From Melioribacteraceae bacterium (GTDB taxonomy: Bacteria; Bacteroidota; Ignavibacteria; Ignavibacteriales; Melioribacteraceae), in NCBI GenBank assembly GCA_016927595.1, contig JAFGMI010000018.1, positions 1 through 64,000 of the forward strand: a stretch of 64,000 bases of DNA, given 5' to 3'. Below the pieces are notes generated by a model, which did not search any database, had not been told where the DNA came from, and worked only from the letters and a program-made list of their open reading frames with translations. Positions within the stretch are counted from its first letter, which is position 1. Each line of letters begins with the position of its first letter. A program made the translations under genes and the position numbers. Shown in pieces: positions 1 to 64,000 of the stretch.

Positions 1-76
1 ATATTGGCTTGAGATTTTTATTTGTTCTTTACAGAAAATGTTATTTTGATACTTTTAACTTTTTACTGAAATTTAT

Positions 77-149
77 GCTGGTGTAGCTCAGTTGGTAGAG
101 CAGCTGATTTGTAATCAGCCGGTCGGCGGTTCAAGTCCGTTCACCAGCT
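77..149 (+). tRNA. tRNA-Thr (anticodon TGT)
   Basis: The sequence folds as a complete tRNA. The acceptor arms GCTGGTG (77-83) and CACCAGC (142-148) pair over seven bases, and T149 is the discriminator base. The D-arm has the usual AGTTGGTAGA loop. The anticodon stem GCTGA/TCAGC encloses the loop TTTGTAA, giving anticodon TGT (threonine, ACA codons). The T-arm contains GGTTCAAGTC. CCA is not encoded. A terminator follows directly, so this is probably a monocistronic tRNA gene. Confidence 0.96.
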
Positions 150-156
150 CAAAGAA

Positions 157-189
157 AGCTCGATTATTATGAATAATCGGGCTTTTTTG
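157..189 (+). terminator. Rho-independent terminator after tRNA-Thr
   Basis: A 12-bp stem (157-168 with 172-183, one G-T pair) closed by a three-base loop is followed by a run of T residues (183-188). It lies eight bases after the tRNA and is oriented for the plus strand. Confidence 0.85.
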
Positions 190-298
190 TTTTAAGCTCA
201 AATGAACTTTCCTGCTGAAGCCTGCTTCCCGCAATTGAAAACCCGGAAATGATTAATAAGGTAATCAGCCGGATAGTTAATAGCTTTATAGATTATAA

Positions 299-715
299 TC
301 AAAACCTGAACCAACCGGAAGTGAGTAATTCTTTGACGGAATGGTTGTAAAGTATATCATGAAAATTATTCAATAATTTACCGATTGAATCGTGCATCGG
401 GCAATTACCGCCGCACTTACATTCTTTGAATCCAAATAAGCAAAAAGCAATATCGGCATTTTTGTCAAGCTCATAAATAACCTCAATAATTTTAATATCT
501 GCAGGATCTTTAAACAGACGGAATCCGCCTCCTTTGCCTTTCCGCGAACAGACAATTCCGCTTTTAGTTAACGACTGCAGTACTTTGGATGTAAACTCCT
601 TAGGGATGTTGAGATCGCTTGAAATCTCAGTTGAAGTTCGAATAATATCATCGTCGAATTTTGATAAATAGAAAATAGTTTTTAATCCGTAGGTAACGTT
701 TTTATGGAAAAGCAT
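299..715 (-). CDS. Rrf2 family transcriptional regulator with Cys cluster
   Basis: This 138-residue protein has the Rrf2 layout: an N-terminal winged helix (about residues 1-70, with the KGKGGGFRL wing), then a cysteine-rich segment with C92, C99, C101 and C105, and a C-terminal helix. In known relatives (NsrR, IscR) such cysteines hold an Fe-S cluster that senses NO, iron or redox state. It is the last gene of a minus-strand run after RIC/ScdA and hemerythrin genes, and starts 16 bases beyond the hemerythrin stop. That position suggests an NsrR-like sensor of nitrosative stress formed by nitrate respiration. The family assignment is secure; the NO-sensing role is inference from context. Confidence 0.85.
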   Translation of the reverse strand: MLFHKNVTYGLKTIFYLSKFDDDIIRTSTEISSDLNIPKEFTSKVLQSLTKSGIVCSRKGKGGGFRLFKDPADIKIIEVIYELDKNADIAFCLFGFKECKCGGNCPMHDSIGKLLNNFHDILYNHSVKELLTSGWFRF

Positions 716-731
716 AGTTAACCTTTCTGGT

Positions 732-1394
732 TTATTTTTTTAATAAAACAAATTCCTCTTTATCAAATAATTTCATCGCCTGTTTAAAAAGGATGTTTTC
801 CTCACGAAATATGTGAAGCCTCATGGTTTCTATAATGGCAATCCCCTGTTCGAATGCAGATTGAAAAGTAATCTCCCTGGAGCGCTGATCGGGTAAACGC
901 GAACCCAGTCCCAGAAAGTTAAATACAATAGCCGCAGCCTGCGCTACTTTTATATGTTCATCTTCCATTATTTTTATTCCGGTTAGCGACGAATCTTTCG
1001 GGTTGTGTTCGCCTATATCAATAAGTTTTTTATTTAACAGAGGAAATAAATCTTTTTCTTCTTTCTGATTATGCGCCGGGACTTTTTCATCGATGAAGTT
1101 AAAAAAGTTTTTAAACTTCCCGTCAATCTCTTTATCGAACTGCCAGTTGTTTTCACGCCACTTTAATAATGCAGATTCAAAATCATTGAGGACATCAGTA
1201 AATGCCTTATGCTCATCAACCAGTTCCTGAAGAAAAGGATCCAGTTTATAATAAGGCACCGTTTCCAAATTTGGGGGATCGTATGCATCGGGCGGATCGA
1301 ACGGAGAAAGTTCTTCGCCGGAATTTTTTTCAACGATTCGCTTTAACGGGTCATCTTTGGAAATATTTCTGTGGTCATTCATTGTCGGCTCCAT
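732..1394 (-). CDS. Hemerythrin HHE cation-binding domain protein
   Basis: The protein has about 220 residues with the His/Glu spacing of the hemerythrin HHE fold: a DEHKAF helix, a VPAHNQKEE helix, an EDEHIKV helix and an HIFREENILF helix. A di-iron centre binding O2 or NO is the family expectation. The open frame extends upstream, but that part overlaps the RIC gene. Two plausible starts exist: ATG at 1394 (preceded by AAGGA) and ATG at 1382 (preceded by GGAG, giving an ATGAATGA overlap with the upstream stop). I annotate the first. The overlap with the scdA/ric stop implies translational coupling, so the two di-iron proteins are probably made together. Confidence 0.85.
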   Translation of the reverse strand: MEPTMNDHRNISKDDPLKRIVEKNSGEELSPFDPPDAYDPPNLETVPYYKLDPFLQELVDEHKAFTDVLNDFESALLKWRENNWQFDKEIDGKFKNFFNFIDEKVPAHNQKEEKDLFPLLNKKLIDIGEHNPKDSSLTGIKIMEDEHIKVAQAAAIVFNFLGLGSRLPDQRSREITFQSAFEQGIAIIETMRLHIFREENILFKQAMKLFDKEEFVLLKK

Positions 1395-2118
1395 TAATTC
1401 CTTCTTCCAGTTTAACGGCTCGTGGAAAGAGGATGTTATTTTCGAGATGAATATGAAGATGCAGGTCGTTTTCAAATTCATCGAGTTTCTTATAAGTTAC
1501 CGCATACGTATTGCAGGCATCATCCGGCAGAGTATAATCACTAGTTATTTCACGTATCTCTTTAAGCAGGTTGCCGGCATTCTCATGCTCCGCAATCATC
1601 ATGGCAATAGGATTATGCACCGTGCCGAAAGGAGACGGTTCGGGCTGAAGATTATTTCTTGCTGAATCATGCAGTTCCAATATATATGGAAAAAGGATTT
1701 GTTCTTCTTTCATTAAATGATGTTCAAGTTCCTGACTGATTTCGCCGAAAAGTTCCGCTACTTTCAGCAGCTCCGGATGGCGCTCACCGTGTACATCCGC
1801 AATCTTACTTGTATATTCTATCAAGCCCGGAATATTATCCTTAACAGATTTATGATGAACATTGATTATATATTTAACTAAGAAATCCGTTTCCCAGTCA
1901 TTATAATTATGAATGCTGTCGTGAGATTGATTCGCTGTCTCAGATAAAGCTGCAGTAAACTCATCAACGTTAATGTTTTTATCCGAGCATACTTCGCCTA
2001 TTGTTTTATTACCACCGCAGCAGAAATCAATTTTATACTTCTTAAAGACCCCGGCTGTTTTATAATTGTTTTTAACTGTATCACCGACAGTTAAGTTCAG
2101 ATCTATATTGTTATTCAT
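1375..2118 (-). CDS. ric: Iron-sulfur cluster repair di-iron protein RIC/ScdA/YtfE
   Basis: The 247-residue protein begins with the ScdA N-terminal domain (DUF542-type) carrying the diagnostic DFCCGG motif at about residues 32-37. It continues with a hemerythrin-like four-helix domain whose His and Glu residues occur in NVHHKSV, HGERHPEL, HHLMKEEQILF, IAEHENAG and HIHLENNILF. Members of this family repair Fe-S clusters damaged by NO or peroxide through a di-iron centre. The gene lies downstream of the nar and narK genes and overlaps the following hemerythrin gene, which fits protection against NO produced during nitrate or nitrite respiration. Length and motifs match the family. Confidence 0.95.
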   Translation of the reverse strand: MNNNIDLNLTVGDTVKNNYKTAGVFKKYKIDFCCGGNKTIGEVCSDKNINVDEFTAALSETANQSHDSIHNYNDWETDFLVKYIINVHHKSVKDNIPGLIEYTSKIADVHGERHPELLKVAELFGEISQELEHHLMKEEQILFPYILELHDSARNNLQPEPSPFGTVHNPIAMMIAEHENAGNLLKEIREITSDYTLPDDACNTYAVTYKKLDEFENDLHLHIHLENNILFPRAVKLEEGINGADNE

Positions 2119-2252
2119 AATACTCTCCTGAGTTAATAAGATTACTTAAATATGTTGATGCATGTACCATCCGAATCCATTAAAGTTTTTATTTCTCAAC
2201 TGGACAGATAAATAAAGACATGTTAATACATTTCGACTATTTAAAATATTAT

Positions 2253-3854
2253 TTAAGGATTATATATTTCCGCATTTTTACGGGTATAGTACCACCAGTT
2301 AAGTACTAAACAAATCAAATAATAAAACGTGAAGCCGTACATTGCAAATTCCGGAGTTCCGTTCTCAATCTGTTGACCGAATACTTTTGGTATAATAAAA
2401 GACCCGTAAGCTGCTATTGCCGATGTCCATCCCAATACGGGACCAGCTAGTTCTTTGCTGAATATATTCGGAATGCTTCTGAAAGTTGAACCATTACCGA
2501 TACCGGTTGTTATAAACAAAACCATAAAACCAGCGAAGAACGGAACCCAGTATTCTTCAGGAGTTTCACTTTCCATTGCTTTAATAATATAATACGAAAC
2601 AAAAATTGACGCTAAAATCTGTACAATTGTAATATATCCGGTAATTTTCGCACCACTGTTAACTTTATCGGACAGCCACCCCCCAACAGGACGGAGCAGT
2701 GCGCCGATAATAGGACCGATAAAAACCCATGTTAAATAATCGGGAGCGTTAGGATTTATATAGGAAGGATCAGCAGCATTTGAGTAAACAAAAATATCCT
2801 GACTTAATTTCGGAAACGCGGCGGAAAATCCGATGAATGAGCCGAATGTCATTGTGTAAATAACCGTCATTACCCAGTTATGTTTATTGTCGAATATCGC
2901 AAATTGCTTGTTGAGGTTTGAACGCATTTCAGAGGGTGTTGTATATTTCATCAACCCAAGTGTGATTAATATTACGAGAGGTAAAACAATCCACATACTG
3001 AGATCAACTACCACCAGCAGGTAAGCGCCTAGTGCGGCAGCTACAAAACCGAGAAGAACAAGATAAAATGATTTTGCAATACCCTGAAGTGTTCCGGGTA
3101 ATTCAGGAGTGCCTGTTATTACGTTATTCATTCCGATGAAAGCAGCTATTGCAGAAATGGTAAGGAATGGGACCCATAACCAACCTGCATTCTGAATACC
3201 GGACAATCCCCCATCTGTAACCAGGTTACCCGAATGATTAATTGCGCCGAAAAGAAATATTCCCGTCACCCATGGGATTGCTTTCTGCATTAATCCAACA
3301 CCGAGATTGCCTATTCCCGCATTAAGTCCAAGAGAAGTACCTTGTACTCTCTTAGGAAAAAAGTAACTGATATTGCTCATCGAGGATGCAAAGTTTCCAC
3401 CGCCTATACCGGAGAAGGCGGCAAAAATTGCGAATGTGATATATGGCGTGTTAACATCCTGCAAAGCTAAAGCCGTGCCAATTACGGGTATAAATAAAAG
3501 TGATGTCGTAATAAAAATTACGTTTCTTCCTCCTCCGATCGATATCAAAAATGAATTCGGGATACGGAGTGTTGCACCCGCAAGTCCTGCTATTGCCGGG
3601 AGCGTATAGTACAGTGTATTTATTTCCTTAAGTTTATCGGTTATTTCTTCAGGGCTCATTCCATCGGTAATTAAACCGAAATTATATCCGTATTCCTTCA
3701 TCTTAGCAGATATAATGCTCCACATCATCCACACGGCAAAAGCCAGCAGCAGCGCAGGAATTGATATAATAAGATTTCTGTATGCAGTCTTCTTCCCTTT
3801 TGAAAACCAGAACTCTTTATTCTCAACATCCCAGTTATCAATATTAATTTTCAA
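2253..3854 (-). CDS. NarK-type nitrate/nitrite MFS transporter (NarK2-like)
   Basis: The 533-residue protein has about 12 membrane segments and the long N-terminal lead-in (DNWDVENKEFW) common in NarK2-type proteins. The two family signature regions are visible: a Gly-rich GIGNLGVG segment after TM4 and GNGSTFRSIPNIFS near TM10. NarK2-like members usually exchange nitrate for nitrite. The gene follows another narK-like gene by 28 bases, so the pair resembles the narK1-narK2 tandems of Thermus and Paracoccus, in which one protein imports nitrate and the other is thought to export nitrite. The direction of transport cannot be read from sequence. Confidence 0.9.
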   Translation of the reverse strand: MKINIDNWDVENKEFWFSKGKKTAYRNLIISIPALLLAFAVWMMWSIISAKMKEYGYNFGLITDGMSPEEITDKLKEINTLYYTLPAIAGLAGATLRIPNSFLISIGGGRNVIFITTSLLFIPVIGTALALQDVNTPYITFAIFAAFSGIGGGNFASSMSNISYFFPKRVQGTSLGLNAGIGNLGVGLMQKAIPWVTGIFLFGAINHSGNLVTDGGLSGIQNAGWLWVPFLTISAIAAFIGMNNVITGTPELPGTLQGIAKSFYLVLLGFVAAALGAYLLVVVDLSMWIVLPLVILITLGLMKYTTPSEMRSNLNKQFAIFDNKHNWVMTVIYTMTFGSFIGFSAAFPKLSQDIFVYSNAADPSYINPNAPDYLTWVFIGPIIGALLRPVGGWLSDKVNSGAKITGYITIVQILASIFVSYYIIKAMESETPEEYWVPFFAGFMVLFITTGIGNGSTFRSIPNIFSKELAGPVLGWTSAIAAYGSFIIPKVFGQQIENGTPEFAMYGFTFYYLICLVLNWWYYTRKNAEIYNP

Positions 3855-3882
3855 TATTCTTTACTCCTCTTAGCTTACTTTT

Positions 3883-5391
3883 TTACGATCCGGGATGTTT
3901 GGGGCTCATATCAATGTGCTCCAGGACATCGGGTGCTTCTGATTCCATTAATTTTTTAGTGGAAAGATGCAGCCAGATCAGACAGACAATCGATAAAAGA
4001 AACATAAAGATCCAGCAGCTTGTCCATAAGCCTGTACCTTCGAGCAGGTACCCGAAAATAATCGGACCGAAAAAGCCGCCGAGACCGCCAAGCACACCGA
4101 CCATTCCACCGACCACACCAACTTCATCGGGAAAATGATCCGGAATTAATTTGTACACACCTGCTTTACCGATTCCCCATATACTTCCGATCAGAATTAC
4201 GAGCACAGCAAATATCCAGACATTTGCCTGGAAGTAAATACGGGTTACACCTTTTGCAAGAAGCTCTTTCTTTTGAACTTTATCACCTGCGCTTACAACC
4301 GGTTCCTGCCATTCTTCTTTTGTGGGTAATACCAACAACTTATCATCTTCAGTTTTATTTTTGCCTGTCTTTGAGAGCAAATTATATTCAGTGTCCCCAA
4401 TGCGGATTACTTCATTTGTAACCTCAGTAACTTCCCCGGAAACTTTACTCATAATACCCTGACCAGGAGAGTAAATTTCCATTCGTGGAATAGTGAGCAT
4501 AAAGCTTATTAAAACCGAAGCACCGAGGACTAAAAACATCACCTTGCGGGCACCCCATTTATCTGACATCCATCCGCCAAGCGCTCTTATAACACCGGAA
4601 GGAAAACTGAATAATGCTGCAAATATTCCCGCCGTAACTAAAGGCAGATAGTAAACATTAACAAAGTAAGGGACGAGCCACTGCGAAAAGGCAACAAAAC
4701 AACCGAATACGAGAAAATAATATAAGCCAAACTGCCAGACTTTCACATCTTTCAATGGTTGAAGAAGCTGTATAAGAGATTTGTTGGTGCTCGCCGGTTT
4801 TTTATTTTCTGAAAGCAAAAGAAACAATACACCCATAATAAGAAGAGCTGCAGCATAAATTACTGGAAGCGTTCTCCAATCGTCTAAACGGGTATTGCTA
4901 TTAGTTAAGTACTCCAAAAGCGATGGGGCAAAGAGCGTAGTGACTGCAGCTCCGGCATTGCCTGCACCGAAGATACCTAGCGCTCTGCCCTGCCACTCTT
5001 TAGGATACCAAACCGATGTGTAAGCGATACCGATGGCAAAACTAATTCCTGTTAAGCCGAAGAGAAAACTTAGTATTGCAAACCAATAAAAATCATTAGC
5101 ATATGAAAGGAGAAACATCGGTATTGCCGAAAACAGAAGCAGTGTGCCGAATACAGGTTTACCGCCGTACTTGTCGGTAAGCAAACCGGCAGGCAGACGA
5201 AAAACTGAGCCTGCCAAAACGGGAATACCCATCAGCCATCCGATCTCAACGGGACCCCAGTCAAAAACTTGGTTGTCGACAAGAAAAGTTACAAGCACAC
5301 CGTTGAGCATCCAGGCAGCGAAACAGATTGTGAAAGCTGCTGTGTTCAGGAATAGTGCTTTGTGAGCCTTTAAAGTTACGCTTTTCTCCAT
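3883..5391 (-). CDS. NarK1-type nitrate MFS transporter with an extra soluble domain
   Basis: This 502-residue NarK-family transporter carries the nitrate signature segments GAGNAGAAVTTLFAP (about residues 142-156) and GKAGVYKL followed by GGMVGVLGGLGGFFGP. It has 12 predicted membrane helices. Between helices 9 and 10 (about residues 303-388, bases 4228-4485) lies an insertion of about 85 residues with no membrane character. It is rich in Val, Gly, Glu and Lys and includes a stretch like a lipoyl/biotinyl-type hairpin (VSAGDKVQKKELLAKG). With the usual MFS topology this loop would be periplasmic. NarK1-type proteins are typically proton-coupled nitrate importers. The function of the insertion is unknown to me. 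Confidence 0.88.
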   Translation of the reverse strand: MEKSVTLKAHKALFLNTAAFTICFAAWMLNGVLVTFLVDNQVFDWGPVEIGWLMGIPVLAGSVFRLPAGLLTDKYGGKPVFGTLLLFSAIPMFLLSYANDFYWFAILSFLFGLTGISFAIGIAYTSVWYPKEWQGRALGIFGAGNAGAAVTTLFAPSLLEYLTNSNTRLDDWRTLPVIYAAALLIMGVLFLLLSENKKPASTNKSLIQLLQPLKDVKVWQFGLYYFLVFGCFVAFSQWLVPYFVNVYYLPLVTAGIFAALFSFPSGVIRALGGWMSDKWGARKVMFLVLGASVLISFMLTIPRMEIYSPGQGIMSKVSGEVTEVTNEVIRIGDTEYNLLSKTGKNKTEDDKLLVLPTKEEWQEPVVSAGDKVQKKELLAKGVTRIYFQANVWIFAVLVILIGSIWGIGKAGVYKLIPDHFPDEVGVVGGMVGVLGGLGGFFGPIIFGYLLEGTGLWTSCWIFMFLLSIVCLIWLHLSTKKLMESEAPDVLEHIDMSPKHPGS

Positions 5392-5549
5392 AGCTCATTA
5401 TTAAATATGTTTTAAGAAATTATAATTCAATCGTTTAGTCAGTGCGCATATTGTTTTTTTTATTTAATCAGCACAGAAAACGGGTCAAATATTCTCGGGA
5501 TTTCATGATCCCCGCAATTTTTACTTTAGCATTAAATGCAGATAAAATG

Positions 5550-6278
5550 TCAATTGTTTTGTGGTTTATGCATTGTCCAGCTTGTCTGCGGATCTCTGAC
5601 TTTTTTTCTGTCCCAATACCAGATTACTTTTTGATAGGGTCGCCATAAATAACTTAACGGATATACAAGCACGTGAACCAGCCTTGTAAACGGGATAATC
5701 AGGAAAATTATAAAAGCAAGTATTATGTGTAATTGAATAACAAACGGAAGCATAACAACGGCATCAATGTTCGGGCTGAAAGTGAAAATAGATTTTAAGT
5801 AAGGCGAAAGAACTGTCGCAAACCAAGATGATCCCCATCTAAATCCGAATGCAATCCACAGCCCCAAAAATATTTCGGTAATCAATAATGCTTCCAATAC
5901 TATATCGATTATGCTAGTCACTTTTCTCAAACGAGCATCAACGAGTCGTCTGTAAAATAAGCCGATCAAACCAAACAAGGTAACAACTCCGCCTGCAAAA
6001 GCGCTGACTTCAAGAATCATCAATCTCACCGGCTGCTGATTCCAGGCTAAAATAGAAGAAGGAAGCAGGAACGCCGTTAAGTGTCCGAAGAATAAGAATA
6101 AAATCCCCCAATGAAACGGAACCGACCCCCAGTAGAGTTTTCGTGTTTCCAGAAACTGAGATGACAAAGAAGAAAACTTGAACTTGGTTGCCTTATATCT
6201 GTAAATAGTTCCGACTAAAAACATCAACAAAGCGGCATAAGGCAGGGCAACAAAAAATATTACATTATAGGCGTTCAT
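5550..6278 (-). CDS. narI: Respiratory nitrate reductase gamma subunit (cytochrome b)
   Basis: The 242-residue integral membrane protein has about five helices and is slightly longer than E. coli NarI (225). Conserved His residues lie in FHWGILFLFFGHLTAF and, near the C-terminus, in LVHVLVYPLSYLWRPYQ; in the family these ligate two b hemes that pass electrons to NarH. It follows narJ with a four-base gap and closes the catalytic part of the nar operon. After it come 158 bases without a gene before narK1. Confidence 0.95.
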   Translation of the reverse strand: MNAYNVIFFVALPYAALLMFLVGTIYRYKATKFKFSSLSSQFLETRKLYWGSVPFHWGILFLFFGHLTAFLLPSSILAWNQQPVRLMILEVSAFAGGVVTLFGLIGLFYRRLVDARLRKVTSIIDIVLEALLITEIFLGLWIAFGFRWGSSWFATVLSPYLKSIFTFSPNIDAVVMLPFVIQLHIILAFIIFLIIPFTRLVHVLVYPLSYLWRPYQKVIWYWDRKKVRDPQTSWTMHKPQNN

Positions 6279-6282
6279 TATT

Positions 6283-6957
6283 TTATCCTAATTTTTCTAT
6301 TTCCAATTCTTTGGTTATTTGATTTGAAAAATTCTTTTCACCGGATGATATGCTGAGAAGCCCCGGAAAATCCTGTTGTAGCATAAGCAGCAAAGCTTGA
6401 ATTGTGTGGCGGTAGATTAGACCGTAAGATTCATTTTTTTCAATTATTGTTTTGTGATGCTTGCGGTATACTTTGCTCTTTTTTTCAATATGATTAGAAT
6501 CAAATTCGTATTCGATTTTTACCAAAGCCGGATAGACTATTAATGAAATAATATCGGATCGTAAATCTTCATCATCCAATTTCCCAAGCAGTCTTAAAAC
6601 ATTCGGAAGATGATCGCTCAATTCAATACCGCAGGAATTATCCGCTTTCTTATGCTCGTTGTTGAGGTTAACAAGCAGTTCACCTCGTTTATAATCGTCT
6701 CCGAACAGTACATATCCCAGGTCGAGAGTAGTTAAAGCCTGAACATCGAAAGAACGTGTGTAGATTTCTTCCCACAATTTCGAATCAGTTGATTTTGCAA
6801 ACGAAGCAAAGTTACTGAACAGTTTTGCCGCATCCTGATAATAGGTTTCAAGATAGTGCAGTACCCCTTCAATTTTTTCTTTCAGCGAATCGTTTGGATA
6901 AGAAAACACATCCGCATAAATATCATAACCCTTATAAATATCATTATCGTTGTACAT
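6283..6957 (-). CDS. narJ: Nitrate reductase molybdenum-cofactor assembly chaperone
   Basis: The 224-residue, mostly helical acidic protein matches the TorD/NarJ chaperone family in size and position. It has the N-terminal DVFSYPND segment and the central DHLPNVLRLLGKL segment typical of NarJ (DHLPxxLE-type motif). NarJ proteins bind the NarG N-terminus and help insert the Mo-bis-MGD cofactor before membrane docking. The start codon follows immediately after the narH stop, and narI begins four bases later, consistent with coupled expression. Confidence 0.93.
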   Translation of the reverse strand: MYNDNDIYKGYDIYADVFSYPNDSLKEKIEGVLHYLETYYQDAAKLFSNFASFAKSTDSKLWEEIYTRSFDVQALTTLDLGYVLFGDDYKRGELLVNLNNEHKKADNSCGIELSDHLPNVLRLLGKLDDEDLRSDIISLIVYPALVKIEYEFDSNHIEKKSKVYRKHHKTIIEKNESYGLIYRHTIQALLLMLQQDFPGLLSISSGEKNFSNQITKELEIEKLG

Positions 6958-8511
6958 TTATAACCCCCTTTGCGGTGTTTCTTTGAAACCAAATCCCGTT
7001 GAACCTTTCGTATCACCTGCAAAATCCATCATTTCGATAGCCAGTTCTCTATGTGCCGGAGGGATGTTAAATCTATCATCAAACTTGGCAAGTGAGGTTA
7101 AACGATAAATATCATCTGCAATTTCAGGAGTAAGTTTAACTTCATTTAAGGTGGCATTTGTTAAGTCAGCATCAATATCGCCAACCGTTACATGCCTCCT
7201 GTGAACCCTTACAGCAAGTTGTTTCTTGAGTACTTCTATTAATTTTTCCTCACTTCCGGTTCCAAACAGGTTAGCCATATATTTAACGGGAAAACGCGCC
7301 TGTTCAACGGTCTGCATAATTGTTTTGGAAGTTGTATCATATCGGTGGTGTTTATCCCAGAACTTGGCAATCGGGTCGAGCTTTACTGCTTGTTCACTGT
7401 CATCGGTTGTGCTGAGAGAAGCCATAACCGGAAGCATCGGGGGAACGTAAAATAGCATCGGCAGCGTTCTGTATTCAGCGTGAAGTGGCAGCGCCAGACC
7501 CCACTCCTTTACAAACTTATAGACGGGTGAAGTCTGAGCGGCTTTTAATGTCGAATCCGCTATTCCGTTTTCTTTGGCATTACGAATTACATCTTCATCA
7601 AAAGGATTGAGCAGCAAATCGAGCTGACCGTCGATTAATTGCTCTTCGGGAACAGAAGCAGCAGCTTCAATTTTATCGGCATCGTAAAGCAGAACACCGA
7701 GATAACGAATTCTTCCGACGCAGGAATGCATACAAGCCGGAGCGTGTCCGGCTTCCAGGCGTGGATAACACAAGATACATTTTTCCGATTTACCCGTATT
7801 CCAGTTGTAGTATGATTTCTTGTACGGGCAGGCAGTTACGCACATTCGCCAGGCGCGGCAGACTTTCTGATTAATTAGTACCACTCCATCTTCACCTCTT
7901 TTATAAATAGCGCCGGAAGGACAGGAAGCTACACAAGCAGGATTTAAGCAATGGTTACAAATCCGCGGCAGGTAAAACATTGCCATCTTTTCCAGTTGAA
8001 ACATTGCTTCTCTTTCAGCTTTGGTTAAGTTTTTTAAGTTCGGATCCTGACGGGCATATTCGGGAGTTCCGCTCAAATCATCATCCCAGTTCGGACCAGA
8101 TTTAATATCAATCGGTTTACCGGTTACAAGAGAAACAGGGCGGGCAGTCGGCTGGTCACCGCCCGCGGGAGATTCGATTAAATCGAGATATTTATATGTC
8201 CAGGGTTCATAATAGTCATCTAGCACCGGCAGATAGGGATTGTGAAAAATATTGAGAAGTCCCTTGTATTTGCCGGAGCCGCGTAGTGAAATTTTTTCGC
8301 CGCCGTTTTTTCTCCAGCCGCCTTTGTAAATATCCTGGTCTTCCCACTTTGTAGGATACCCGGTTCCCGGTTTCGTTTCGACGTTGTTCCACCACATATA
8401 TTCAGCGCCTTTACGGTCGGTCCAAATATTTTTACAAGCGATTGAACAAGTGTGGCACCCGATACATTTATCGAGATGAAATACCATTGCTATTTGTGAT
8501 CTGACGTCCAT
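6958..8511 (-). CDS. narH: Respiratory nitrate reductase beta subunit (Fe-S)
   Basis: The 517-residue protein is close to the 512 of E. coli NarH. It carries four cysteine clusters: CIGCHTCSIAC near the N-terminus, CNHCLNPACVASCP, CRAWRMCVTACP (where a Trp takes the place of one Cys, the [3Fe-4S] site typical of NarH) and CILCYPRLEAGHAPAC. These would hold three [4Fe-4S] and one [3Fe-4S] clusters carrying electrons from NarI to NarG. No Tat signal is seen, so the enzyme faces the cytoplasm. The intergenic space to narG is 144 bases, unusually wide for this operon. Confidence 0.97.
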   Translation of the reverse strand: MDVRSQIAMVFHLDKCIGCHTCSIACKNIWTDRKGAEYMWWNNVETKPGTGYPTKWEDQDIYKGGWRKNGGEKISLRGSGKYKGLLNIFHNPYLPVLDDYYEPWTYKYLDLIESPAGGDQPTARPVSLVTGKPIDIKSGPNWDDDLSGTPEYARQDPNLKNLTKAEREAMFQLEKMAMFYLPRICNHCLNPACVASCPSGAIYKRGEDGVVLINQKVCRAWRMCVTACPYKKSYYNWNTGKSEKCILCYPRLEAGHAPACMHSCVGRIRYLGVLLYDADKIEAAASVPEEQLIDGQLDLLLNPFDEDVIRNAKENGIADSTLKAAQTSPVYKFVKEWGLALPLHAEYRTLPMLFYVPPMLPVMASLSTTDDSEQAVKLDPIAKFWDKHHRYDTTSKTIMQTVEQARFPVKYMANLFGTGSEEKLIEVLKKQLAVRVHRRHVTVGDIDADLTNATLNEVKLTPEIADDIYRLTSLAKFDDRFNIPPAHRELAIEMMDFAGDTKGSTGFGFKETPQRGL

Positions 8512-8655
8512 ATCTATTCTATTCTTAATTATTATTCATTTTTTAATTCACTGAAAACCCGACTCTTAAGGGATTGACGAATTGTATTGAATAATTCGTA
8601 TATCCTTTAAATAGAAGCGTTTGCGGTCTATTGTTCTTATATGACTTCTCATAAG

Positions 8656-11600
8656 TTAAAATACAACCTTATTCAACTTCTTAACCACGACATGAGTATC
8701 ACGGTTTGGCGCAGTCGGTCCCCAGTAATTAAAGTGATACGAGAACTGACCGTAACCTCCGGCAAGCAGATTCGGTTTAAGATGTGTTCTGGTTAAACTG
8801 TTGTTTCCGCCTGCTCGTTTGTTGCCTCTCTCGGGGGATTTAGGGATTGTGATTGTTCTTTCAACAGTATGATAAACAATACAAACGCCTCTGGGAATTC
8901 TGCTGCTTACAACAGCTCGTGTACAGTAGACCCCGTTATCGTTATAAACTTCCACCCAATCATTATCCCTTATATTTAACTCACGAGCATCTTCTTCGCT
9001 CAACCAGCAGGGCTCACAACCACGAGACAGCGTAAGCATTCTGAGGTTATCCATGTAAGTAGAATGGATGTGCCATTTACCGTGAGGCGTAAGGCAGTTA
9101 AGCGCTTTTGCATCATTGTCTTTCAAAGTTTCTTTTAAGTCGCCGAATACTTCAGGCTTGGGCGATGGTTTGTATGTAGGCAGATGCTCGCCGAACTTTA
9201 TGTACATTTCATTATCGAGATAAAAATGCTGCCTGCCGGTTAATGTTCTCCATGGTACTAATCTTTCTACATTATACGTAAATGCGGAATAAGCTCTGCC
9301 GTTATTCATCAATCCCGACCAAACAGGTGAAGTGTTGTATCTCCTGGGCTGAGCCTGTAAGTCTTTGAAATCCATTCTTACATCTTTGCTGCCCTCAGCT
9401 AAGTCGGATAAAACCAGTCCCGATTTCTCTTCCATAAAATCATAGGCACGTTTGGTTAACTCGCCATTCGTTAATGAAGAAAGATGAAGCACCGCGTTAG
9501 CAGCGGAAATTGCTTCTTTTAATGAGGGATAAATTTTACCATCAATTTTTTCTTTTGGGAAATGATTAGATGATAACATATCATCATAAAAATCCTCGCA
9601 CTTGTAATGATTACCGTGAGCGCCTAATCCGGATTTTTTAATATTATCACCAAGCGAGATATATTTATCGTAAATCTTTGTATAGTCTCTTTCAACAACG
9701 GCAATCTTGTGCATTGTTCTACCGGGTACAGCTTCGCATTCACCGGTGAACCAATCTTTCATTTCGGGTTGTGTAATTTCATCCGCCGAATCGTGTGAAA
9801 GAGGTGCCGTTATGATGTCGGTCTGCGGTTCGTTAAAGTGAGTTTTTGCAAGCTCGCTTGTTTTCTGTGCAACAGCTTTAAAAATTTCCCAATCCGATTT
9901 AGATTCCCAAACCGGAGCTATTGCAGCCGAGAGAGGATGAATAAACGAGTGCATATCTGTACTGTTCAGGTCATCTTTTTCGTACCATGATGCAGCTGGA
10001 AGGACTATATCCGAATATAACGCTGATGAATCCATTCTGAAGTTAAGATCAACTACAAGATCCATTTTGCCTACCGGCGCAACATCGTGCCATTTTAATT
10101 CTTCGGTTATTTCTTCATTATCTTTTGCAATTGTATTGGTATGTGTTCCGAGATAATGCTTGAGCGCATATTCGTGTCCCTTCATACTGCCCGAGATTGC
10201 ATTGCCCCGCCAGATGTACCAAACCCGTGGGAAGTTTACTTCATTATCGGGATCTGCAATTGAATATTCTATTTCTCTATTTTTTAATTTCTCTAATACA
10301 AATTTGTTTATTTCTTCGGGATCATTTGATCCGGCTTCTTTGCTTAACTCTAATGTGTTTTTGTTGAATTGAGGATAAAAAGGCATCCATCCCATACGAA
10401 CAGATTTGAAGATCAAATCGCCCATATGTTTTTTTGTAAGCTCATTATCGGGACCGGTGCTGTATCTTGAAGTAAGTCCGTCATATCGGTATTGGCACGT
10501 ATTTATATAATGCCAGATGGGAGTTTGCTGAAGCCGTGATGGACCGACCCAGTCTTTAGCAAAAGCGATTGCGCCCCAGGAATCGGAAGGAGCTAATTTT
10601 TCCTGTCCAACATAATGATTCAAACCGCCGCCGTTTTTACCGACGCACCCGGTTAACATTAATGCCATAATACCAGCACGGTACATAAGATTATTATGAT
10701 ACCAATGGTTAACGCCCGCTCCTATAATGATCATACATTTACCTTCGGTTGCCTCCGCGGTATTTGCCCATTCCCTTGCATAACTGATCACCGTTTTGGA
10801 ATCGATTCCGGTGAATATTTCCTGCCAGGCTGGAGTGTAAGCGGCATCTTTGTCAGAATAATCATCCGGGTAATCGCCTTCCAGACCACGACTTACACCG
10901 TACTGAGCCATTGTTAAATCGTAAACGGTTGTAATGATTATCTTCTTCCCGTCTTTTGTTTTAATAAATTTTACAGGCACACCACGTTTACGTTTTTGAT
11001 TCAACCCGTATTCAACAAATTCTACTTGTAAGATTTCGTCATTATTATCAATCAAGGAAAGGACAGGATCAAAATGAGAATTGTCGGTTGAATTTTCGTA
11101 TTTCATATTCCAGCCGCCCTGTTTTTTATCCCATCTATGACCGACGCTTCCCTTGGGAACTACAAGTTTGCCGGTTTGTGAATCGATATTAAGAAACTTC
11201 CAATCGCCGTTTGAAATATCTTTGTATTCATCCACTCGGTTTGCACGAACTAACCTGTCCGGTTTATAAACACCGTTATCGTTTTTCAATTCAACCAAAT
11301 AGGGAGAGTCGGTATATTTGTTTACGTAATCAATAAAGTAAGTAGTTTTCTTTTGGTGATGGAATTCATTCAGAATAACGTGAGTCACAGCCATCCAGAA
11401 AGCGCCGTCGCTCCCTGCGTGTAAAGGCACCCACTGGTCGGCATATTTTGCTACCTGGCTAAAATCGGGTGAAAAGACTACCGCTTTAGTTCCGTTGTGA
11501 CGTGATTCGGCAAAGAAGTGGCAATCAGGTGTACGGGTCATATTCAGGTTTGCACCCATCACGGCAATCATTTTAGAGTTGTACCAGTCGGCACTTTCGC

Positions 11601-12264
11601 AAACATCGGTCTGCTCTCCCCAGATTTCGGGAGAGGCGTTCGGCAGGTCGCAGTACCAGTCATAAAAACTTAAGTTGACACCTCCGAACAGTTGTAAAAA
11701 CCTGCTGCCTGCGGCATAACTTAACATCGACATCGCGGGGATAGGTGAGAAACCGATTACTCTGTCAGGACCATATTTTTTAGCTGTATAAATATTTGCA
11801 GCGGCAATAATTTCAAGAACTTCGTCCCAGCTAGTTCTTCTGAAACCTCCCTTACCCCGGGCTTTCTGATACTCTTTCCTTCTTCCAGGATTGTTTTGCA
11901 TATTTTCCCAGGCTTTCAGCGGATCACCGGTTTTTAATTTTTCTTCACGATAAGCATCTATCAATGCGCCTCTGACTAAAGGATATTTGATTCTGAGCGG
12001 ACTGTATAAGTACCATGAAAAAGAGATGCCACGCTGGCAACCGCGCGGTTCATAGGGAGGAAGAGAACTTTCGAGTAGGGGATAATCCAGTTGCTGAGTT
12101 TCCCACACTACTATTCCGTCTTTAACATGAATCTGCCATGAACAGCCGCCCGTACAATTAACTCCATGAGTGCTTCTCACAATTCTGTCATGTTGAAAAC
12201 GGTTGCGGTAAAATTCTTCCCATTTTCTTGTATCTGGTGAAATAATATCTTTTATCCAGCTCAT
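8656..12264 (-). CDS. narG: Respiratory nitrate reductase alpha subunit (Mo-bis-MGD)
   Basis: The 1202-residue catalytic subunit is close to E. coli NarG (1247). The N-terminal FS0 cluster signature [11 protein letters not shown] with a later GCQRG supplies the His-Cys3 ligands. The segment [19 protein letters not shown] contains the Asp that coordinates Mo in the family. The N-terminus ([18 protein letters not shown]) has no twin-arginine signal, so this is the cytoplasm-facing NarG type and not the outward-facing archaeal type. The enzyme reduces nitrate to nitrite with electrons from the quinol pool. It lies 26 bases downstream of the cytochrome c gene. Confidence 0.98.
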
Positions 12265-12290
12265 ATATTCACTTATAATTTTATGAAGAA

Positions 12291-13112
12291 TTAATGAAAC
12301 GAATTAACGCTTATTTTTTTTACACGTCTCCAGTTAAAAAGTAACAGGACAAAGGCAATGTTCAGTCCGAAAAGGGAGACGGCTAAAAAGCTTATATCCA
12401 CAGCAGCACCGGCATTGTTACCTGAGTTAGTTTTATCAGCCTGGTGCAGGAAAGCAATAATGTCTTTTACTTCAGAATCCTCCAGGGGCTTTTGTGCATA
12501 ACTGTTTGCCATTGCAGGGAACGGAGGAGTCCGGATTATACCGTCAATTCCCGCTGCACTCAGTCTCGAGAATGCATTTGATAAGTCTTTTGCAAGCATT
12601 CCGCCGCTAAAAACATCTGGCATCTGAACATTATGACAAATAACACATGGCGCTCCGCCTTTTGCGAACTGTGTAGTTCCTTCAAACAAAGCTTTGCCTC
12701 TACGAATATTAATGTCAGTAATACTTGCAGCATCAAAAATCTGCTTTGGTGTTCTTAAATTGGGATTAGCCGGATCCGGACTGTTAATTGAGATGTAATC
12801 AATAACCGATTTTATTTCGGTTTCATTTAAAGGCTGGTCTGGCATTATAACTTTATTATTCTCTTCAAAAACGGAAACTGCAAGAGAGTCACCTGCATTA
12901 ATTAAACTTTGCGAGGATTTAATAAATTTAACAAGCCATTGTTCATCGCGTATTTGGGTAATATTTGCCAAATCGGGACCGACACGCTTCCCTTCTCCTA
13001 TCGTGTGACATGCAGTACATTTTTCTTGAAAAATTTTCTCACCGGAGAATTGTGCATATATATTCGCCGCTAGTATTAAAAACATAATACAAAATGAAGC
13101 AGACCATTTCAT
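12291..13112 (-). CDS. Membrane-anchored diheme cytochrome c (NarC-like) of the nar operon
   Basis: The protein has about 273 residues. A signal peptide (to about residue 21, ending YAQ) is followed by two heme-c motifs, CTACH at 32-36 and CVICH at about 156-160, with VIMPDQPL and later Met residues as possible distal ligands. A C-terminal membrane helix precedes an Arg/Lys tail (NWRRVKK). An upstream TTG at 13124 is an alternative start, but ATG at 13112 begins at the signal peptide. It is the first gene of the nar operon, the place held by the diheme NarC in the Thermus thermophilus narCGHJIK operon. It is probably a periplasmic electron carrier or NarI partner. The heme motifs are certain; the NarC role is inferred from gene order. 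Confidence 0.88.
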
Positions 13113-13514
13113 ATGAGTTACCAATGAATTATCAAAGAAGTTAATTCAATAAACAAATGTGGTTTCAAAATATAATCAGAACTAAAATTCTGTTTTACAT
13201 TATAATAATACTTTTATTGATAGAAGTCAAAAAAAATATCACATTAAATAAAATTATGCCTCGGTTTTCTGGATTACTTAAATTACAGGACAAAACCAAA
13301 TAACTGTGAAATAACTAATACCCGCAGATCCGTGCAGAATATTAGTGGTTTTTGCATATTTAACTGTAACCCGGAATGAGAATTGCTTGTATATTTATCT
13401 GCTGCGGGATATTGAATGATGACTCTTTTGCAGAGAAAAGAATACTTTAGTTATGGAAGTTTTACTTGTATCAAAGTTCAACACTGTAATAAAGAGCAGC
13501 TTTCCCCGGTCTAA
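13113..13514 (-). other. Gene-free region: nar operon promoter
   Basis: These 402 bases contain no convincing coding frame. The stretch nearest the cytochrome c gene is very AT-rich and holds the FNR-type box at 13217-13230 and a TATAAT-like hexamer on the minus strand (13199-13204). The distal half (about 13250-13514) shows no terminator I can recognise for the DUF3943 gene that ends at 13515. Confidence 0.6.
13217..13230 (-). promoter_or_regulatory. FNR/CRP-superfamily binding box upstream of the nar operon
   Basis: TTGATAGAAGTCAA matches the FNR consensus TTGAT-N4-ATCAA in nine of ten defined positions. It lies 105 bases upstream of the cytochrome c start. A TATAAT hexamer on the minus strand (13199-13204) is about 22 bases downstream of the box centre, nearer than the classical class II spacing. 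An oxygen- or NO-responsive CRP/FNR-family activator is therefore expected, but the exact promoter is not settled. Confidence 0.6.
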
Positions 13515-14936
13515 TTAAATAGAATACTTCACATACAACCTTAGTGCGGTATTTGAACTTATGTAATCCGGATACTTTTCATATTCGCCGTACCTTTCGT
13601 AAAGAAGAAATTCCAACCCGAGAGAGGCTTTGTCATAAACAGATTTACTTATTCCTGTTATCAACAATCCGACAAATTCTTCCCCTTTCGCTCCGCTTAC
13701 CGTATGCAGCCAGTATCTTTTATAGTTGGAATAAATCTCTAATGAATTTGCTGCTATAATCCTAATCCCAATTTTAGCACTAGCTCCGGGACCAAAATTA
13801 TAATCCTTCCCTTCATAGTTAGAATATTTTGAATTTGTGCCTCCCATTATTATTGCCGAAAGTCCCAAGTAATTTTCCATTTTTGTTTTATCCGAAAAAT
13901 CGATTGTATTTATTATCTGACCCGTTACGCTTGTTGCTGTTAACTGATATACATCGTTGAGGAGGATATCAATTTCTTTATAAAGACCGAAAATGTTTCT
14001 GGAACTTTTAAACAGTTTAAACTTGCCGTCAAAAAGGACACCGCTTGCAAGAATACCTACAATATCATCACCTTCCGCAATGCTGTACTCGGCATGTAGC
14101 GAAAAATAGTCGAATGGCTTTTTATGGGCATCCACATCGAATTGGTTTCCATATATAAGATTTCCTCTTAAAGTTGCATAAGTTTTCCGATTATCAAAAT
14201 CGCGGTCTAAAAAAACATTATGGACTCCCGTGGAAAAAACGAAAGTAAATTCTGACCTTTCGTTTGAATTACCACTCCTCCACATTTTCCCTGAAATCAT
14301 TCTATTAAATCCCTGCATCGGATTAATCAATGACGATGAGAACTCTCTCAAAAACCTTTCAAAACCGGATGTACTCTCATCTATGATAAGGTTAGATACC
14401 CTGTTTGATATTTCTCCCAGGGTTATGCCGCTTATTGACGTATTTATAAGGTCATTAAAAGAAGGCGGCTCTCTTTCCATAAAATATTCCCACATAAGGC
14501 TGCCGGAAATTGTGTATGGAATCGATTCCCAAAAACTTAGCCCGTTGGATCTGGCGGCATTAAAATAATTCGATCCGTGGAAGGGATGAAAAAACTGATT
14601 CATCAAAAATCTGTCGTTATCCCAGACAAATCCAGTTTTCAAATTATTTTCCATTGTCGCCCAGCTTATATCTGCAAAACCCTCTTTCGAAATGAACTTA
14701 CTGTAAGACCATACTGTAATATTCAATCCGAATATTTCCACGGCAGGCAGCCAATAATTTTTACCGTTTTTATTAACATCTGATGAGGCTTCGTCTTGAT
14801 TTTTTTTGAAAGATGAAAATTCCCCGGGAAGATTACCATAAGTATCATTCTGTGCAGAATTATTGCTGCACAAAAGAAGAAATACTATAAATGCTACTAA
14901 CGTAATCCGAAATTTTTTATTAAGGCATATTTTCAT
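13515..14936 (-). CDS. DUF3943 domain protein, probable outer-membrane-associated
   Basis: The 473-residue secreted protein has a signal peptide ending near SNNSAQ. The region around residues 110-190 has the DUF3943 pattern: NQFFHPFHGSNYFNAAR, then SFWESIPYTISGSLMWEY and PSFNDLINTSISGITLGE. The C-terminal half is rich in alternating aromatic and polar strands, and the last residues (RLYVKYSI) suit a beta-barrel end. The function of DUF3943 is not established. As last gene of the MMPL module, directly after the barrel gene, it may be an accessory outer-membrane component. Confidence 0.75.
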   Translation of the reverse strand: MKICLNKKFRITLVAFIVFLLLCSNNSAQNDTYGNLPGEFSSFKKNQDEASSDVNKNGKNYWLPAVEIFGLNITVWSYSKFISKEGFADISWATMENNLKTGFVWDNDRFLMNQFFHPFHGSNYFNAARSNGLSFWESIPYTISGSLMWEYFMEREPPSFNDLINTSISGITLGEISNRVSNLIIDESTSGFERFLREFSSSLINPMQGFNRMISGKMWRSGNSNERSEFTFVFSTGVHNVFLDRDFDNRKTYATLRGNLIYGNQFDVDAHKKPFDYFSLHAEYSIAEGDDIVGILASGVLFDGKFKLFKSSRNIFGLYKEIDILLNDVYQLTATSVTGQIINTIDFSDKTKMENYLGLSAIIMGGTNSKYSNYEGKDYNFGPGASAKIGIRIIAANSLEIYSNYKRYWLHTVSGAKGEEFVGLLITGISKSVYDKASLGLEFLLYERYGEYEKYPDYISSNTALRLYVKYSI

Positions 14937-14957
14937 CTTCCCTTCATCCTTATTTGA

Positions 14958-16190
14958 CTAAAAACTGTATTTTAATTTTGTGTAAACCATATCGTTCTTG
15001 TCGTATCTCCCGAACTGACCTTCATTCCCGATAAATAAATTTGCGCCTAACATTATTTGAAAACCGTCGACAAAATCATACGTTACCTTCGGACGAATAA
15101 GAGCATCGCGGTCATTCAAACCGATGTAGGAGAACAATTCCACATTCACTGTTTCCCGTAAAAAATCCATTGTTGCTAAAAAAGTGATAGTATTTTCAAA
15201 TTCATCGTTAATTAAATAATCATCGTAATCCATAACTGCCTGCTGAATGAACTGGCTGCTTAATTTTAAGTCGCCGATCGTATAGTCGATACCGACCAGA
15301 TAATGAATGTAATCTTTTTCAACAACTCCTTCATCAAGAGCCGGATTAATAGACTGAAAATTTTTACCTGTATAGTATGCGCCTTCACCTCTTAAAACTA
15401 ATGGTCCGAGAGTAGTGCTGAAACTTCCGCCCAATGTTGTTAAGCGATGATGTTCGGGCTTAAGCACAACTGAATCAACTATTCCAACATTTTGATTTAT
15501 TATTTTTTCAGAATGAAAAGCCGGGTCATCATCCCATGAATAAGCCGCCATTAATTCAAAATCGATTGCAGAAGAAAGCAGCGAGTATTTAGCAAAAATT
15601 TCACTGTTGCCTAGTTTATCTTTTACATCTGTATTTGAATAATCAACACTATACGGCAAAAGATATTCCGGCTGCAGACTCCAGATTGAACTATGATCGG
15701 GCATTTGAGTTGATGTAAAGACCGGAATCCATACTAATTCAAAAGTGCTGTTGTCAAGATAGTAATTGAATCTGAGAGCAGTAACGCCGACGCGTATTTC
15801 ATTAAAATCGGGGAGAAGGAATTCGCGCATATCTTTAGGTGAAACTATATCTGTAATGAATACGCCGTCGGCTTTTCCCCAAATTATTTGCTGCTTACCT
15901 ATCCGTATATCGAAAGAATCGAAATATAAATCCAGGTATGCCTGTCTGATTCCCAATTCAAGTTTCTCGTCCGAGTAGTGGTACAGAAAAGGATTTACTT
16001 TGAAATAAACATCACCTCTGCTGTGTTCAATATTCAGATCGAAAGTGTTTTGAATTACAGAGTATTCGCTCTCACCGGTTGTTAACGCACCGAGGTAGGT
16101 CCTTGCATAACCGCTCAAAGATAAATCCTGTGCCTTACCAATGGTAACCGATAAAAATATTAATGGAATTATTATTTTTTTCACTAACAT
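14958..16190 (-). CDS. Outer-membrane beta-barrel protein of the MMPL/LolA-like module
   Basis: The 410-residue protein has an N-terminal signal peptide (ending GKAQ) and long alternating strands, and ends in an aromatic residue (KLKYSF), as outer-membrane barrels do. A motif GKQQIIWGKADGVFITDIV followed by PKD (about residues 98-119) resembles the alginate-porin/DUF1302-like barrel family. The same layout (GK-x4-WGK-x3-F, then V-x-P, then KD) occurs in the barrel at 54745-56025. It is separated from the LolA-like gene by a single base, which argues that the two work together. Proposed role: outer-membrane acceptor or export channel for whatever the permease and LolA-like protein handle. Confidence 0.75.
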   Translation of the reverse strand: MLVKKIIIPLIFLSVTIGKAQDLSLSGYARTYLGALTTGESEYSVIQNTFDLNIEHSRGDVYFKVNPFLYHYSDEKLELGIRQAYLDLYFDSFDIRIGKQQIIWGKADGVFITDIVSPKDMREFLLPDFNEIRVGVTALRFNYYLDNSTFELVWIPVFTSTQMPDHSSIWSLQPEYLLPYSVDYSNTDVKDKLGNSEIFAKYSLLSSAIDFELMAAYSWDDDPAFHSEKIINQNVGIVDSVVLKPEHHRLTTLGGSFSTTLGPLVLRGEGAYYTGKNFQSINPALDEGVVEKDYIHYLVGIDYTIGDLKLSSQFIQQAVMDYDDYLINDEFENTITFLATMDFLRETVNVELFSYIGLNDRDALIRPKVTYDFVDGFQIMLGANLFIGNEGQFGRYDKNDMVYTKLKYSF

Positions 16191-16191
16191 T

Positions 16192-16977
16192 TTATATGCC
16201 TCTTTTCATCATTCTTTCGGTAAACATACCGTCATCAAGACCGGTATTTATATTTACATTTTTCAGAATCATAATAGTTTTATGATCTTTCTGGATATTG
16301 TGCATTACCGAATGAGTTATCACCCAGTAGCCGTCAATTTTATCGTACTTCTCAACGGTAAGATTTTTCAGATGCTCGTCGTCTTCATCGTAGAATTCCT
16401 TTTTAAGACCGATCCATTTATCTTTAATTATCCAGGTTATGGTGCGCGAATACATATAATCATCTTCTATGGGGATGCTTTCAACAACGTAACATTCCTC
16501 ACCACCGAAAGTCTCTTCACGCAAAAGTTTATGAGTATCTTCCGAAGGATGACGATCGCCGAGATCATCATATGTAAAATCCGAGCCCATGAAGTAATCG
16601 CTTTTGCTGTCACTGGAAATTCTTTTAGTTTTTTTTAGGGCGGGCAGATAAATCCACTGGTCGTCATCACGTCCCTCTTCCTCATAGCTCCAATTCATAA
16701 ACGAGGTATTCCTCACGTCGGCAGGTGAAAGGAAGAACATAATATTTTTTTCTTCTTCACCGAAATCTTTGCTGAACTGTTGTATTTCGCGCACTCTTTC
16801 ATCACCGCGCGAATTAATAAGTGTCATAGTTAAATCTGATTTTGAATCATCGCCGGTCGGACGATAATAAACGTTTTCGATAATCTTTCGTCCGGTTAAA
16901 TTTTCCTGGGCAAATATGCTCAGACTAAATAATACCCCGGTTAAAAGTGTCAGTGTTATTACATTTCCGAGTTTCAT
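16192..16977 (-). CDS. LolA-like outer-membrane lipoprotein-sorting family protein
   Basis: The 261-residue periplasmic protein has a signal peptide ending IFAQ and the COG2834/LolA_like pattern: an N-terminal R-K-I-I-E-N-V-Y helix, strands with IMFFLSPADVRNTSFMNW and DQWIYLPALKKTKRI, and the acidic GSDFTYDDLG segment. Family members have a LolA/LolB-type half-barrel that carries a lipidated or hydrophobic ligand. It lies between YtfJ-like and barrel genes in a tight operon with an MMPL permease. A paralogous protein at 53937-54674 occupies the same place in the ABC module. Confidence 0.85.
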   Translation of the reverse strand: MKLGNVITLTLLTGVLFSLSIFAQENLTGRKIIENVYYRPTGDDSKSDLTMTLINSRGDERVREIQQFSKDFGEEEKNIMFFLSPADVRNTSFMNWSYEEEGRDDDQWIYLPALKKTKRISSDSKSDYFMGSDFTYDDLGDRHPSEDTHKLLREETFGGEECYVVESIPIEDDYMYSRTITWIIKDKWIGLKKEFYDEDDEHLKNLTVEKYDKIDGYWVITHSVMHNIQKDHKTIMILKNVNINTGLDDGMFTERMMKRGI

Positions 16978-16978
16978 T

Positions 16979-17545
16979 TTAAAATTCCTCCTTGTTTATT
17001 TCACTTTCAATTATTTTCAATAAATCATTTCCAGAATCTTCATTAAGTTTTTCGTTGAAGAAGTAAATTACTGAGCCGGATTTATCAGTAATAATTATAT
17101 TCGGATTGTCTTTGGATAATATCCATCCATTTAAAAGAACCGCATCCTTATCAAGCACATAGGTTTTAGTTTTATCAACCTCAGCTTTTGTTTTTACTTT
17201 TCCCTCGATAATAGCATCGGGGATCCATGTAGCCTTAGTATTAATAATTAATGTAACTTTCATCAATTCAGTAGAATACCCTGTCCTGTCAATTATATCC
17301 AGCAGCGGTTCAACATCATTTTGCTGATCTGGAGCTACGTAAAAAACCACGTTTAGTTGATTTATGAGATCCGAGCTTTTCCATTCCATACCGTTAAAAC
17401 TGCCACCATTGTCTCCGCTTAAATTTACTGCCGGAAGTGTTTTCCCGACTTCGATTTGTGCGTTCACCGATACTGTTGCAAACAGACAAACCATCAGATA
17501 CGGATGGATTGTTCTGAAGCTTTTCATCATTCTATTAATCCTCAT
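16979..17545 (-). CDS. YtfJ-like secreted thioredoxin-fold protein lacking CxxC
   Basis: The 188-residue protein has a signal peptide (ending VNAQ) and then a sequence with the YtfJ layout: VGKTLPAVNL, a VVFYVAPD strand, VTLIINTKATWIPDAII, TYVLDKDAVLLNGWIL and IIITDKSGSVIYFFNEKL. The fold is thioredoxin-like, but the protein has no redox-active CxxC pair. The function of YtfJ is not well established. The start at 17545 is preceded by AAAGGA, and the gene overlaps the MMPL stop by 11 bases, so it belongs to that operon. The assignment rests on pattern similarity that I recognise by eye. Confidence 0.65.
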   Translation of the reverse strand: MRINRMMKSFRTIHPYLMVCLFATVSVNAQIEVGKTLPAVNLSGDNGGSFNGMEWKSSDLINQLNVVFYVAPDQQNDVEPLLDIIDRTGYSTELMKVTLIINTKATWIPDAIIEGKVKTKAEVDKTKTYVLDKDAVLLNGWILSKDNPNIIITDKSGSVIYFFNEKLNEDSGNDLLKIIESEINKEEF

Positions 17546-19838
17546 TATTATTCCTTTTCTTTTTGAAATACGTGTCTGATTTGTACAAAACCAAAAACAT
17601 TATTGTAACTGTTCCCAGGAAGCTTGTAAACATGTTGAGTGAAACCAATGCACCGAGAGATCGGTTTGGTGGAAAAACGGAAAATAAAAGAACAAGGAAT
17701 CCTGCTATAACCACAATCGCATTAAAGATTATTGCTCTTCCTGAGTGGTGCATAGTTTCCTTAATAGTTATATTCTTATCGCCGGATTCAAGTGCATAAA
17801 TTTTATAGCGCTCTATAAAGTGGACAGCGTAATCTATTCCGATACCTACTGCTATGCTCGATATCAGAGCAGTTGTTGTACTTAAGGCTATATCAAGCAA
17901 TCCCATTAGTCCGAAGCTGATTATAGCAGTAATTACAATTGGTATCGCGCCGATGAATCCTATTTTAATTTTTTTGAACATCAACGATAGAAGAACAATT
18001 ATTATTACGACAGAAAGAAGCAGGCTTTGTATCTGACCTTCCAAAATCAGATCAGTGAAAACCAGAGCTTTATAGCCTGAACCTGCATAGTTTATATTCA
18101 CGCTTACTTTTTCAAAATCATCTCTATACTTTTCGATAGCAGCTATAGCTCTGTTAATTTCTTTTGAGTTATCACTTTTCAACTGTATATTAACATTAGC
18201 CTGCCTGTAATCGTAATCAACAACTTTCCACAGATTGTCCGGATCGCCTGACATTTCATAAAGCAGAAGATACTGTGCGATCAGGTCACGTGAATCAGGT
18301 ATAACGTTGTACGTCTCATCATCGCCATGCATTACCTTATTCATTCTTTTTAAATAATCTGCCAGCGAGAATGAATTACCGACAACATCAATCGATTCAA
18401 CGTCGTTCTGCATCTCATCTATTATTCTTTGAACTTCCGGCTGCTTGAATGCATCGTTGTTTTCAGAATCCAGGATTACATTAATAGTGTTTGTACCGCC
18501 AAAATGTTGATTAATAAAGTCGTCGGTTTGTACAATGTCGCTGTCTTTTTCAAATTTCTCCAGAAAGCTGGAGTTGATCCAGACTTTATTTATACCAATA
18601 ACGGATATGATGACAATGATTCCGGTAATCGAAATCACAATCCATTTGAATTTCACGGTCCAGTCAGCAAAAGAATATGCGAGTTTACCGTTGTCTTCTT
18701 TAGATTTCTCTTTATGCGCTTTCCTTTTTGGCAAACCAAACACCATGATTCCTGCGGGTATAAGCACCAAAGAAAACACCATTGCCATCATTACACCGAA
18801 CGAAGTAAAAACCCCGAAATATTTAATCGGATAAACATCAGAACTTAGAAGTGAAATAAACCCAACCGCAGTAGTAACAGAAGTCATTACAACCGGTTTC
18901 CACATTTCTTTGAGCATGTCTTTCACAGCTTCAAGTTTATTTGCCCCCGGATGCTCAAAAAGGAACAGATCAAGATGACTGTAAAGATGAATACCGTCTG
19001 CCACACCTATCGCAATCAGCATAACTGGTATCATCGTAGAGACTGAGTAAATTGGAATTCCGAACATAGCCATTAAACCGAAAGCCCATATTGTGCTCAA
19101 TAAAACGACTAGCAATGTTAAAATTGTGTTTCGTACGCTTCGCAGTACGAAGTAAAGTACAAGAATAATCACGGCAATAACAATCGGCACCATAATCTGC
19201 ATATCTTTAGGACCTAAATATGCAAGCGTCCCTTCTACAATCGGTACTCCAGCTACATAAAGCTTTTCCGGTCCTTCGTAAGATTTTGCCAAGTCAAGTA
19301 TCCGATGATAGAATTCAAGCGAAAAAACATCATCTTCTATTTCAGCAACAATAAGTGAGATTTGTTCGTTTTCCGAAACTATACGTTTGAAAACCATTTC
19401 ATTGTTTCTGACATCTTCTCTTAATTGATTTAGTTTTTCTTCATCCTGTGGAACTTTGTTATAAAAATCTTTTACATCCAACCCGGTTTCGGTTCCCATT
19501 ATGTTTTCAGCAGTGTAAAGAGAAGTAACATCATCTTTATTAATCTCTTCTGTTTTCTGAAGTTTTTTTGTAATGTCTTTGATTTTTTTCAAAGTACCGG
19601 AGTTATAGATTCCGTTTTTATTTTCGATCGCTATTAGTATGCCGTCTTTAATATCAAACAGTTTTTCGGCTTGATCGCTGAATACAAAAGCCGGATGATC
19701 GTATGGCATATATTCATCCAAGTCGGTTTCCATACGTGAGTTTTTCAGCATTCTATCGAGAAAAAGCAGAGTTAAGGCAGCGATAAAAATCAAGACTGCA
19801 AGTGATCTGATCATGTGTATGTTCTTCGGGCATTTCAT
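17535..19838 (-). CDS. MMPL/RND-superfamily permease
   Basis: The protein has about 767 residues and the classic duplicated RND/MMPL plan: TM1, a periplasmic loop, TM2-6, a cytoplasmic link, TM7, a second periplasmic loop and TM8-12. Acidic residues in the membrane core are visible (IGVADGIHLYSH and GIGIDYAVHFIERY, at equivalent places in each half). Such pumps use the proton gradient to move lipids or other hydrophobic compounds. The frame is open to 19862, but that start lies within a palindromic operator; ATG 19838 (AAAGGA nine bases upstream) is preferred. With the LolA-like and barrel genes it forms a possible inner-to-outer membrane lipid or lipoprotein route. Confidence 0.9.
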   Translation of the reverse strand: MKCPKNIHMIRSLAVLIFIAALTLLFLDRMLKNSRMETDLDEYMPYDHPAFVFSDQAEKLFDIKDGILIAIENKNGIYNSGTLKKIKDITKKLQKTEEINKDDVTSLYTAENIMGTETGLDVKDFYNKVPQDEEKLNQLREDVRNNEMVFKRIVSENEQISLIVAEIEDDVFSLEFYHRILDLAKSYEGPEKLYVAGVPIVEGTLAYLGPKDMQIMVPIVIAVIILVLYFVLRSVRNTILTLLVVLLSTIWAFGLMAMFGIPIYSVSTMIPVMLIAIGVADGIHLYSHLDLFLFEHPGANKLEAVKDMLKEMWKPVVMTSVTTAVGFISLLSSDVYPIKYFGVFTSFGVMMAMVFSLVLIPAGIMVFGLPKRKAHKEKSKEDNGKLAYSFADWTVKFKWIVISITGIIVIISVIGINKVWINSSFLEKFEKDSDIVQTDDFINQHFGGTNTINVILDSENNDAFKQPEVQRIIDEMQNDVESIDVVGNSFSLADYLKRMNKVMHGDDETYNVIPDSRDLIAQYLLLYEMSGDPDNLWKVVDYDYRQANVNIQLKSDNSKEINRAIAAIEKYRDDFEKVSVNINYAGSGYKALVFTDLILEGQIQSLLLSVVIIIVLLSLMFKKIKIGFIGAIPIVITAIISFGLMGLLDIALSTTTALISSIAVGIGIDYAVHFIERYKIYALESGDKNITIKETMHHSGRAIIFNAIVVIAGFLVLLFSVFPPNRSLGALVSLNMFTSFLGTVTIMFLVLYKSDTYFKKKRNNNED

Positions 19839-19851
19839 GCGGTTTATTCCT

Positions 19852-19869
19852 TTAGTTAACATTAACTAA
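19852..19869. promoter_or_regulatory. Palindromic operator before the MMPL permease gene
   Basis: TTAGTTA-ACAT-TAACTAA is a perfect inverted repeat overlapping the end of the downstream TetR gene and lying 14 bases before the chosen permease start. The TAACTAACATA half recurs before the other two genes of this cluster, which suggests one regulator acts on all of them. Confidence 0.6.
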
Positions 19870-20427
19870 CATATTATTTAAAAATTTTCTCCCTTTTTTA
19901 GTAAGAGAGCCGTTAAGAATAATTTGCAGCAGCAGATCAAGTTCTTCGCCGCCTTTCCCGGCGGTTTCTTTAATGATACTGTAAATCAAGTGCAAATAGA
20001 TTTCAATCGGATAGTCGTAAAGAACGCCCTTTTTTATTCCCCCGGCTATCAGCATATTCAACAGCGGTAAAACATCATATTTTCTGAAGCGGGCGATCTT
20101 GAGCCAGACAGCCGGGTAGCTTTTCTTCAATGTTAAAAGTGATTTATCATCAAATGTGCGCAGATTAGACTTAACGATTCTGAATATGGAATAAAACTTT
20201 TCAACGAAGGGAGATTCTTCAGCTATTATATTGATTACTTCATTGTACGCAGTTAAAAGAATATTCATTAGTGTTTTCTCAATCAAATCTTCCTTGCTGT
20301 CATAAATTTTATAAATGGTTTTCTTACTGACACAAAGTGCTTTTGAGATCGAATCTATTCTAAATGGAGTAACTCCATTTGTCTGGAATTCTGACTGCAG
20401 GTATTTTTCAATTTGCTTTTGCATCAT
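19852..20427 (-). CDS. TetR/AcrR family transcriptional regulator
   Basis: The 191-residue protein has an N-terminal TetR HTH (RIDSISKALCVSKKTIYKIYDSKEDLIEKTL, about residues 23-53) followed by an all-helical C-terminal domain expected to bind a ligand and form dimers. It is placed between another TetR gene and the MMPL permease, all reading the same way. A related palindrome stands just before its start (20435-20448). It probably controls the envelope-transport operon. The nature of the ligand is unknown. Confidence 0.88.
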   Translation of the reverse strand: MMQKQIEKYLQSEFQTNGVTPFRIDSISKALCVSKKTIYKIYDSKEDLIEKTLMNILLTAYNEVINIIAEESPFVEKFYSIFRIVKSNLRTFDDKSLLTLKKSYPAVWLKIARFRKYDVLPLLNMLIAGGIKKGVLYDYPIEIYLHLIYSIIKETAGKGGEELDLLLQIILNGSLTKKGRKFLNNMLVNVN

Positions 20428-20434
20428 CGCCCTA

Positions 20435-20448
20435 AGTTATCACTAACT
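20435..20448. promoter_or_regulatory. Palindromic operator before the second TetR gene
   Basis: AGTTA-TCAC-TAACT is a perfect five-base inverted repeat with a four-base spacer, and continues to CTAACTAACATAG (to 20455). It shares the AGTTA-N4-TAACT core with the site at 19852-19869. Confidence 0.55.
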
Positions 20449-20467
20449 AACATAGCATTTAAAAAAT

Positions 20468-21052
20468 TTATCTCAGAATCATCTGATTAATTGTCGAAAC
20501 TACTTCGCTGCACTTTGAAGACAAATCCGATTTGAAGCCGCTCAAACGCCATTCAAGTACAGTTAAACGGATAAATCCGAGAATTACAGTAACAATATTG
20601 GCAGAATTAATATCCTTAATCTCACCGGAATCAATCCCATCCTGAATAATTGACGTAAGTAATTTTTTTCTATACTTAATTATTCTGACCAGCTTCTCTT
20701 TCAGCAGATTGCTTTGATTGAAAATATCTTCAGAGAATATCACGGAGGTCATTTCTCTGTTTTTATTCAGAAAATTGAAGTGAAATTCAATAAATAGATG
20801 CAGTTTCTCCGTAGCAGTTTCACCTTTATCAAGGTATTCCTTCAATGAGAAATCAAAATCACCGATTCTGGATAGAATACCCAGCACGATATCTTCTTTA
20901 TTCAGAAAATGCCTGTAAATAGCGGGTTCGCTGATCTTAACTTTAGCGGCTAACTCACGAATTGACAGTGCTTCGTAGCCACCCAGGTGAATAATATTGA
21001 TTGCCTCATCAATAATTATTTTTTGTCTCTCTTCAGTTGTTAATCGTGCCAT
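20468..21052 (-). CDS. TetR/AcrR family transcriptional regulator
   Basis: The 194-residue protein has a textbook TetR N-terminus: a helix with EAINIIHLGGYEALSIRELA, then KVKISEPAIYRHFLNKEDIV, in which AIYRHF is the recognition helix. The C-terminal domain is helical and hydrophobic. It is the first gene of the envelope-transport operon. A long inverted repeat (21069-21098) lies 16 bases before the start and is a natural autoregulatory operator. It is divergent in sequence from the second TetR protein of this cluster, so the two may sense different signals. Confidence 0.9.
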   Translation of the reverse strand: MARLTTEERQKIIIDEAINIIHLGGYEALSIRELAAKVKISEPAIYRHFLNKEDIVLGILSRIGDFDFSLKEYLDKGETATEKLHLFIEFHFNFLNKNREMTSVIFSEDIFNQSNLLKEKLVRIIKYRKKLLTSIIQDGIDSGEIKDINSANIVTVILGFIRLTVLEWRLSGFKSDLSSKCSEVVSTINQMILR

Positions 21053-21068
21053 GATTTTCTTATTTAAT

Positions 21069-21098
21069 TATGTTTGTTAACACTCACTAACAAACATA
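21069..21098. promoter_or_regulatory. Long palindromic operator upstream of the TetR/MMPL operon
   Basis: TATGTTTGTTA (21069-21079) and TAACAAACATA (21088-21098) form a perfect 11-base inverted repeat with an eight-base spacer. Its right half shares CTAAC-AACATA with the sites at 20435 and 19852. Size and place fit a TetR-family operator. Confidence 0.75.
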
Positions 21099-21189
21099 AT
21101 GAATTTGAAGCTTGCTGTCAAGAAAAATTTTTTATGCCTCCGGCAAATCCGGATAAAAGTCAAAAATAAGAAAAACCTACTCCCGATCC

Positions 21190-21351
21190 TTAAAGACCAG
21201 GAAGAAATCCCCATGCAGTTCCGACTTCATGATTACCATCTCGGGCATATGGCAGGTCTGGCGTAATCTGTATATAGCACTCAGCACAGTTCTGTGCATC
21301 GGTGAAAGAGATAAATCAAAACAAAGGAGTTATGATTCCGGTTTTCTTCAT
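21190..21351 (-). pseudogene. Possible decayed small secreted Cys-containing protein
   Basis: On the minus strand, GGAGA stands eight bases before ATG 21351. The frame begins MKKTGIITPLF, meets TGA at codon 12, and resumes with FISFTDAQNCAEC and about 30 more residues to TAA at 21190. Without the TGA, the beginning would read as a signal peptide ending DAQ, like other secreted proteins here. A second frame over the same bases is also open for about 40 codons. It may be a dead gene or a chance arrangement; I do not recognise the product. The remaining bases of 21099-21488 contain nothing else convincing. Confidence 0.25.
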
Positions 21352-21488
21352 AGTGCTCTCTCTCCATTTTTGACAGATGAATTCATATAACAATGAACTT
21401 GTAGAATCTATGTTCCGGCATTACCGTAATCCATCAATCCGGAGAGTTCTAAATCCTCACTATGTTGAAGTACCATAATAAGAATGTT

Positions 21489-22031
21489 TTACTCTGATGT
21501 TTTTCTAGCCACGTAATTCACAAAATATTCTTCATCCACTTTTTCGGTGAACACTTCAAACCCCTTATTTTCCATAATCTGAATCAAAGGCGCAGGGATG
21601 AAAGGAGTTATCAGCAGATAATTTTCGCCCGTTTTCAGTCTTCGAATGTCTTTAGTAACTTTAGCAGCCGGCTGAATACCGTTTTCGAGATCTCGTCGTG
21701 TGTCGTATTCCATAACTAAATTATTGTCATTTACCCAATCAGGTTTTTCCCTCGTATATCCGCAGGTATCCTCAGCAATATCTGAGTCATCGAGACCGGC
21801 TTCTTTTCTGAGCGTATTAATCATTTTCGATAATGTAACACCACCGACCACAGCAGCCTGTTTAAGAGTTGTAACGCGAGCTACAGTTCTGCGAAGTATA
21901 GGGTTTTTCAACTTCTTAAATACAGGCGCGATCTCAATTATTATGTCCTCAAGTCCAGGATAACTATTCAGCAAATCACCTACAAGTGTTTGAGGTGTGA
22001 TATCAAGTTTTTTATCTTCTCTAATTATCAT
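21489..22031 (-). CDS. DUF1858 and DUF2249 domain protein
   Basis: The 180-residue protein combines an N-terminal DUF1858-type helical domain (ITPQTLVGDLLNSYPGLEDII, to about residue 70, ending in TLKQAAVVGGV) with a C-terminal DUF2249-like domain (LKTGENYLLITPFIPAPLIQIM then GFEVFTEKV). DUF1858 and DUF2249 proteins are commonly encoded with hemerythrin/DUF438 proteins and with denitrification or NO-response genes, but their biochemical role is not established. The start overlaps the end of the DUF438 gene by 11 bases, so the two are co-translated. Confidence 0.8.
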   Translation of the reverse strand: MIIREDKKLDITPQTLVGDLLNSYPGLEDIIIEIAPVFKKLKNPILRRTVARVTTLKQAAVVGGVTLSKMINTLRKEAGLDDSDIAEDTCGYTREKPDWVNDNNLVMEYDTRRDLENGIQPAAKVTKDIRRLKTGENYLLITPFIPAPLIQIMENKGFEVFTEKVDEEYFVNYVARKTSE

Positions 22032-23235
22032 ACTGCAATATTCTCCTTTCGCCTTCCAGTTCCCGATATTCGCCTATATCCTGCGTGAGTTCAACGGTAC
22101 CCAAATATTTACCCTCTTTATCTCTGACAGCATAATATGAAATGTGGACATACTTACCACTGAAATTAATCCAGAACTTGGCTGCATCCTGTTTGCCGGA
22201 TTTGAAATCGTCGAGTATCTGATTAACAATATGTACGCTTGAAGGAGGATGACAGTATTGAACCTCTCTGCCCAGAATAGCTTTACTTCTCTGAAAAATT
22301 CTGTCAGTTCCATGCGAAAAATATTTTACCTTATCATTCGCATCTACAAAAGTAAAATCAAGGGGTATGCAGTTAAAAATACCTTCCAGCTCTTCGGGGG
22401 AAAAACTTCCGGTTGATAATTTGAAGAGCGAACCATTTTCATGTGAGGTGCCAATCTCAATTCCGGGGCTCCATCTTTCGGGCGGGTAATACAAACAGAA
22501 ACCAATCTCATCGCTCTGCTTATCGATCTCGTACCATTCGATATCCGTAAAAGCATCTATACACATTGGCATCAGTATTTTATCTTCCTTGAATATCATT
22601 TCAGCGATTGACTTAAGTGCCGGTTCGAACAACAAGTCAATAAATCCGCGGACGGCGTCCATGTCAACATCTTTTTCGCTAAATGCAGTAAAACAAGATT
22701 TCAACAACGCTCTGGTTTCATCATGTTTCCCCCACATAACCATAGGCGGTCCGGTTATATTATGGTTCTCCAGAAATGGAAAAATTAAGTTCTCTTTCCG
22801 CTGATAATGTTTTTCAATATCCATAAGGAGATTGAATTGTTTGTGGATTCCGGCAAGTACTTCCGGGGGAGAACCGGTTTCGGATTCAGTCGGGTATAAT
22901 CTTCTGATACTCTCAATCACCCTTTCCAACTCGCGATTTTCATTCACGAAAATTTCAACCGGGTGTCCTTCCGGAATCTCCTTTGAATAATTACTTAACA
23001 GATTACCTTTTAGCGCATCAGAATGAAGATCGCAGAATTTTAGTATTTCTGAGCGATCCAGACCTTCTTTTATAAGTTCTTCCTCCGCCTGTACAACTTC
23101 ACCGTAAGGAACGGCGCCCATAAGATTTTTCAAGTCCTTTTGTGTCTCTTCGACGGATTCGCCGTTATGTAATTTTAGCAGTAATTGCTTTAATTTACTC
23201 ACCCGGTGTTCACTGTTATTTATATATTCACTCAT
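22021..23235 (-). CDS. DUF438-hemerythrin-PAS domain protein
   Basis: The 404-residue protein has three parts. The first is DUF438 (about residues 14-85, including NLMGAVPYGEVVQAEEEL). Next is a hemerythrin-like domain (about 90-230), with HKQFNLLMDIEKHYQRKEN, WGKHDETR and FKEDKILMPM supplying likely iron ligands. Last is a C-terminal PAS domain (about 285-400, with FTFVDANDKVKYFSHG and LGTVELTQDI). Such proteins are thought to sense or handle NO or O2 through a di-iron or PAS-bound cofactor. It forms a two-gene operon with the DUF1858/DUF2249 gene, on the same strand as the nar block but separated from it by the MMPL operon. Confidence 0.88.
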   Translation of the reverse strand: MSEYINNSEHRVSKLKQLLLKLHNGESVEETQKDLKNLMGAVPYGEVVQAEEELIKEGLDRSEILKFCDLHSDALKGNLLSNYSKEIPEGHPVEIFVNENRELERVIESIRRLYPTESETGSPPEVLAGIHKQFNLLMDIEKHYQRKENLIFPFLENHNITGPPMVMWGKHDETRALLKSCFTAFSEKDVDMDAVRGFIDLLFEPALKSIAEMIFKEDKILMPMCIDAFTDIEWYEIDKQSDEIGFCLYYPPERWSPGIEIGTSHENGSLFKLSTGSFSPEELEGIFNCIPLDFTFVDANDKVKYFSHGTDRIFQRSKAILGREVQYCHPPSSVHIVNQILDDFKSGKQDAAKFWINFSGKYVHISYYAVRDKEGKYLGTVELTQDIGEYRELEGERRILQYDN

Positions 23236-24084
23236 ATTTAAAATCCTTTATATATAAACTGAATTTGTTAAAATTACCTAATAACTTTATCTATTTGCAC
23301 TCTTAATAAATATCTGTACTCAATTTTGCTTGGTTAAAACTTTTGTCTGATTTCTGGTGCCAGCTAAAGAATAAAAAGTTTTTTAGCATATTATAAACAG
23401 ATAAAATATTCTGCTTTTAAAATTAAGAAACGATCTTTGCTAAAACAAGTGAATAACATCTTTTATTTGTGAAATTTACATTCAGAAAGCAGCGATCCGA
23501 TATCCATGAATTTTGGGCATCTGTCTATAAGTTTTCCCTCACTATAACGAGTGATTTCTGATTTTGCTTCATTGAGATCACTATTCAGCAGTATGTTCTA
23601 AAGCAGAAGTACCATCTCGAATTTTTAACGTTTCTTTACTTTTGTAAATTTTGAAAACATTCATTGTCAATTTAAAAACGATATAAACACACATTTATAA
23701 TTGCAAAATTTTTGCACTTTTGAAATATAATGCAATTTTACATTGCACTATTGCAATCCTCGGCCTTATTATTCTAAGAAAACGAACCAATAACCGCCTT
23801 CTCTTTCAGGAACGAAAATTGGCGTACTATGCATATTGGCTGTGGAAAAATGAAGAAAGTGTCTGCAATCAATATAAATTTGTGCTCGATGCATTCTGTG
23901 AAGACGGATATTGTTTCACTGAAATTACAGAGAGCTGGAAAATCAAACATGTATTGAGGGAGAATTTACTGATCAAAAAAAATAAACTACACGGCATATT
24001 CTCTATGGTTTAATGAGTTGGAAACAAAAATCGTATACGATAAATATGATCAGCTTATGACTTACTAAAGTGCGGGAGGACAAA
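23236..24084. other. Divergent intergenic region with TGCA palindromes
   Basis: These 849 bases separate the minus-strand DUF438 gene from the plus-strand cupin gene. Two clear palindromes are present: TGCAAAA-T-TTTTGCA (23702-23716) and TGCAAT-TTTAC-ATTGCA (23731-23747), centres 30 bases apart, followed by TGCA-CTAT-TGCA (23744-23755). A frame of 97 codons (23720-24013) starts among them but has no ribosome-binding site or recognisable domain. The rest is AT-rich with no visible gene. Confidence 0.5.
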
Positions 24085-24402
24085 ATGATAAATACCAGAA
24101 ATATTTATGATGAGCTCGGCTGGGAAGAAGCCCCCGGGTATCAGGTCGGAACGCGGGTTAAAACACTTAGGGATGAAGACGGTTTTAAAACTATCCTGTT
24201 AAAATTTCCTAAAGGTTTCCATATGGATTCACATACACACATTTATAACGAGCAGCATATCGTTTTGGAAGGTGAATACGAGATAGACGGCGTTGTGTAC
24301 GGTTCGGGGACTTACAGATTTATACCGGCACATAAAAATCACGGACCGTTTAACTCTAAAACCGGTGCAATCGTTCTTGTTATCTGGGATAAACTAAAAT
24401 AA
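24085..24402 (+). CDS. Small cupin-domain protein
   Basis: The 105-residue protein is a single cupin barrel. The metal-site motif 1 reads HMDSHTHIYNEQHIVLEG (two His plus Glu/Gln) and motif 2 reads GTYRFIPAHKNHGPF. The start at 24085 has GGGAGGA five bases before it; an in-frame upstream ATG at 24070 lacks this. Cupins of this size bind a divalent metal and act as small oxygenases, isomerases or sensors, and nothing here identifies the substrate. It opens the plus-strand cluster that continues with a radical SAM gene 33 bases later. Confidence 0.82.
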   Translation: MINTRNIYDELGWEEAPGYQVGTRVKTLRDEDGFKTILLKFPKGFHMDSHTHIYNEQHIVLEGEYEIDGVVYGSGTYRFIPAHKNHGPFNSKTGAIVLVIWDKLK

Positions 24403-24435
24403 TGCACTACTCCGTAAAAAATATGTGAGTTAATT

Positions 24436-25398
24436 ATGTCAATTGTATTCGGACCAATACCATCACGCAGACTCGGAAGGAGTCTTGGTGTAAACAATAT
24501 TCCGCCTAAGGTTTGTTCGTACTCCTGTACATACTGTCAGGTTGGAATCACTGATTCTATGTCTATCAGACGTAATGAATATTATCAGCCGGATATAATT
24601 TTTGAGGCAGTATCAGAGAAAGTAAACCAGCTTACAAAAGCCGGCGAGAAGATAGACTACATCACATTTGTCCCCGACGGCGAGCCGACACTTGATATCA
24701 ATCTCGGCAAGTCGATATTTTTAGTGAAATCATTAGGGATTAAAACTGCAGTTATTACAAATGCATCAATTCTATGGATGCGCGAAGTAAGAGATGAATT
24801 ACAGCTTGCCGACTGGGTATCCGTTAAAGTCGATTCGGTTCATCAGAACATCTGGCATAAAATAAACAGACCTCACGGAAAACTTGATCTTGAAAAGGTA
24901 CTTGATGGAATTGAAAAGTTTTCTTCCGAGTACAACGGCACACTTGTAACAGAAACAATGCTTGTCCGTCATGTAAACGACAATTTGGCATCACTCGACA
25001 AAACCGCAATGTTTATTCAAAAAATCAAACCAAGCAAATCATATATACTTGTGCCTACAAGACCGCCGGCTGAAAAGGATGTTGAAATACCGAGTGAGAA
25101 CAGTCTGAATATTGCCTATCATACTTTTAACAGTTACCTGAATAATCCTGAATTTCTGATCTCCGGCGAAGGGGTTGATTTTACTTATTTAGGCGAAGTT
25201 GAATCTGAATTGTTAAGCATTGTTTCCGTTCATCCGATGGCGGAAGAAGCGGTAAATGAGTTTTTAGGCAAGGCTGATTCCGATTGGTCTGTTATAGAAA
25301 AGTTGATAAAAGAGAATAAATTGAAAACAGTTGATTACTCCGGCAGAAAGTATTTCATAAGAAGTTTTTCAAAGGATCACGAGCAAGTGAACTTATAA
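24436..25398 (+). CDS. Radical SAM protein (COG0731-type)
   Basis: The 320-residue protein begins with FGPIPSRRLGRSLGVNNIPP and the cluster motif C27-SYS-C31-TY-C34, both diagnostic for the COG0731 radical SAM group (relatives of wyosine-type enzymes). The TFVPDGEPTLD segment is the SAM-binding GGE-like motif. The last 70 residues resemble a winged-helix-like extension (EEAVNEFLGKADSDWSVIEKLI). A [4Fe-4S] cluster and SAM chemistry are expected; the substrate is unknown. It is closely followed by a CBM48 protein gene and stands in an anaerobic-metabolism context. Confidence 0.88.
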   Translation: MSIVFGPIPSRRLGRSLGVNNIPPKVCSYSCTYCQVGITDSMSIRRNEYYQPDIIFEAVSEKVNQLTKAGEKIDYITFVPDGEPTLDINLGKSIFLVKSLGIKTAVITNASILWMREVRDELQLADWVSVKVDSVHQNIWHKINRPHGKLDLEKVLDGIEKFSSEYNGTLVTETMLVRHVNDNLASLDKTAMFIQKIKPSKSYILVPTRPPAEKDVEIPSENSLNIAYHTFNSYLNNPEFLISGEGVDFTYLGEVESELLSIVSVHPMAEEAVNEFLGKADSDWSVIEKLIKENKLKTVDYSGRKYFIRSFSKDHEQVNL

Positions 25399-25419
25399 AT
25401 AAATCAGCGAGGTATTACT

Positions 25420-25731
25420 ATGGCTGTAAATAAAAAATATTCACATGATAAAAAAGTCTGCCGTGTAACTTTCTCTTTACCTAAAGAAATAAATAAAAAC
25501 TTTAAGGAAATAAGCGTCGTGGGCGATTTTAATGACTGGGATCCGCACAAAAATAAAATGACTCACACAATGACTGATGGTTCAACTTCTTTGGAACTGG
25601 ATCTGGAAAGCGGTAAGGAGTATCATTTCAAGTACTTGTGCGATAATGAAATCTGGCTGATAGAACCTGACGCGGATAAACAGGTTAAAACTCACTATGG
25701 CGATTCTCATAATTCAGTTCTGGAAATTTGA
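25420..25731 (+). CDS. CBM48/AMPK-beta-like glycogen-binding domain protein
   Basis: This 103-residue stand-alone domain has the isoamylase N-terminal/AMPK-beta pattern: VTFSLP, EISVVGDFNDWDPHKNKM, then LDLESGKEYHFKYL and an aromatic plus PDAD ending. Residues of GDFNDWDP and the Trp in IWLIEPDAD match the usual alpha-glucan contact positions. It has no catalytic domain and no signal peptide, so it is probably a cytoplasmic alpha-glucan-binding or scaffold protein. GAGG lies upstream of the start. The 200 bases after it hold no recognisable gene. Confidence 0.85.
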   Translation: MAVNKKYSHDKKVCRVTFSLPKEINKNFKEISVVGDFNDWDPHKNKMTHTMTDGSTSLELDLESGKEYHFKYLCDNEIWLIEPDADKQVKTHYGDSHNSVLEI

Positions 25732-25932
25732 CATAGATACATTAAGCACGAAAGTCTTTTTAAAGGAATTACAGATGCATTTAATACAGACCCGATAATG
25801 ACTCTGACTTATAGTTGGAATATTTAGATGAATAGGGAGCTGAAACAACGCTTACTTATAATGAGAACAGAAAGGAAAGAGTATTTAACTGATATGCAAT
25901 TTCATTACTAAAAATAAATTACGGTTATAAAA

Positions 25933-26688
25933 ATGAACACGATAAAAACCGGTAAAGAGTGGTTGGATAGATTAATGCCCGAAGGCTTACCGGCAAATAC
26001 ATCAACCATTATTTCAGGACCCGGAGGTTCGGGCAAACCATTGATTGGTGAATCTTTTGTTGCAGCCTGGCTCAAAGAAGGCGGCAATGTAATTTTTATG
26101 TCGCTGCAATATCCTACTACCGATTTTTTAGTTGAAAGCATTAAAAATGTTACCGGTATCAATCTTGACGACTATTACAACAAAATAATCATAATAGAAC
26201 TTGACGTTACTGGCAACAGCTGGAAATTTGAGAGTGAAAATAAAATTAAGGCTAATCTGGTTAAACCATCGGTTTGGGAGGAAGCATTAAAAGCAGCAAA
26301 AGAGAAGCTTCCGGAAGAAGGCAGAGGGAATTTAGTATTCGGTTCGGCACTTAATCTCCTGCTTTTTTCCCCGACTTACGGGAGCGCAATTCTGAATAAA
26401 ATAATAGAAACCATAACGTTTGATAAATCGACCACTTATATTTTTTCCGTGAGCACAACGGTTAAAGCTGAGGAAATAAAAATGCTGGAGAACGCAGCGG
26501 ATAATCTCATATATGCTCATTCGGAAAAAGAACCGTTCAGATTATTTATGAATATAGAAAGACTAATAAACGTGAAGTTCGATTCCCGGCAAATACAAGT
26601 TCCAATTCCTTCGGAGACATTAACTAATTTAAAAGAAACAGCCGACCACAGCAGAAAGGTTGTTATTCCGGCTGTTTCAAAAATATAA
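25933..26688 (+). CDS. KaiC/RAD55-like RecA-fold ATPase with atypical Walker A
   Basis: The 251-residue protein follows the single-domain KaiC/GvpD/RAD55 pattern: TGKEWLDRLMPEGLPANTSTIISG leads into the P-loop GPGGSGKP (residues 29-36), and NVIFMSLQYPTTDFLVESI follows. In a normal Walker A the Lys is followed by Ser or Thr that helps hold Mg; here it is Pro36. Nucleotide binding may be kept but hydrolysis could be weak or absent. It stands in a run with an unknown 79-residue protein, DUF5320 and NifX-like genes. The family is clear; the role is not known. Confidence 0.75.
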   Translation: MNTIKTGKEWLDRLMPEGLPANTSTIISGPGGSGKPLIGESFVAAWLKEGGNVIFMSLQYPTTDFLVESIKNVTGINLDDYYNKIIIIELDVTGNSWKFESENKIKANLVKPSVWEEALKAAKEKLPEEGRGNLVFGSALNLLLFSPTYGSAILNKIIETITFDKSTTYIFSVSTTVKAEEIKMLENAADNLIYAHSEKEPFRLFMNIERLINVKFDSRQIQVPIPSETLTNLKETADHSRKVVIPAVSKI

Positions 26689-26711
26689 TTATAATTAGCG
26701 AGGGAAGTAAA

Positions 26712-26951
26712 ATGGATAGTAATAGTTATGAAATATACTGTCATTTCTCGGCACTCGGTAAAATGGTTATTAAAGCTGCTTCCTTAGATGAGGCAATTCA
26801 CCATGCAGAATCTGATGAGAAGATAAAGCCCGACGAAATAATAAGACTCACCAAGCCCTGCATAGTTGACCTTAAACTTTCGCATGAAGTTTTGGATAGC
26901 GTTGAGGAAGAGCAGCATCAAATAGAGTTTAAGAACTGGGGGTCGGAATAA
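26712..26951 (+). CDS. Small hypothetical protein
   Basis: The 79-residue acidic protein begins 23 bases after the KaiC-like gene, with a GAGGGAAG ribosome-binding site. It has an alternating strand-helix pattern (YEIYCHFSALGKMVIKAASL, then DEAIHHAESDEKI). I do not recognise a family. The tight spacing suggests it is co-expressed with the ATPase and could be its small partner. After it, 228 bases without a gene precede the DUF5320 gene. Confidence 0.6.
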   Translation: MDSNSYEIYCHFSALGKMVIKAASLDEAIHHAESDEKIKPDEIIRLTKPCIVDLKLSHEVLDSVEEEQHQIEFKNWGSE

Positions 26952-27179
26952 ATATATTCTTATTAAAGGTATCCGTGTTTTGAAATATGCAGATAAAGAT
27001 GAAATATAAGAATAAACCGGAATTGATTAGTGCATGAACAAATGTGGAAGACAATTCAAAAAATTTTTAACTAAAAAAATTAATAATGATGACAGTTAAT
27101 CTTTTAATCGGGATATCCTCATTTCAGATTATTCATATCGAAATGAAATTAATTTAGGACTTATAACCAGGAGGAAGTT

Positions 27180-27458
27180 ATGCCGAATTTAGATAGAACC
27201 GGTCCTGAAGGCAGAGGACCTTTAACCGGAAGAAGAATGGGAAAGTGCGGCGGTAAAGAAACCGTAAATAAACAATCGATAGAACGCGATGACTTCGTTT
27301 ACGGACGGGGACGAAGAGGAGGAGCACGCGGATGGGGTGGTTTTGGATTCGGCGGTGGATTCAGACGCGGAGGAAGAGGTTTTGGCCGCGGTTATGGTTA
27401 CGGGAGAAGATTCGACGATGAACTTCAAAATAATTCAGCCAAAGACGATAAAGAATGA
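27180..27458 (+). CDS. DUF5320 family protein, Gly/Arg-rich
   Basis: The 92-residue protein opens with the DUF5320 hallmark MPNLDRTGPEGRGPLTGRRMGKCG. The centre (about residues 40-80) is a low-complexity run of Gly, Arg, Phe and Tyr (RGRRGGARGWGGFGF and similar), followed by an acidic tail. DUF5320 proteins are small and of unknown role, often encoded with NifX/NifB-like and MinD-like genes in anaerobes. A strong AGGAGG site stands before the start, and the stop overlaps the next NifX-like start (ATGATA). Confidence 0.85.
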   Translation: MPNLDRTGPEGRGPLTGRRMGKCGGKETVNKQSIERDDFVYGRGRRGGARGWGGFGFGGGFRRGGRGFGRGYGYGRRFDDELQNNSAKDDKE

Positions 27459-27847
27459 TAATAGCATTAGCAGTTGAGAAAAACAGTATTGATTCTTATT
27501 TGTTCAGTGTCTTCGGAAGATGTAAATATATATTACTCTATAATTCCGGGGACAATTCACGAAGAATCATTCCTAATCCATTCTCGGCTGCTTTTGACGG
27601 CGCCGGCATTCAGGCTTCTCAACTTCTTATAGAGAATAACTGTGATGTGCTTATTGCAAATAATATCGGCAATCATGCACTGGCATTTTTAAACTCGGTT
27701 GGGGTTAAAGTGTATAAATCGGGTGTAGTAACTGCATCAACGGCAATTGCACTTTTTGATGAAGGAAAACTTGAAGAAGCTGAATCTAAAAATGCAGACA
27801 AAAGAGAAAGAGTCCGGTACCGAAAGAGAGGAAGCCAACGGAAATGA
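27455..27847 (+). CDS. NifX/NifB-type Fe-Mo cofactor binding family protein (1)
   Basis: The 130-residue protein has the NifX_NifB fold pattern: IIALAVEKNSIDSYLFSVFGRC, a strand YILLYN, the GIQASQLLIENNCDVLIANNIGNHA helix-strand unit, then VKVYKSGVV and EEGK-type ending. Related proteins bind Fe-Mo or Fe-S clusters in nitrogenase assembly, but many anaerobes without nif genes encode stand-alone members of unknown use. The C-terminus is basic (RERVRYRKRGSQRK). It overlaps both neighbours by four bases and is the first of three paralogues. Confidence 0.85.
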   Translation: MIIALAVEKNSIDSYLFSVFGRCKYILLYNSGDNSRRIIPNPFSAAFDGAGIQASQLLIENNCDVLIANNIGNHALAFLNSVGVKVYKSGVVTASTAIALFDEGKLEEAESKNADKRERVRYRKRGSQRK

Positions 27848-28230
27848 TTATGAATCATCGAGTAGCAATAGCAATTGAAGAATGCAGCGGCAATGTGGAT
27901 ATAGTTGCCAGACATTTAGGCAGATGCACAAAGTTTGTTGTCTGTGAAATTAATCCGGATAAAGAGATTGTGATAAAGGAAACATACTTTAATCCGTTGA
28001 GCGGTCATCATGGCGGACAATGTCAGCTGCCAGGGTATATCAAGCAGTTTGATGTAAACACAATTATCGCCGGCGGAATCGAAAGCGAAGCCGCTGCAGA
28101 CTTTCATCAATACGGAATTGCAGTAATAACTGCCCCCGGATTAAAGTACGAAGAGGCGCTCAAGCTTTTTCTGGCAAACAAACTTACTAATTATGAAAAA
28201 TACGCCGGACATGATAATCATCATAATTAA
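27844..28230 (+). CDS. NifX/NifB-type Fe-Mo cofactor binding family protein (2)
   Basis: The 128-residue second paralogue reads VAIAIEECSGNVDIVARHLGRCTKFVV with GHHGGQCQLPGYI in the middle and IIAGGIESEAAADFHQYGI as the second half, as in the MTH1175-like group. It has more cysteines than its neighbours (C at LGRC, VVCEI and GGQC), and a His-rich C-terminus (GHDNHHN) that could add metal binding. The ATGATTATG start overlaps the previous stop. No nitrogenase genes are visible in the window. Confidence 0.85.
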   Translation: MIMNHRVAIAIEECSGNVDIVARHLGRCTKFVVCEINPDKEIVIKETYFNPLSGHHGGQCQLPGYIKQFDVNTIIAGGIESEAAADFHQYGIAVITAPGLKYEEALKLFLANKLTNYEKYAGHDNHHN

Positions 28231-28440
28231 AGAACGACAAATGATTATTAAAATTGTATCGTATAGAGGAAGAAGAAACATAACAATAAATGCATTGAGT
28301 TTGCTATATATAATTATTCCTTCCACTTACCTCAACAGTAATGTTTATTATGCATGTTTGTTCAGCATATTAAATCCGGAGAACAAAAATATTTTGATGA
28401 TTATTATAAATATATCTATGAATAAATCGAGGTGTGAAAT

Positions 28441-28770
28441 ATGAAAATAGCTGTAGCATCAACCGGTAATTCACTTGATGCATTGGTAAGTGAAAAATTC
28501 GGACGTTGTCAATATTTCTTGATTATCGACTCCGACACTATGAATCACGAAGCAGTATTAAACCCGGGCGAGCAGATGCAAAACGGAGCTGGACCAAAAG
28601 CTGCAGAGCTGATAATTAACAAAGGCGCTAAAGTCTTATTATCAGGTCACGTTGGTGATAAAGCAGACACTGTTTTGAAAAAAGCTGGAATTATAATAGT
28701 TGATGGACTCACCGGAAAGGAAAAGGTAAAAAATGCATTGAATAACTATTTGAAGAACAAGGAGAATTAA
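28441..28770 (+). CDS. NifX/NifB-type Fe-Mo cofactor binding family protein (3)
   Basis: The 109-residue third paralogue is the most compact: IAVASTGNSLDALVSEKFGRCQYFLII, GAGPKAAELIINKGAKVLLSGHVGDKA, and a short tail. The FGRC motif is shared with the first paralogue. A 210-base gap without a recognisable gene precedes it. The Dps gene starts one base after its stop, implying co-expression with an iron-storage protein. Confidence 0.87.
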   Translation: MKIAVASTGNSLDALVSEKFGRCQYFLIIDSDTMNHEAVLNPGEQMQNGAGPKAAELIINKGAKVLLSGHVGDKADTVLKKAGIIIVDGLTGKEKVKNALNNYLKNKEN

Positions 28771-28771
28771 A

Positions 28772-29215
28772 ATGACTAAAGACGAATTATTAAAAATATT
28801 GAATCAGAATTTAGCCGATCTTGCCGTAATTAACGTAAAGCTTCACAATTATCACTGGAATGTTAAGGGTATCAATTTCAAACCCATCCACGAAATGACT
28901 GAAGCATACTACAATTACTTTAATGAACAATATGATGAAGTAGCTGAAAGAATAGTCCAGCTTGCCGGCAAGCCCCTGGCATCATTGAAAGATTATTTAG
29001 ACAACGCAACGTTAAAAGAAGAAATGAAAAACGAATTCGATGGGAAAACGGTATTACAAATAGTTCTTGCCGATTTTGAAAAATTAAATGTAGAATTTAA
29101 ACGCATTGCAGAAGCGGCAGATGAATTAGATGACTCTACTACTGCAGCGTTGGCGGAAGATAACATAGCCTGGCTTGAAAAAGAAATCTGGATGGTCAAA
29201 GCCACACTTGCATAA
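28772..29215 (+). CDS. dps: Dps family ferritin-like DNA-protection protein
   Basis: The 147-residue four-helix protein matches Dps: [24 protein letters not shown] (conserved His and Trp of the ferroxidase region), [22 protein letters not shown] (the D-E pair), and a final [10 protein letters not shown] helix. Dps assembles as a dodecamer, oxidises and stores iron, and limits peroxide damage. It lies directly after the NifX-like gene. The family call is secure; DNA binding is uncertain because the N-terminus is short. Confidence 0.92.
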
Positions 29216-29227
29216 ATAATTTATCAA

Positions 29228-29250
29228 TCCCCGATTTAATCCGGGGACTT
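29228..29250 (+). terminator. GC-rich hairpin after dps (weak terminator or attenuator)
   Basis: TCCCCG (29228-29233) pairs with CGGGGA (29242-29247) over an eight-base loop. Only a few T residues follow, so termination may be incomplete. It separates the NifX/Dps cluster from the arginine decarboxylase gene. Confidence 0.45.
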
Positions 29251-29274
29251 ATTAAAATAAGAGGAGAAAAGAAT

Positions 29275-29820
29275 TTGTACGTACCAAAAAAAATATTTTT
29301 CACCAAGGGAGTCGGAAGACACAAGGATTATCTGAGTTCTTTTGAAGCGGCATTAAGGAACGCCGGCATTGAAAAATGTAATCTTGTAAATGTAAGCAGT
29401 ATTTATCCGCCGGGTTGCAAAAAAATCAGCCGAGAGCGGGGACTGAAAGAGATCAGTGCGGGTCAGATTACATTTACAGTAATGGCCAGGAATTCAACGA
29501 ACGAACCGAACAGACTTATTGCTTCTTCAATCGGCGTAGCAATTCCCAAAGACCAGACTCAGTACGGATATTTGTCCGAGCATCATCCGTACGGTGTTAA
29601 AGAACACAATGCCGGTGAATATGCGGAAGATCTTGCAGCACAAATGCTTGCAACAACTTTAGGTGTTGACTTCGATCCTGAAACAGCCTGGAATGAAAGA
29701 GAGCAGGTTTTCAAAATGTCCGGCAAAATTGTACGTACTTTTAATATCACTCAATCAGCTAAAGGTGATAAAAAAGGGCTCTGGACTACTGTTATTGCAG
29801 CAGCAATACTTTTGCCATGA
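29275..29820 (+). CDS. Pyruvoyl-dependent arginine decarboxylase
   Basis: The 181-residue proenzyme starts at TTG (GGAG about eight bases upstream). The segment [11 protein letters not shown] contains the Ser41-Ser42 pair where the family self-cleaves to form the pyruvoyl group at the new beta-chain N-terminus. The later [18 protein letters not shown] stretch matches active-site residues of PvlArgDC. The enzyme converts arginine to agmatine, the first step of polyamine synthesis in organisms that lack PLP-type SpeA. Length agrees with the family (about 165-195). Confidence 0.92.
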
Positions 29821-29850
29821 TTAAAATATTGCATATATAAATAGGAGCAT

Positions 29851-31152
29851 ATGATGGGAGATCGTTCGGTTGATCCCAAATCGTTATACAGACTTCCGTG
29901 GAATATGGCTGACAATGGAATTACCTGGCTTGAGCCTACTGCTCAATGTAACCTGAATTGCTATGGTTGTTACAGAAAGAATATAAAAAACTCGCATAAA
30001 CCTCTTAATGATTTAAAAAGAGAATTAGATTACTTTCAGTCGGTAAGAAAAACCGACTGCATTTCAATTGCCGGAGGCGATCCCCTGCTGTATCCGCAGA
30101 TTGTTGAGCTCGTTGCAGATATAAAACGAAGAGGTCTCAAACCAATCATTAACACAAACGGAATCGCCTTAACGGAAGATTTACTCGATGAGTTGAAGAA
30201 AGCGGGTGTGTTTGGATTTACTTTTCACATCGACAGCAAACAAGGCAGAGGCAGGGACCCGAAGTGGAATGATAAAAACGAAGTTGAGCTAAATGAACTT
30301 CGCCTTTATTATGCGGAAATGCTTGCTTCAAAAAAAGGAATTGCCTGTTCATTTAACTCAACAGTTTTTCACGACACTATTCAATACATCCCCGACCTGC
30401 TTGAATGGGCACACAAACATATAGATATAGTTCATACCATAGTATTTATTCTTTTCAGATATCTAACCCCTGATACTCCATTCGACTATTATGCCGGGGA
30501 TAAAAAAATAACGTTTGATAATATCCATTATCATTCAAACAAAACCGAAGTAACCGATCTGATGTCGACAGATGCGGTAAATGTAATCAGGGAAAGATTT
30601 CCGGAGTTTATTCCGGCAGCTTTTTTAAACGGCACAAAAAAAGCCGATCATTTTAAATGGCTGTTGAGTGAAAGAGTCGGCAACAAAGATAAAATTTTCG
30701 GTTACGCAGGTAAAAAGTTTCTCGAATATGTAATGACTCTATATCATTATAAAAAGGACAGGTACATATCTTATGCGTCGCCTAAAACATTAAGTCTGGG
30801 ACGTGCAACATTGTTGAATGTCTGGCCTTTCGATAAAGGGATAAGAGCGGCTTTCATAAATTACCTGAAATACCTGGCGGCAAATCCATTTAAAATTTTT
30901 AAGAAAGTTAATATGCAGTCGATTTTGATTATTCAGCCTGTTGATTTAATGCCCAACGGCGACCAAAGTATGTGCGACGGCTGTCCTGATATTACTTACT
31001 GGAAGGAAAAAGACGGAACGGAAAAACTTGTTTGGTCATGCCGTCTTGAAGAATTACTCCAGTACGGTAATTTTTTAAGAATGGTTCCGAAAAATAATGA
31101 AGAAACTCACACCGAAAGGGAACTAACAACGGTGAGGGTTGATAAACAATAA
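29851..31152 (+). CDS. Radical SAM protein of unknown substrate
   Basis: The 433-residue protein has the cluster motif C33-NLN-C37-YG-C40 followed by YRKN, and the GGDPLLYP segment that serves as the SAM-binding motif. The C-terminal part contains extra Cys residues (MCDGCPDITYW and WSCRLEEL), as in SPASM-type or auxiliary-cluster enzymes. The start follows AGGAGCAT. It is followed 11 bases later by a CooC-like ATPase gene. I cannot name the substrate; pairing with an ATPase suggests maturation of a metalloprotein or a peptide modification. Confidence 0.82.
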   Translation: MMGDRSVDPKSLYRLPWNMADNGITWLEPTAQCNLNCYGCYRKNIKNSHKPLNDLKRELDYFQSVRKTDCISIAGGDPLLYPQIVELVADIKRRGLKPIINTNGIALTEDLLDELKKAGVFGFTFHIDSKQGRGRDPKWNDKNEVELNELRLYYAEMLASKKGIACSFNSTVFHDTIQYIPDLLEWAHKHIDIVHTIVFILFRYLTPDTPFDYYAGDKKITFDNIHYHSNKTEVTDLMSTDAVNVIRERFPEFIPAAFLNGTKKADHFKWLLSERVGNKDKIFGYAGKKFLEYVMTLYHYKKDRYISYASPKTLSLGRATLLNVWPFDKGIRAAFINYLKYLAANPFKIFKKVNMQSILIIQPVDLMPNGDQSMCDGCPDITYWKEKDGTEKLVWSCRLEELLQYGNFLRMVPKNNEETHTERELTTVRVDKQ

Positions 31153-31163
31153 ATCAAGTACAA

Positions 31164-31985
31164 ATGGACGAAAGTATTATGAACAACAAATTAAAAAACA
31201 AAAGAATTCTGATCTGCGGAAAAGGCGGTAGCGGAAAAAGTTCGGTCGTTTCCCTATTGGGTAATGCCCTTGTGAAGAAAGGTTATAAAACTATTTTGCT
31301 TGATGCCGACGCATCAAACCCGGGTGGATTGTTTCACTTAAATACTGAAAATAAAAAAGCACCCAAGCCCTTGATCGATTTCTTCGGCGGAAGAACAAAA
31401 GTAACCTGCCCGTCCGATGACCCTTCACCACTTACAAGAATCGGAAGCGATGAAGCTGTAATCGATGCGGCTATCAAATTATCCGAAATACCCAAAGAGT
31501 ATTCCTTGAAGAAAAAGAACCTGACGCTTTTCCAGATCGGAAAAATTAAACAGGCGTTTGAAGGCTGCGACGGACCCATGTCAAAAATCGCCAGAGACTT
31601 TATTGTAAAAGGCGGTTTTGTTACTCTAATTGATATGGAAGCCGGTATTGAACACTTCGGAAGAGGCGTCGAAACAAATGTGGACCTGATCGTAGTCGTT
31701 GTTGATCCCGTTTTTGAATCGATGATTATTGCCGAAATGGTTGCAAGAATTTCTGAGATTATGGGAAAGAAAAAAGTTGTGGCTCTTATAAATAAAGTAA
31801 ACTCAAAAAGAGTAGAAACAATTATGAAAAAGGATTTGAAGGAGAGAAATGTTCAATACCTTGGCACAATTAATTATGACGATGAGATACAAACGGCGGG
31901 CTTTGAAGGCAAAATGATTGTAAATAGTAAAGCGGGAAATCAGGTCAACAAAATCATAGATAAATTGGAAACACTGGTTAAGTAA
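31164..31985 (+). CDS. CooC/MinD-like P-loop ATPase
   Basis: The 273-residue protein has a deviant Walker A, GKGGSGKSS (residues 19-27), the DADASNPGG segment and VTLIDMEAGIEHFGRGVE, all typical of the CooC group of the MinD/SIMIBI ATPases. CooC inserts nickel into CO dehydrogenase; other members act in metallocentre assembly. No CO dehydrogenase gene is in the window, so the client is unknown. The neighbouring radical SAM gene and downstream ferredoxin and oxidoreductase genes are candidate partners. An alternative start at 31179 would shorten it by five residues. Confidence 0.85.
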   Translation: MDESIMNNKLKNKRILICGKGGSGKSSVVSLLGNALVKKGYKTILLDADASNPGGLFHLNTENKKAPKPLIDFFGGRTKVTCPSDDPSPLTRIGSDEAVIDAAIKLSEIPKEYSLKKKNLTLFQIGKIKQAFEGCDGPMSKIARDFIVKGGFVTLIDMEAGIEHFGRGVETNVDLIVVVVDPVFESMIIAEMVARISEIMGKKKVVALINKVNSKRVETIMKKDLKERNVQYLGTINYDDEIQTAGFEGKMIVNSKAGNQVNKIIDKLETLVK

Positions 31986-32066
31986 TAAGACATAAATAGT
32001 TCAGCAATATAATTTGCAGTCTATAATGATTTAAAATACTTGAATTAAACGACTTGGAGAAATTAT

Positions 32067-32357
32067 ATGCAAGAATCGGTAACCGAGAATTCCAAACAAA
32101 AAAGAAATATTCAGGTCGCTGATAGGTTTGTTACATTAGCGGGTCGATTGCCTATAGAGATAGAACCGGATTTATGCAAGGAATGCGGACTTTGTGTCGA
32201 GGCTTGTCCTCCTAAAGTCCTGAGAATTTCAAATAATCTTAACGTGATGGGTTACCATCCGGTTGAATATATTGGCAGAGGCTGCACAAGTTGCGGGATT
32301 TGTTTTTATGTATGCCCCGAACCGGGTGCGATAACCATTCATAAGAAAGTACGGTAA
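32067..32357 (+). CDS. 4Fe-4S ferredoxin, delta-type subunit of 2-oxoacid oxidoreductase
   Basis: The 96-residue protein carries two complete cluster motifs: [15 protein letters not shown] and [15 protein letters not shown]. It lies 24 bases before the alpha-subunit gene of a 2-oxoacid:ferredoxin oxidoreductase, the usual place of the KorD/VorD delta subunit, and would pass electrons from the thiamine centre to free ferredoxin. The upstream Lys-rich leader is short. Confidence 0.88.
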
Positions 32358-32381
32358 TACTAACAAATAAAATGAGCTAAC

Positions 32382-33440
32382 ATGTTAAGACTATTTATGA
32401 AAGGAAACGAAGCTGCTGTTTATGGTGCCATACTCGGCGGCTGCCGTGCATATTACGGTTATCCTATTACTCCAGCCAGTGAAATTGCAGAAACCGCTGC
32501 TAAATATTTTCCGCAGGTTGGCGGTACATTTCTGCAGGCTGAAAGCGAAGTTGCCGCGATTAACATGGTTTACGGTGCAGCTTCTACGGGTCAGCGGGTA
32601 ATGACTGCCTCATCGGGTCCGGGATTAAGTCTGAAACAGGAAGGAATATCATACTCCGCCGGTTCGGAACTTCCGCTTGTTGTAGTCGATGTTATGCGGG
32701 GTGGACCGGGCTTGGGAAATATAGCACCGGAACAGGGAGACTATAATCAAATTGTTAAGGGTGGAGGTCATGGCAATTATCGGGTAATTGTACTCGCACC
32801 TAATTGCGTTCAGGAAATGTGCGACTTAACAAAGGCGGCATTTGAATTGGCTGACAAATACCGCAATCCGGTTATTGTTTTAACGGATGGTTTTGTCGGT
32901 CAAATGATGGAGCCTGTAGTACTCCCCGAACCGATAACAGAATTTCAGGAAAAACCCTGGGTGGTTGACGGGACAGTCAAAACGGTTAACAATCTTATCT
33001 CATCAATTGAATTGGAACCTGAGGACCTGGAAAGACACAACATCAAGCTTCAGAAAAAGTATAAAACTATTTCCGAAAATGAAGTCAGATATGAAGAATT
33101 ATACACTGAAGATGCCGAAGTAATTCTAATGGGTTACGGAATTGTGTCAAGAGTTTTACAATCTGTTGTTGATGAAGCGCGCTCGGAAGGTTTACCCGTG
33201 GGATTGCTCCGCCCGGTAACATTATTCCCGTTTCCGACAAATAAAATTCAGGAATTATCCCGAACGGCTAAACTGTTTTTTGTCTCGGAGATGAGTAACG
33301 GGCAGATGTTTGATGATGTAAGGCTGGCTTTGGAAGGTAAAAGTCCAGCTAAATTTTTTGGTCATATGGGAGGCGTGGTTCCAACAACTGAAGAAATTCT
33401 GGAACAACTGAAGATGATTTTTAATGAATTGAAAGAGTGA
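32382..33440 (+). CDS. korA: 2-oxoacid:ferredoxin oxidoreductase alpha subunit (KorA/VorB type)
   Basis: The 352-residue protein has the pyrimidine-binding domain pattern of alpha subunits ([30 protein letters not shown], then [33 protein letters not shown]) and the transketolase C-terminal domain ([23 protein letters not shown]). It works with the fused beta-gamma subunit to oxidise a 2-oxoacid with CoA and ferredoxin, a step that also runs in reverse in the reductive TCA cycle. The sequence fits the 2-oxoglutarate or 2-oxoisovalerate groups; I cannot separate these firmly. Confidence 0.88.
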
Positions 33441-33462
33441 AAACAAAGACAGAGAAAAATAA

Positions 33463-34908
33463 ATGTTGAAAGAGATTTTAAAAAAACCGGAATCGTTTTA
33501 CGATACATTTTTCCGTAAACCCGGTGCTAATCCCGAAAGCACTCATTATTGCCCGGGCTGCGGGCACGGAGTTATTCATAAATTGATAGCCGAAGCGATG
33601 GACGATTTCGGAATTCGCGACAGAACAATAATGATAAGTCCTGTAGGCTGCTCAGTATTTGCTTATTATTATTTCGATTGCGGTAATGTACAGGCAGCAC
33701 ACGGCAGAGCGCCGGCGGTTGGTACGGGTATAAAAAGAGCACTGCCTAATTCTATAGTTATAAGTTATCAGGGAGATGGAGATCTGGCAGGCATTGGCGG
33801 GAACAATATTCTTCAAGCCGCCAACCGGGGTGAAAATATTACGGTAATATTTGTGAACAATGCGATTTACGGGATGACGGGTTCGCAAATGGCACCAACA
33901 ACTTTAATCGGTCAGCGGACAACAACAACTCCCCTCGGGCGAAGTGCTAAAAACGAAGGTTATCCTCTGCGCATCAGTGAATTACTTGCTACGCTTGAAG
34001 CGCCCGTATATATTGAACGTGTTGCAATCTCGGATGCGAAACACGTCTTAAAAACACGTAAAGCAATCCGCAAAGCTATTCAAAACCAGATTGAAGGCAA
34101 AGGATTTTCATTAGTTGAAATTTTATCGCCCTGCCCCACCGGTTGGGGAATGTCTCCTTCGGAAGCTAACAAATGGGTTGATGAAGCAATGTGTAAATAT
34201 TTTAAGCTGGGTGTTTACAAAGATGTAAACGGATCAGCGGTAAATAACAATACTCCGGCTGGAAATATTGCCATAACTAAAGACGAAATTGTTTCTCTGC
34301 TCGGTTCAAATAAACCGAAAGATGAAAAAAAGTTTGTTAAACCGGAAGCAGACGAAAATTACAAAAACCCCAGAATTAAAATTGCTGGCTTCGGCGGGCA
34401 GGGTGTTCTTTTACTCGGCAGACTTTTGTCGGAAAGCGCAATGCTGCTTGATTATCACACAACATGGCTGCCTTCGTACGGACCGGAAATGCGCGGCGGT
34501 ACTGCAAACTGCCATGTTAATATATCTGATAAACGAATAGGCTCACCGCTTGTGTCTACTCCGGATGTTTTATTTGCAATGAATCTTCCGTCATTAGACA
34601 AATTTGAAAATGAAGTTAGAGAGAACGGCGTAATATTTATTAATACATCAATGGTGAACCGTAAAGTTCGTCGTAAAGATGTTGAAACTGTTTACATTCC
34701 TGCTACTCGGATAGCTGACGAGGTTGGGCAAACAAAAGCAACCAATGTTGTGTTGATAGGCGCCTTTGCAGAATACACAAAACTACTCTCTTTTGAAAGT
34801 GTCCTATCTGCAGTAAAAAATATTGTTAGGAAAAAAGAGTTTTGGGAAACGAACGAAACAGCTTTAAAAAAAGGTATGGAATATGTCAGAAATAATAGAG
34901 CAGGCTGA
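33463..34908 (+). CDS. Fused beta and gamma subunits of 2-oxoacid:ferredoxin oxidoreductase
   Basis: The 481-residue protein joins two subunits that are often separate. Residues about 1-275 are the TPP-binding beta subunit: STHYCPGCGHGVIHKL, SPVGCSVFAYYYFDCGN, ISYQGDGDLAGIGGNNILQA with the thiamine motif, and NAIYGMTGSQMAPTT. After a linker, residues about 303-481 are the gamma subunit: IKIAGFGGQGVLLLGRLLSESA, WLPSYGPEMRGGTANC and VSTPDVLFAMN. The fusion enforces equal amounts of both. The end overlaps the following yggS start by 26 bases. Confidence 0.92.
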   Translation: MLKEILKKPESFYDTFFRKPGANPESTHYCPGCGHGVIHKLIAEAMDDFGIRDRTIMISPVGCSVFAYYYFDCGNVQAAHGRAPAVGTGIKRALPNSIVISYQGDGDLAGIGGNNILQAANRGENITVIFVNNAIYGMTGSQMAPTTLIGQRTTTTPLGRSAKNEGYPLRISELLATLEAPVYIERVAISDAKHVLKTRKAIRKAIQNQIEGKGFSLVEILSPCPTGWGMSPSEANKWVDEAMCKYFKLGVYKDVNGSAVNNNTPAGNIAITKDEIVSLLGSNKPKDEKKFVKPEADENYKNPRIKIAGFGGQGVLLLGRLLSESAMLLDYHTTWLPSYGPEMRGGTANCHVNISDKRIGSPLVSTPDVLFAMNLPSLDKFENEVRENGVIFINTSMVNRKVRRKDVETVYIPATRIADEVGQTKATNVVLIGAFAEYTKLLSFESVLSAVKNIVRKKEFWETNETALKKGMEYVRNNRAG

Positions 34909-35575
34909 AATTGATTTAATAAAAACTTCAGTAAACGAAATTGTTAATTCAATTCCGCCGGATGTGATGCTGGTTGCCGCATCTAAAACGAGAACGGCAG
35001 AAGAAGTACAGGCGGCAATTGATGCCGGTATTAAAATTATCGGATACAATTATGTGCAAGAAGCCGAAAAGATTTTTCAAATCATCGGTAATCAGGTTCA
35101 ATGGCACCTGATCGGTCATTTACAGAAAAACAAGGTTAAAAAAGCGGTAAAAATATTTAATATGATCGAAACTATTGATTCGGTAGAACTTGCAGAGAAG
35201 GTTGATAAAGAATGCAGGCTGAACAATAAAATTATGCCTGTGCTGATTGAAATTAACAGCGGCGAAGAATCCAACAAAACAGGCGTGTTTCCTGAAGATG
35301 TTGACAGATTGATTTTTCAAATAAAAGATTTGCCCAATATAAGGATTAAAGGCTTGATGACTATGGGTCCGCGTTTCGGTGATCCGGAGAATTCCAGACC
35401 TTACTTTAAAACAACTAAAAAGGTATTCGACAGATTCAAAGATCAAAATATTCCCAACGTAGAGATGAGATACCTCTCAATGGGTATGAGTAACAGTTAC
35501 CCGATTGCTATTAAAGAAGGCGCTAATATAGTACGCATCGGGACAAAACTTTTTGGCACAAGATGTAAAATATAA
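34883..35575 (+). CDS. YggS family PLP-binding protein
   Basis: The 230-residue alanine-racemase-like barrel contains the PLP Lys35 in VAASKTR, the WHLIGHLQKNK motif, the NSGEESNKTG segment and the C-terminal MGMSNSYPIAIKEGANIVRIG phosphate-binding stretch. YggS/PROSC proteins keep PLP homeostasis and have no proven enzymatic reaction. The normally well-kept GENYVQE motif reads GYNYVQE here, with Glu replaced by Tyr. The start overlaps the oxidoreductase gene by 26 bases. Confidence 0.92.
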   Translation: MSEIIEQAEIDLIKTSVNEIVNSIPPDVMLVAASKTRTAEEVQAAIDAGIKIIGYNYVQEAEKIFQIIGNQVQWHLIGHLQKNKVKKAVKIFNMIETIDSVELAEKVDKECRLNNKIMPVLIEINSGEESNKTGVFPEDVDRLIFQIKDLPNIRIKGLMTMGPRFGDPENSRPYFKTTKKVFDRFKDQNIPNVEMRYLSMGMSNSYPIAIKEGANIVRIGTKLFGTRCKI

Positions 35576-35765
35576 AATTACATCAGGCAGATTTTATAAA
35601 TGACAGAAATAATTTTGAGAGTAAATATTTGAGACTTCTGAAAATATTACTTCTGAGTATAAATATGCGGTATGTTAGTTTATTTAATTATGCGGAATTC
35701 TCTGTTTATCTATGAAATAATTATAAGCGAATGATATTTATAATCGTCATTCCGGGGAAGATGAT

Positions 35766-36923
35766 ATGAACAGTTCGATGAGGGTAAGTCAGCTAGGCAA
35801 ATCTTCAATACATGAAATGACCAGGTTATCCGCACAGTATGAAGATGTTGCGTTTTTATCCTGGGCAAAGCCGGTATCCGACACACCAAAACATATAAAT
35901 GATGCGGCAATTGAAGCAATTCAAAAAGGATTTACTTCCGGTTATTCTCAAAGCGAAGGTTTACAGGAACTGCGCGAAGAAATAGCAAAGAAATTAAAAC
36001 GTGATAATAATATCAACGCGAATACTTCCGAAATAATTTTAACTGTTGGAGCAATTGAAGGTCTGGCTGTTGCAGTATTGGCAACAGTTGATCCGGGTGA
36101 TGAAGTCATTCTTCCTACACCGACATATTCAACACATATCACGCAAGTAAAACTTGCATCAGCAAAACCGGTTTTGGTTCCGCTTGTTGAAGAAATAAAT
36201 TATTCTCTGGATATTGAAGCAATCAAAAAAGCAATTACACCGAAAACAAAAGCAATAATGTTCTGCACGCCGAACAATCCAACCGGAACGGTATTTCCCG
36301 AAAAAGATCTTCGTCAGCTTGCGGATATTGCTTTGGAAAACAACTTAACGGTTATTGTTGATGAAGCGTACGAATATTTTGTATTCGATGATGAAAAACA
36401 TTTCAGCATAGCTTCAATTCCTAAGTTAAAGAATAATGTAATTACAGCATATACATTCACCAAAACCTATGCTATGACGGGCTGGCGTATCGGTTACCTG
36501 GTTGCAGAAAAAGAAAGAATAACTCAAATCAAGAAAGCACACATTCCGTTCGCAATCTGTGCCCCTGTAGTTTCTCAATATGCAGCACTTGCAGCGCTTA
36601 AGGGTAGTCAGGATTCAGTTGATAAATTCCGCAGTGAATACTTAAGCGCCCGAAACCTGATGTGCGGGAGACTCGATAAGCTTGATTCGGTTTTCAGTTA
36701 CGTTAAGCCAGGCGGGTCGTATCTGATGTTTCCTAAAATTATATCGGAAAACAAAGTTGATTCAGTAGAGTTCAGTAAAAGACTATTAGCCGATGTAAAA
36801 GTGTCAACCACTCCGGGGATTGCTTTCGGATTTACAGGTGAGGGACATATACGGCTTTCGTTTTGTGTGCCTGAAGAAATGATTAACAAAGCATTCGACA
36901 GAATGGAAAAATATTTCAAATAA
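35766..36923 (+). CDS. PLP-dependent aminotransferase, class I (aspartate aminotransferase-like)
   Basis: The 385-residue fold-type I aminotransferase has GYSQSEGLQELREEIA, TVGAIEGLAVAVLA, the CTPNNPTGTVFPE motif and the PLP lysine in YTFTKTYAMTGWRIGYL. It transfers amino groups between an amino acid and a 2-oxoacid; the class (AspC/methionine/aromatic-type) is recognisable but exact substrates are not. A 190-base gap precedes it and the psd gene follows after 17 bases. Confidence 0.9.
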   Translation: MNSSMRVSQLGKSSIHEMTRLSAQYEDVAFLSWAKPVSDTPKHINDAAIEAIQKGFTSGYSQSEGLQELREEIAKKLKRDNNINANTSEIILTVGAIEGLAVAVLATVDPGDEVILPTPTYSTHITQVKLASAKPVLVPLVEEINYSLDIEAIKKAITPKTKAIMFCTPNNPTGTVFPEKDLRQLADIALENNLTVIVDEAYEYFVFDDEKHFSIASIPKLKNNVITAYTFTKTYAMTGWRIGYLVAEKERITQIKKAHIPFAICAPVVSQYAALAALKGSQDSVDKFRSEYLSARNLMCGRLDKLDSVFSYVKPGGSYLMFPKIISENKVDSVEFSKRLLADVKVSTTPGIAFGFTGEGHIRLSFCVPEEMINKAFDRMEKYFK

Positions 36924-36940
36924 AAAACATTAATACAAAA

Positions 36941-37591
36941 ATGATACTATCAACAAGAAATACTCTGGTCGGGAAACTTGCCGATAAGCTCGGTTTAACC
37001 AAAAATTTTAACAAATATACCGAAGTAAAATTCGATCCAAACGATAATGTTTTTATCAGTCCGGTCGAAGCAAAGGTTATGAAGGTCGGCGATATAAACT
37101 CAGAAGGTTTACTCGTTTCGAAGAACGGTAAAAAAATAGCTCTCAATAATTTCATCGGAGATTACGCAAAAAATTTTATCGGCGGTAAGTACATAAATTT
37201 TTATCTGAATCCCGGCAACAAGCATTTTTGGGTAACGCCATATGATGGGAAATTTATTTACACCCAAAAAAATGAAGGTAAATCCTGGCTCCCCGTTTTT
37301 GTCGGGTTGGAAAATCTTTTAGGAATAGAAATGTTCAGCAGAGCTGTAAAAAAGAACGCCTCAATTGGTTCTGTATACCAGACAAAGGATTTTCTAATGG
37401 CAATAATTGCGATCGGATCTCTGAATGTAAACAGAATTTATATCGATTACGAAGAAATGCAGAATTATGACAAAGGCACGCCCTGCGGGTATTTTGCAAT
37501 CGGTTCTTCATTGCTTCTATGCTTCCCGGGTTATTTAAATATTTTAGTCGAGGAAAAGTCCGATATTCAAATCGGACAGAGGATTTTGTAA
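36941..37591 (+). CDS. Phosphatidylserine decarboxylase family protein
   Basis: The 216-residue protein matches the short psd family: VFISPVEAKVMKVG, NFYLNPGNKHFWVTPYDGKF (substrate/His region), VAIIAIGSLNVN-type strand and the cleavage segment GYFAIGSS, where Gly188-Ser189 would cut itself to yield a pyruvoyl group. It would form phosphatidylethanolamine at the inner membrane. No obvious membrane helix is seen. The TAA stop shares its last base with the peptide deformylase ATG (TAATG), a strong sign of translational coupling. Confidence 0.85.
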   Translation: MILSTRNTLVGKLADKLGLTKNFNKYTEVKFDPNDNVFISPVEAKVMKVGDINSEGLLVSKNGKKIALNNFIGDYAKNFIGGKYINFYLNPGNKHFWVTPYDGKFIYTQKNEGKSWLPVFVGLENLLGIEMFSRAVKKNASIGSVYQTKDFLMAIIAIGSLNVNRIYIDYEEMQNYDKGTPCGYFAIGSSLLLCFPGYLNILVEEKSDIQIGQRIL

Positions 37592-38079
37592 TGAAAAAGT
37601 ATTCATTAAGAATTTATCCTGATTCAGTGTTAAGAGACACTGCATCCCATGTTAACAACATAGATGAAACATCATATCAACTTATAAAAAGCATGTCCGA
37701 TATTATGTACGACAACCGTGCAATAGGATTAGCCGCCCCGCAGATAGGAGTATTAAAACGAATCGTTGTTGTTGATATCGGCGAGGAGCTTATAACAATG
37801 ATTAATCCCGAAATACTTTCAGGATTCGGAAAAGAACCGCTTGAAGAAGGCTGTTTAAGTTTACCTAATACGAAAGTAAATGTTGACAGGAAAGTGAATC
37901 TCTTTGTGAGATATACCGATAAAAATGAAAAAGAATTTGAAAGAGAATTCAAAGACTTAACAGCGCGGGTTATTCAGCATGAAATAGACCATTTAAATGG
38001 TGTGCTCATAATCGACCATGCACCTGTAATAGATAAATCTATATTCAGCTTCGATAACAAATTTAAAAACAAAAAGTAA
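37591..38079 (+). CDS. def: Peptide deformylase
   Basis: From the ATG at 37591 the 162-residue protein has all three deformylase motifs: AIGLAAPQIG (residues 44-53), EGCLSLP (Cys88 as metal ligand) and HEIDH (His130 and His134). It removes the formyl group from nascent proteins. An in-frame upstream ATG at 37519 lies inside psd and is not used. The gene is coupled to psd by the TAATG overlap and followed after 33 bases by an MBL-fold gene. Confidence 0.95.
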   Translation: MKKYSLRIYPDSVLRDTASHVNNIDETSYQLIKSMSDIMYDNRAIGLAAPQIGVLKRIVVVDIGEELITMINPEILSGFGKEPLEEGCLSLPNTKVNVDRKVNLFVRYTDKNEKEFEREFKDLTARVIQHEIDHLNGVLIIDHAPVIDKSIFSFDNKFKNKK

Positions 38080-38112
38080 TTGAATTCATTGTTAATTTTT
38101 ACCGGAGACAAA

Positions 38113-38865
38113 ATGCCAGAGATCAGTAAGACCATCGGAAATGAAAACGATACGATTACTATAACAATCTTATACGATAATAACCCCCTGATTGAAGGCT
38201 TACAAACTGATTGGGGCTTTGCCTGTTTTATTGATACAGGAAAAAATAAAATTCTTTTCGACACCGGCGACAACGGGAATATTCTTCTAAGTAATATGAA
38301 AAAACTTCACATGGATTTTCAGATTATTGATACTGTTTTTCTGTCTCACTTTCATCACGATCATACCGGCGGTTTAAGGAAACTGCTTCAATTTAATCCG
38401 AATGTAAATGTTTGTTTCCCTCAGTCATTTCCTGCTGAATTAGTTACACTGATAAATGAAAGCGGAGCTAAGCCGGTTCCCGTTTCCGATTTCACGGAAA
38501 TTTTGCCGCAAATATTTTCAACAGGTGAAATTAAAGCTGCAATACCCGAACAATCGCTTGTTATCCGAAAAGGGAAAGATCTGATTATTATTACGGGCTG
38601 TGCTCATCCGGGAATAGTAACCATTCTTAAAAAAGTTAAAAGCGAATTCCCCGATGAAATAATATATCTTGTTTTGGGAGGATTCCATTTACATCGGTTC
38701 AATGAAGATGAAATTAATGATGTGATTCATGAATTTTCCGATATGGGAGTTCTTAATGTCGCACCGACTCATTGTTCGGGTGATAATGCCCGAAGTATGT
38801 TCAGAGATGTTTTTGATGCTGATTATGAGGAAGCCGGCGTTGGAAAAGTTTTTATTATTAAATAA
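38113..38865 (+). CDS. MBL-fold metallohydrolase (COG1237-type)
   Basis: The protein has about 250 residues from ATG 38113 (CGGAG five bases upstream). It has the metallo-beta-lactamase fold with HFHHDHTGG, ILFDTGDNG, GCAHPG and a late APTHCSGDNA His. The wide spacing and the GFHLHRF segment fit the COG1237 group, whose archaeal members act in methanopterin synthesis; in bacteria the role is open. Two metal ions are expected. Confidence 0.87.
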   Translation: MPEISKTIGNENDTITITILYDNNPLIEGLQTDWGFACFIDTGKNKILFDTGDNGNILLSNMKKLHMDFQIIDTVFLSHFHHDHTGGLRKLLQFNPNVNVCFPQSFPAELVTLINESGAKPVPVSDFTEILPQIFSTGEIKAAIPEQSLVIRKGKDLIIITGCAHPGIVTILKKVKSEFPDEIIYLVLGGFHLHRFNEDEINDVIHEFSDMGVLNVAPTHCSGDNARSMFRDVFDADYEEAGVGKVFIIK

Positions 38866-38881
38866 CGGAAACGATTAGACT

Positions 38882-39796
38882 ATGGCTAAATTCGGACTGG
38901 CATTAGGAGGAGGAGGAGCGAGAGGTCTGGCACACATCGGCATACTGAAAGTGCTGGAGAAAGAAAAAATTAAAGTCGATGCAATAACCGGCTGCAGTAT
39001 AGGTTCCCTTATCGGCGGATTGTACGCTTATCTCGGCAGTGCAGTCAGAGTGGAGGAATATATCCGCGAGATTGTTCGGAATCCGAAATTTATTGAACTT
39101 GGTATTTATAAGCTTCGCAAAAATGAAAAGCCTGATAAAAGTTATTTCGAACAGTTTTTTGATTATCTTGAAATACGCTACAATGTGCTGAAATCTTTGA
39201 ATCAGCCATCTTACTTTGATGAAGAGAGCACTAACGAATTATACAAGTTAATACCTGATGTACAGCTCGAAAGTCTGGAGATAAAGTTTTCAGCAATAGC
39301 TACCGATCTTATTTCCGGTGAAGAGATAAACTTTACCGGGGGTAGTCTGAGAGAAGTTATAAAAGCAAGTTCGGCGATCCCCGGGATATTTCCTCCGGTT
39401 AAATATCAGAATTATTTTCTCGTTGACGGAGGTGCTTCGGAAAGCGTGCCTGCTGGCAGGGTAAAGGACCTGGGTGCCGATAGAGTTTTAGCTATTGATG
39501 TAATGCGTCCTATTAAATCCGTAACGCAACCTAAAAATGTAATTGATATTCTTTACCGGACAGAAGATATAACCTCGTTTCATCTTTCTATATTAAGATT
39601 ACGCGACGCTGACTTAGTCGTTCGCCCCAATGTTAAACATCTGAGCTGGACCGACTACGATAAAATTGATGAAATTATAGCAGCAGGCGAAAAAGCAGCC
39701 ACCGAGAATATGCCGGCAATAAAAAAACTGGTCCAAAGCAATTTGCTGTATCTTAAAATCAAACATCAGTTTAAGGTGCTTAATGGAGAAAAATAA
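38882..39796 (+). CDS. Patatin-like phospholipase (RssA/NTE type)
   Basis: The 304-residue protein shows the patatin signature: oxyanion loop LGGGGARGLAHIG, nucleophile motif GCSIG (Ser39), and the DGG of VDGGASESVPAG with catalytic Asp. It should hydrolyse acyl lipids in the cytoplasm or at the inner membrane. It follows an MBL-fold gene by 16 bases in a run that also contains psd, so it may be part of phospholipid turnover. Confidence 0.93.
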   Translation: MAKFGLALGGGGARGLAHIGILKVLEKEKIKVDAITGCSIGSLIGGLYAYLGSAVRVEEYIREIVRNPKFIELGIYKLRKNEKPDKSYFEQFFDYLEIRYNVLKSLNQPSYFDEESTNELYKLIPDVQLESLEIKFSAIATDLISGEEINFTGGSLREVIKASSAIPGIFPPVKYQNYFLVDGGASESVPAGRVKDLGADRVLAIDVMRPIKSVTQPKNVIDILYRTEDITSFHLSILRLRDADLVVRPNVKHLSWTDYDKIDEIIAAGEKAATENMPAIKKLVQSNLLYLKIKHQFKVLNGEK

Positions 39797-39831
39797 TATT
39801 TCAAAATGCCCTAATAAAACGTGTGTTTAAA

Positions 39832-40476
39832 ATGGCAAGAACCGAACCCTTTGACAAATATTTAACCGAATACGAAAACTGGTTCGAAATAAACCGCTAT
39901 GTATACGGTTCCGAAGTTGATGCAGTAAGACATTTTATTCCAGCCGGCAGAAAGGGAATCGAAATAGGAATAGGCTCCGGGCGATTCGCAGTACCTTTGA
40001 AAATTAAAGAAGGTATTGAGCCATCCGCTGCAATGAGGGATTTCTCATCACGGCTGGGGTTAAAAGTATACGACGGAACGGCTGAAAATATTCCTCTTAA
40101 AGATAATCTTTACGATTTCGTTCTGATGGTAACTACAATATGTTTCGTAGACGATGCAGTAAAAGCGCTGATGGAGGCAAAAAGAATTTTAAAGCCTGGC
40201 GGATATCTTATCATCGGACTGGTTGATAAAAAAAGTACGCTTGGCAGAATATATGAAAGTATAAAAGAGCAGAATAAATTTTACAAGTATGCAACGTTTT
40301 ATTCAACTGAAGACATAAAACAATATTTGAAAATTACAGGTTTTTGCAAGATAGAAACTATCCAGACCGTTTTCGGTGAACTGCACGATATTCGTAATGT
40401 GCAAAAATTCAAAGAGGGTTTCGGTGAAGGAGGATTTGTAGTAATAAAAGCGGAAAAAATAGTTTATGATATTTAA
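39832..40476 (+). CDS. Class I SAM-dependent methyltransferase
   Basis: The protein has about 214 residues. It has the Rossmann motif I (GIEIGIGSGRFAVPL), a short motif II (EGIEPS), the LYDFVLMVTTICFVDD strand and the post-III ILKPGGYLIIG, as in small-molecule methyltransferases of the COG2226 group. The ATG at 39832 is chosen because an upstream ATG at 39823 lacks a clear ribosome-binding site. The substrate cannot be told. Confidence 0.88.
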   Translation: MARTEPFDKYLTEYENWFEINRYVYGSEVDAVRHFIPAGRKGIEIGIGSGRFAVPLKIKEGIEPSAAMRDFSSRLGLKVYDGTAENIPLKDNLYDFVLMVTTICFVDDAVKALMEAKRILKPGGYLIIGLVDKKSTLGRIYESIKEQNKFYKYATFYSTEDIKQYLKITGFCKIETIQTVFGELHDIRNVQKFKEGFGEGGFVVIKAEKIVYDI

Positions 40477-40518
40477 AATTATTTTCGAACATATTTATGC
40501 GGGAAGCTGCCGGATAGA

Positions 40519-40989
40519 ATGAAAAAAGGGCTTACTAAAATATTATGGCATTGTACCTTAATCGCCGTATTTTCAATACTTGTAAATAATACGGTTTTTA
40601 TTCATACGCATATCCTGCCTGACGGAAGAATTATTCAGCATGCTCATCCGTTTAATTTTTCCGGTGAAAAATCCGGTTCGCAACCTCATCACAAACATAC
40701 TTCAAAAGAATTTTTGCTGCTTTCATATGTCTATGAATTATTCAGCAACTCGATTATTTATTTTATTGCAATAGTATTTTTATTAAGACGTATTTCAGAA
40801 CATAGTCACTCTGGGGTAGTAAAATTATTTCCTTTCGGGATTAAAAGAGTAAAAACTCCGCGAGCGTCTCCGCAATTACTGTTATCTCAAAATTATGGTT
40901 CACTTAAGATTGGTTTATTTAATTTATTTTCCAGGAGAAACAGTAATGAAAAAAATATTTGTGTGTTTATTAATATTGCTTTTTGTTAA
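40519..40989 (+). CDS. His-rich membrane-anchored hypothetical protein
   Basis: The 156-residue protein has an N-terminal hydrophobic segment (about residues 9-27), a His-rich stretch (HTHILPDGRIIQHAHPF, then QPHHKHTSK) and a second hydrophobic helix (about 75-92). The topology puts the His-rich loop in the periplasm. The C-terminus is basic. The end overlaps the start of the TonB receptor gene by 44 bases in another frame, so they are co-transcribed. I do not recognise a function; a metal-binding periplasmic partner of the receptor is plausible inference. Confidence 0.7.
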   Translation: MKKGLTKILWHCTLIAVFSILVNNTVFIHTHILPDGRIIQHAHPFNFSGEKSGSQPHHKHTSKEFLLLSYVYELFSNSIIYFIAIVFLLRRISEHSHSGVVKLFPFGIKRVKTPRASPQLLLSQNYGSLKIGLFNLFSRRNSNEKNICVFINIAFC

Positions 40990-43216
40990 AGAATTTGAAG
41001 CTCAGCAAAGGAATCCTAAAGTTGAAGGATATGTAAATTCAGAAAGTAAACCTTTAGCCGGAGCTAATATTATTATAAAAGGAACAACAATAGGTGCAAT
41101 AACAAATAAAGACGGTTATTATTATTTGGCAAATTTACCGAGGGGTAATTTTATTTTGAAAGCTTCTTTTGTCGGTTATAAATCAAAAGAAACTGAGGTT
41201 AGATTACGAGGGCGTCATTTGATAAAAGTAAATTTTGATCTTGAGGAAGATTTGATACAAACCGAGAGTATCATAGTAAGTGCAAGCCGTCAGGAAGAAA
41301 ATAGAAAAGATGCGTCGGTTGTTGTTAATGTCTTGAATCCAAGGACGTACGAATCAACAAACTCATTGAATCTTGCAGATGGTTTATCTTTTCAATCCGG
41401 CTTGCGGCTCGAAACAAACTGCCAGAACTGCGGATTCCAGCAGGTGCGCATTAACGGTTTGGAAGGACCTTATTCACAAATACTAATAGACAGCAAACCG
41501 ATTTTCAGCGCCCTCAACAGCGTTTACGGTATCGAACAAATTCCGGCAAATATGATTGACAGGGTTGAAATTGTGCGCGGCGGGGGTTCGGCATTGTACG
41601 GCTCAAATGCAATAGGCGGAACAATTAACATTATTACTAAAACGCCTTCGGAAAATTCATTTCAGATTGCTAGTAATTTTTCGTTTTTGGATTACCGCAT
41701 TCCGGATCAAACTATAACTTTAAATACAACTTTAGTTAACGAAGATTATAACACAGGCATTTCTGTTTTTGGCGCTTACCGGAAAAGAATGCAGTTTGAT
41801 GAAAACGGCGACGGTTTTTCTGAAATTGGAAAGATTGATAATCATACATTAGGATTTAAATCTTTCTATAAACCTTCTTTGCAAAGCAAGATCAATCTTG
41901 AATTTCATACTCTCCGCGAATTCAGAAGGGGCGGAAACAAATTCGATTTACAGCCGCATGAAAGCGACATTACCGAACAGATTCAGCATCAAATTAATAG
42001 CGGAGGTATCGATTATTCTTATCTAAAAAGTTCGTCTGCGTTTAATATATATTTTTCTTTACAAAATATAGAACGAAAAAGCTATTACGGCGCGCAGCAA
42101 AACCCCAATGCTTACGGTTCAACAACCGACCTTACTATTGCATCGGGCATTCAATATACCGGTAATTTAAAACATTTAATTTTTGCTCCCGCTGTTTTTA
42201 CAGCCGGCTTCGAATATCAATCGAATCGTTTAAAAGATGAAACCCCCGGATATAATAGAGAGATTAATCAAAATGTAGAAATCGGCGGAATTTACGTGCA
42301 AAGCGAATGGAGTTTTAATAATATTAAGTATCTCGTTGGCGCACGTTTTGACAAGAATAATTTAATTGATGATATCATAATAAGTCCGCGCACAACACTT
42401 TTATACAGGTTCGCCGAGGAAATTCAAACAAGAATTACTTATGCTAAAGGTTATCGTGCGCCACAGGCATTTGATGAGGATCTGCACATTACGGCTGTTG
42501 GAGGAGAAGTAATTTTAATTCAACTGGCAGAAGGTTTAAAAACGGAAAACTCAAACACCTTTAGTGCATCGTTGGATTTATATCCTTCATTTGGAAAAAT
42601 GCAGACTAATATTTTGCTCGAAACTTTTTATACAAAACTTAATGATGTTTTTGTATTGAATGAAGTTGGCATAGATCCGCATGGGAACAAAATAGTTGAA
42701 CGGCAAAACGGAAGCGGCGCAGAAGTTTACGGACTTAATTTCGAAACAAAATTTGTTCCCAACAATCATATTAGTTTGCAGTTGGGTTTTACGGCACAAA
42801 GGAGTTTATATATTCAACCACAGCAATGGTCGGATGATTCAACACTTTTACCAATAAGACAAATGCCGCGTACTCCCGATAAGTATGGATATTTTACATT
42901 GAGTTATAGATCATTAACGAACTTTGATTTTTCTGTTTCCGGCATTTATACCGGTAGTATGTATGTACCTCATTACGCCGGGTTTATACAAAACGATTTG
43001 TTCGAAAAGAGTGAGGATTTTTTTGAATGCAATATTAAAATGGGTTACACTTTTGTACTTTCGAATAAAGTAAACATTCAATTAAACGGCGGTATTCAAA
43101 ATATTATCAACAACTATCAAAAAGATTTTGACAAGGGAATATTTAGAGATGCCGGTTATATATATGGTCCGTCACGACCCCGAACATTATTTGTCGGACT
43201 AAAGGTAAGTGGTTGA
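40946..43216 (+). CDS. TonB-dependent receptor with carboxypeptidase-like N-domain and CxxC plug
   Basis: The protein has about 756 residues from ATG 40946 (AGGAG upstream). A signal peptide (ending EAQ) leads to a carboxypeptidase-regulatory-like domain (KVEGYVNSESKPLAGANIIIKG). The plug follows (IIVSASRQEENRKDASVVVNVL, then VEIVRGGGSALYGSNAIGGTINIIT) and then a long barrel with RPRTLFVGLKVSG at the end. The plug contains NCQNCGFQQVRINGLEG, a CxxC pair seen in a subset of Bacteroidota receptors. Together with the His-rich neighbour it suggests uptake of a metal or metal complex; the substrate is not proven. Confidence 0.9.
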   Translation: MKKIFVCLLILLFVKEFEAQQRNPKVEGYVNSESKPLAGANIIIKGTTIGAITNKDGYYYLANLPRGNFILKASFVGYKSKETEVRLRGRHLIKVNFDLEEDLIQTESIIVSASRQEENRKDASVVVNVLNPRTYESTNSLNLADGLSFQSGLRLETNCQNCGFQQVRINGLEGPYSQILIDSKPIFSALNSVYGIEQIPANMIDRVEIVRGGGSALYGSNAIGGTINIITKTPSENSFQIASNFSFLDYRIPDQTITLNTTLVNEDYNTGISVFGAYRKRMQFDENGDGFSEIGKIDNHTLGFKSFYKPSLQSKINLEFHTLREFRRGGNKFDLQPHESDITEQIQHQINSGGIDYSYLKSSSAFNIYFSLQNIERKSYYGAQQNPNAYGSTTDLTIASGIQYTGNLKHLIFAPAVFTAGFEYQSNRLKDETPGYNREINQNVEIGGIYVQSEWSFNNIKYLVGARFDKNNLIDDIIISPRTTLLYRFAEEIQTRITYAKGYRAPQAFDEDLHITAVGGEVILIQLAEGLKTENSNTFSASLDLYPSFGKMQTNILLETFYTKLNDVFVLNEVGIDPHGNKIVERQNGSGAEVYGLNFETKFVPNNHISLQLGFTAQRSLYIQPQQWSDDSTLLPIRQMPRTPDKYGYFTLSYRSLTNFDFSVSGIYTGSMYVPHYAGFIQNDLFEKSEDFFECNIKMGYTFVLSNKVNIQLNGGIQNIINNYQKDFDKGIFRDAGYIYGPSRPRTLFVGLKVSG

Positions 43217-43310
43217 AAATATTATAACTCAAATTAATGTATGTGGACCGATATTAAGTTGCGGGCATCTTATTTAGTAGAATTAGTAAAAATCTGCTAA
43301 AGGAACAAAT

Positions 43311-43598
43311 ATGACAAAAGATGAAATACTTAACGAGCTGGAAAAAGTAGGTCACCCGGCTATTAATTATTCATTAATTAAACTTGGAATAGTAACGGAT
43401 GTTGAATTTAAGGATAACAAAGTATCTGTTGTTTTTGCTTTTCCGTTTCCCAACATACCGGTTGCCGGGATGCTTGTTAACTCTATTGAGCAGCCGGTTA
43501 AATCGTTAGGTTTAGATTTAGAATATAAAATAAGAGTAATGAACGAAGAAGAAAAAATGCGCTTTTTGCAATTGGAAGCCGAAGCATGGAAAGGTTGA
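43311..43598 (+). CDS. DUF59/MIP18 family iron-sulfur assembly-like protein
   Basis: The 95-residue protein has the MIP18/DUF59 pattern: MTKDEILNELEKVGHPAINYSLIKLGIV, a short strand VVFAFPFPNIPVAGM and a helix NSIEQPVKSLG. Members act with Fe-S carrier or Mrp/ApbC proteins. It lacks the metal-binding Cys of some relatives. A 94-base gap follows the TonB gene, and the VOC gene begins 13 bases after it. Confidence 0.75.
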   Translation: MTKDEILNELEKVGHPAINYSLIKLGIVTDVEFKDNKVSVVFAFPFPNIPVAGMLVNSIEQPVKSLGLDLEYKIRVMNEEEKMRFLQLEAEAWKG

Positions 43599-43611
43599 TG
43601 GGGATAATGAA

Positions 43612-44028
43612 ATGACTAATTCTTTAATGCATGTTGGATTGCATGTTTTAGAAAAAGATGTCCAAGATTTCTATAAAGAGATTCTAGATTGTCAAACTAA
43701 AAGAACTTTTACGCTGCAACCCGATGATGCTTTCCCGATCTTTGGTATTAATCAAGAAGTAACTGTTCAATTAGTATCCTGCGGCGGTATTGAACTTGAG
43801 CTTTTTGCGGGAGACAAAAAAAACGAAATTCCAACTTTCGGACATTTATGCTTTCAGTCGACCGAAGCGGATAAAATATTTGATAAAGCTTGTAAGGCTG
43901 GTTTTCGAACATTTATACGTAAAAGAAATTTAAATGAAACGTATTTTATAAGCGACAATAACAATAACCTGTTCGAAATAAAGAAGCCTGCAAATAATTT
44001 TCAACAAATCGAATCAACATTGAAATAA
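43612..44028 (+). CDS. VOC (glyoxalase-like) superfamily protein
   Basis: The 138-residue protein shows the paired beta-alpha-beta-beta-beta layout of the VOC fold: LMHVGLHVLEKDVQDFYKEIL then GHLCFQSTEADKIFDKACKAGF and ETYFISDNNNNLFEIKKPA. Likely metal-ligand residues are His near the start of each half and Glu at FEI. Catalytic partners or substrate cannot be read from the sequence. It is squeezed between the DUF59 gene and the large flavin reductase gene, so joint function is possible. Confidence 0.78.
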   Translation: MTNSLMHVGLHVLEKDVQDFYKEILDCQTKRTFTLQPDDAFPIFGINQEVTVQLVSCGGIELELFAGDKKNEIPTFGHLCFQSTEADKIFDKACKAGFRTFIRKRNLNETYFISDNNNNLFEIKKPANNFQQIESTLK

Positions 44029-44043
44029 GGATTAAGAAATACT

Positions 44044-45915
44044 ATGAAACTTTCCAATGTAGAGCTTCGAAACAGTTTTTTTATGGCAGCCGTTAAAACC
44101 GGCTACGGTGACTCTGAAGGCAGCATTACCGACAGGCATCTTGCTTTTTGGAATGCCCGGTCCAAACACGTGGCTGCGGTGATATTCGAGCCTTTTTATA
44201 TTGATAAGCATGTACGCGAGCTTCCCACTCAAATAGGGATTGATAACGATGATAAAATTGAAGGACATAAAAAATTAGTGAATACGGTTCACAAAAACGG
44301 CGCTAAAGCAGTAGCACATATAAATCACCCGGGAAGAATGGCAAATCCGAAATTACCGGGGAATGTTTATTTCTCAGCATCGGATACAGTGTGTACGAAC
44401 GGAGGTCAAAAGCCGGTTCCTCTTTCAACCGATGAAATAAAAACTGTTCAGGGGCAGTATACAGATGCCGCAATGCGTGCTGAAAAAGCCGGGTACGATT
44501 TGATTGAATTACAGTTCGGTCTCGGTTATTTAATTGCACAGTTCTTATCACCGGCAACTAATAAACGTATCGATGAATACGGCGGAAATTTTGATAATCG
44601 TCTGAGGTTCGGACTGGAAATTCTGCGCGGAATAAAATCGAAAGTTAATCTGCCGGTTATCGTAAGAATAAGCGGCGATGAAAAAAACACGGACGGTTTA
44701 ACAATTGAAGATTCTATTTATGCTGCAAAAATAATTGAGCAGGAAGGCGCTGCAGCCGTTCATGTTACATCCGGAAATGTCTGTGAAAACGCCGCGTGGT
44801 ATTACCAACATCATTTTATACCTAAAGGCGCTACGTGGCAAATGGCAAAAAAGATTAAGGAAAATATTTCACTACCTGTAATCGGTGTCGGACAGGTAAC
44901 TGAGTCTGTTGATATCGCAAAAATATTCAGTGATCGGGCGGCAGATTTTATTGCAATCGGCAGAGCGCTTATAGCAGACCCGGATTTCGTCGGCAAATAT
45001 CTGCAGCTTGTCGAAGGCAGAATTCGTCCGTGCAGCTCCTGCCTAACCGGCTGTTTGGGAAGAATTAAAATCGGGAAAGGATTACAGTGTGAAATTAATC
45101 CCGAAGTGGGCAGGGAATTGGAACCGCTTAAACCTGCCGGTGATAGGAAATGTTATGCAGTAGTCGGCGGAGGAATGGCAGGAATGGAAGCCGCCGTTAC
45201 ACTTCGAAGACGTGGGCATCAGGTTACAATTTTTGAGAAAGAGGAATTGGGTGGCCAGTTCAATCTGGCTCCGCTACCTTCGCATAAGGGATCTCTGCAG
45301 AAACAAATAGATTATCTGAAACACGAGGTTTCCGAAATTCCGGTCATCAGAAAGGAAGCAAGGGCAGAGGATCTTGCAGATAATTACGACGGGGTTATTT
45401 TAGCTACCGGATCCAAACCATTTGTTCCGGAAATAATTGGTCTAGGGGATTACAAATGGGCTGATATTTTATACAAAACAAACATTCCCGAAAATAAAAA
45501 TGTTCTGATAATCGGCGGCGGCTTGATCGGCATTGAAATAGCTGTCACATTACTTGATTACGGCAACAGAGTTATAATTGTTGAAATGCTGGACGATATT
45601 GCGAGGGATATGGAAATGGTTTCGCGCAAACTGAATTTGACGAAATTGCAGGAGCACAATGTGCCGGTTTATACAAATACAAAAGTAAGTTATATTTCCG
45701 GTTCCACTGCCTTTCTTAAAAGACGAAATTCGATTGAACAATCAAAAATTGAAAACATAGATCTGTATGTTATTGCTGCAGGTATGAGACAAAACGCTGA
45801 TTTGCTCCAACAGCTTGAAAACAAAGTCCCGGTCTACCCTGTTGGTGATGCCGATAAAGTGGGAGATGTGGTTTCGGCTATTCAAAGCGCTTATTTTGTG
45901 TGCAAAGAATTATAG
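44044..45915 (+). CDS. OYE/2,4-dienoyl-CoA reductase-like flavoprotein
   Basis: The 623-residue protein has an N-terminal FMN TIM barrel of the old-yellow-enzyme type (ITDRHLAFWNARSKHVAAV, HINHPGRM, GYDLIELQFGLGYLIAQFLSP, IAIGRALIADPDF). It then has a cysteine cluster (CSSCLTGCLGRI followed by LQC) for one [4Fe-4S] and a C-terminal FAD/NAD(P) part (CYAVVGGGMAGMEAAVTLRR and VLIIGGGLIGIEIAVTL). It resembles FadH, which reduces 2,4-dienoyl-CoA, and related enoate reductases of anaerobes. The exact substrate is unknown. Length is slightly below FadH (about 670). Confidence 0.87.
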   Translation: MKLSNVELRNSFFMAAVKTGYGDSEGSITDRHLAFWNARSKHVAAVIFEPFYIDKHVRELPTQIGIDNDDKIEGHKKLVNTVHKNGAKAVAHINHPGRMANPKLPGNVYFSASDTVCTNGGQKPVPLSTDEIKTVQGQYTDAAMRAEKAGYDLIELQFGLGYLIAQFLSPATNKRIDEYGGNFDNRLRFGLEILRGIKSKVNLPVIVRISGDEKNTDGLTIEDSIYAAKIIEQEGAAAVHVTSGNVCENAAWYYQHHFIPKGATWQMAKKIKENISLPVIGVGQVTESVDIAKIFSDRAADFIAIGRALIADPDFVGKYLQLVEGRIRPCSSCLTGCLGRIKIGKGLQCEINPEVGRELEPLKPAGDRKCYAVVGGGMAGMEAAVTLRRRGHQVTIFEKEELGGQFNLAPLPSHKGSLQKQIDYLKHEVSEIPVIRKEARAEDLADNYDGVILATGSKPFVPEIIGLGDYKWADILYKTNIPENKNVLIIGGGLIGIEIAVTLLDYGNRVIIVEMLDDIARDMEMVSRKLNLTKLQEHNVPVYTNTKVSYISGSTAFLKRRNSIEQSKIENIDLYVIAAGMRQNADLLQQLENKVPVYPVGDADKVGDVVSAIQSAYFVCKEL

Positions 45916-45954
45916 GCAGTTATGAATTATCAGTAGCTTTCAGAGGTAAACGGC

Positions 45955-46794
45955 ATGGAAATTATAATAAATGTTTTTAAAGAAGCGGTTAAAGTAACAC
46001 TTTTTGTTTTAGTGATGATGATTGCCGTTGACCTGATTAATGTAAAGACGAAAGGTAAGCTGGAATCGCTGCTTCGGACCGGAAGAAGATGGAAACAATA
46101 CACCGTAGCCTCTTTGCTGGGCAGCGCTCCCGGTTGTCTCGGTTCCTTTGCCGGAGTTTCATTATATATCCACGGCATGATAAGCTTCGGAGCGCTTACC
46201 GGTTTAATGCTTGCAACTTCGGGAGACGAACAGTTTATAATGCTCGCTATGTTTCCGGATACCGCTCTTTTAATGTTTGCAATTCTTTTTGTCCTTGGAA
46301 TTTTTGCAGGTTTTCTTACGGATTATCTGATTAAGAAATTTAAAGTGCTTACATGTACAGACTGTGAATTCAAACAATATCATCCGGGCGAAGAAGGTTA
46401 TAAGCATTATATTAAAGAGCACATATGGGAGCACATAATTAAAAGACATTTATTAAGAACTTTTTTATGGACTTTCGGTGCCTTACTTGTTGTTGAACTC
46501 GGCATGAATTTTATCGACCTCGAAGGTATCACTTCGGAATATACCTTCTTATTATTAATTCTCGCCGCTCTGATAGGAATTATCCCGGAATCAGGTCCGC
46601 ATTTAATTTTTGTAATGATGTTTGCTAAAGGATTAATACCTTTCTCAGTCTTGTTTACAAGCTCCGTTGTTCAGGACGGACATGGTATGCTGCCTATGCT
46701 TTCGTATTCTCTGAAAGATTCATTGCGGATAAAAATATTTAACCTGATGTTCGGACTCATTTTCGGTATAATTTTATTTATAGGTGGTTTGTAA
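45955..46794 (+). CDS. Putative metal transporter (ArsP_2/10-TM heavy-metal exporter family)
   Basis: The 279-residue protein has seven to nine membrane helices and matches the family annotated as putative manganese or heavy-metal exporters: SLLGSAPGCLGSFAGVSLYIHGMISFGALTG, ATSGDEQFIMLAMFPD, and a later IPESGPHLIFVMMFAKGLIPF half. A Cys-His-rich cytoplasmic loop (LTCTDCEFKQYHPGEEGYKHYIKEHIWEH, approximately residues 137-165) could bind a metal. The ions moved are not known. Confidence 0.75.
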   Translation: MEIIINVFKEAVKVTLFVLVMMIAVDLINVKTKGKLESLLRTGRRWKQYTVASLLGSAPGCLGSFAGVSLYIHGMISFGALTGLMLATSGDEQFIMLAMFPDTALLMFAILFVLGIFAGFLTDYLIKKFKVLTCTDCEFKQYHPGEEGYKHYIKEHIWEHIIKRHLLRTFLWTFGALLVVELGMNFIDLEGITSEYTFLLLILAALIGIIPESGPHLIFVMMFAKGLIPFSVLFTSSVVQDGHGMLPMLSYSLKDSLRIKIFNLMFGLIFGIILFIGGL

Positions 46795-46833
46795 CAATTT
46801 ATTCAGATCAAAACACAATAAGAAAACCTTGTT

Positions 46834-47319
46834 ATGAACACAACAGTATCCCGGAGTTATTATACAGATGATGTCACTAACATCTGTGGAGAATTTATTG
46901 AGCATGGACATCTTATACAAACAGACATGAATGACAATAAGACAGGCAACATGTTTACAACAAAGAAATACGATACTGTAACCCGGGATTATATTTGTGG
47001 CGGATTGATCGATTCATTAAATAATTATCTCGAAACGGCATTTGCAGCTTACAAAGCAAAGGCAGGAGATTTTTATATAATGCCTCTCTTTCGTTTTGTA
47101 ACCGCATTACTTCAAATTGATTACTTAAAGCCAACTCCGCCTGATGTTGAAGTAAAAGATGTTTCTGCAATCTTAAACAAAGCTTTAGTTGGTAATTACC
47201 TTACTCCCCTATCAGATACATTGGGAAATATACCTAATGAACCGGTTGAATTCTCGGCCGGAAAATATACTTACTACACCTTTAATTTTTCTGAAAGGCA
47301 TAAGTATTACCTTTATTGA
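46834..47319 (+). CDS. Hypothetical protein, no recognised family
   Basis: The 161-residue protein starts 39 bases after the metal exporter gene. I recognise no family. It is soluble, acidic in the N-terminal third, with a TRDYICGGLIDSLNNYLETAF segment and a C-terminal stretch rich in Tyr (YTYYTFNFSERHKYYLY). No signal peptide is seen. The reading frame fills the space before the histidine kinase gene, 54 bases downstream. Codon use looks like that of its neighbours, which supports it being real. Confidence 0.55.
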   Translation: MNTTVSRSYYTDDVTNICGEFIEHGHLIQTDMNDNKTGNMFTTKKYDTVTRDYICGGLIDSLNNYLETAFAAYKAKAGDFYIMPLFRFVTALLQIDYLKPTPPDVEVKDVSAILNKALVGNYLTPLSDTLGNIPNEPVEFSAGKYTYYTFNFSERHKYYLY

Positions 47320-47373
47320 ACAGGCTCTTAAAAAAGTTCCGCAGGCACCATGAGTATATAGGAGCTCAATGCC

Positions 47374-49491
47374 ATGAATATTTACTCACTTCCGGCAATC
47401 ATATCTTTAACTATAAATTTTAGTATTGCTTTCATTGTTTTAATGGAGAAACCAAGAGCGGCATTGCACCAGTGGTTTGCTGCTTTCATTTTCAGTTTTG
47501 CAATCTGGAATCTTTCTGAGATCATCATCCTGAACAGTGCTAATATGTTACCTGCTCTTCTAGGTGCGCAAATTCTTTACAGGATTATTTTTCTTGCTCC
47601 AGCTTTCTATGTTATAATAGCCTATCTGTTTCCCAAAAATTTCAGCAGGTATGGTTCAAATCTGTTTTTCTTTATCGCTGTATTTTCACCGCCAATAATT
47701 ATGCTCTCTTTATCTTTCCCCGATTTTCAGATTGAGTTGATCACGCTTAGAGAAACGCCTTTAATCTATCATTATCATTTTACGTTCAACTTTAATTTTG
47801 TTTTTTTTATTCTGATTTTAATTTCGATCAGCTATATAGTATGGGGCAGCATTGTTCTGGTAAATAAAATCCGCCGTCTGCATACAATCCGCCTTAAAAA
47901 TCAGACCCGTTTCTTTGTAGCTGGGATGACTTTTATTTTTATCGGTTTTGTAATAATCATTTTACTTAAAGGAATAATTCCCAACCCGGCTTCTTATTAT
48001 TTCCTGTCCACTATATTTACTTTTATAATTGCATTATTCTTTTTTACTGCACTTATCAAATTTCATCTGCTCAACCCTGGGAAGTTGCTTAGCGGGGGAA
48101 TAACTTATTCTGTCCTCACGGCTGTATCATTCGCAGTTTATTTTTTTGTTATACAGGCGGTCAGCGAAAGTCTGGAATCGTGGATTGGAATTAACTCCTC
48201 AATTTTCGATGCCATCCTGGTTGTTACATTGATATTTATAATCCTGCCTTTTGAAAAGCGTTTGCAAAATCTTTTCGAGAGATGGTTAAATAAAGACCTG
48301 CATCAGTATCGTAAAAACATTCTCCTTCTTTTTCGTGAATTACAGATATATTATGAAATTGATGAATTCTTTATGATTGTTACCCGTTTTATAACCGATA
48401 ATTTTAAAACCTCGGCAGTATATATCTTTACTAATCACCCCGGATCAGACTTCTTCTTTGAAATAGGTCCGGAAGAAATGATTCCTTCAATCCCGCCGGA
48501 TTCTTATCTAATCAAAGAGCTTAAGCGGCAAAAAAGCGCTGTTGAATTCTATGAACTTAATCATAATGAATTGAGTGAAGAGTGCCGTCAGTTTTGTGAA
48601 AGTGTTCATGCAAAATTCTTTTTACCGATTATATATGAGAATATTCTGATGGCAATCGTTGTACTTTGCCGTAAAAAATTCGGATTGGAATACAATGAGA
48701 ATGAGAGAGAGATCATGTCCATCTTGGGAAGCGAAATTGCTTCTTCATTACGGCGGAATCAAATTATTGAAGAAATCAGGGGAAAAGACCGGAAACGTTT
48801 CCAGCTGGAAAAACTGGCTGCGTTAGGTCAGCTTACTGCAAGTGTTGCACACGAAATCCGCAATCCGCTCAACACAATTTCTACTTCAGCAGAAACTCTT
48901 TTGCAAAAAAATATTTCCGAAGTAGATAAGTCTCAGTTGAATCAATTCATTATTGAAGAATCCAATCGCTTGAACCGTATACTCACCGATTTTCTCAATC
49001 TTGCACGCATTAAACTGGCAGCCAATTCAGAAATAGATATTGAAAATATTTTTGAACGGCTTAGCATGGAACTACAAAACTCAAATATGGCTGAAATTAA
49101 AATCACTTATGAATTTGAAACAACACAAAAAAAAATTATCAGCGATCCGGATTTACTTTTCCAGGCTTTATTGAATTTGGGATTAAATGCACAGTCGGCA
49201 ATACAAGAACGCTGTAATAAGGAAAAGGTATTTACCTGTAGGCAAGGCATAATAAAATGGGTGATGAGCATTGATAACAACCATTTTAAACTTTCTGTTA
49301 GGGATAACGGAGTTGGAATACCACCTGAAATCAGAGAATCAATTTATAATCCGTTTTTTACTACAAAGAAGACAGGCACAGGTTTGGGTTTGTCAATTGT
49401 TCAACAGATTACAGAAGTGCTGTCCGGTTTCATTAGCTTTACTTCAAAACCGGGAGATACCTGTTTTACAATTTATCTGCCGAAGCCGTGA
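47374..49491 (+). CDS. Membrane sensor histidine kinase with 7TM and GAF-like input
   Basis: The 705-residue kinase starts with a block of seven or eight membrane helices (to about residue 295), of the histidine-kinase N-terminal 7TM type. A GAF-like region (about 315-455, with FYELNHNELSEECRQFC) precedes the HisKA domain with phospho-acceptor His493 in ASVAHEIRNPLNTI. The HATPase domain ends with DNGVGIPPEI and GTGLGLSIVQQI. It lies 25 bases before a sigma-54 response regulator gene, its likely partner. The signal is unknown; a membrane or lipid-derived cue is possible from the 7TM part. Confidence 0.92.
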   Translation: MNIYSLPAIISLTINFSIAFIVLMEKPRAALHQWFAAFIFSFAIWNLSEIIILNSANMLPALLGAQILYRIIFLAPAFYVIIAYLFPKNFSRYGSNLFFFIAVFSPPIIMLSLSFPDFQIELITLRETPLIYHYHFTFNFNFVFFILILISISYIVWGSIVLVNKIRRLHTIRLKNQTRFFVAGMTFIFIGFVIIILLKGIIPNPASYYFLSTIFTFIIALFFFTALIKFHLLNPGKLLSGGITYSVLTAVSFAVYFFVIQAVSESLESWIGINSSIFDAILVVTLIFIILPFEKRLQNLFERWLNKDLHQYRKNILLLFRELQIYYEIDEFFMIVTRFITDNFKTSAVYIFTNHPGSDFFFEIGPEEMIPSIPPDSYLIKELKRQKSAVEFYELNHNELSEECRQFCESVHAKFFLPIIYENILMAIVVLCRKKFGLEYNENEREIMSILGSEIASSLRRNQIIEEIRGKDRKRFQLEKLAALGQLTASVAHEIRNPLNTISTSAETLLQKNISEVDKSQLNQFIIEESNRLNRILTDFLNLARIKLAANSEIDIENIFERLSMELQNSNMAEIKITYEFETTQKKIISDPDLLFQALLNLGLNAQSAIQERCNKEKVFTCRQGIIKWVMSIDNNHFKLSVRDNGVGIPPEIRESIYNPFFTTKKTGTGLGLSIVQQITEVLSGFISFTSKPGDTCFTIYLPKP

Positions 49492-49516
49492 TGAAATAAA
49501 AGAATAAGGGAAGATT

Positions 49517-50917
49517 ATGGAAACTTTTGAACACACAATTTTAGTCGCTGACGATGAAGAAAAGACACTCAAAGTATTAGATATAAATCTGAAAAATAAA
49601 TACCGGGTTATCCTTGCTGCTAACGGCAGCGAAGCGATTGAATATCTTAAAAATGAAACAGTTCACCTGGTGCTTACCGATTTGCGTATGCCTGAACAAG
49701 GCGGTTTGGATTTGCTGAAATATGTACAACAACACTATAAACATATTCCGGTAATGATCGTAACTGCATTTGGTTCGGTAGAAAATGCCGTACAGGCAAT
49801 GAAGATGGGAGCGTATGACTATATCCTTAAACCAATACAGATAGCCGAATTGGAGCGGCTTATAGAAAAAGCTCTGCATTATGCCCGGCTGCTTAATGAG
49901 AATGTAGAACTGAAAGAACGTTTAAAAAAATATGAAGGTTACAGGGAGATTATTACAGCTAATCCCAATATGAAGGCATTACTTGAAACAATGAAACATG
50001 TTGCTGCAACTAATGCCAATGTACTCATCGAAGGTGAATCGGGTACCGGCAAACAGTTATTAGCTGCCTCGGTTCACTATATGAGCGCTCGGGCTGATAA
50101 ACCGTTCATAGAAATTAATTGCGGTGCTATTCCGGCAAATTTATTGGAAAGTGAATTGTTCGGACATGAAAAAGGTGCCTTTACCGGAGCTGTTAGTACC
50201 AAGAAAGGCAAATTTGAACTAGCAGATAAAGGCACTATTTTTTTGGATGAAATTGGCGAGTTGCCTTTGGAGCTACAGGTTAAGCTGCTGCATGTCCTGG
50301 AAAATCAGAAATTTACCCGTGTTGGAGGTACTCAATATATTGAAACGGATGCCCGTATTGTTGCTGCAACCAATCGCAAATTAAGTGAAGAGGTTAATAA
50401 AAAAAATTTCCGAAGCGATCTTTATTATCGTTTAAAGGTAGTGTATTTACAGATACCGCCTTTACGGGAACGCAAAGAGGATATTCCCTTGCTGGTTAAT
50501 AACTTCATTGAAAAATATAAAGACTTAAATGCCGACAAACAGGCTAGCATTTCAATATCAGAGGAGGCTCTGTGTATTCTTCAATCTTATTATTGGCCGG
50601 GTAATGTACGTGAATTAGAAAATATAATTCAGCAGACTATTATCTTTGCCAAATACGGACAAATTACATCGGACTCACTGCCGTCTGAAATACTTGAAAA
50701 TGCAATCATACCCTCCCTTACAAAAGAAGAACTCCGGTATGAAAAAAACAAACGAACCGGAAAAATTATTCGGGACATTGAATATAATTTCGTGAGGCGA
50801 ATCCTTGCAAAAACCGGTGGGAATATTACTAAGGCTGCCGCAATAAGCGGCTACGACCGGAGGCAAATACAAAATTTAATTAAGAAGTACAGAATCCACA
50901 CCGAAGACTTCAGGTAA
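49517..50917 (+). CDS. Sigma-54-dependent response regulator (NtrC family)
   Basis: The 466-residue regulator has a receiver domain (phospho-acceptor Asp55 in LVLTDLRMPE) and then the AAA+ domain, with Walker A GESGTGKQ (Q where E is usual), ELFGHEKGAFTGA for sigma-54 contact, and Walker B GTIFLDEIGEL. A Fis-type HTH closes it (ITKAAAISGYDRRQIQNLIKKY). It is co-transcribed with the kinase. Two GAAATnACATTTC palindromes directly after its stop are likely binding sites. Target genes include at least the SPW protein, by inference. Confidence 0.94.
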   Translation: METFEHTILVADDEEKTLKVLDINLKNKYRVILAANGSEAIEYLKNETVHLVLTDLRMPEQGGLDLLKYVQQHYKHIPVMIVTAFGSVENAVQAMKMGAYDYILKPIQIAELERLIEKALHYARLLNENVELKERLKKYEGYREIITANPNMKALLETMKHVAATNANVLIEGESGTGKQLLAASVHYMSARADKPFIEINCGAIPANLLESELFGHEKGAFTGAVSTKKGKFELADKGTIFLDEIGELPLELQVKLLHVLENQKFTRVGGTQYIETDARIVAATNRKLSEEVNKKNFRSDLYYRLKVVYLQIPPLRERKEDIPLLVNNFIEKYKDLNADKQASISISEEALCILQSYYWPGNVRELENIIQQTIIFAKYGQITSDSLPSEILENAIIPSLTKEELRYEKNKRTGKIIRDIEYNFVRRILAKTGGNITKAAAISGYDRRQIQNLIKKYRIHTEDFR

Positions 50918-50920
50918 TGC

Positions 50921-50933
50921 GAAATTACATTTC
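50921..50933. promoter_or_regulatory. Putative activator site 1 (GAAATTACATTTC)
   Basis: This near-perfect palindrome (one mismatch) begins just after the response regulator stop. It matches site 2 in 12 of 13 bases, with centres 66 bases apart. The arrangement resembles paired upstream sites for NtrC-type activators. Confidence 0.5.
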
Positions 50934-50986
50934 TTACTTTAAAATGCTTATATGGATTAATTATAAGCGATCTCTAAAATATATGT

Positions 50987-50999
50987 GAAATGACATTTC
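50987..50999. promoter_or_regulatory. Putative activator site 2 (GAAATGACATTTC)
   Basis: This is a perfect palindrome, GAAATG-A-CATTTC, about 85 bases upstream of the weak -24-like element at 51075 and 146 bases before the SPW gene start. With site 1 it forms a pair with matching sequence and helical phasing of about 6.3 turns. Confidence 0.55.
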
Positions 51000-51074
51000 C
51001 CGTTTCCGTTTTTAGCAGCATATCTGAGACTTAGTAACTCATTGTTTTTACAGGAGTAACTCTTATCTGACTTA

Positions 51075-51091
51075 TTGGCATGAATTTTTAT
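51075..51091 (+). promoter_or_regulatory. Possible sigma-54 promoter with weak -12 element
   Basis: TTGGCATG (51075-51082) agrees well with the sigma-54 -24 element (TTGGCACG). The -12 part after four bases is TTTAT instead of TTGCT/TTGCA, so it lacks the key GC. It is suggested by the activator gene upstream, but remains doubtful. Confidence 0.3.
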
Positions 51092-51144
51092 TCAATTATG
51101 ACTGTAGTGTCAAATAATTAAAAAAATAGAAAGGAGGAATTAAT

Positions 51145-51471
51145 ATGTGGCAGGCATGGACGGTAGGTATTTTAGGAATCTGGCTGGCAGTAGCAGCTTT
51201 CCTGCCCTTCGCCCCGGATGGGAACCTGTGGAATAATTTGCTGGTCGGTATCATTGCTGGTATCGGCGGGTTTACCATGATTAAAGAGAAATCCTGGCAG
51301 GGTTGGACGGCAGGTATCCTGGGTATATGGTTGATTATTGCTGCATTTATACCTGAGATTCAGGCTCATACAGGCAACATGTGGAATGGCATTATAGTTG
51401 GCATTCTGCTGATGATTGCCGGGTTTGGTGCTCTCGAAAGTAAAGGTCATCATATACCTCATACACCCTAA
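51145..51471 (+). CDS. SPW-repeat small membrane protein
   Basis: The 108-residue protein consists of two similar halves: MWQAWTVGILGIWLAVAAFLP with NLWNNLLVGIIAGIGG, then SWQGWTAGILGIWLIIAAFIP with NMWNGIIVGILLMIAG. Each half makes two membrane helices of the SPW family type. AAAGGAGG is an excellent ribosome-binding site. The function of SPW proteins is unknown. It stands alone between a sigma-54 regulator and its own terminator, so it is a likely target of that regulator, perhaps in a membrane-stress response. Confidence 0.85.
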   Translation: MWQAWTVGILGIWLAVAAFLPFAPDGNLWNNLLVGIIAGIGGFTMIKEKSWQGWTAGILGIWLIIAAFIPEIQAHTGNMWNGIIVGILLMIAGFGALESKGHHIPHTP

Positions 51472-51501
51472 ACTCATCAGATGAGAACCAGATTTGGAGT
51501 T

Positions 51502-51534
51502 AAACACCGGATCTTTTTGATCCGGTGTTTTTTC
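51502..51534 (+). terminator. Strong rho-independent terminator after the SPW gene
   Basis: AAACACCGGATC (51502-51513) pairs perfectly with GATCCGGTGTTT (51519-51530) over a five-T loop, with T residues continuing to 51533. This is the clearest terminator of the window. Confidence 0.93.
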
Positions 51535-51542
51535 TATAGTAA

Positions 51543-51686
51543 CCGGATTTACGAAATCGGGTTGCTGAAGTATTACACGGATTAGGATTTGAACACGTTA
51601 ATAACTCACCTTTTAAAGAGCAAATCATCACATTATTAAAATTGAAAAAAGTTAAAGAAGTATCCTTGCAAAAGAAATACCGGTAA
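51543..51686 (+). pseudogene. Possible coding relic without a start codon
   Basis: This frame of 47 codons lies between stop codons and has protein-like content (RVAEVLHGLGFEHVNNSPF, then KEQIITLLKLKKVKEVSL) but no start codon or ribosome-binding site. It may be the tail of a lost gene. I do not recognise a family. The remainder of 51535-51964 shows no gene and presumably carries the promoter of the ABC module. Confidence 0.2.
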
Positions 51687-51964
51687 AATTATTAAAGCTG
51701 GTTAACTATATACAGATGAAATGGATTTCAAAATGTAATAAGTAAAATTTCAGAATTTACAGAAGCGAAAGGAATGTCATTGATTATGAAAACCACACCC
51801 TAAAAAATTGCCTCACAAGTCCGCCTGATATTATATTGAGTGAAATAAAGATCAGTCTTTCACGTATAATTTGGTTATGTTATTATAATAATAAAATTAT
51901 CAATTAAACTTTTTCTTAAGACCAATTGTCAAATGTAAAATTATGAAATCAAAAGGATTGTATA

Positions 51965-52660
51965 ATGAGTCTTATCCGTATTGATAACGTAACGAAACTT
52001 TACCAAACAGGAGAAGTTCCGGTAACAGCATTGAAAGATTTATCGGTTACTATTAATCAAAAGTCGTTTGTTTCTTTTATCGGTCCTTCGGGAAGCGGAA
52101 AATCAACACTTTTAAATCTGATGGGTGCGCTTGATAAACCTACCGAAGGTAAAGTAGTTATTAATAACGTTGATATTGCCGGGCTCGACCGAACACAATC
52201 GGCAATTTTCAGAGGAAGCAATATCGGTTTTGTGTTTCAGAATTTTAATATGATACCGGTGCTCACTGTTTTTGAAAACGTTGAGTACCCGCTTTTAATG
52301 CTCAAACATATTTCGGCGAATGAGAGGCGGGATAAAATACTTACATTGTTAGATAAAGTGGGAATGCTAGACCAAAAGGATAAATATCCAAATCAAATTT
52401 CGGGCGGACAAAAACAACGTGTAGCGGTTGCACGTGCATTGGTAACTAATCCTAAAATTGTTCTGGCGGATGAACCGACGGCAAACCTTGATCATAAAAC
52501 CGCTTATAAAGTAATAAGCATTATGCACGAAATGCAGAAAGAATTCGGAACTACTTTTATTTTTTCCACTCACGATACTAAAATTGTGGACGAGGCGGAA
52601 ATTATATATACGCTTGAAGACGGCGTAATCGTTAATTCAGAAGTCAAAACAAACAATTAA
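51965..52660 (+). CDS. ABC transporter ATP-binding protein (LolD/MacB type)
   Basis: The 231-residue ATPase has Walker [11 protein letters not shown]-loop [21 protein letters not shown], signature QISGGQKQR and Walker [13 protein letters not shown] with the H-loop in STHD. The sequence after the Q-loop is that of the LolD/MacB/FtsE subfamily, which works with FtsX-like permeases to extract or move substrates without pumping them through a classical channel. It is followed by such a permease nine bases later, then by LolA-like and barrel genes. Confidence 0.93.
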
Positions 52661-52669
52661 AAGGATGAC

Positions 52670-53899
52670 GTGAATAATATAATTAAAATTGCAGTCCGCA
52701 ACTTGTTCAGGTATAAACGCCGGACAATTCTAACTTCAACTCTTATTGCTTTCGGAGTTATACTTGTAATTGTCTTCGGTGGTTTAGCTATTTCTTTCAA
52801 AAGTCAGATGATCGGTATTATTACAAATACTTCCATGGGCGATCTGCAGATTCATAAAAAAGGTTATGTTGAATCTATTGATAATCTTCCGCTGAATATT
52901 AATCTTACTGCAGAAGAGCTAGCATCAATAGAAACTAAAATGAAAGATATACCCGAGATTGCAGCTTACAGCCCGCGTATAAAATTCGGAGCTATGATCA
53001 GTAACTACGCTCAAACATCAAATATTCGTCTGAGCGCGGTTTATCCTGAAATGGAAAGTAAAACCGTGTCCGATCTGGTAACAAGGATTAAGGGGACCAT
53101 GACCGATCCTGTTAACTTTCTGAAGCCAGGTGAAATACTTGTTCCCGAAAACTTAATGAAGGGTCTTTCCTTAAATGTGGGTGACGAGGTGGTTCTGGTC
53201 GCAACAAACCAGGACGGTTCCGTAAACGGCATAACACTTCGTATAGCAGCCATGATTGAAAATGTTCTGGGACCTTCCGGCAAGGACGGCTACATGCACA
53301 TTAACGATGCGGCAGGACTCTTGCGCATGGAACAGCCCGCAATTGTAGAGATCGCTGTTCACTTAAAAAGCTTTGAGCAGCTTGATAAAGTTTACGGTCA
53401 ATTAAAGAAAGAGTTTTCATCCTCATCGTTATTTGAGATTCATACCTGGGAACAGCTTTCTCCCTTTGCAAGCATAGCCCGAATTGTGGATATACTGATC
53501 TTTGTCGTAAAATTCATACTAATCTCAATCGTACTTGTAAGCATTTTGAACATAATGACGATGTCTGTTTACGAAAGAATAGGAGAGATTGGAACTATAG
53601 CTGCAATCGGCACTACCCCCCGGAAAATATTATCCCTCTTTATTGTTGAAGGATTTGCAATGGGATTCTTAAGTACTGTTGCCGGTGTCGTACTTTCTTT
53701 AAGCACCCTGGTAATAATGAATATGGCAAATATTAATTTTACATTCGGACAGATGAATTTAACTCTTAATCCCGGTATTCCGGTTGGAGAGGTTTTTTTA
53801 ACCACTTTCATTGTAATGCTTGTATCGATACTTGCAAGCTATCAGCCGGCGCATAAAGCCTCTAAAATGGCACCGGTGGATGCACTCGGTCATACATAA
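52670..53899 (+). CDS. FtsX-like/LolCE-type ABC permease
   Basis: The 409-residue protein starts at GTG (AAAAGGA upstream). One N-terminal helix (about residues 20-43, after the RNLFRYKRRTILT cytoplasmic anchor) precedes a large periplasmic MacB_PCD-like domain (about 44-270). Three C-terminal helices follow, with the FtsX motif VYERIGEIGTIAAIGTTPRKI between the first two. This is the LolC/LolE/MacB layout. As part of a set with LolD-like ATPase, LolA-like protein and barrel, it could release a lipoprotein or other lipid-bearing substrate from the inner membrane. Confidence 0.92.
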   Translation: MNNIIKIAVRNLFRYKRRTILTSTLIAFGVILVIVFGGLAISFKSQMIGIITNTSMGDLQIHKKGYVESIDNLPLNINLTAEELASIETKMKDIPEIAAYSPRIKFGAMISNYAQTSNIRLSAVYPEMESKTVSDLVTRIKGTMTDPVNFLKPGEILVPENLMKGLSLNVGDEVVLVATNQDGSVNGITLRIAAMIENVLGPSGKDGYMHINDAAGLLRMEQPAIVEIAVHLKSFEQLDKVYGQLKKEFSSSSLFEIHTWEQLSPFASIARIVDILIFVVKFILISIVLVSILNIMTMSVYERIGEIGTIAAIGTTPRKILSLFIVEGFAMGFLSTVAGVVLSLSTLVIMNMANINFTFGQMNLTLNPGIPVGEVFLTTFIVMLVSILASYQPAHKASKMAPVDALGHT

Positions 53900-53936
53900 T
53901 TGCAGTAATAAATCGTTAATAGAAAAAGGATATTTA

Positions 53937-54674
53937 ATGAATAGAAAAATTTCCAGCACAGTTAACCTGATACTTCTTTTAACAATATCGATCTTTGCCC
54001 AGGATGCAGATAAATTACTGAAAGAAGTCGATGAAAACCTGATGCCCGATTCATACGAAGCATACAGAACATTAATTAATGAAGAACCCGACGGTTCAAA
54101 AAAAGAATTTACTTTCTACACCGTTAAAAAAGGCAAGGATAAGATCGCAATGCTCTACCTGGCACCGGCTAGCGAAAAGGGGCGTTCAACTCTGAGACTT
54201 GGCGAAAATATGTGGCTCTATATTCCAAGCGTAAATAAACCGATACGTATAACTAGCCTTCAGTCGGTAACAGGCGGGGTGTTCAACAATGCTGATATTA
54301 TGCAGCTGGAATATTCATACGAATATAACGCCGAATTTGATGAAGGCACTGAAACTGAATTTATTCTCGACCTGAAAGCAAAAAACAAAACCGTTGCATA
54401 TGACAGATTAAAAATGTGGGTAACAAAGAACGACAAAATTCTGAGAAAAGTTGAAGCATATTCTGCAAGCGGGATGCTTATTAAAACTCTTGAATTTAAG
54501 AATGATAAAGATTTCGGAGGCGGTATTGTCCGCCCTGCTGCTATTGAAACATACAGTCCGCTTTATAAGGGTTTCCGGTCAGTAATGATTTATATGTCGA
54601 TAAGAAAGCGGCAGCTGCCCGATGAAGTATTTACGCAGAATTATATGAGCAGATTAGATGACTTGCGCCGTTAA
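53937..54674 (+). CDS. LolA-like outer-membrane lipoprotein-sorting family protein
   Basis: The 245-residue protein from ATG 53937 (AAAAAGGA upstream) has a signal peptide ending IFAQ, then DADKLLKEVDENLMPDSYEAY. It shares the LolA_like pattern with the 16192-16977 protein: IAMLYLAPASEKGRSTLRLG, MWLYIPSVNKPIRIT, then DIMQLEYSYEYN. It should be a periplasmic carrier with a hydrophobic half-barrel. The next gene frame overlaps its end, but that overlap is not used if the barrel starts at 54745. Confidence 0.85.
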   Translation: MNRKISSTVNLILLLTISIFAQDADKLLKEVDENLMPDSYEAYRTLINEEPDGSKKEFTFYTVKKGKDKIAMLYLAPASEKGRSTLRLGENMWLYIPSVNKPIRITSLQSVTGGVFNNADIMQLEYSYEYNAEFDEGTETEFILDLKAKNKTVAYDRLKMWVTKNDKILRKVEAYSASGMLIKTLEFKNDKDFGGGIVRPAAIETYSPLYKGFRSVMIYMSIRKRQLPDEVFTQNYMSRLDDLRR

Positions 54675-54744
54675 TAATTTTGTGCCGGTAGTTAGCTGTA
54701 AATGGAATTTACAGAATTGTATAAAATTACTTCCCGGTTTTTTA

Positions 54745-56025
54745 ATGGTGAAAACAAAATTGTTTATCATAGCTTTCTTAATCTGTTTTAATATTTTTCT
54801 TCAGGATAATATCACTGCTCAGTCTGACGATGATTTCCGGTTTAATGAGGAAGCTGCACTTGAATGGAGCGGCAATCTTGATGTAAAATATTTACTTCTG
54901 AATATGAACCGTGAATCAGCGATGTATAAACTGCAATTTGGAAATTCCGTGGTATCCTCTTTTTCTCAGTATCGTCTGGAACCATATTTAAACGCCGAAT
55001 ACCGTACTGGCGACATAGGCTTTTATCTTAAAACACATGGCTCGTATTATAATGACGAAGAAGCGGGTTTTGATTTGTTTGAAGCGTATGCAAATTACAA
55101 CCTGTCGTTCAACGCCTTTGTTCAGGCGGGTAAACGTGTTTATAACTGGGGAAAAGGTTATGCGTTCAACCCGGTTGGATTTGTGAATCCGCTTAAAGAC
55201 CCAGAGAATCCTGAGTTGGCAAAAGCAGGGCTTCTCTCAGCGAATATAGAGTACATAAAAAGTTTTTCTTCGGACGCCCTGCAGTCTTTAGCTCTGCAAT
55301 TAATAATTATTCCTCCTGAAGAACTAATTAATTCGCGTTACGGTGAAGCAAGGAATACAGATTTTGCATTCAGGTCCTACTTCCTTCTATGGGATACAGA
55401 TATCGATCTGATGATGTATTACAGCAGAGTTAATCCTCAAAGATTTGGAATTGATTTTTCACGTAATATCACGGAGAATTTTGAGATACACGGCGAATTA
55501 AGTTATAATAAATCCGTTACTCAGTATTCAATTGAAAATTCAATTTTAAAAAGTGCCGTAATAAATAATTATTCATGTCTCTTCGGCGTACGTTATCTTG
55601 GTAAAACAAATACAACGGTTATAGCAGAATATTATTACAACGGCGCCGGTTTAACCGGAAGAGAATCCGACGCTTACAATTTATTTCTGGCAGACGGTTT
55701 TGCGAGCGGCAGCTCTGAAACAATAAAGCAGACTCTTGCGGTAAACCAGTTGTATTTCAGAAACAGTACCCTTATGCGGGAATACCTTTACGTAAAAATT
55801 ATTCAGCCGGAGCCGTTTGACTGGCTTTACTTTACTCCTTCCGTCTTTACAATTTATAATCTGAATGACAATAGTTTTCAGGTCTCGGTTTCATTAAGCT
55901 ATAAACCGGTTACCAATATTGAATTTCTCCTCTGGCCGTCGTTTTTATTCGGAGACAACGACTCGGAATTCGGCAGCCGGCAGGTTAAACAAAAAACAGA
56001 ATTTTGGGCCCGGGTCTATTTTTGA
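54745..56025 (+). CDS. Outer-membrane beta-barrel protein of the ABC/LolA-like module
   Basis: The protein has about 426 residues from ATG 54745 with a signal peptide ending ITAQ. The frame is open upstream to 54658, but that extension has no signal sequence. It contains the same strand motif as the MMPL-module barrel: VQAGKRVYNWGKGYAFNPVG then VNPLKDPENPE. It ends in an aromatic residue (FWARVYF), typical for outer-membrane barrels. No clear ribosome-binding site precedes the chosen start. It completes the ATPase-permease-carrier-barrel series. The 283 bases that follow show nothing of note. Confidence 0.75.
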   Translation: MVKTKLFIIAFLICFNIFLQDNITAQSDDDFRFNEEAALEWSGNLDVKYLLLNMNRESAMYKLQFGNSVVSSFSQYRLEPYLNAEYRTGDIGFYLKTHGSYYNDEEAGFDLFEAYANYNLSFNAFVQAGKRVYNWGKGYAFNPVGFVNPLKDPENPELAKAGLLSANIEYIKSFSSDALQSLALQLIIIPPEELINSRYGEARNTDFAFRSYFLLWDTDIDLMMYYSRVNPQRFGIDFSRNITENFEIHGELSYNKSVTQYSIENSILKSAVINNYSCLFGVRYLGKTNTTVIAEYYYNGAGLTGRESDAYNLFLADGFASGSSETIKQTLAVNQLYFRNSTLMREYLYVKIIQPEPFDWLYFTPSVFTIYNLNDNSFQVSVSLSYKPVTNIEFLLWPSFLFGDNDSEFGSRQVKQKTEFWARVYF

Positions 56026-56308
56026 TTTATTATCCTTATTAAGAAATGCTGAAACTATTATAAATGCTTCTGAGATAAGAACAAAAGCAAAAAGATTTAT
56101 GCTGTTATAGCCTGTGCAACAGGAAACATTAAATCGTGCACCGTACCAATCATTCTTTATTGAGCATCCACCCCCTGCTACTCTTTATTTTAAGAGGTTA
56201 AAGTTTTAATTTACCTGCAGTTTAATTTACATCTATTCCACTTGGGAGATATGCGGAGAATATCAGTAATAATAATTCCAATTCTTGTGCAGGAGTACAA
56301 TAGGCTAA

Positions 56309-56959
56309 ATGAAAAGTGACCTGATTAAATCGTATTTTAATATAGTTAAAAACGCCAACAAGGAACTCCCTAAAAAAGAAGCATTCAAGGATTTGTTAAA
56401 CCGTTTGTATTCCGGAGATCCTGAAATCCAACAGATAATCGATAAGATATCACTCGGCGCAGAGGCTTCTGTACTGGATATACCGAGAAAAGACCGGCTG
56501 CATAGAGGAAGTGCAGATACACTTTACAACAAGATTATTATTGAATTCGAAAATGATTTAAAACTGACACTAAGTCATGCCAAAGAGCAGTTAGCCGGGT
56601 ATTTACTTGGACAATTTAATGCCGGGGAGGGTTACAACTTTACGCTTATTGCAACCGATTGTATAACATGGAAAGTATATGCTCCTGATGTAACTCAACT
56701 GGATATTATGGGCGAATTAACTGAGGACGAACTTATTCTGAACGAAATTAAAAGCGCCTCGTTTGTTCTTAAAGAAAATAACTCAGAAGAGTTTTATTAC
56801 TGGATTGACCGTTTTCTTTTTAAGGAAGAAAAACAACACGCCACGTTAAAACGTATTGAAGAAGCCTTCGGATACCAGAGCAACGTTTTCCTTCAGGCAT
56901 CCCAGACAATCAGCCATCTTCGATTTCCTCTCTCACGGTTACAGCACCAATTGTATTAG
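56309..56959 (+). pseudogene. Truncated N-terminal part of a restriction-modification protein
   Basis: The 216-residue frame resembles the N-terminal portion of large Eco57I/type IIG-like enzymes that combine endonuclease and methylase. Visible are SDLIKSYFNIVKNANKELPKKEAF, DIPRKDRLHRGSADTLYNKI, the acidic IIIEFENDLK nuclease-like strand and AGYLLGQFNAGEGYNFTLIATD. Such proteins usually exceed 800 residues and go on to a DPPY methylase domain, missing here. Family-like sequence ends near FGYQSNVF (about 56890). The last 20 or so residues run antisense into the hipS remnant and are not homologous. It is therefore a deletion product, whether or not it is still translated. Confidence 0.65.
56888..56917 (-). 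pseudogene. Remnant of hipT start
   Basis: On the minus strand, ATG 56917 overlaps the hipS stop (ATGGCTGA) and gives MADCLGCLKE. A CxxC start of this kind is common at the beginning of HipT/HipA C-terminal kinases in split hipBST loci. After about ten codons the sequence becomes the antisense of the restriction-protein fragment, so the rest of hipT is lost. The identification rests on this short segment and the gene order. Confidence 0.4.
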
Positions 56960-57245
56960 TGCCGGCTGTTTTTATCAGCCTCGTAAAATGATCATTCTCA
57001 TCTATCTTAAGTTTCCTGCACTGGAGTTCTTTTTCTTCGCCTTCTGCCAGTAGTCCGAAAAAAAACGGGAACAGGCTCTTTGAGTAAGAGCTGTCCGACT
57101 GCCTGGGAAATGAAAGACTTATTGCCGGCAGGCTGTTATTCCTTAGGTAACTTTTTTCATAAGTGAATGAATAACCCTCCTCTGTCCGTTCAAGGTAACC
57201 GGCTAATACATCATTTTAAAAAACTGCAGCTTTCTTTGAAGACAC
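56910..57245 (-). pseudogene. hipS (HipA N-subdomain 1) with an in-frame TAA
   Basis: Reading from GTG 57245 on the minus strand gives 110 sense codons with one TAA at codon 10. The encoded sequence is a HipA N-terminal domain: KKAAVF-stop-NDVLAGYLERT, then EEGYSFTYEKSYLRNNSLPA, ISLSFPRQS, SLFPFFFGLLAEG, IDENDHFTRL and TIGAVTVREE. The stop sits where relatives often have Tyr (TAT/TAC to TAA would explain it). GTG overlaps the hipB stop (TAGTG). In split hipBST systems HipS is the antitoxin partner of the kinase HipT. No ATG start exists, so ordinary ORF calling would miss it. Confidence 0.75.
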
Positions 57246-57448
57246 TACTTAACTCCCATGGTTAATCTGAGCCCCAATGCATTAAGCACTTTTGTTAACT
57301 GCTTAATTCCTGGGTTACCGTTCCCTGCCTCAATCGATTTTAAGCTTCTAACGGATATACCAGCAATTTCTACCAGTGAATCCTGGTTAATGCCTAATAA
57401 TATACGTCTCTTTTTTATTTCTTTTCCAATTTCTACTAAGTCTCTCAT
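57245..57448 (-). CDS. hipB: HipB-like XRE-family DNA-binding protein
   Basis: The 67-residue protein is an XRE/Cro-type helix-turn-helix: EIGKEIKKRRILLGINQDSLVEIAGISVRSLKSIEAGNG and a C-terminal NALGLRLTMG strand, the usual HipB shape. It opens the remains of a hipB-hipS-hipT locus and its stop overlaps the hipS start. Three 16-base palindromes upstream (57466-57601) are likely operators. Intact hipB with no toxin suggests it survives as a plain repressor or is in decay. Confidence 0.85.
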   Translation of the reverse strand: MRDLVEIGKEIKKRRILLGINQDSLVEIAGISVRSLKSIEAGNGNPGIKQLTKVLNALGLRLTMGVK

Positions 57449-57465
57449 TATTTAATCGTTTAATT

Positions 57466-57481
57466 GTGTAATATAATGCAC
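57466..57481. promoter_or_regulatory. HipB-type operator 1
   Basis: GTGTAATATAATGCAC is an imperfect palindrome 17 bases upstream of the hipB start. It belongs to a set of three with consensus GTGYAAWATAHTRCAC. Confidence 0.6.
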
Positions 57482-57525
57482 TTTTTGCAAAAAAAGTGAG
57501 TCGATTAGCCAAAGTCAAGACTGTT

Positions 57526-57541
57526 GTGCAAAATACTGCAC
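57526..57541. promoter_or_regulatory. HipB-type operator 2
   Basis: GTGCAAAATACTGCAC begins exactly 60 bases after operator 1 and keeps the GTGCA/TGCAC arms. Confidence 0.6.
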
Positions 57542-57585
57542 ATATGCTTCTGAGTAATCGGCGGGAAGTCAAATAAACTAATATA

Positions 57586-57601
57586 GTGCAATATATTACA
57601 C
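57586..57601. promoter_or_regulatory. HipB-type operator 3
   Basis: GTGCAATATATTACAC begins exactly 60 bases after operator 2. Its reverse complement, GTGTAATATATTGCAC, differs from operator 1 at one base. The remaining stretch to 57880 (about 280 bases) holds no gene and should include the promoter of the PAS kinase gene. Confidence 0.6.
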
Positions 57602-57880
57602 TTTTAATTTTCATTCACAGGTTGATAAATTCCGCCCGCATAAGAAGGCTGGATTATTGATTTCCTTAAGCATAACAACCAGTCCGGAATTTTGCATACC
57701 GATAAAAAATCCTTCTTTTTAATCAGAATCAATAAAATTCGCGTGTGATAATAAACAGCGACACAAAAATGAAAAATCCTTATCTTATAATATTATTTTT
57801 ATAGGATATGATTATCCGGCTTTTTAAATTTATAACTGTAATACCGATTACATTAACCAGAGGCAGCCATTATCACGAGG

Positions 57881-60800
57881 ATGAAGCCCGATCAACTTAA
57901 AACAAAAGATGAACTGATCCGGGAATTAGAGTTACTTCGCGAAAGCTGTAAAAACCAGGCTTTGATTATTTCGGATCAGGTTTACGGAAAAGAGAAACCC
58001 GATAATACTGAATTGTCGGGTTTATTGAACGCCAGTATTGAACTCAGCTCAACGCTTGATCTCGATACTGTTATGCAGACTGCAACAGACCATGTAGCAA
58101 AACTGACGAGTATAAATGCAATTGCCATATATCTTCTTAAAGGCGATCATTTATATCTGGGGGCTACTACTCCCCCTCTTCCCCCGAACATGCCGGATGA
58201 AGCCCGTTGGGCTAAGTTAAAAAATCACCCACACATTAAACAGGCAATTGATTCACGGAAAATTGTTACACTGCCGGATACAAAAAAAGGAAAACTAACT
58301 TCCGAAGAACAGATGATTATTGAAAAACTTGATCTGCGGTCAATATGGTATATTCCGATCTCGCTTCCGAATGAAACAATCGGTGTTTTTAATGTCGGCT
58401 CAAAGGGGATTGTAAAAACAATTTCCGATAAAGAACTTAACTTATCAAGGGTTTTTTCGAGCCAGGTAGCGATTGCAATTCAGAACTCACTTCTACACCA
58501 TGAACTTGAGAAGCAATATGAACAGCTCAGAACCACACTTAATTCCATAGGAGACGCTGTTGTATCAACTGATACTGAAGGCAGGATTGTGATTATGAAT
58601 CCGGTTGCCCAGAAACTTACTGATATTAAATTAGAAGAAGCGAAGGGAAAGCTGTTCGGCGAAGTTTTCTCAATGATAAATTCACAAACAGGTGAAAAAA
58701 TAAAATGCCCGATTGAGGAAGTTCTCACTAATGACAGACCCGTTGCTCTTGAAGAAAATACAATACTGATATCGAAAAATGGCAGAAAATTCAACATATC
58801 CGACAGTGCGGCTCCCATACTTGATCCCGATGGTAATATAACCGGTGTCGTTTTTGTTTTTTCGGATGTTACTGAAGATTACCGCATCAGGGAGGCTCTG
58901 AAAGAAAGCAACGAAAGGTGGCAGTTTGCACTCGAAGGCGCCGGTGACGGAGTATGGGACTTAAATGCAGAGACAAACGAAGTGTATCTGTCAGCCAGGT
59001 GGAAATCCATTCTCGGTTACGAGGATCATGAAATCAAACACAATATTGAAGAATGGGATAAACGAATTCATCCTGACGACAGGGAAAAAACTTACAGCGA
59101 CTGGAACAGGCACCTGTCGGGTGAATCAGATATTTATGTAAATGAACACAGGCTGCTATGTAAAGACGGCACTTATAAATGGATACTCGACAGGGGTAAA
59201 GTAATTAAACGGGACGAGGAGGGTCGTCCTTTAAGGATAATCGGTACACACTCCAATATAAATGAAAAAAAACTGGCTGAGATAAAGCTTGAGAGAACAC
59301 AATTCGGAATAGATAACACCGGCATAGCAATATTTCAAATAGAAGAAAACGGAACCATTAATTATGTGAATTTCCAGGCAGCAAAAAGTTTAGGTTATTC
59401 ACGCGAGGAATTAATTGGGAAATCTCTTTTTGACATAGATAAGAACTTCAACGCGGTAAAATTCAGGGAACATCGCACTATCGTAAGGGAGGCAGGAAGC
59501 AGAATATTTGAATCATCTCAAACCAGGAAAGACGGAACTGAATTCCCTGTTGAAGTAACCGTTCAATATTTCCAATTCAAAGGCAAGTTTTCATCATTCG
59601 TTTTTGTTAAAGACCTTACTGAACAGAAAAAAGCTGAAGAAGCATTACGAACCAGTGAAGAAAATCTTGTTAAAGCTGAGTTAATGGGCAAGTTCGGCAA
59701 CTGGGAAATCGATTTACAGCAAAATAAAATTTCGGGTTCAAAAGGTGCCGCTGCTATTTACGGTATAGAAACAGGAAATTGGGATTTACATACGGTACAA
59801 AAAATGCCGCTGCATAAATACAGAAAAAAACTTGATGAAGCATTAGTTAAGCTGACCCGGAATAATGAACCGTACGATTTAGAATTTGAGATGAAAAGAC
59901 CTGACGGAACTGTAAGATTCGTTCACTCGACAGCAAAATACGATGAGGAAAAGAAAAAGGTTTTCGGTGTTATTCATGATATTACAGAAAGGAAAGAATT
60001 TGAGCAGGCTTTGATTGAAAGCAAAAACAACTATAGGGAATTTTTCAACAAGGATCTTACCGGCGACTTTCTTTCATCTGTAGAGGGCATGGTAGTTGAC
60101 TGCAATCCGTCGTTTTTAGCGACTCTCGGCTTCTCATCACTCGAAGAAATTCAGAAACACAGCATGACGGAATTTTACCCCGATTTGAGCCAGCGTGAAA
60201 ATCTTATAGCGCGTCTGAGAAAAGAAAAGGAAGTGAAGAATTATGAACTGACTATGAAACGTAACGACGGTAAAGAAATAATAGTTATTGAAAATGTTGT
60301 GGGAATATTTGATAAAAACAACAACCTGACTCACATCAGAGGATATTTATTCGATATTACCGACAGGAAGAAGGCTGAAGACGATCTGCTGAATGCTAAA
60401 AATAAGGCTGAAGCTGCCGACAGAATGAAAACCGAATTCCTTGCCCAGATGTCGCACGAAATCCGGAGTCCTTTAAATGCCGTTCTGAGTTTTACGGGTG
60501 TTATCAAAGAAACAACCAGCGATATTAAAAGCGATGAACTTGATATTTGTTTCTCAAGTATCGAATCCGCCAGCAGGCGTATTATTAAAACCGTCGACGC
60601 TATACTCAACATGTCGGATCTGCAGCTTGGAACATATCAGGTGACTAAAAGAAAATTAAATATTATTGAGCTTGTAAAAAATTGTGTGAAGGAGTATGAA
60701 AGTATAGCCAGAAGAAACGGCATAGAGCTGATATTCAAAAGCGAGACTAATAAAAAAATGATCGCAGTTGACGATTATGCTATGAGCCAGATTCTGGTTA

Positions 60801-61096
60801 ATCTTATAGATAATGCCATTAAATATACGGCAAAAGGATATGTTGAGGTGAGCCTTAATATCGGCGATCAGATAAAATTAAATGTTAAAGACACGGGCAT
60901 AGGCATATCAAAAGAATATCTGCCTAAACTTTTCACCCCCTTCTCGCAGGAAGAGCAAGGCTATACCAGACCGTACGAGGGCAACGGACTGGGATTAGCA
61001 CTCGTAAGGAGATACTGCAATTTGATTAATGCAGATATATCTGTTAAAAGCAAGAAAAATATGGGCACAACTTTTACAGTCACATTATCTCCATAA
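57881..61096 (+). CDS. GAF and multi-PAS sensor histidine kinase (orphan)
   Basis: The 1071-residue soluble kinase has, in order: a short coiled start and a GAF domain (about residues 45-205); five PAS domains (about 213-335, 345-465, 470-585, 590-705 and 710-835); a HisKA domain with His859 in AQMSHEIRSPLNAVLSF (Ser where Thr is usual); and a HATPase domain with NLIDNAIKYTAKG, DTGIGISKEYLPKLF and GNGLGLALVRRYC. No membrane helix or signal peptide is present, so it senses a cytoplasmic signal. No response regulator gene is adjacent. Confidence 0.92.
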   Translation: MKPDQLKTKDELIRELELLRESCKNQALIISDQVYGKEKPDNTELSGLLNASIELSSTLDLDTVMQTATDHVAKLTSINAIAIYLLKGDHLYLGATTPPLPPNMPDEARWAKLKNHPHIKQAIDSRKIVTLPDTKKGKLTSEEQMIIEKLDLRSIWYIPISLPNETIGVFNVGSKGIVKTISDKELNLSRVFSSQVAIAIQNSLLHHELEKQYEQLRTTLNSIGDAVVSTDTEGRIVIMNPVAQKLTDIKLEEAKGKLFGEVFSMINSQTGEKIKCPIEEVLTNDRPVALEENTILISKNGRKFNISDSAAPILDPDGNITGVVFVFSDVTEDYRIREALKESNERWQFALEGAGDGVWDLNAETNEVYLSARWKSILGYEDHEIKHNIEEWDKRIHPDDREKTYSDWNRHLSGESDIYVNEHRLLCKDGTYKWILDRGKVIKRDEEGRPLRIIGTHSNINEKKLAEIKLERTQFGIDNTGIAIFQIEENGTINYVNFQAAKSLGYSREELIGKSLFDIDKNFNAVKFREHRTIVREAGSRIFESSQTRKDGTEFPVEVTVQYFQFKGKFSSFVFVKDLTEQKKAEEALRTSEENLVKAELMGKFGNWEIDLQQNKISGSKGAAAIYGIETGNWDLHTVQKMPLHKYRKKLDEALVKLTRNNEPYDLEFEMKRPDGTVRFVHSTAKYDEEKKKVFGVIHDITERKEFEQALIESKNNYREFFNKDLTGDFLSSVEGMVVDCNPSFLATLGFSSLEEIQKHSMTEFYPDLSQRENLIARLRKEKEVKNYELTMKRNDGKEIIVIENVVGIFDKNNNLTHIRGYLFDITDRKKAEDDLLNAKNKAEAADRMKTEFLAQMSHEIRSPLNAVLSFTGVIKETTSDIKSDELDICFSSIESASRRIIKTVDAILNMSDLQLGTYQVTKRKLNIIELVKNCVKEYESIARRNGIELIFKSETNKKMIAVDDYAMSQILVNLIDNAIKYTAKGYVEVSLNIGDQIKLNVKDTGIGISKEYLPKLFTPFSQEEQGYTRPYEGNGLGLALVRRYCNLINADISVKSKKNMGTTFTVTLSP

Positions 61097-61295
61097 ATAT
61101 CCCCCGTTCAAATCAGCATTTAGTTAAAAAATCAAAAGAATTAACTTTATTTTATGCTCTGTTCAGCGGTTTTATAACATACCGGGCATTTATTGAACCG
61201 GTGATTAATTATGATTGTTATTGAATTTGAAGTTAAACTTAAAAATATTCGGATTACTGTTTACAGACGATTATTTAAAAGGGGTTTAATAAATC

Positions 61296-61838
61296 ATGAA
61301 CAGACTGACAGATATAAAAACTGCAGAAGATATTTTTCCCGAGTACCGTGGTACACCAATAGGTCTGCTGCTAGAATTTCATAATATCGGGCGACCTTTG
61401 GATTCTTATACACAAGCGGATCTGCTGATAGGGATGTGTATGGATAACAGGAAGAGTCTGCGAATCCCGGATAATTTCGCTTATATACTACGTGCCGGCG
61501 GCGCTAATTTAAGATACAGCGAATTCAAGGTTTCTTACGCAATTGCGGTGGGTAACATTCGTCATATTGCTTTAATCGGTCATAATAAATGTGGTATGGT
61601 AAATTTAATATCGAGAAAAAATCAGTTTATTAACGGGCTGGTAGAGAAAGCAGGCTGGGATAAAGAATGGGCGGAAGAGCATTTCCAGCATTTTGCACCT
61701 ATGTTTGAAATCGGCAATGAAATAGATTTCGTTCTAAGCGAGGCGAAAAGGCTGCGTCTCAGATATCCGAAAATTCAAGTAGCCCCGATGCATTATAATG
61801 TAGACAACAACCGGTTGTATCTGATCAGAGAAAAATAG
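61296..61838 (+). CDS. Beta-carbonic-anhydrase-like protein
   Basis: The 180-residue protein has the beta-class zinc site pattern: Cys48 with Asp50 and Arg52 (GMCMDNR), and His96 and Cys99 (GHNKCGM), with RAGGAN between. It would hydrate CO2 to bicarbonate with zinc. The total length is near the shorter members of the class. About 200 bases without a gene precede it, and it converges with the carotenoid genes. Confidence 0.82.
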   Translation: MNRLTDIKTAEDIFPEYRGTPIGLLLEFHNIGRPLDSYTQADLLIGMCMDNRKSLRIPDNFAYILRAGGANLRYSEFKVSYAIAVGNIRHIALIGHNKCGMVNLISRKNQFINGLVEKAGWDKEWAEEHFQHFAPMFEIGNEIDFVLSEAKRLRLRYPKIQVAPMHYNVDNNRLYLIREK

Positions 61839-61845
61839 AACCGCA

Positions 61846-62514
61846 TTACTTTTTTTTATAAAGCTGCCACCAGGGTATGTTTACCGAATCATGGTGCTCA
61901 TAGTGATAACCGAAAAAATAGCATGACAGCATAGCCCACAAATGGTTCTTTTTCTGTGTGCGCGCTTTATGAGGTTCCATTGAATCTTCATGCGGCTTCC
62001 TGTGAGGCAGATATGTTCCGAAATAAAATAACTGAAGTGAGCTTAAAAATGCGGGTATTACCCAGAAGAGCCATATGTTAATTTCATCAAACCATATTTT
62101 CAGTAAATTGAAAACTACAGCCATTATTACAATCTGTAAAAATGTCGCGTACCGGTACATGAATGTTGCATACCATATAAAAAAGTTATTTGACCTGACC
62201 GTAAAATCGGGATCTTTATCGGTTCCGGGAAACTTATGATGAAGAAAATGATTTTTAACGAGTCTCTTATACGACAATCCTGCATAAAGATATGATGCAG
62301 TCTGACCTATTAATTTATTTATTCTGTAATTACTGCTTACTATCCTGTGCATCGCATCATGCCCTGTTATAAACAAGCCTGTATACAAATATGCCTGCAG
62401 CAATATATGAAAATACAGCATAGGATTATCCGGACTTATAAAAGGATAATTGAGTGAATAAACCAGGTGCAGAAACCACAATGCGATAATAGTTAATGCT
62501 ATTAAGATGCCCAT
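61846..62514 (-). CDS. crtW: Beta-carotene ketolase-like (CrtW-type) membrane oxygenase
   Basis: The 222-residue integral membrane protein of the fatty-acid-hydroxylase/desaturase superfamily has di-iron His motifs: HDAMH, HHKFPGTDKDPDF with FLHHK before it, and FGYHYEHHDSVNIPWWQLY. The FYFGTYLPHRKPHED segment and final PWW are typical for CrtW. It would add keto groups to a carotenoid ring. The gene follows cruF with one base between and is the last of a three-gene carotenoid run on the minus strand. Confidence 0.87.
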   Translation of the reverse strand: MGILIALTIIALWFLHLVYSLNYPFISPDNPMLYFHILLQAYLYTGLFITGHDAMHRIVSSNYRINKLIGQTASYLYAGLSYKRLVKNHFLHHKFPGTDKDPDFTVRSNNFFIWYATFMYRYATFLQIVIMAVVFNLLKIWFDEINIWLFWVIPAFLSSLQLFYFGTYLPHRKPHEDSMEPHKARTQKKNHLWAMLSCYFFGYHYEHHDSVNIPWWQLYKKK

Positions 62515-62515
62515 A

Positions 62516-63157
62516 TTATAACGCTACATTTAATATTAAAAAAAACGCCGCCTGAACAATAAAATAGTGTTCAATTAAACTCGGTCTTATTTCGATTTTA
62601 TTATAAACAAAGTATGCAGAAAATGCCAGGGCTATAAGAAACCATGCGAAATAATTTTTAAGAGGGATAGTATTGTTCTCCCATTGCCAGTAATCCAGTT
62701 TAATTGCAACCGGTTCCATTATAAAGTCAAATAAAACTGCCAGCAATGCGGTGGTTAAAATTATTAATAATCCGTTGTTAAAATACCTTTTTGAAATTTT
62801 AATTGAGCCTAAAATTACCAGCACCCAGTTCATCCCGATTATAACAGGCGTCTCAAATATCTTAGGTTTGAGAACCTCACCGTAATGGTATTCTCCAAAA
62901 ATCAATCCTGTTTTAACACCGGCTATTTCGAGCAAAAGTGTAAATAAATAAGTTGCGATAATCCATTGAATCAGTTTTTTGTTTTTAGGTGCTATATTAA
63001 TTATAACCAGTCCGCCTGTTAACAGAAGAGTAAACGAGGTGAGCGAAAGCATAATTTCCCTGAAAGGCGCCAATATATGCCCGATTATTCCAACCGCGTA
63101 AATCACATAAAGTACCGCTGTGTAAAAATTTTCTTTTATATTTTTCTTCCCTTCCAT
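62516..63157 (-). CDS. cruF: Carotenoid biosynthesis protein (CruF-type 1',2'-hydratase)
   Basis: The 213-residue protein has about seven membrane helices and the PF04240-type signature: EIAGVKTGLIFGEYHYGEVL, then FDFIMEPVAIKLDYWQWENN. CruF proteins add water to the 1',2' double bond of gamma-carotene-type pigments, making a hydroxyl that CruG-type enzymes glycosylate. The gene start overlaps the upstream glycosyltransferase by 22 bases, in accord with a shared pathway. Confidence 0.87.
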   Translation of the reverse strand: MEGKKNIKENFYTAVLYVIYAVGIIGHILAPFREIMLSLTSFTLLLTGGLVIINIAPKNKKLIQWIIATYLFTLLLEIAGVKTGLIFGEYHYGEVLKPKIFETPVIIGMNWVLVILGSIKISKRYFNNGLLIILTTALLAVLFDFIMEPVAIKLDYWQWENNTIPLKNYFAWFLIALAFSAYFVYNKIEIRPSLIEHYFIVQAAFFLILNVAL

Positions 63158-64000
63158 TTCAGATTCCTTCCGTAGAGAGAATTTATTCCGATGGAAAACA
63201 TTATCAACATCTGTAACAGATGAAGCACAGGATTGAGCAGTAAGTTCTGCCTGCTGATTAGAGATACGATTAACCGCTCTAATAATATCATTACAACGGG
63301 TATTATAAAAACAGGATTAAAAAACATCAGAACAAATGGTGCTGTAAAAAGAAACAGCAAAACAAGAATAATGATAAAGAATACACTTCCCGGTAAATTA
63401 GTTCCGTAATAAAAATTTTTTGAGAAACCGTTATAAGCATCATTAAAGCTGTTGTACATTCTGCATTTAATTTTATCACCGCCAAGTCCAGTCAATAATT
63501 TCCGCCCGCTTCTTTTCACTTCCCTGGCAATTTCCATATCCTCAACAACTTTTTTACTATACGCTTTGTGCGTACCGATATTAAAGTACGTTTCCCTGTC
63601 AATCAAAATAAACTGTCCATTAGCTGCGGATAATTTTTCGTCATCCGATGTATAGACTTTCTTCAACGGCAAGAAAGTTAGCAACAGCCAGTTCATTAAG
63701 GGAACAACCAGCCATTCGCCCGGACTATCGATTTCCTGCGTCGGGAATACAGAAAGCATCGAAGCATTTTTTTCCGTTTTAAGATCAAGCGAATACCTTA
63801 CTGCATCCGGGTGCAAAATGACATCTGCATCAATAAACAATAAGTAATCTCCTTTCGCTTCCCGTGCCAGCTGATAACATGCCCAGTTTTTGCCTATCCA
63901 GTCGTCCGGCAGTTTTTCACCATTAATTATTTTAAACCTTTTAATCTTGTCGGTGTACTTTTTCGCTATCTCATATGTTCTGTCTGTTGAATTATCGTTA
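63136..64000 (-). CDS. Family 2 glycosyltransferase, CruG-like (5' end cut by window edge)
   Basis: The frame runs off the window end, so the N-terminus is missing. In the visible 288 residues, DNSTDRTYEIAKKY and DDWIGKNWACYQLA precede the FIDADVIL metal-binding DxD. The segments KKVVEDMEIAREVKRSGRK and three C-terminal membrane helices follow. This is a membrane-bound GT2 enzyme of the type that glycosylates hydroxylated carotenoids. An internal ATG at 63840 is not the start. Neighbouring cruF and crtW genes support the assignment. Confidence 0.85.
   Translation of the reverse strand, partial: NDNSTDRTYEIAKKYTDKIKRFKIINGEKLPDDWIGKNWACYQLAREAKGDYLLFIDADVILHPDAVRYSLDLKTEKNASMLSVFPTQEIDSPGEWLVVPLMNWLLLTFLPLKKVYTSDDEKLSAANGQFILIDRETYFNIGTHKAYSKKVVEDMEIAREVKRSGRKLLTGLGGDKIKCRMYNSFNDAYNGFSKNFYYGTNLPGSVFFIIILVLLFLFTAPFVLMFFNPVFIIPVVMILLERLIVSLISRQNLLLNPVLHLLQMLIMFSIGINSLYGRNLKWKGRKI

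Follow-up and report, generated by a model that had tools for sequence, protein, structure and literature searches.

What does a bacterium transport with an ABC pump of the Lol type when a soluble shuttle and a beta-barrel are encoded in the same operon? The question is raised by four genes in a 64,000-nucleotide stretch of DNA from a Melioribacteraceae bacterium, the whole of which is called the window here. LolA-type shuttles are known mainly for lipoproteins, and the operon looks like a route that moves a greasy molecule out of the cell. An operon of four genes that supplies pump, shuttle and barrel together, is conserved across many phyla and is linked to metal genes in some of them constitutes a clean case for testing other cargoes of Lol-type machinery, and it offers a test of how a shuttle could pass its cargo to a barrel.

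The four genes and their predicted products

The operon (51965-56025, plus strand) encodes, in this order, a LolD-like ATPase, an FtsX permease, a LolA_like carrier and a barrel; all four genes are open, and the four genes, with their order and coordinates, and the LolD/FtsX and LolA-like assignments given in a preliminary description of this DNA were confirmed. The ATPase (231 aa; 51965..52660, plus strand) matches ABC_tran at 1.9e-35, and its translation carries a Walker motif, the signature ISGGQKQR and the H-loop STHD. Its best NCBIfam model is LolD (TIGR02211), at 219.8 bits under a curated cut-off of 307.75. The sole permease gene (409 aa; 52670..53899, plus strand) has FtsX and MacB_PCD domains. 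Profile comparison with the PDB matched its product to LolF (3e-27) and LolE (2e-22), the top Foldseek match of its AlphaFold2 model (pLDDT 84.4) is LolE, and profile and fold comparisons together place it nearest to LolF, LolE, LolC and MacB. The permease shares a single gene, the FtsX fold and a large periplasmic domain with the homodimeric FtsX transporters of the LolF/MacB type, and it may itself be a homodimer.

The soluble periplasmic carrier (245 aa; 53937..54674, plus strand) belongs to LolA_like (PF17131), with 141 bits against a curated cut-off of 30, and matches 3buu in the PDB (6e-32). Its start is most likely the ATG at 53937 rather than the TTG at 53820 of the ORF list. The N-terminus resembles a signal peptide by eye and has no lipobox; a lipobox-like site was found in the first 35 residues of 0 of 63 aligned carriers, and the carriers show no obvious conserved pattern for metal binding. 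The barrel gene (54745..56025, plus strand) lies in an ORF that opens at 54658, and its start is most likely near the ATG at 54745, where a signal-peptide-like stretch begins. An AlphaFold2 model built from 54748 has 18 strands (pLDDT 91, pTM 0.84) and aligns with OccK2 at a VIA-align Z of 23 and an rmsd of 3.3 over 297 residues. The fold of the model is OprD/AlgE/LamB-like, and its strand number and overall shape are those of the OprD/Occ type, which is a likeness of fold; the protein matches no Pfam family, DUF1302 (PF06980) included. The conserved segment GKRVYNWGKGYAFNPVGFVNPLKDPE (55129..55206, plus strand) lies at the end of strand 5 and in the 31-residue loop after it (residues 131-161 of the model); W134 to A139 are invariant across 62 aligned barrels. 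Strand parity suggests that the segment is on the outer side.

Kinship with the Lol pathway and with other carrier-barrel modules

The preliminary description would have been overturned if the operon were the only, and hence the housekeeping, Lol system of the genome. In a genome search, homologues of LolC, LolE and LolD turned up on contig 2 and a LolA of family PF03548 on contig 24, and the operon was rejected as the housekeeping system on this account. It is far under the curated cut-offs, since in addition to the LolD score its LolCE score (TIGR02212) is 101.1, where the cut-off is 362.45. The contig 2 genes, likely the housekeeping set, are also under both cut-offs, yet they score 288 (LolD) and 231/285 (LolCE). 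With LolCDE-LolA in its one-permease LolF form, the operon has in common the ATPase, the permease of FtsX/LolE fold and the soluble LolA-like carrier. It differs from LolCDE-LolA by the co-encoded barrel, the single permease gene and the lack of a LolB gene in the operon.

It could be hypothesised that the operon is a paralogous Lol pathway dedicated to certain lipoproteins, in which the barrel would stand in for LolB as their acceptor or exit. The nearness of permease and ATPase to LolF/LolE and LolD and the LolA_like carrier are consistent with such a role, and the BBJ23-29 cluster of Borrelia has been interpreted along these lines, lipoproteins being one possible ligand, in the available text of its report (PMC13078400). 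We nevertheless consider it unlikely, given the separate Lol homologues of the genome and the finding that, antisense ORFs aside, no fifth gene is shared by more than roughly 20 of the 80 related loci. The profile of the ABC-type carriers, moreover, gave no match to the genome's own LolA (1.7%), compared with 0.9% for the third carrier type and 46.6% over 61 columns for the MMPL type, a weak test against a single sequence.

The genome contains three PF17131 carriers in three modules, one MMPL-type and two ABC-type, the third being on contig 32. The preliminary idea of two energy sources feeding paralogous carrier-barrel pairs is thereby upheld as to the energy sources, but the modules are three and not two, and the operon is not simply the second of its kind. 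The MMPL-type module (14958..19862, minus strand) consists of genes for an MMPL protein (17535-19862), a YtfJ-like protein (16979-17545), a LolA_like carrier (16192-16977) and a DUF1302-like barrel (14958-16190; DUF1302 match 5.4e-10), all on the minus strand. The TetR adjoining it has a YsiA-like C-terminal domain. The carriers of the ABC and MMPL modules are homologous, as had been proposed, with 24% identity (E 1e-8 in a five-protein database) and a profile-profile probability of 98.2%, against 0.1% for the reversed control. The barrels are weakly similar pairwise (30% over 69 aa, E 7e-5), and their homology was established by profile-profile comparison (97.5%, E 8e-12; reversed control 0.8%), so that the absence of homology, which would have spoken against the preliminary reading, was not observed. 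Chance likeness was ruled out by the reversed profiles and by two other families as controls: the same two barrels gave 0.2-1.2% against a TonB-receptor set and DUF3943, and the highest barrel control was 9.4%, for the third-type barrel against TonB receptors. The motif GK-x4-WGK-x3-F, put forward earlier as shared by both barrels, was rejected as a common signature; it is present in the window's ABC barrel and in 27 of 69 barrels of its type, in 0/16 of the MMPL type and in 0/7 of the third type. The common core is G[KRQ]-x4-WG (69/69, 14/16 and 7/7, respectively). Searched against the genome, the ABC barrel profile matches only itself and, weakly, the barrel of contig 32. These comparisons support paralogous carrier-barrel pairs that would be coupled to different power units. 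On one Desulfobacteraceae contig (L116), genes for LolD, FtsX, carrier, barrel, MMPL and a second carrier stand in a row, with one recognised barrel.

Among known systems, Borrelia BBJ23-29 is described, in the part of the report available, as a homodimeric MacB-like ABC transporter, a LolA-like protein and an outer-membrane barrel in one cluster, with a proposed non-polar ligand (PMC13078400). The idea is the same, but the Borrelia barrel is of the Omp85 family and is accompanied by TPR proteins (PMC13078400), whereas the operon has only four genes and an OprD-like 18-stranded barrel in its model. Membership of this barrel in the Omp85 family of BBJ25-type clusters is contradicted by the lack of a Pfam match and by the confident OprD/AlgE-type model. 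AmeABCD of Castellaniella comprises, according to the accessible text, a DUF1302 barrel, a LolA-superfamily DUF1329 protein and an HAE3 pump (PMC6394551). A LolA-superfamily periplasmic protein is common to AmeABCD, the MMPL module and the ABC operon; the first two have DUF1302-type barrels, that of the MMPL module being homologous to the barrel of the operon, and RND/MMPL pumps, whereas the operon has an ABC ATPase and a barrel without a direct DUF1302 match. MacAB-TolC shares the MacB-type permease fold, but neither a MacA/HlyD-type adaptor nor a TolC-type channel is encoded in the four-gene operon, which has a carrier and a barrel instead. In Flavobacterium johnsoniae, LolA2/LolB2 of the flexirubin locus is a LolA/LolB pair whose LolA paralogue is thought to serve a dedicated pathway, and the available part of that report mentions no dedicated ABC pump or barrel (PMC11885536). 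To the knowledge of its authors in 2025, as stated there, such a pathway-specific pair would be the first example of this specialisation (PMC11885536). Among the matches listed in the open-licence PMC literature, we recognised no description of the four-gene operon or of a metal link for this carrier type, which is no proof of absence.

Conservation and metal(loid)-gene neighbourhood

The relatives considered are the best 80 loci of the carrier, 58-82% identical and from many phyla; they were chosen by carrier peptides, so that close relatives are over-represented. Gene order was counted in the 64 loci whose sequence extends at least 1.9 kb upstream and at least 0.9 kb downstream of the carrier. 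All four genes are present in order in 60 of them, and some of the remaining four reflect problems of ORF calling (L165 and L162, barrel and other ORFs overlapping or cut). Median identity to the window is 63% for the carrier, 62% for the ATPase, 51% for the permease and 35% for the barrel; that the carrier has diverged no more than the ATPase is consistent with constraint on a cargo site.

Metal(loid) genes are linked to the relatives as a group more often than background. In the best 50 of the 80 loci by rank, the flanks (300 kb) hold 14 ArsP_1 matches, assigned to ORFs by hand, against 0.16 expected from the same genomes. Within 6 kb, ArsP_1 permease genes occur at 10/50 modules and NifX-like PF02579 genes at 12/50, against 0/63 other PF17131 carriers of the same genomes, which are of mixed, unsorted type and may include second copies of the window's type; these counts are uncorrected for contig ends. 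They lend indirect support to the earlier suggestion that the modules serve different cargoes or conditions. Metal_resist was found at 3/50 modules against 0/63 (0.12 expected). The ArsP_1 count within 6 kb uses 84 of 89 rows, five under the family cut-off being left out, and carriers of at least 100 bits, from a match list complete down to about 23 bits; for one locus with three candidate places (L128) the first was taken, none being on a contig with an ArsP_1 match. For the NifX-like and Metal_resist counts, the matches were chosen by eye and had to share a contig with such a carrier. Poisson and Fisher values assume independent loci, an assumption that related genomes violate; the NifX-like linkage in particular comes mostly from Desulfobacterota-type genomes and hence from loci that are not independent. 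The ArsP_1 linkage recurs on contigs labelled Bacteroidetes, Bdellovibrionales, Edwardsbacteria, Neomarinimicrobiota, Elusimicrobia and Deltaproteobacteria groups. Given that ArsP_1, SBF and NifX-like are broad families, the metal role of each neighbour is annotation and not proof.

At least one relative of ArsR, CsoR, Metal_resist, SBF/ACR3-like or ArsP_1 proteins is in the flanks of 22/80 loci, a count in which the loci that supplied the query proteins match by construction (six queries were confirmed singly by Pfam, the others by their cluster or tally), and none of the five markers is in the available sequence of the other 58, some of them on short contigs. In some relatives, ArsR-, CsoR- or Metal_resist-type genes lie 5' of lolD, directly upstream in the case of CsoR in L098 and L099 and of Metal_resist in L097 and L143; in L115 an ArsP_1 ORF overlaps the lolD ORF. 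The gene before lolD in L100 and L102 encodes PadR, a family that is not metal-specific.

Proposed function and the upstream region of the window

We propose, with somewhat less than even confidence, that the operon encodes a specialised relative of the Lol pathway, an exporter whose genes are linked to metal(loid) genes in some relatives. An FtsX homodimer, driven by the LolD-like ATPase, would extract a hydrophobic cargo, the soluble LolA-like carrier would ferry it over the periplasm, and the co-encoded barrel would take it from the carrier, to be released or inserted at the outer membrane. Some of the relatives have the module within metal(loid)-related gene groups, so that its role is probably export or protection of the envelope during metal(loid) or related redox stress. 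A bolder and rather doubtful extension would be a widespread ATP-driven trans-envelope route by which a lipophilic metal(loid) species, a metal chelate or a metal-damaged lipid leaves the cell through the LolA-like shuttle and the OprD-like barrel. The route would be turned on by the metal-related regulator found beside it in each lineage, be it ArsR, CsoR, Metal_resist together with an ECF sigma factor, or another. If this were true, Lol-type machinery would be used for detoxification instead of lipoprotein sorting.

The 58 loci without a metal marker could also suit an exporter of lipids or hydrophobic metabolites without a metal tie, the metal neighbours being mixed stress-gene islands. Such an exporter would resemble AmeABCD, whose deletion lowers monoterpene tolerance in the text available (PMC6394551), and the YsiA-like domain of the TetR at the MMPL module is in line with it; we give this explanation a small share of the probability, as the ArsP_1 linkage recurs over several phyla and is absent from the 63 other carriers of the same genomes. 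It is improbable that the operon exports a tetrapyrrole or metal chelate, with the FtsX permease drawing a porphyrin or hydrophobic chelate out of the membrane in the way that HrtBA extracts heme. In favour of it, HrtBA is among the permease fold matches, and TetR-MMPL-LolA_like operons belong to the genes that iron or hemin limitation strongly induces in Porphyromonas gingivalis and Prevotella intermedia (PMC10434189, PMC10470040, as far as their available text goes). HrtBA ranks after LolCDE and MacB, however, and these operons of oral bacteria are of the MMPL type and not of the window's ABC type. Neither the annotated flank clusters nor the 25 families listed out of 169 include a heme or porphyrin gene, a partial view in which the families come from every second one (135) of 269 same-strand flanking proteins of at most 450 aa (465 flanking in all).

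The metal link of the exporter proposed here is weak for the copy in the window. The genome has no ArsP_1, and the ArsP_2-family gene 5.2 kb upstream of the operon (45955-46794), the SPW gene and the gene at 46834-47319 have no relatives in the flanks of the 80 loci (E 1e-4). The earlier statement that the operon carries no regulator is correct within the operon, but genes for a histidine kinase (47374-49491) and an NtrC-type sigma-54 response regulator (49517-50917), identified by domain search on the same strand (plus), end about 1 kb upstream and are candidate regulators. Sigma-54 promoter signals in the window are not above chance (18 sites against 23.9 expected), and none of those listed is within 50917-51965. 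A terminator scan placed a hairpin between the SPW gene and the operon (51502..51530, plus strand), the single terminator-like site in 50800-56400, where shuffles of the region average 4.6. The window's TonB receptor (40895-43216) bears only partial similarity to receptors adjoining some relatives. Relatives of the NtrC-type regulator are found near the module in three loci (L094, L132 and L149).

A conserved module apart from the housekeeping Lol genes

In the ABC module, an operon on the + strand (51965-56025), the genes for a LolD-like ATPase and a permease resembling FtsX/LolE are followed by those for a LolA_like (PF17131) carrier, most likely starting at 53937, and a predicted beta-barrel without a Pfam match, most likely starting near 54745. 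A terminator-like hairpin (51502-51530) parts it from an SPW-repeat gene; farther upstream (47374-50917) lie genes for a histidine kinase and a regulator of the NtrC type. A scan of genome contigs retrieved 153 relatives of the carrier, the best 80 of which (58-82% identical) were kept, on contigs labelled Ignavibacteria, Bacteroidetes, Bdellovibrionales, Elusimicrobia, several Deltaproteobacteria groups, Spirochaetes, Neomarinimicrobiota, KSB1, Edwardsbacteria and others. LolD and FtsX are present in 70 of the 71 relatives with enough upstream sequence, the barrel in 70 of the 73 with enough downstream sequence, and all four genes in 60 of the 64 with enough on both sides. By the median, the LolD and FtsX genes overlap by four bases, as do those of carrier and barrel, and 38 bases separate permease from carrier. 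Compared with the window proteins, the carriers have a median identity of 63%, LolD of 62%, FtsX of 51% and the barrels of 35%. At one locus (L093:5021-7992), carrier and barrel are separated by genes for a metallophosphatase, an unassigned protein and a glycerophosphodiester phosphodiesterase, which may point to lipid chemistry.

The preliminary description would have been refuted had this operon been the genome's only LolCDE and hence the housekeeping system; instead, the genome (59 contigs, 99.8% complete) has further Lol homologues on other contigs. On contig 2, two LolC/LolE-like permease genes (231 and 285 bits against TIGR02212) precede the genome's best LolD match (TIGR02211, 288 bits); a PF03548 LolA (56.9 bits, cut-off 23.6) is encoded on contig 24, adjoining a gene that we read from its sequence as FtsK-like. 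The ATPase and permease of the ABC module score below the contig 2 set against the same models (220 and 101 bits, respectively); no LolD or LolC/LolE match in the genome attains its curated NCBIfam cut-off. The ABC module is real, conserved and not housekeeping, and we regard it as a new variant of Lol-type transport.

Related modules and proposed exchangeable power units

The operon had been described as the second of two such modules, the first being the MMPL module of the window, but a PF17131 search of the genome found three carriers. The third lies on contig 32 (L030:4203-10032), where the carrier gene is followed in turn by those of two FtsX permeases, of LolD and of a barrel, with a TetR gene in divergent orientation. 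Gene sets resembling this third module occur at L077, L078, L081 and L084, with no TetR match shown for L081. Across the bacterial family of the host, 52 of 57 genomes have a PF17131 match, above the cut-off in 42; in our reading, based on bit score and, for part of the loci, neighbours, the ABC type is clear in only two, this genome and G035. When profiles were compared with one another, all three carrier families proved related (98.2, 100 and 99.9%), as did all three barrel families (97.5, 99.6 and 99.3%), whereas controls with reversed profiles, TonB receptors and DUF3943 gave less than 10%. The proposed homology of the barrels is thereby corroborated, and they share the motif G[KRQ]-x4-WG; the longer motif first ascribed to them is present only in part of the ABC-type barrels.

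The earlier idea that pumps act as exchangeable power units fits two arrangements. In a Desulfobacteraceae locus (L116:3246-10587), the LolD, FtsX, carrier and barrel genes run straight on into those for an MMPL pump and another PF17131 carrier, gaps of 11 and 1 bases flank the pump ORF, and just one barrel is recognised for two carriers and two pumps, as if both pumps shared one exit. In addition, a DUF3943 gene lies beside the MMPL module of the window (13515-14936) and ahead of the ABC module at three Ignavibacteria loci (L072:3293-4723, L087:1528-2952 and L088:2372-3802); L072 and L088 are in all likelihood one contig.

Predicted structures and known systems

The barrel model (pLDDT 91, 18 strands) is similar in fold to Occ/OprD channels, with Z 23 and an rmsd of 3.3 over 297 residues, and to AlgE, with Z 22 and an rmsd of 3.9 over 304; by strand parity, its conserved WGKGYAFNP segment would lie in a long loop towards the outer side. 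The permease model (pLDDT 84) matches LolE, LolC and MacB, and LolF is the best match by sequence profile; the presence of just one permease gene points to a homodimer like those of LolF and MacB. The solved structure closest to the carrier is NE2245 (3buu), belonging to a group for most of which, according to PMC6394551, the periplasmic function is unknown. The same paper describes AmeABCD, which combines a LolA-superfamily protein, a DUF1302 barrel and an RND pump and whose deletion lowers monoterpene tolerance. Borrelia BBJ23-29 has an ABC pump, a LolA-like protein and an Omp85 barrel (PMC13078400). In oral Bacteroidota, TetR-MMPL-LolA_like operons respond to a shortage of iron or hemin with strong induction (PMC10434189, PMC10470040). 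None of these systems pairs pump and barrel as the ABC module does. Its cargo is probably hydrophobic.

Linkage to metal(loid) genes

At the family level, the module is linked to metal(loid) genes. Recurrent neighbours of its relatives are ArsP_1 permeases, ArsR-type regulators, thioredoxins, Metal_resist proteins, secreted-looking NifX-like proteins, and SBF-family transporters (ACR3-like in our reading); TonB receptors and ABC-2 transporters also recur. ArsP permeases have been reported from the ars operons of many bacteria (PMC4435449). The 50 best-ranked genomes of the 80 loci contain 89 ArsP_1 matches in 174 Mb; the 300 kb of module flanks contain 14, in 10 loci, against 0.16 expected. 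Within 6 kb, ArsP_1 accompanies 10 of 50 retrieved modules and none of 63 other PF17131 carriers of the same genomes (Fisher p 1.7e-4); as this control set was unsorted by module type, we lower the odds of the metal reading slightly. The corresponding counts are 3/50 and 0/63 for Metal_resist and 12/50 and 0/63 for NifX-like genes (p 2.5e-5), the latter linkage occurring mainly in Desulfobacterota-type genomes. Of the 80 loci, 22 have one or more of five metal markers (ArsP_1 in 15) and 58 have none, some of the latter on short contigs; the families concerned are broad. No ArsP_1 was found in the genome of the window, and for the putative heavy-metal exporter of the ArsP_2 family (PF11449; 45955-46794), 5.2 kb upstream on the operon's strand, the flanks of the 80 loci contain no relative; the metal reading is therefore a family-level inference, weaker for the window's own copy.

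The gene adjoining lolD varies with the lineage: it is of the CsoR type at L098 and L099, PadR at L100 and L102, a family not metal-specific as such, and Metal_resist at L097 and L143, while an ArsP_1 ORF overlaps that of lolD at L115. Such differing regulators before the same four genes suggest that the module was recruited repeatedly. The small, secreted-looking NifX-like protein (PF02579; e.g. L152:5039-5437) occupies similar places in about 20 of the 80 loci, and its gene sits between those of permease and carrier in 14 of 18.
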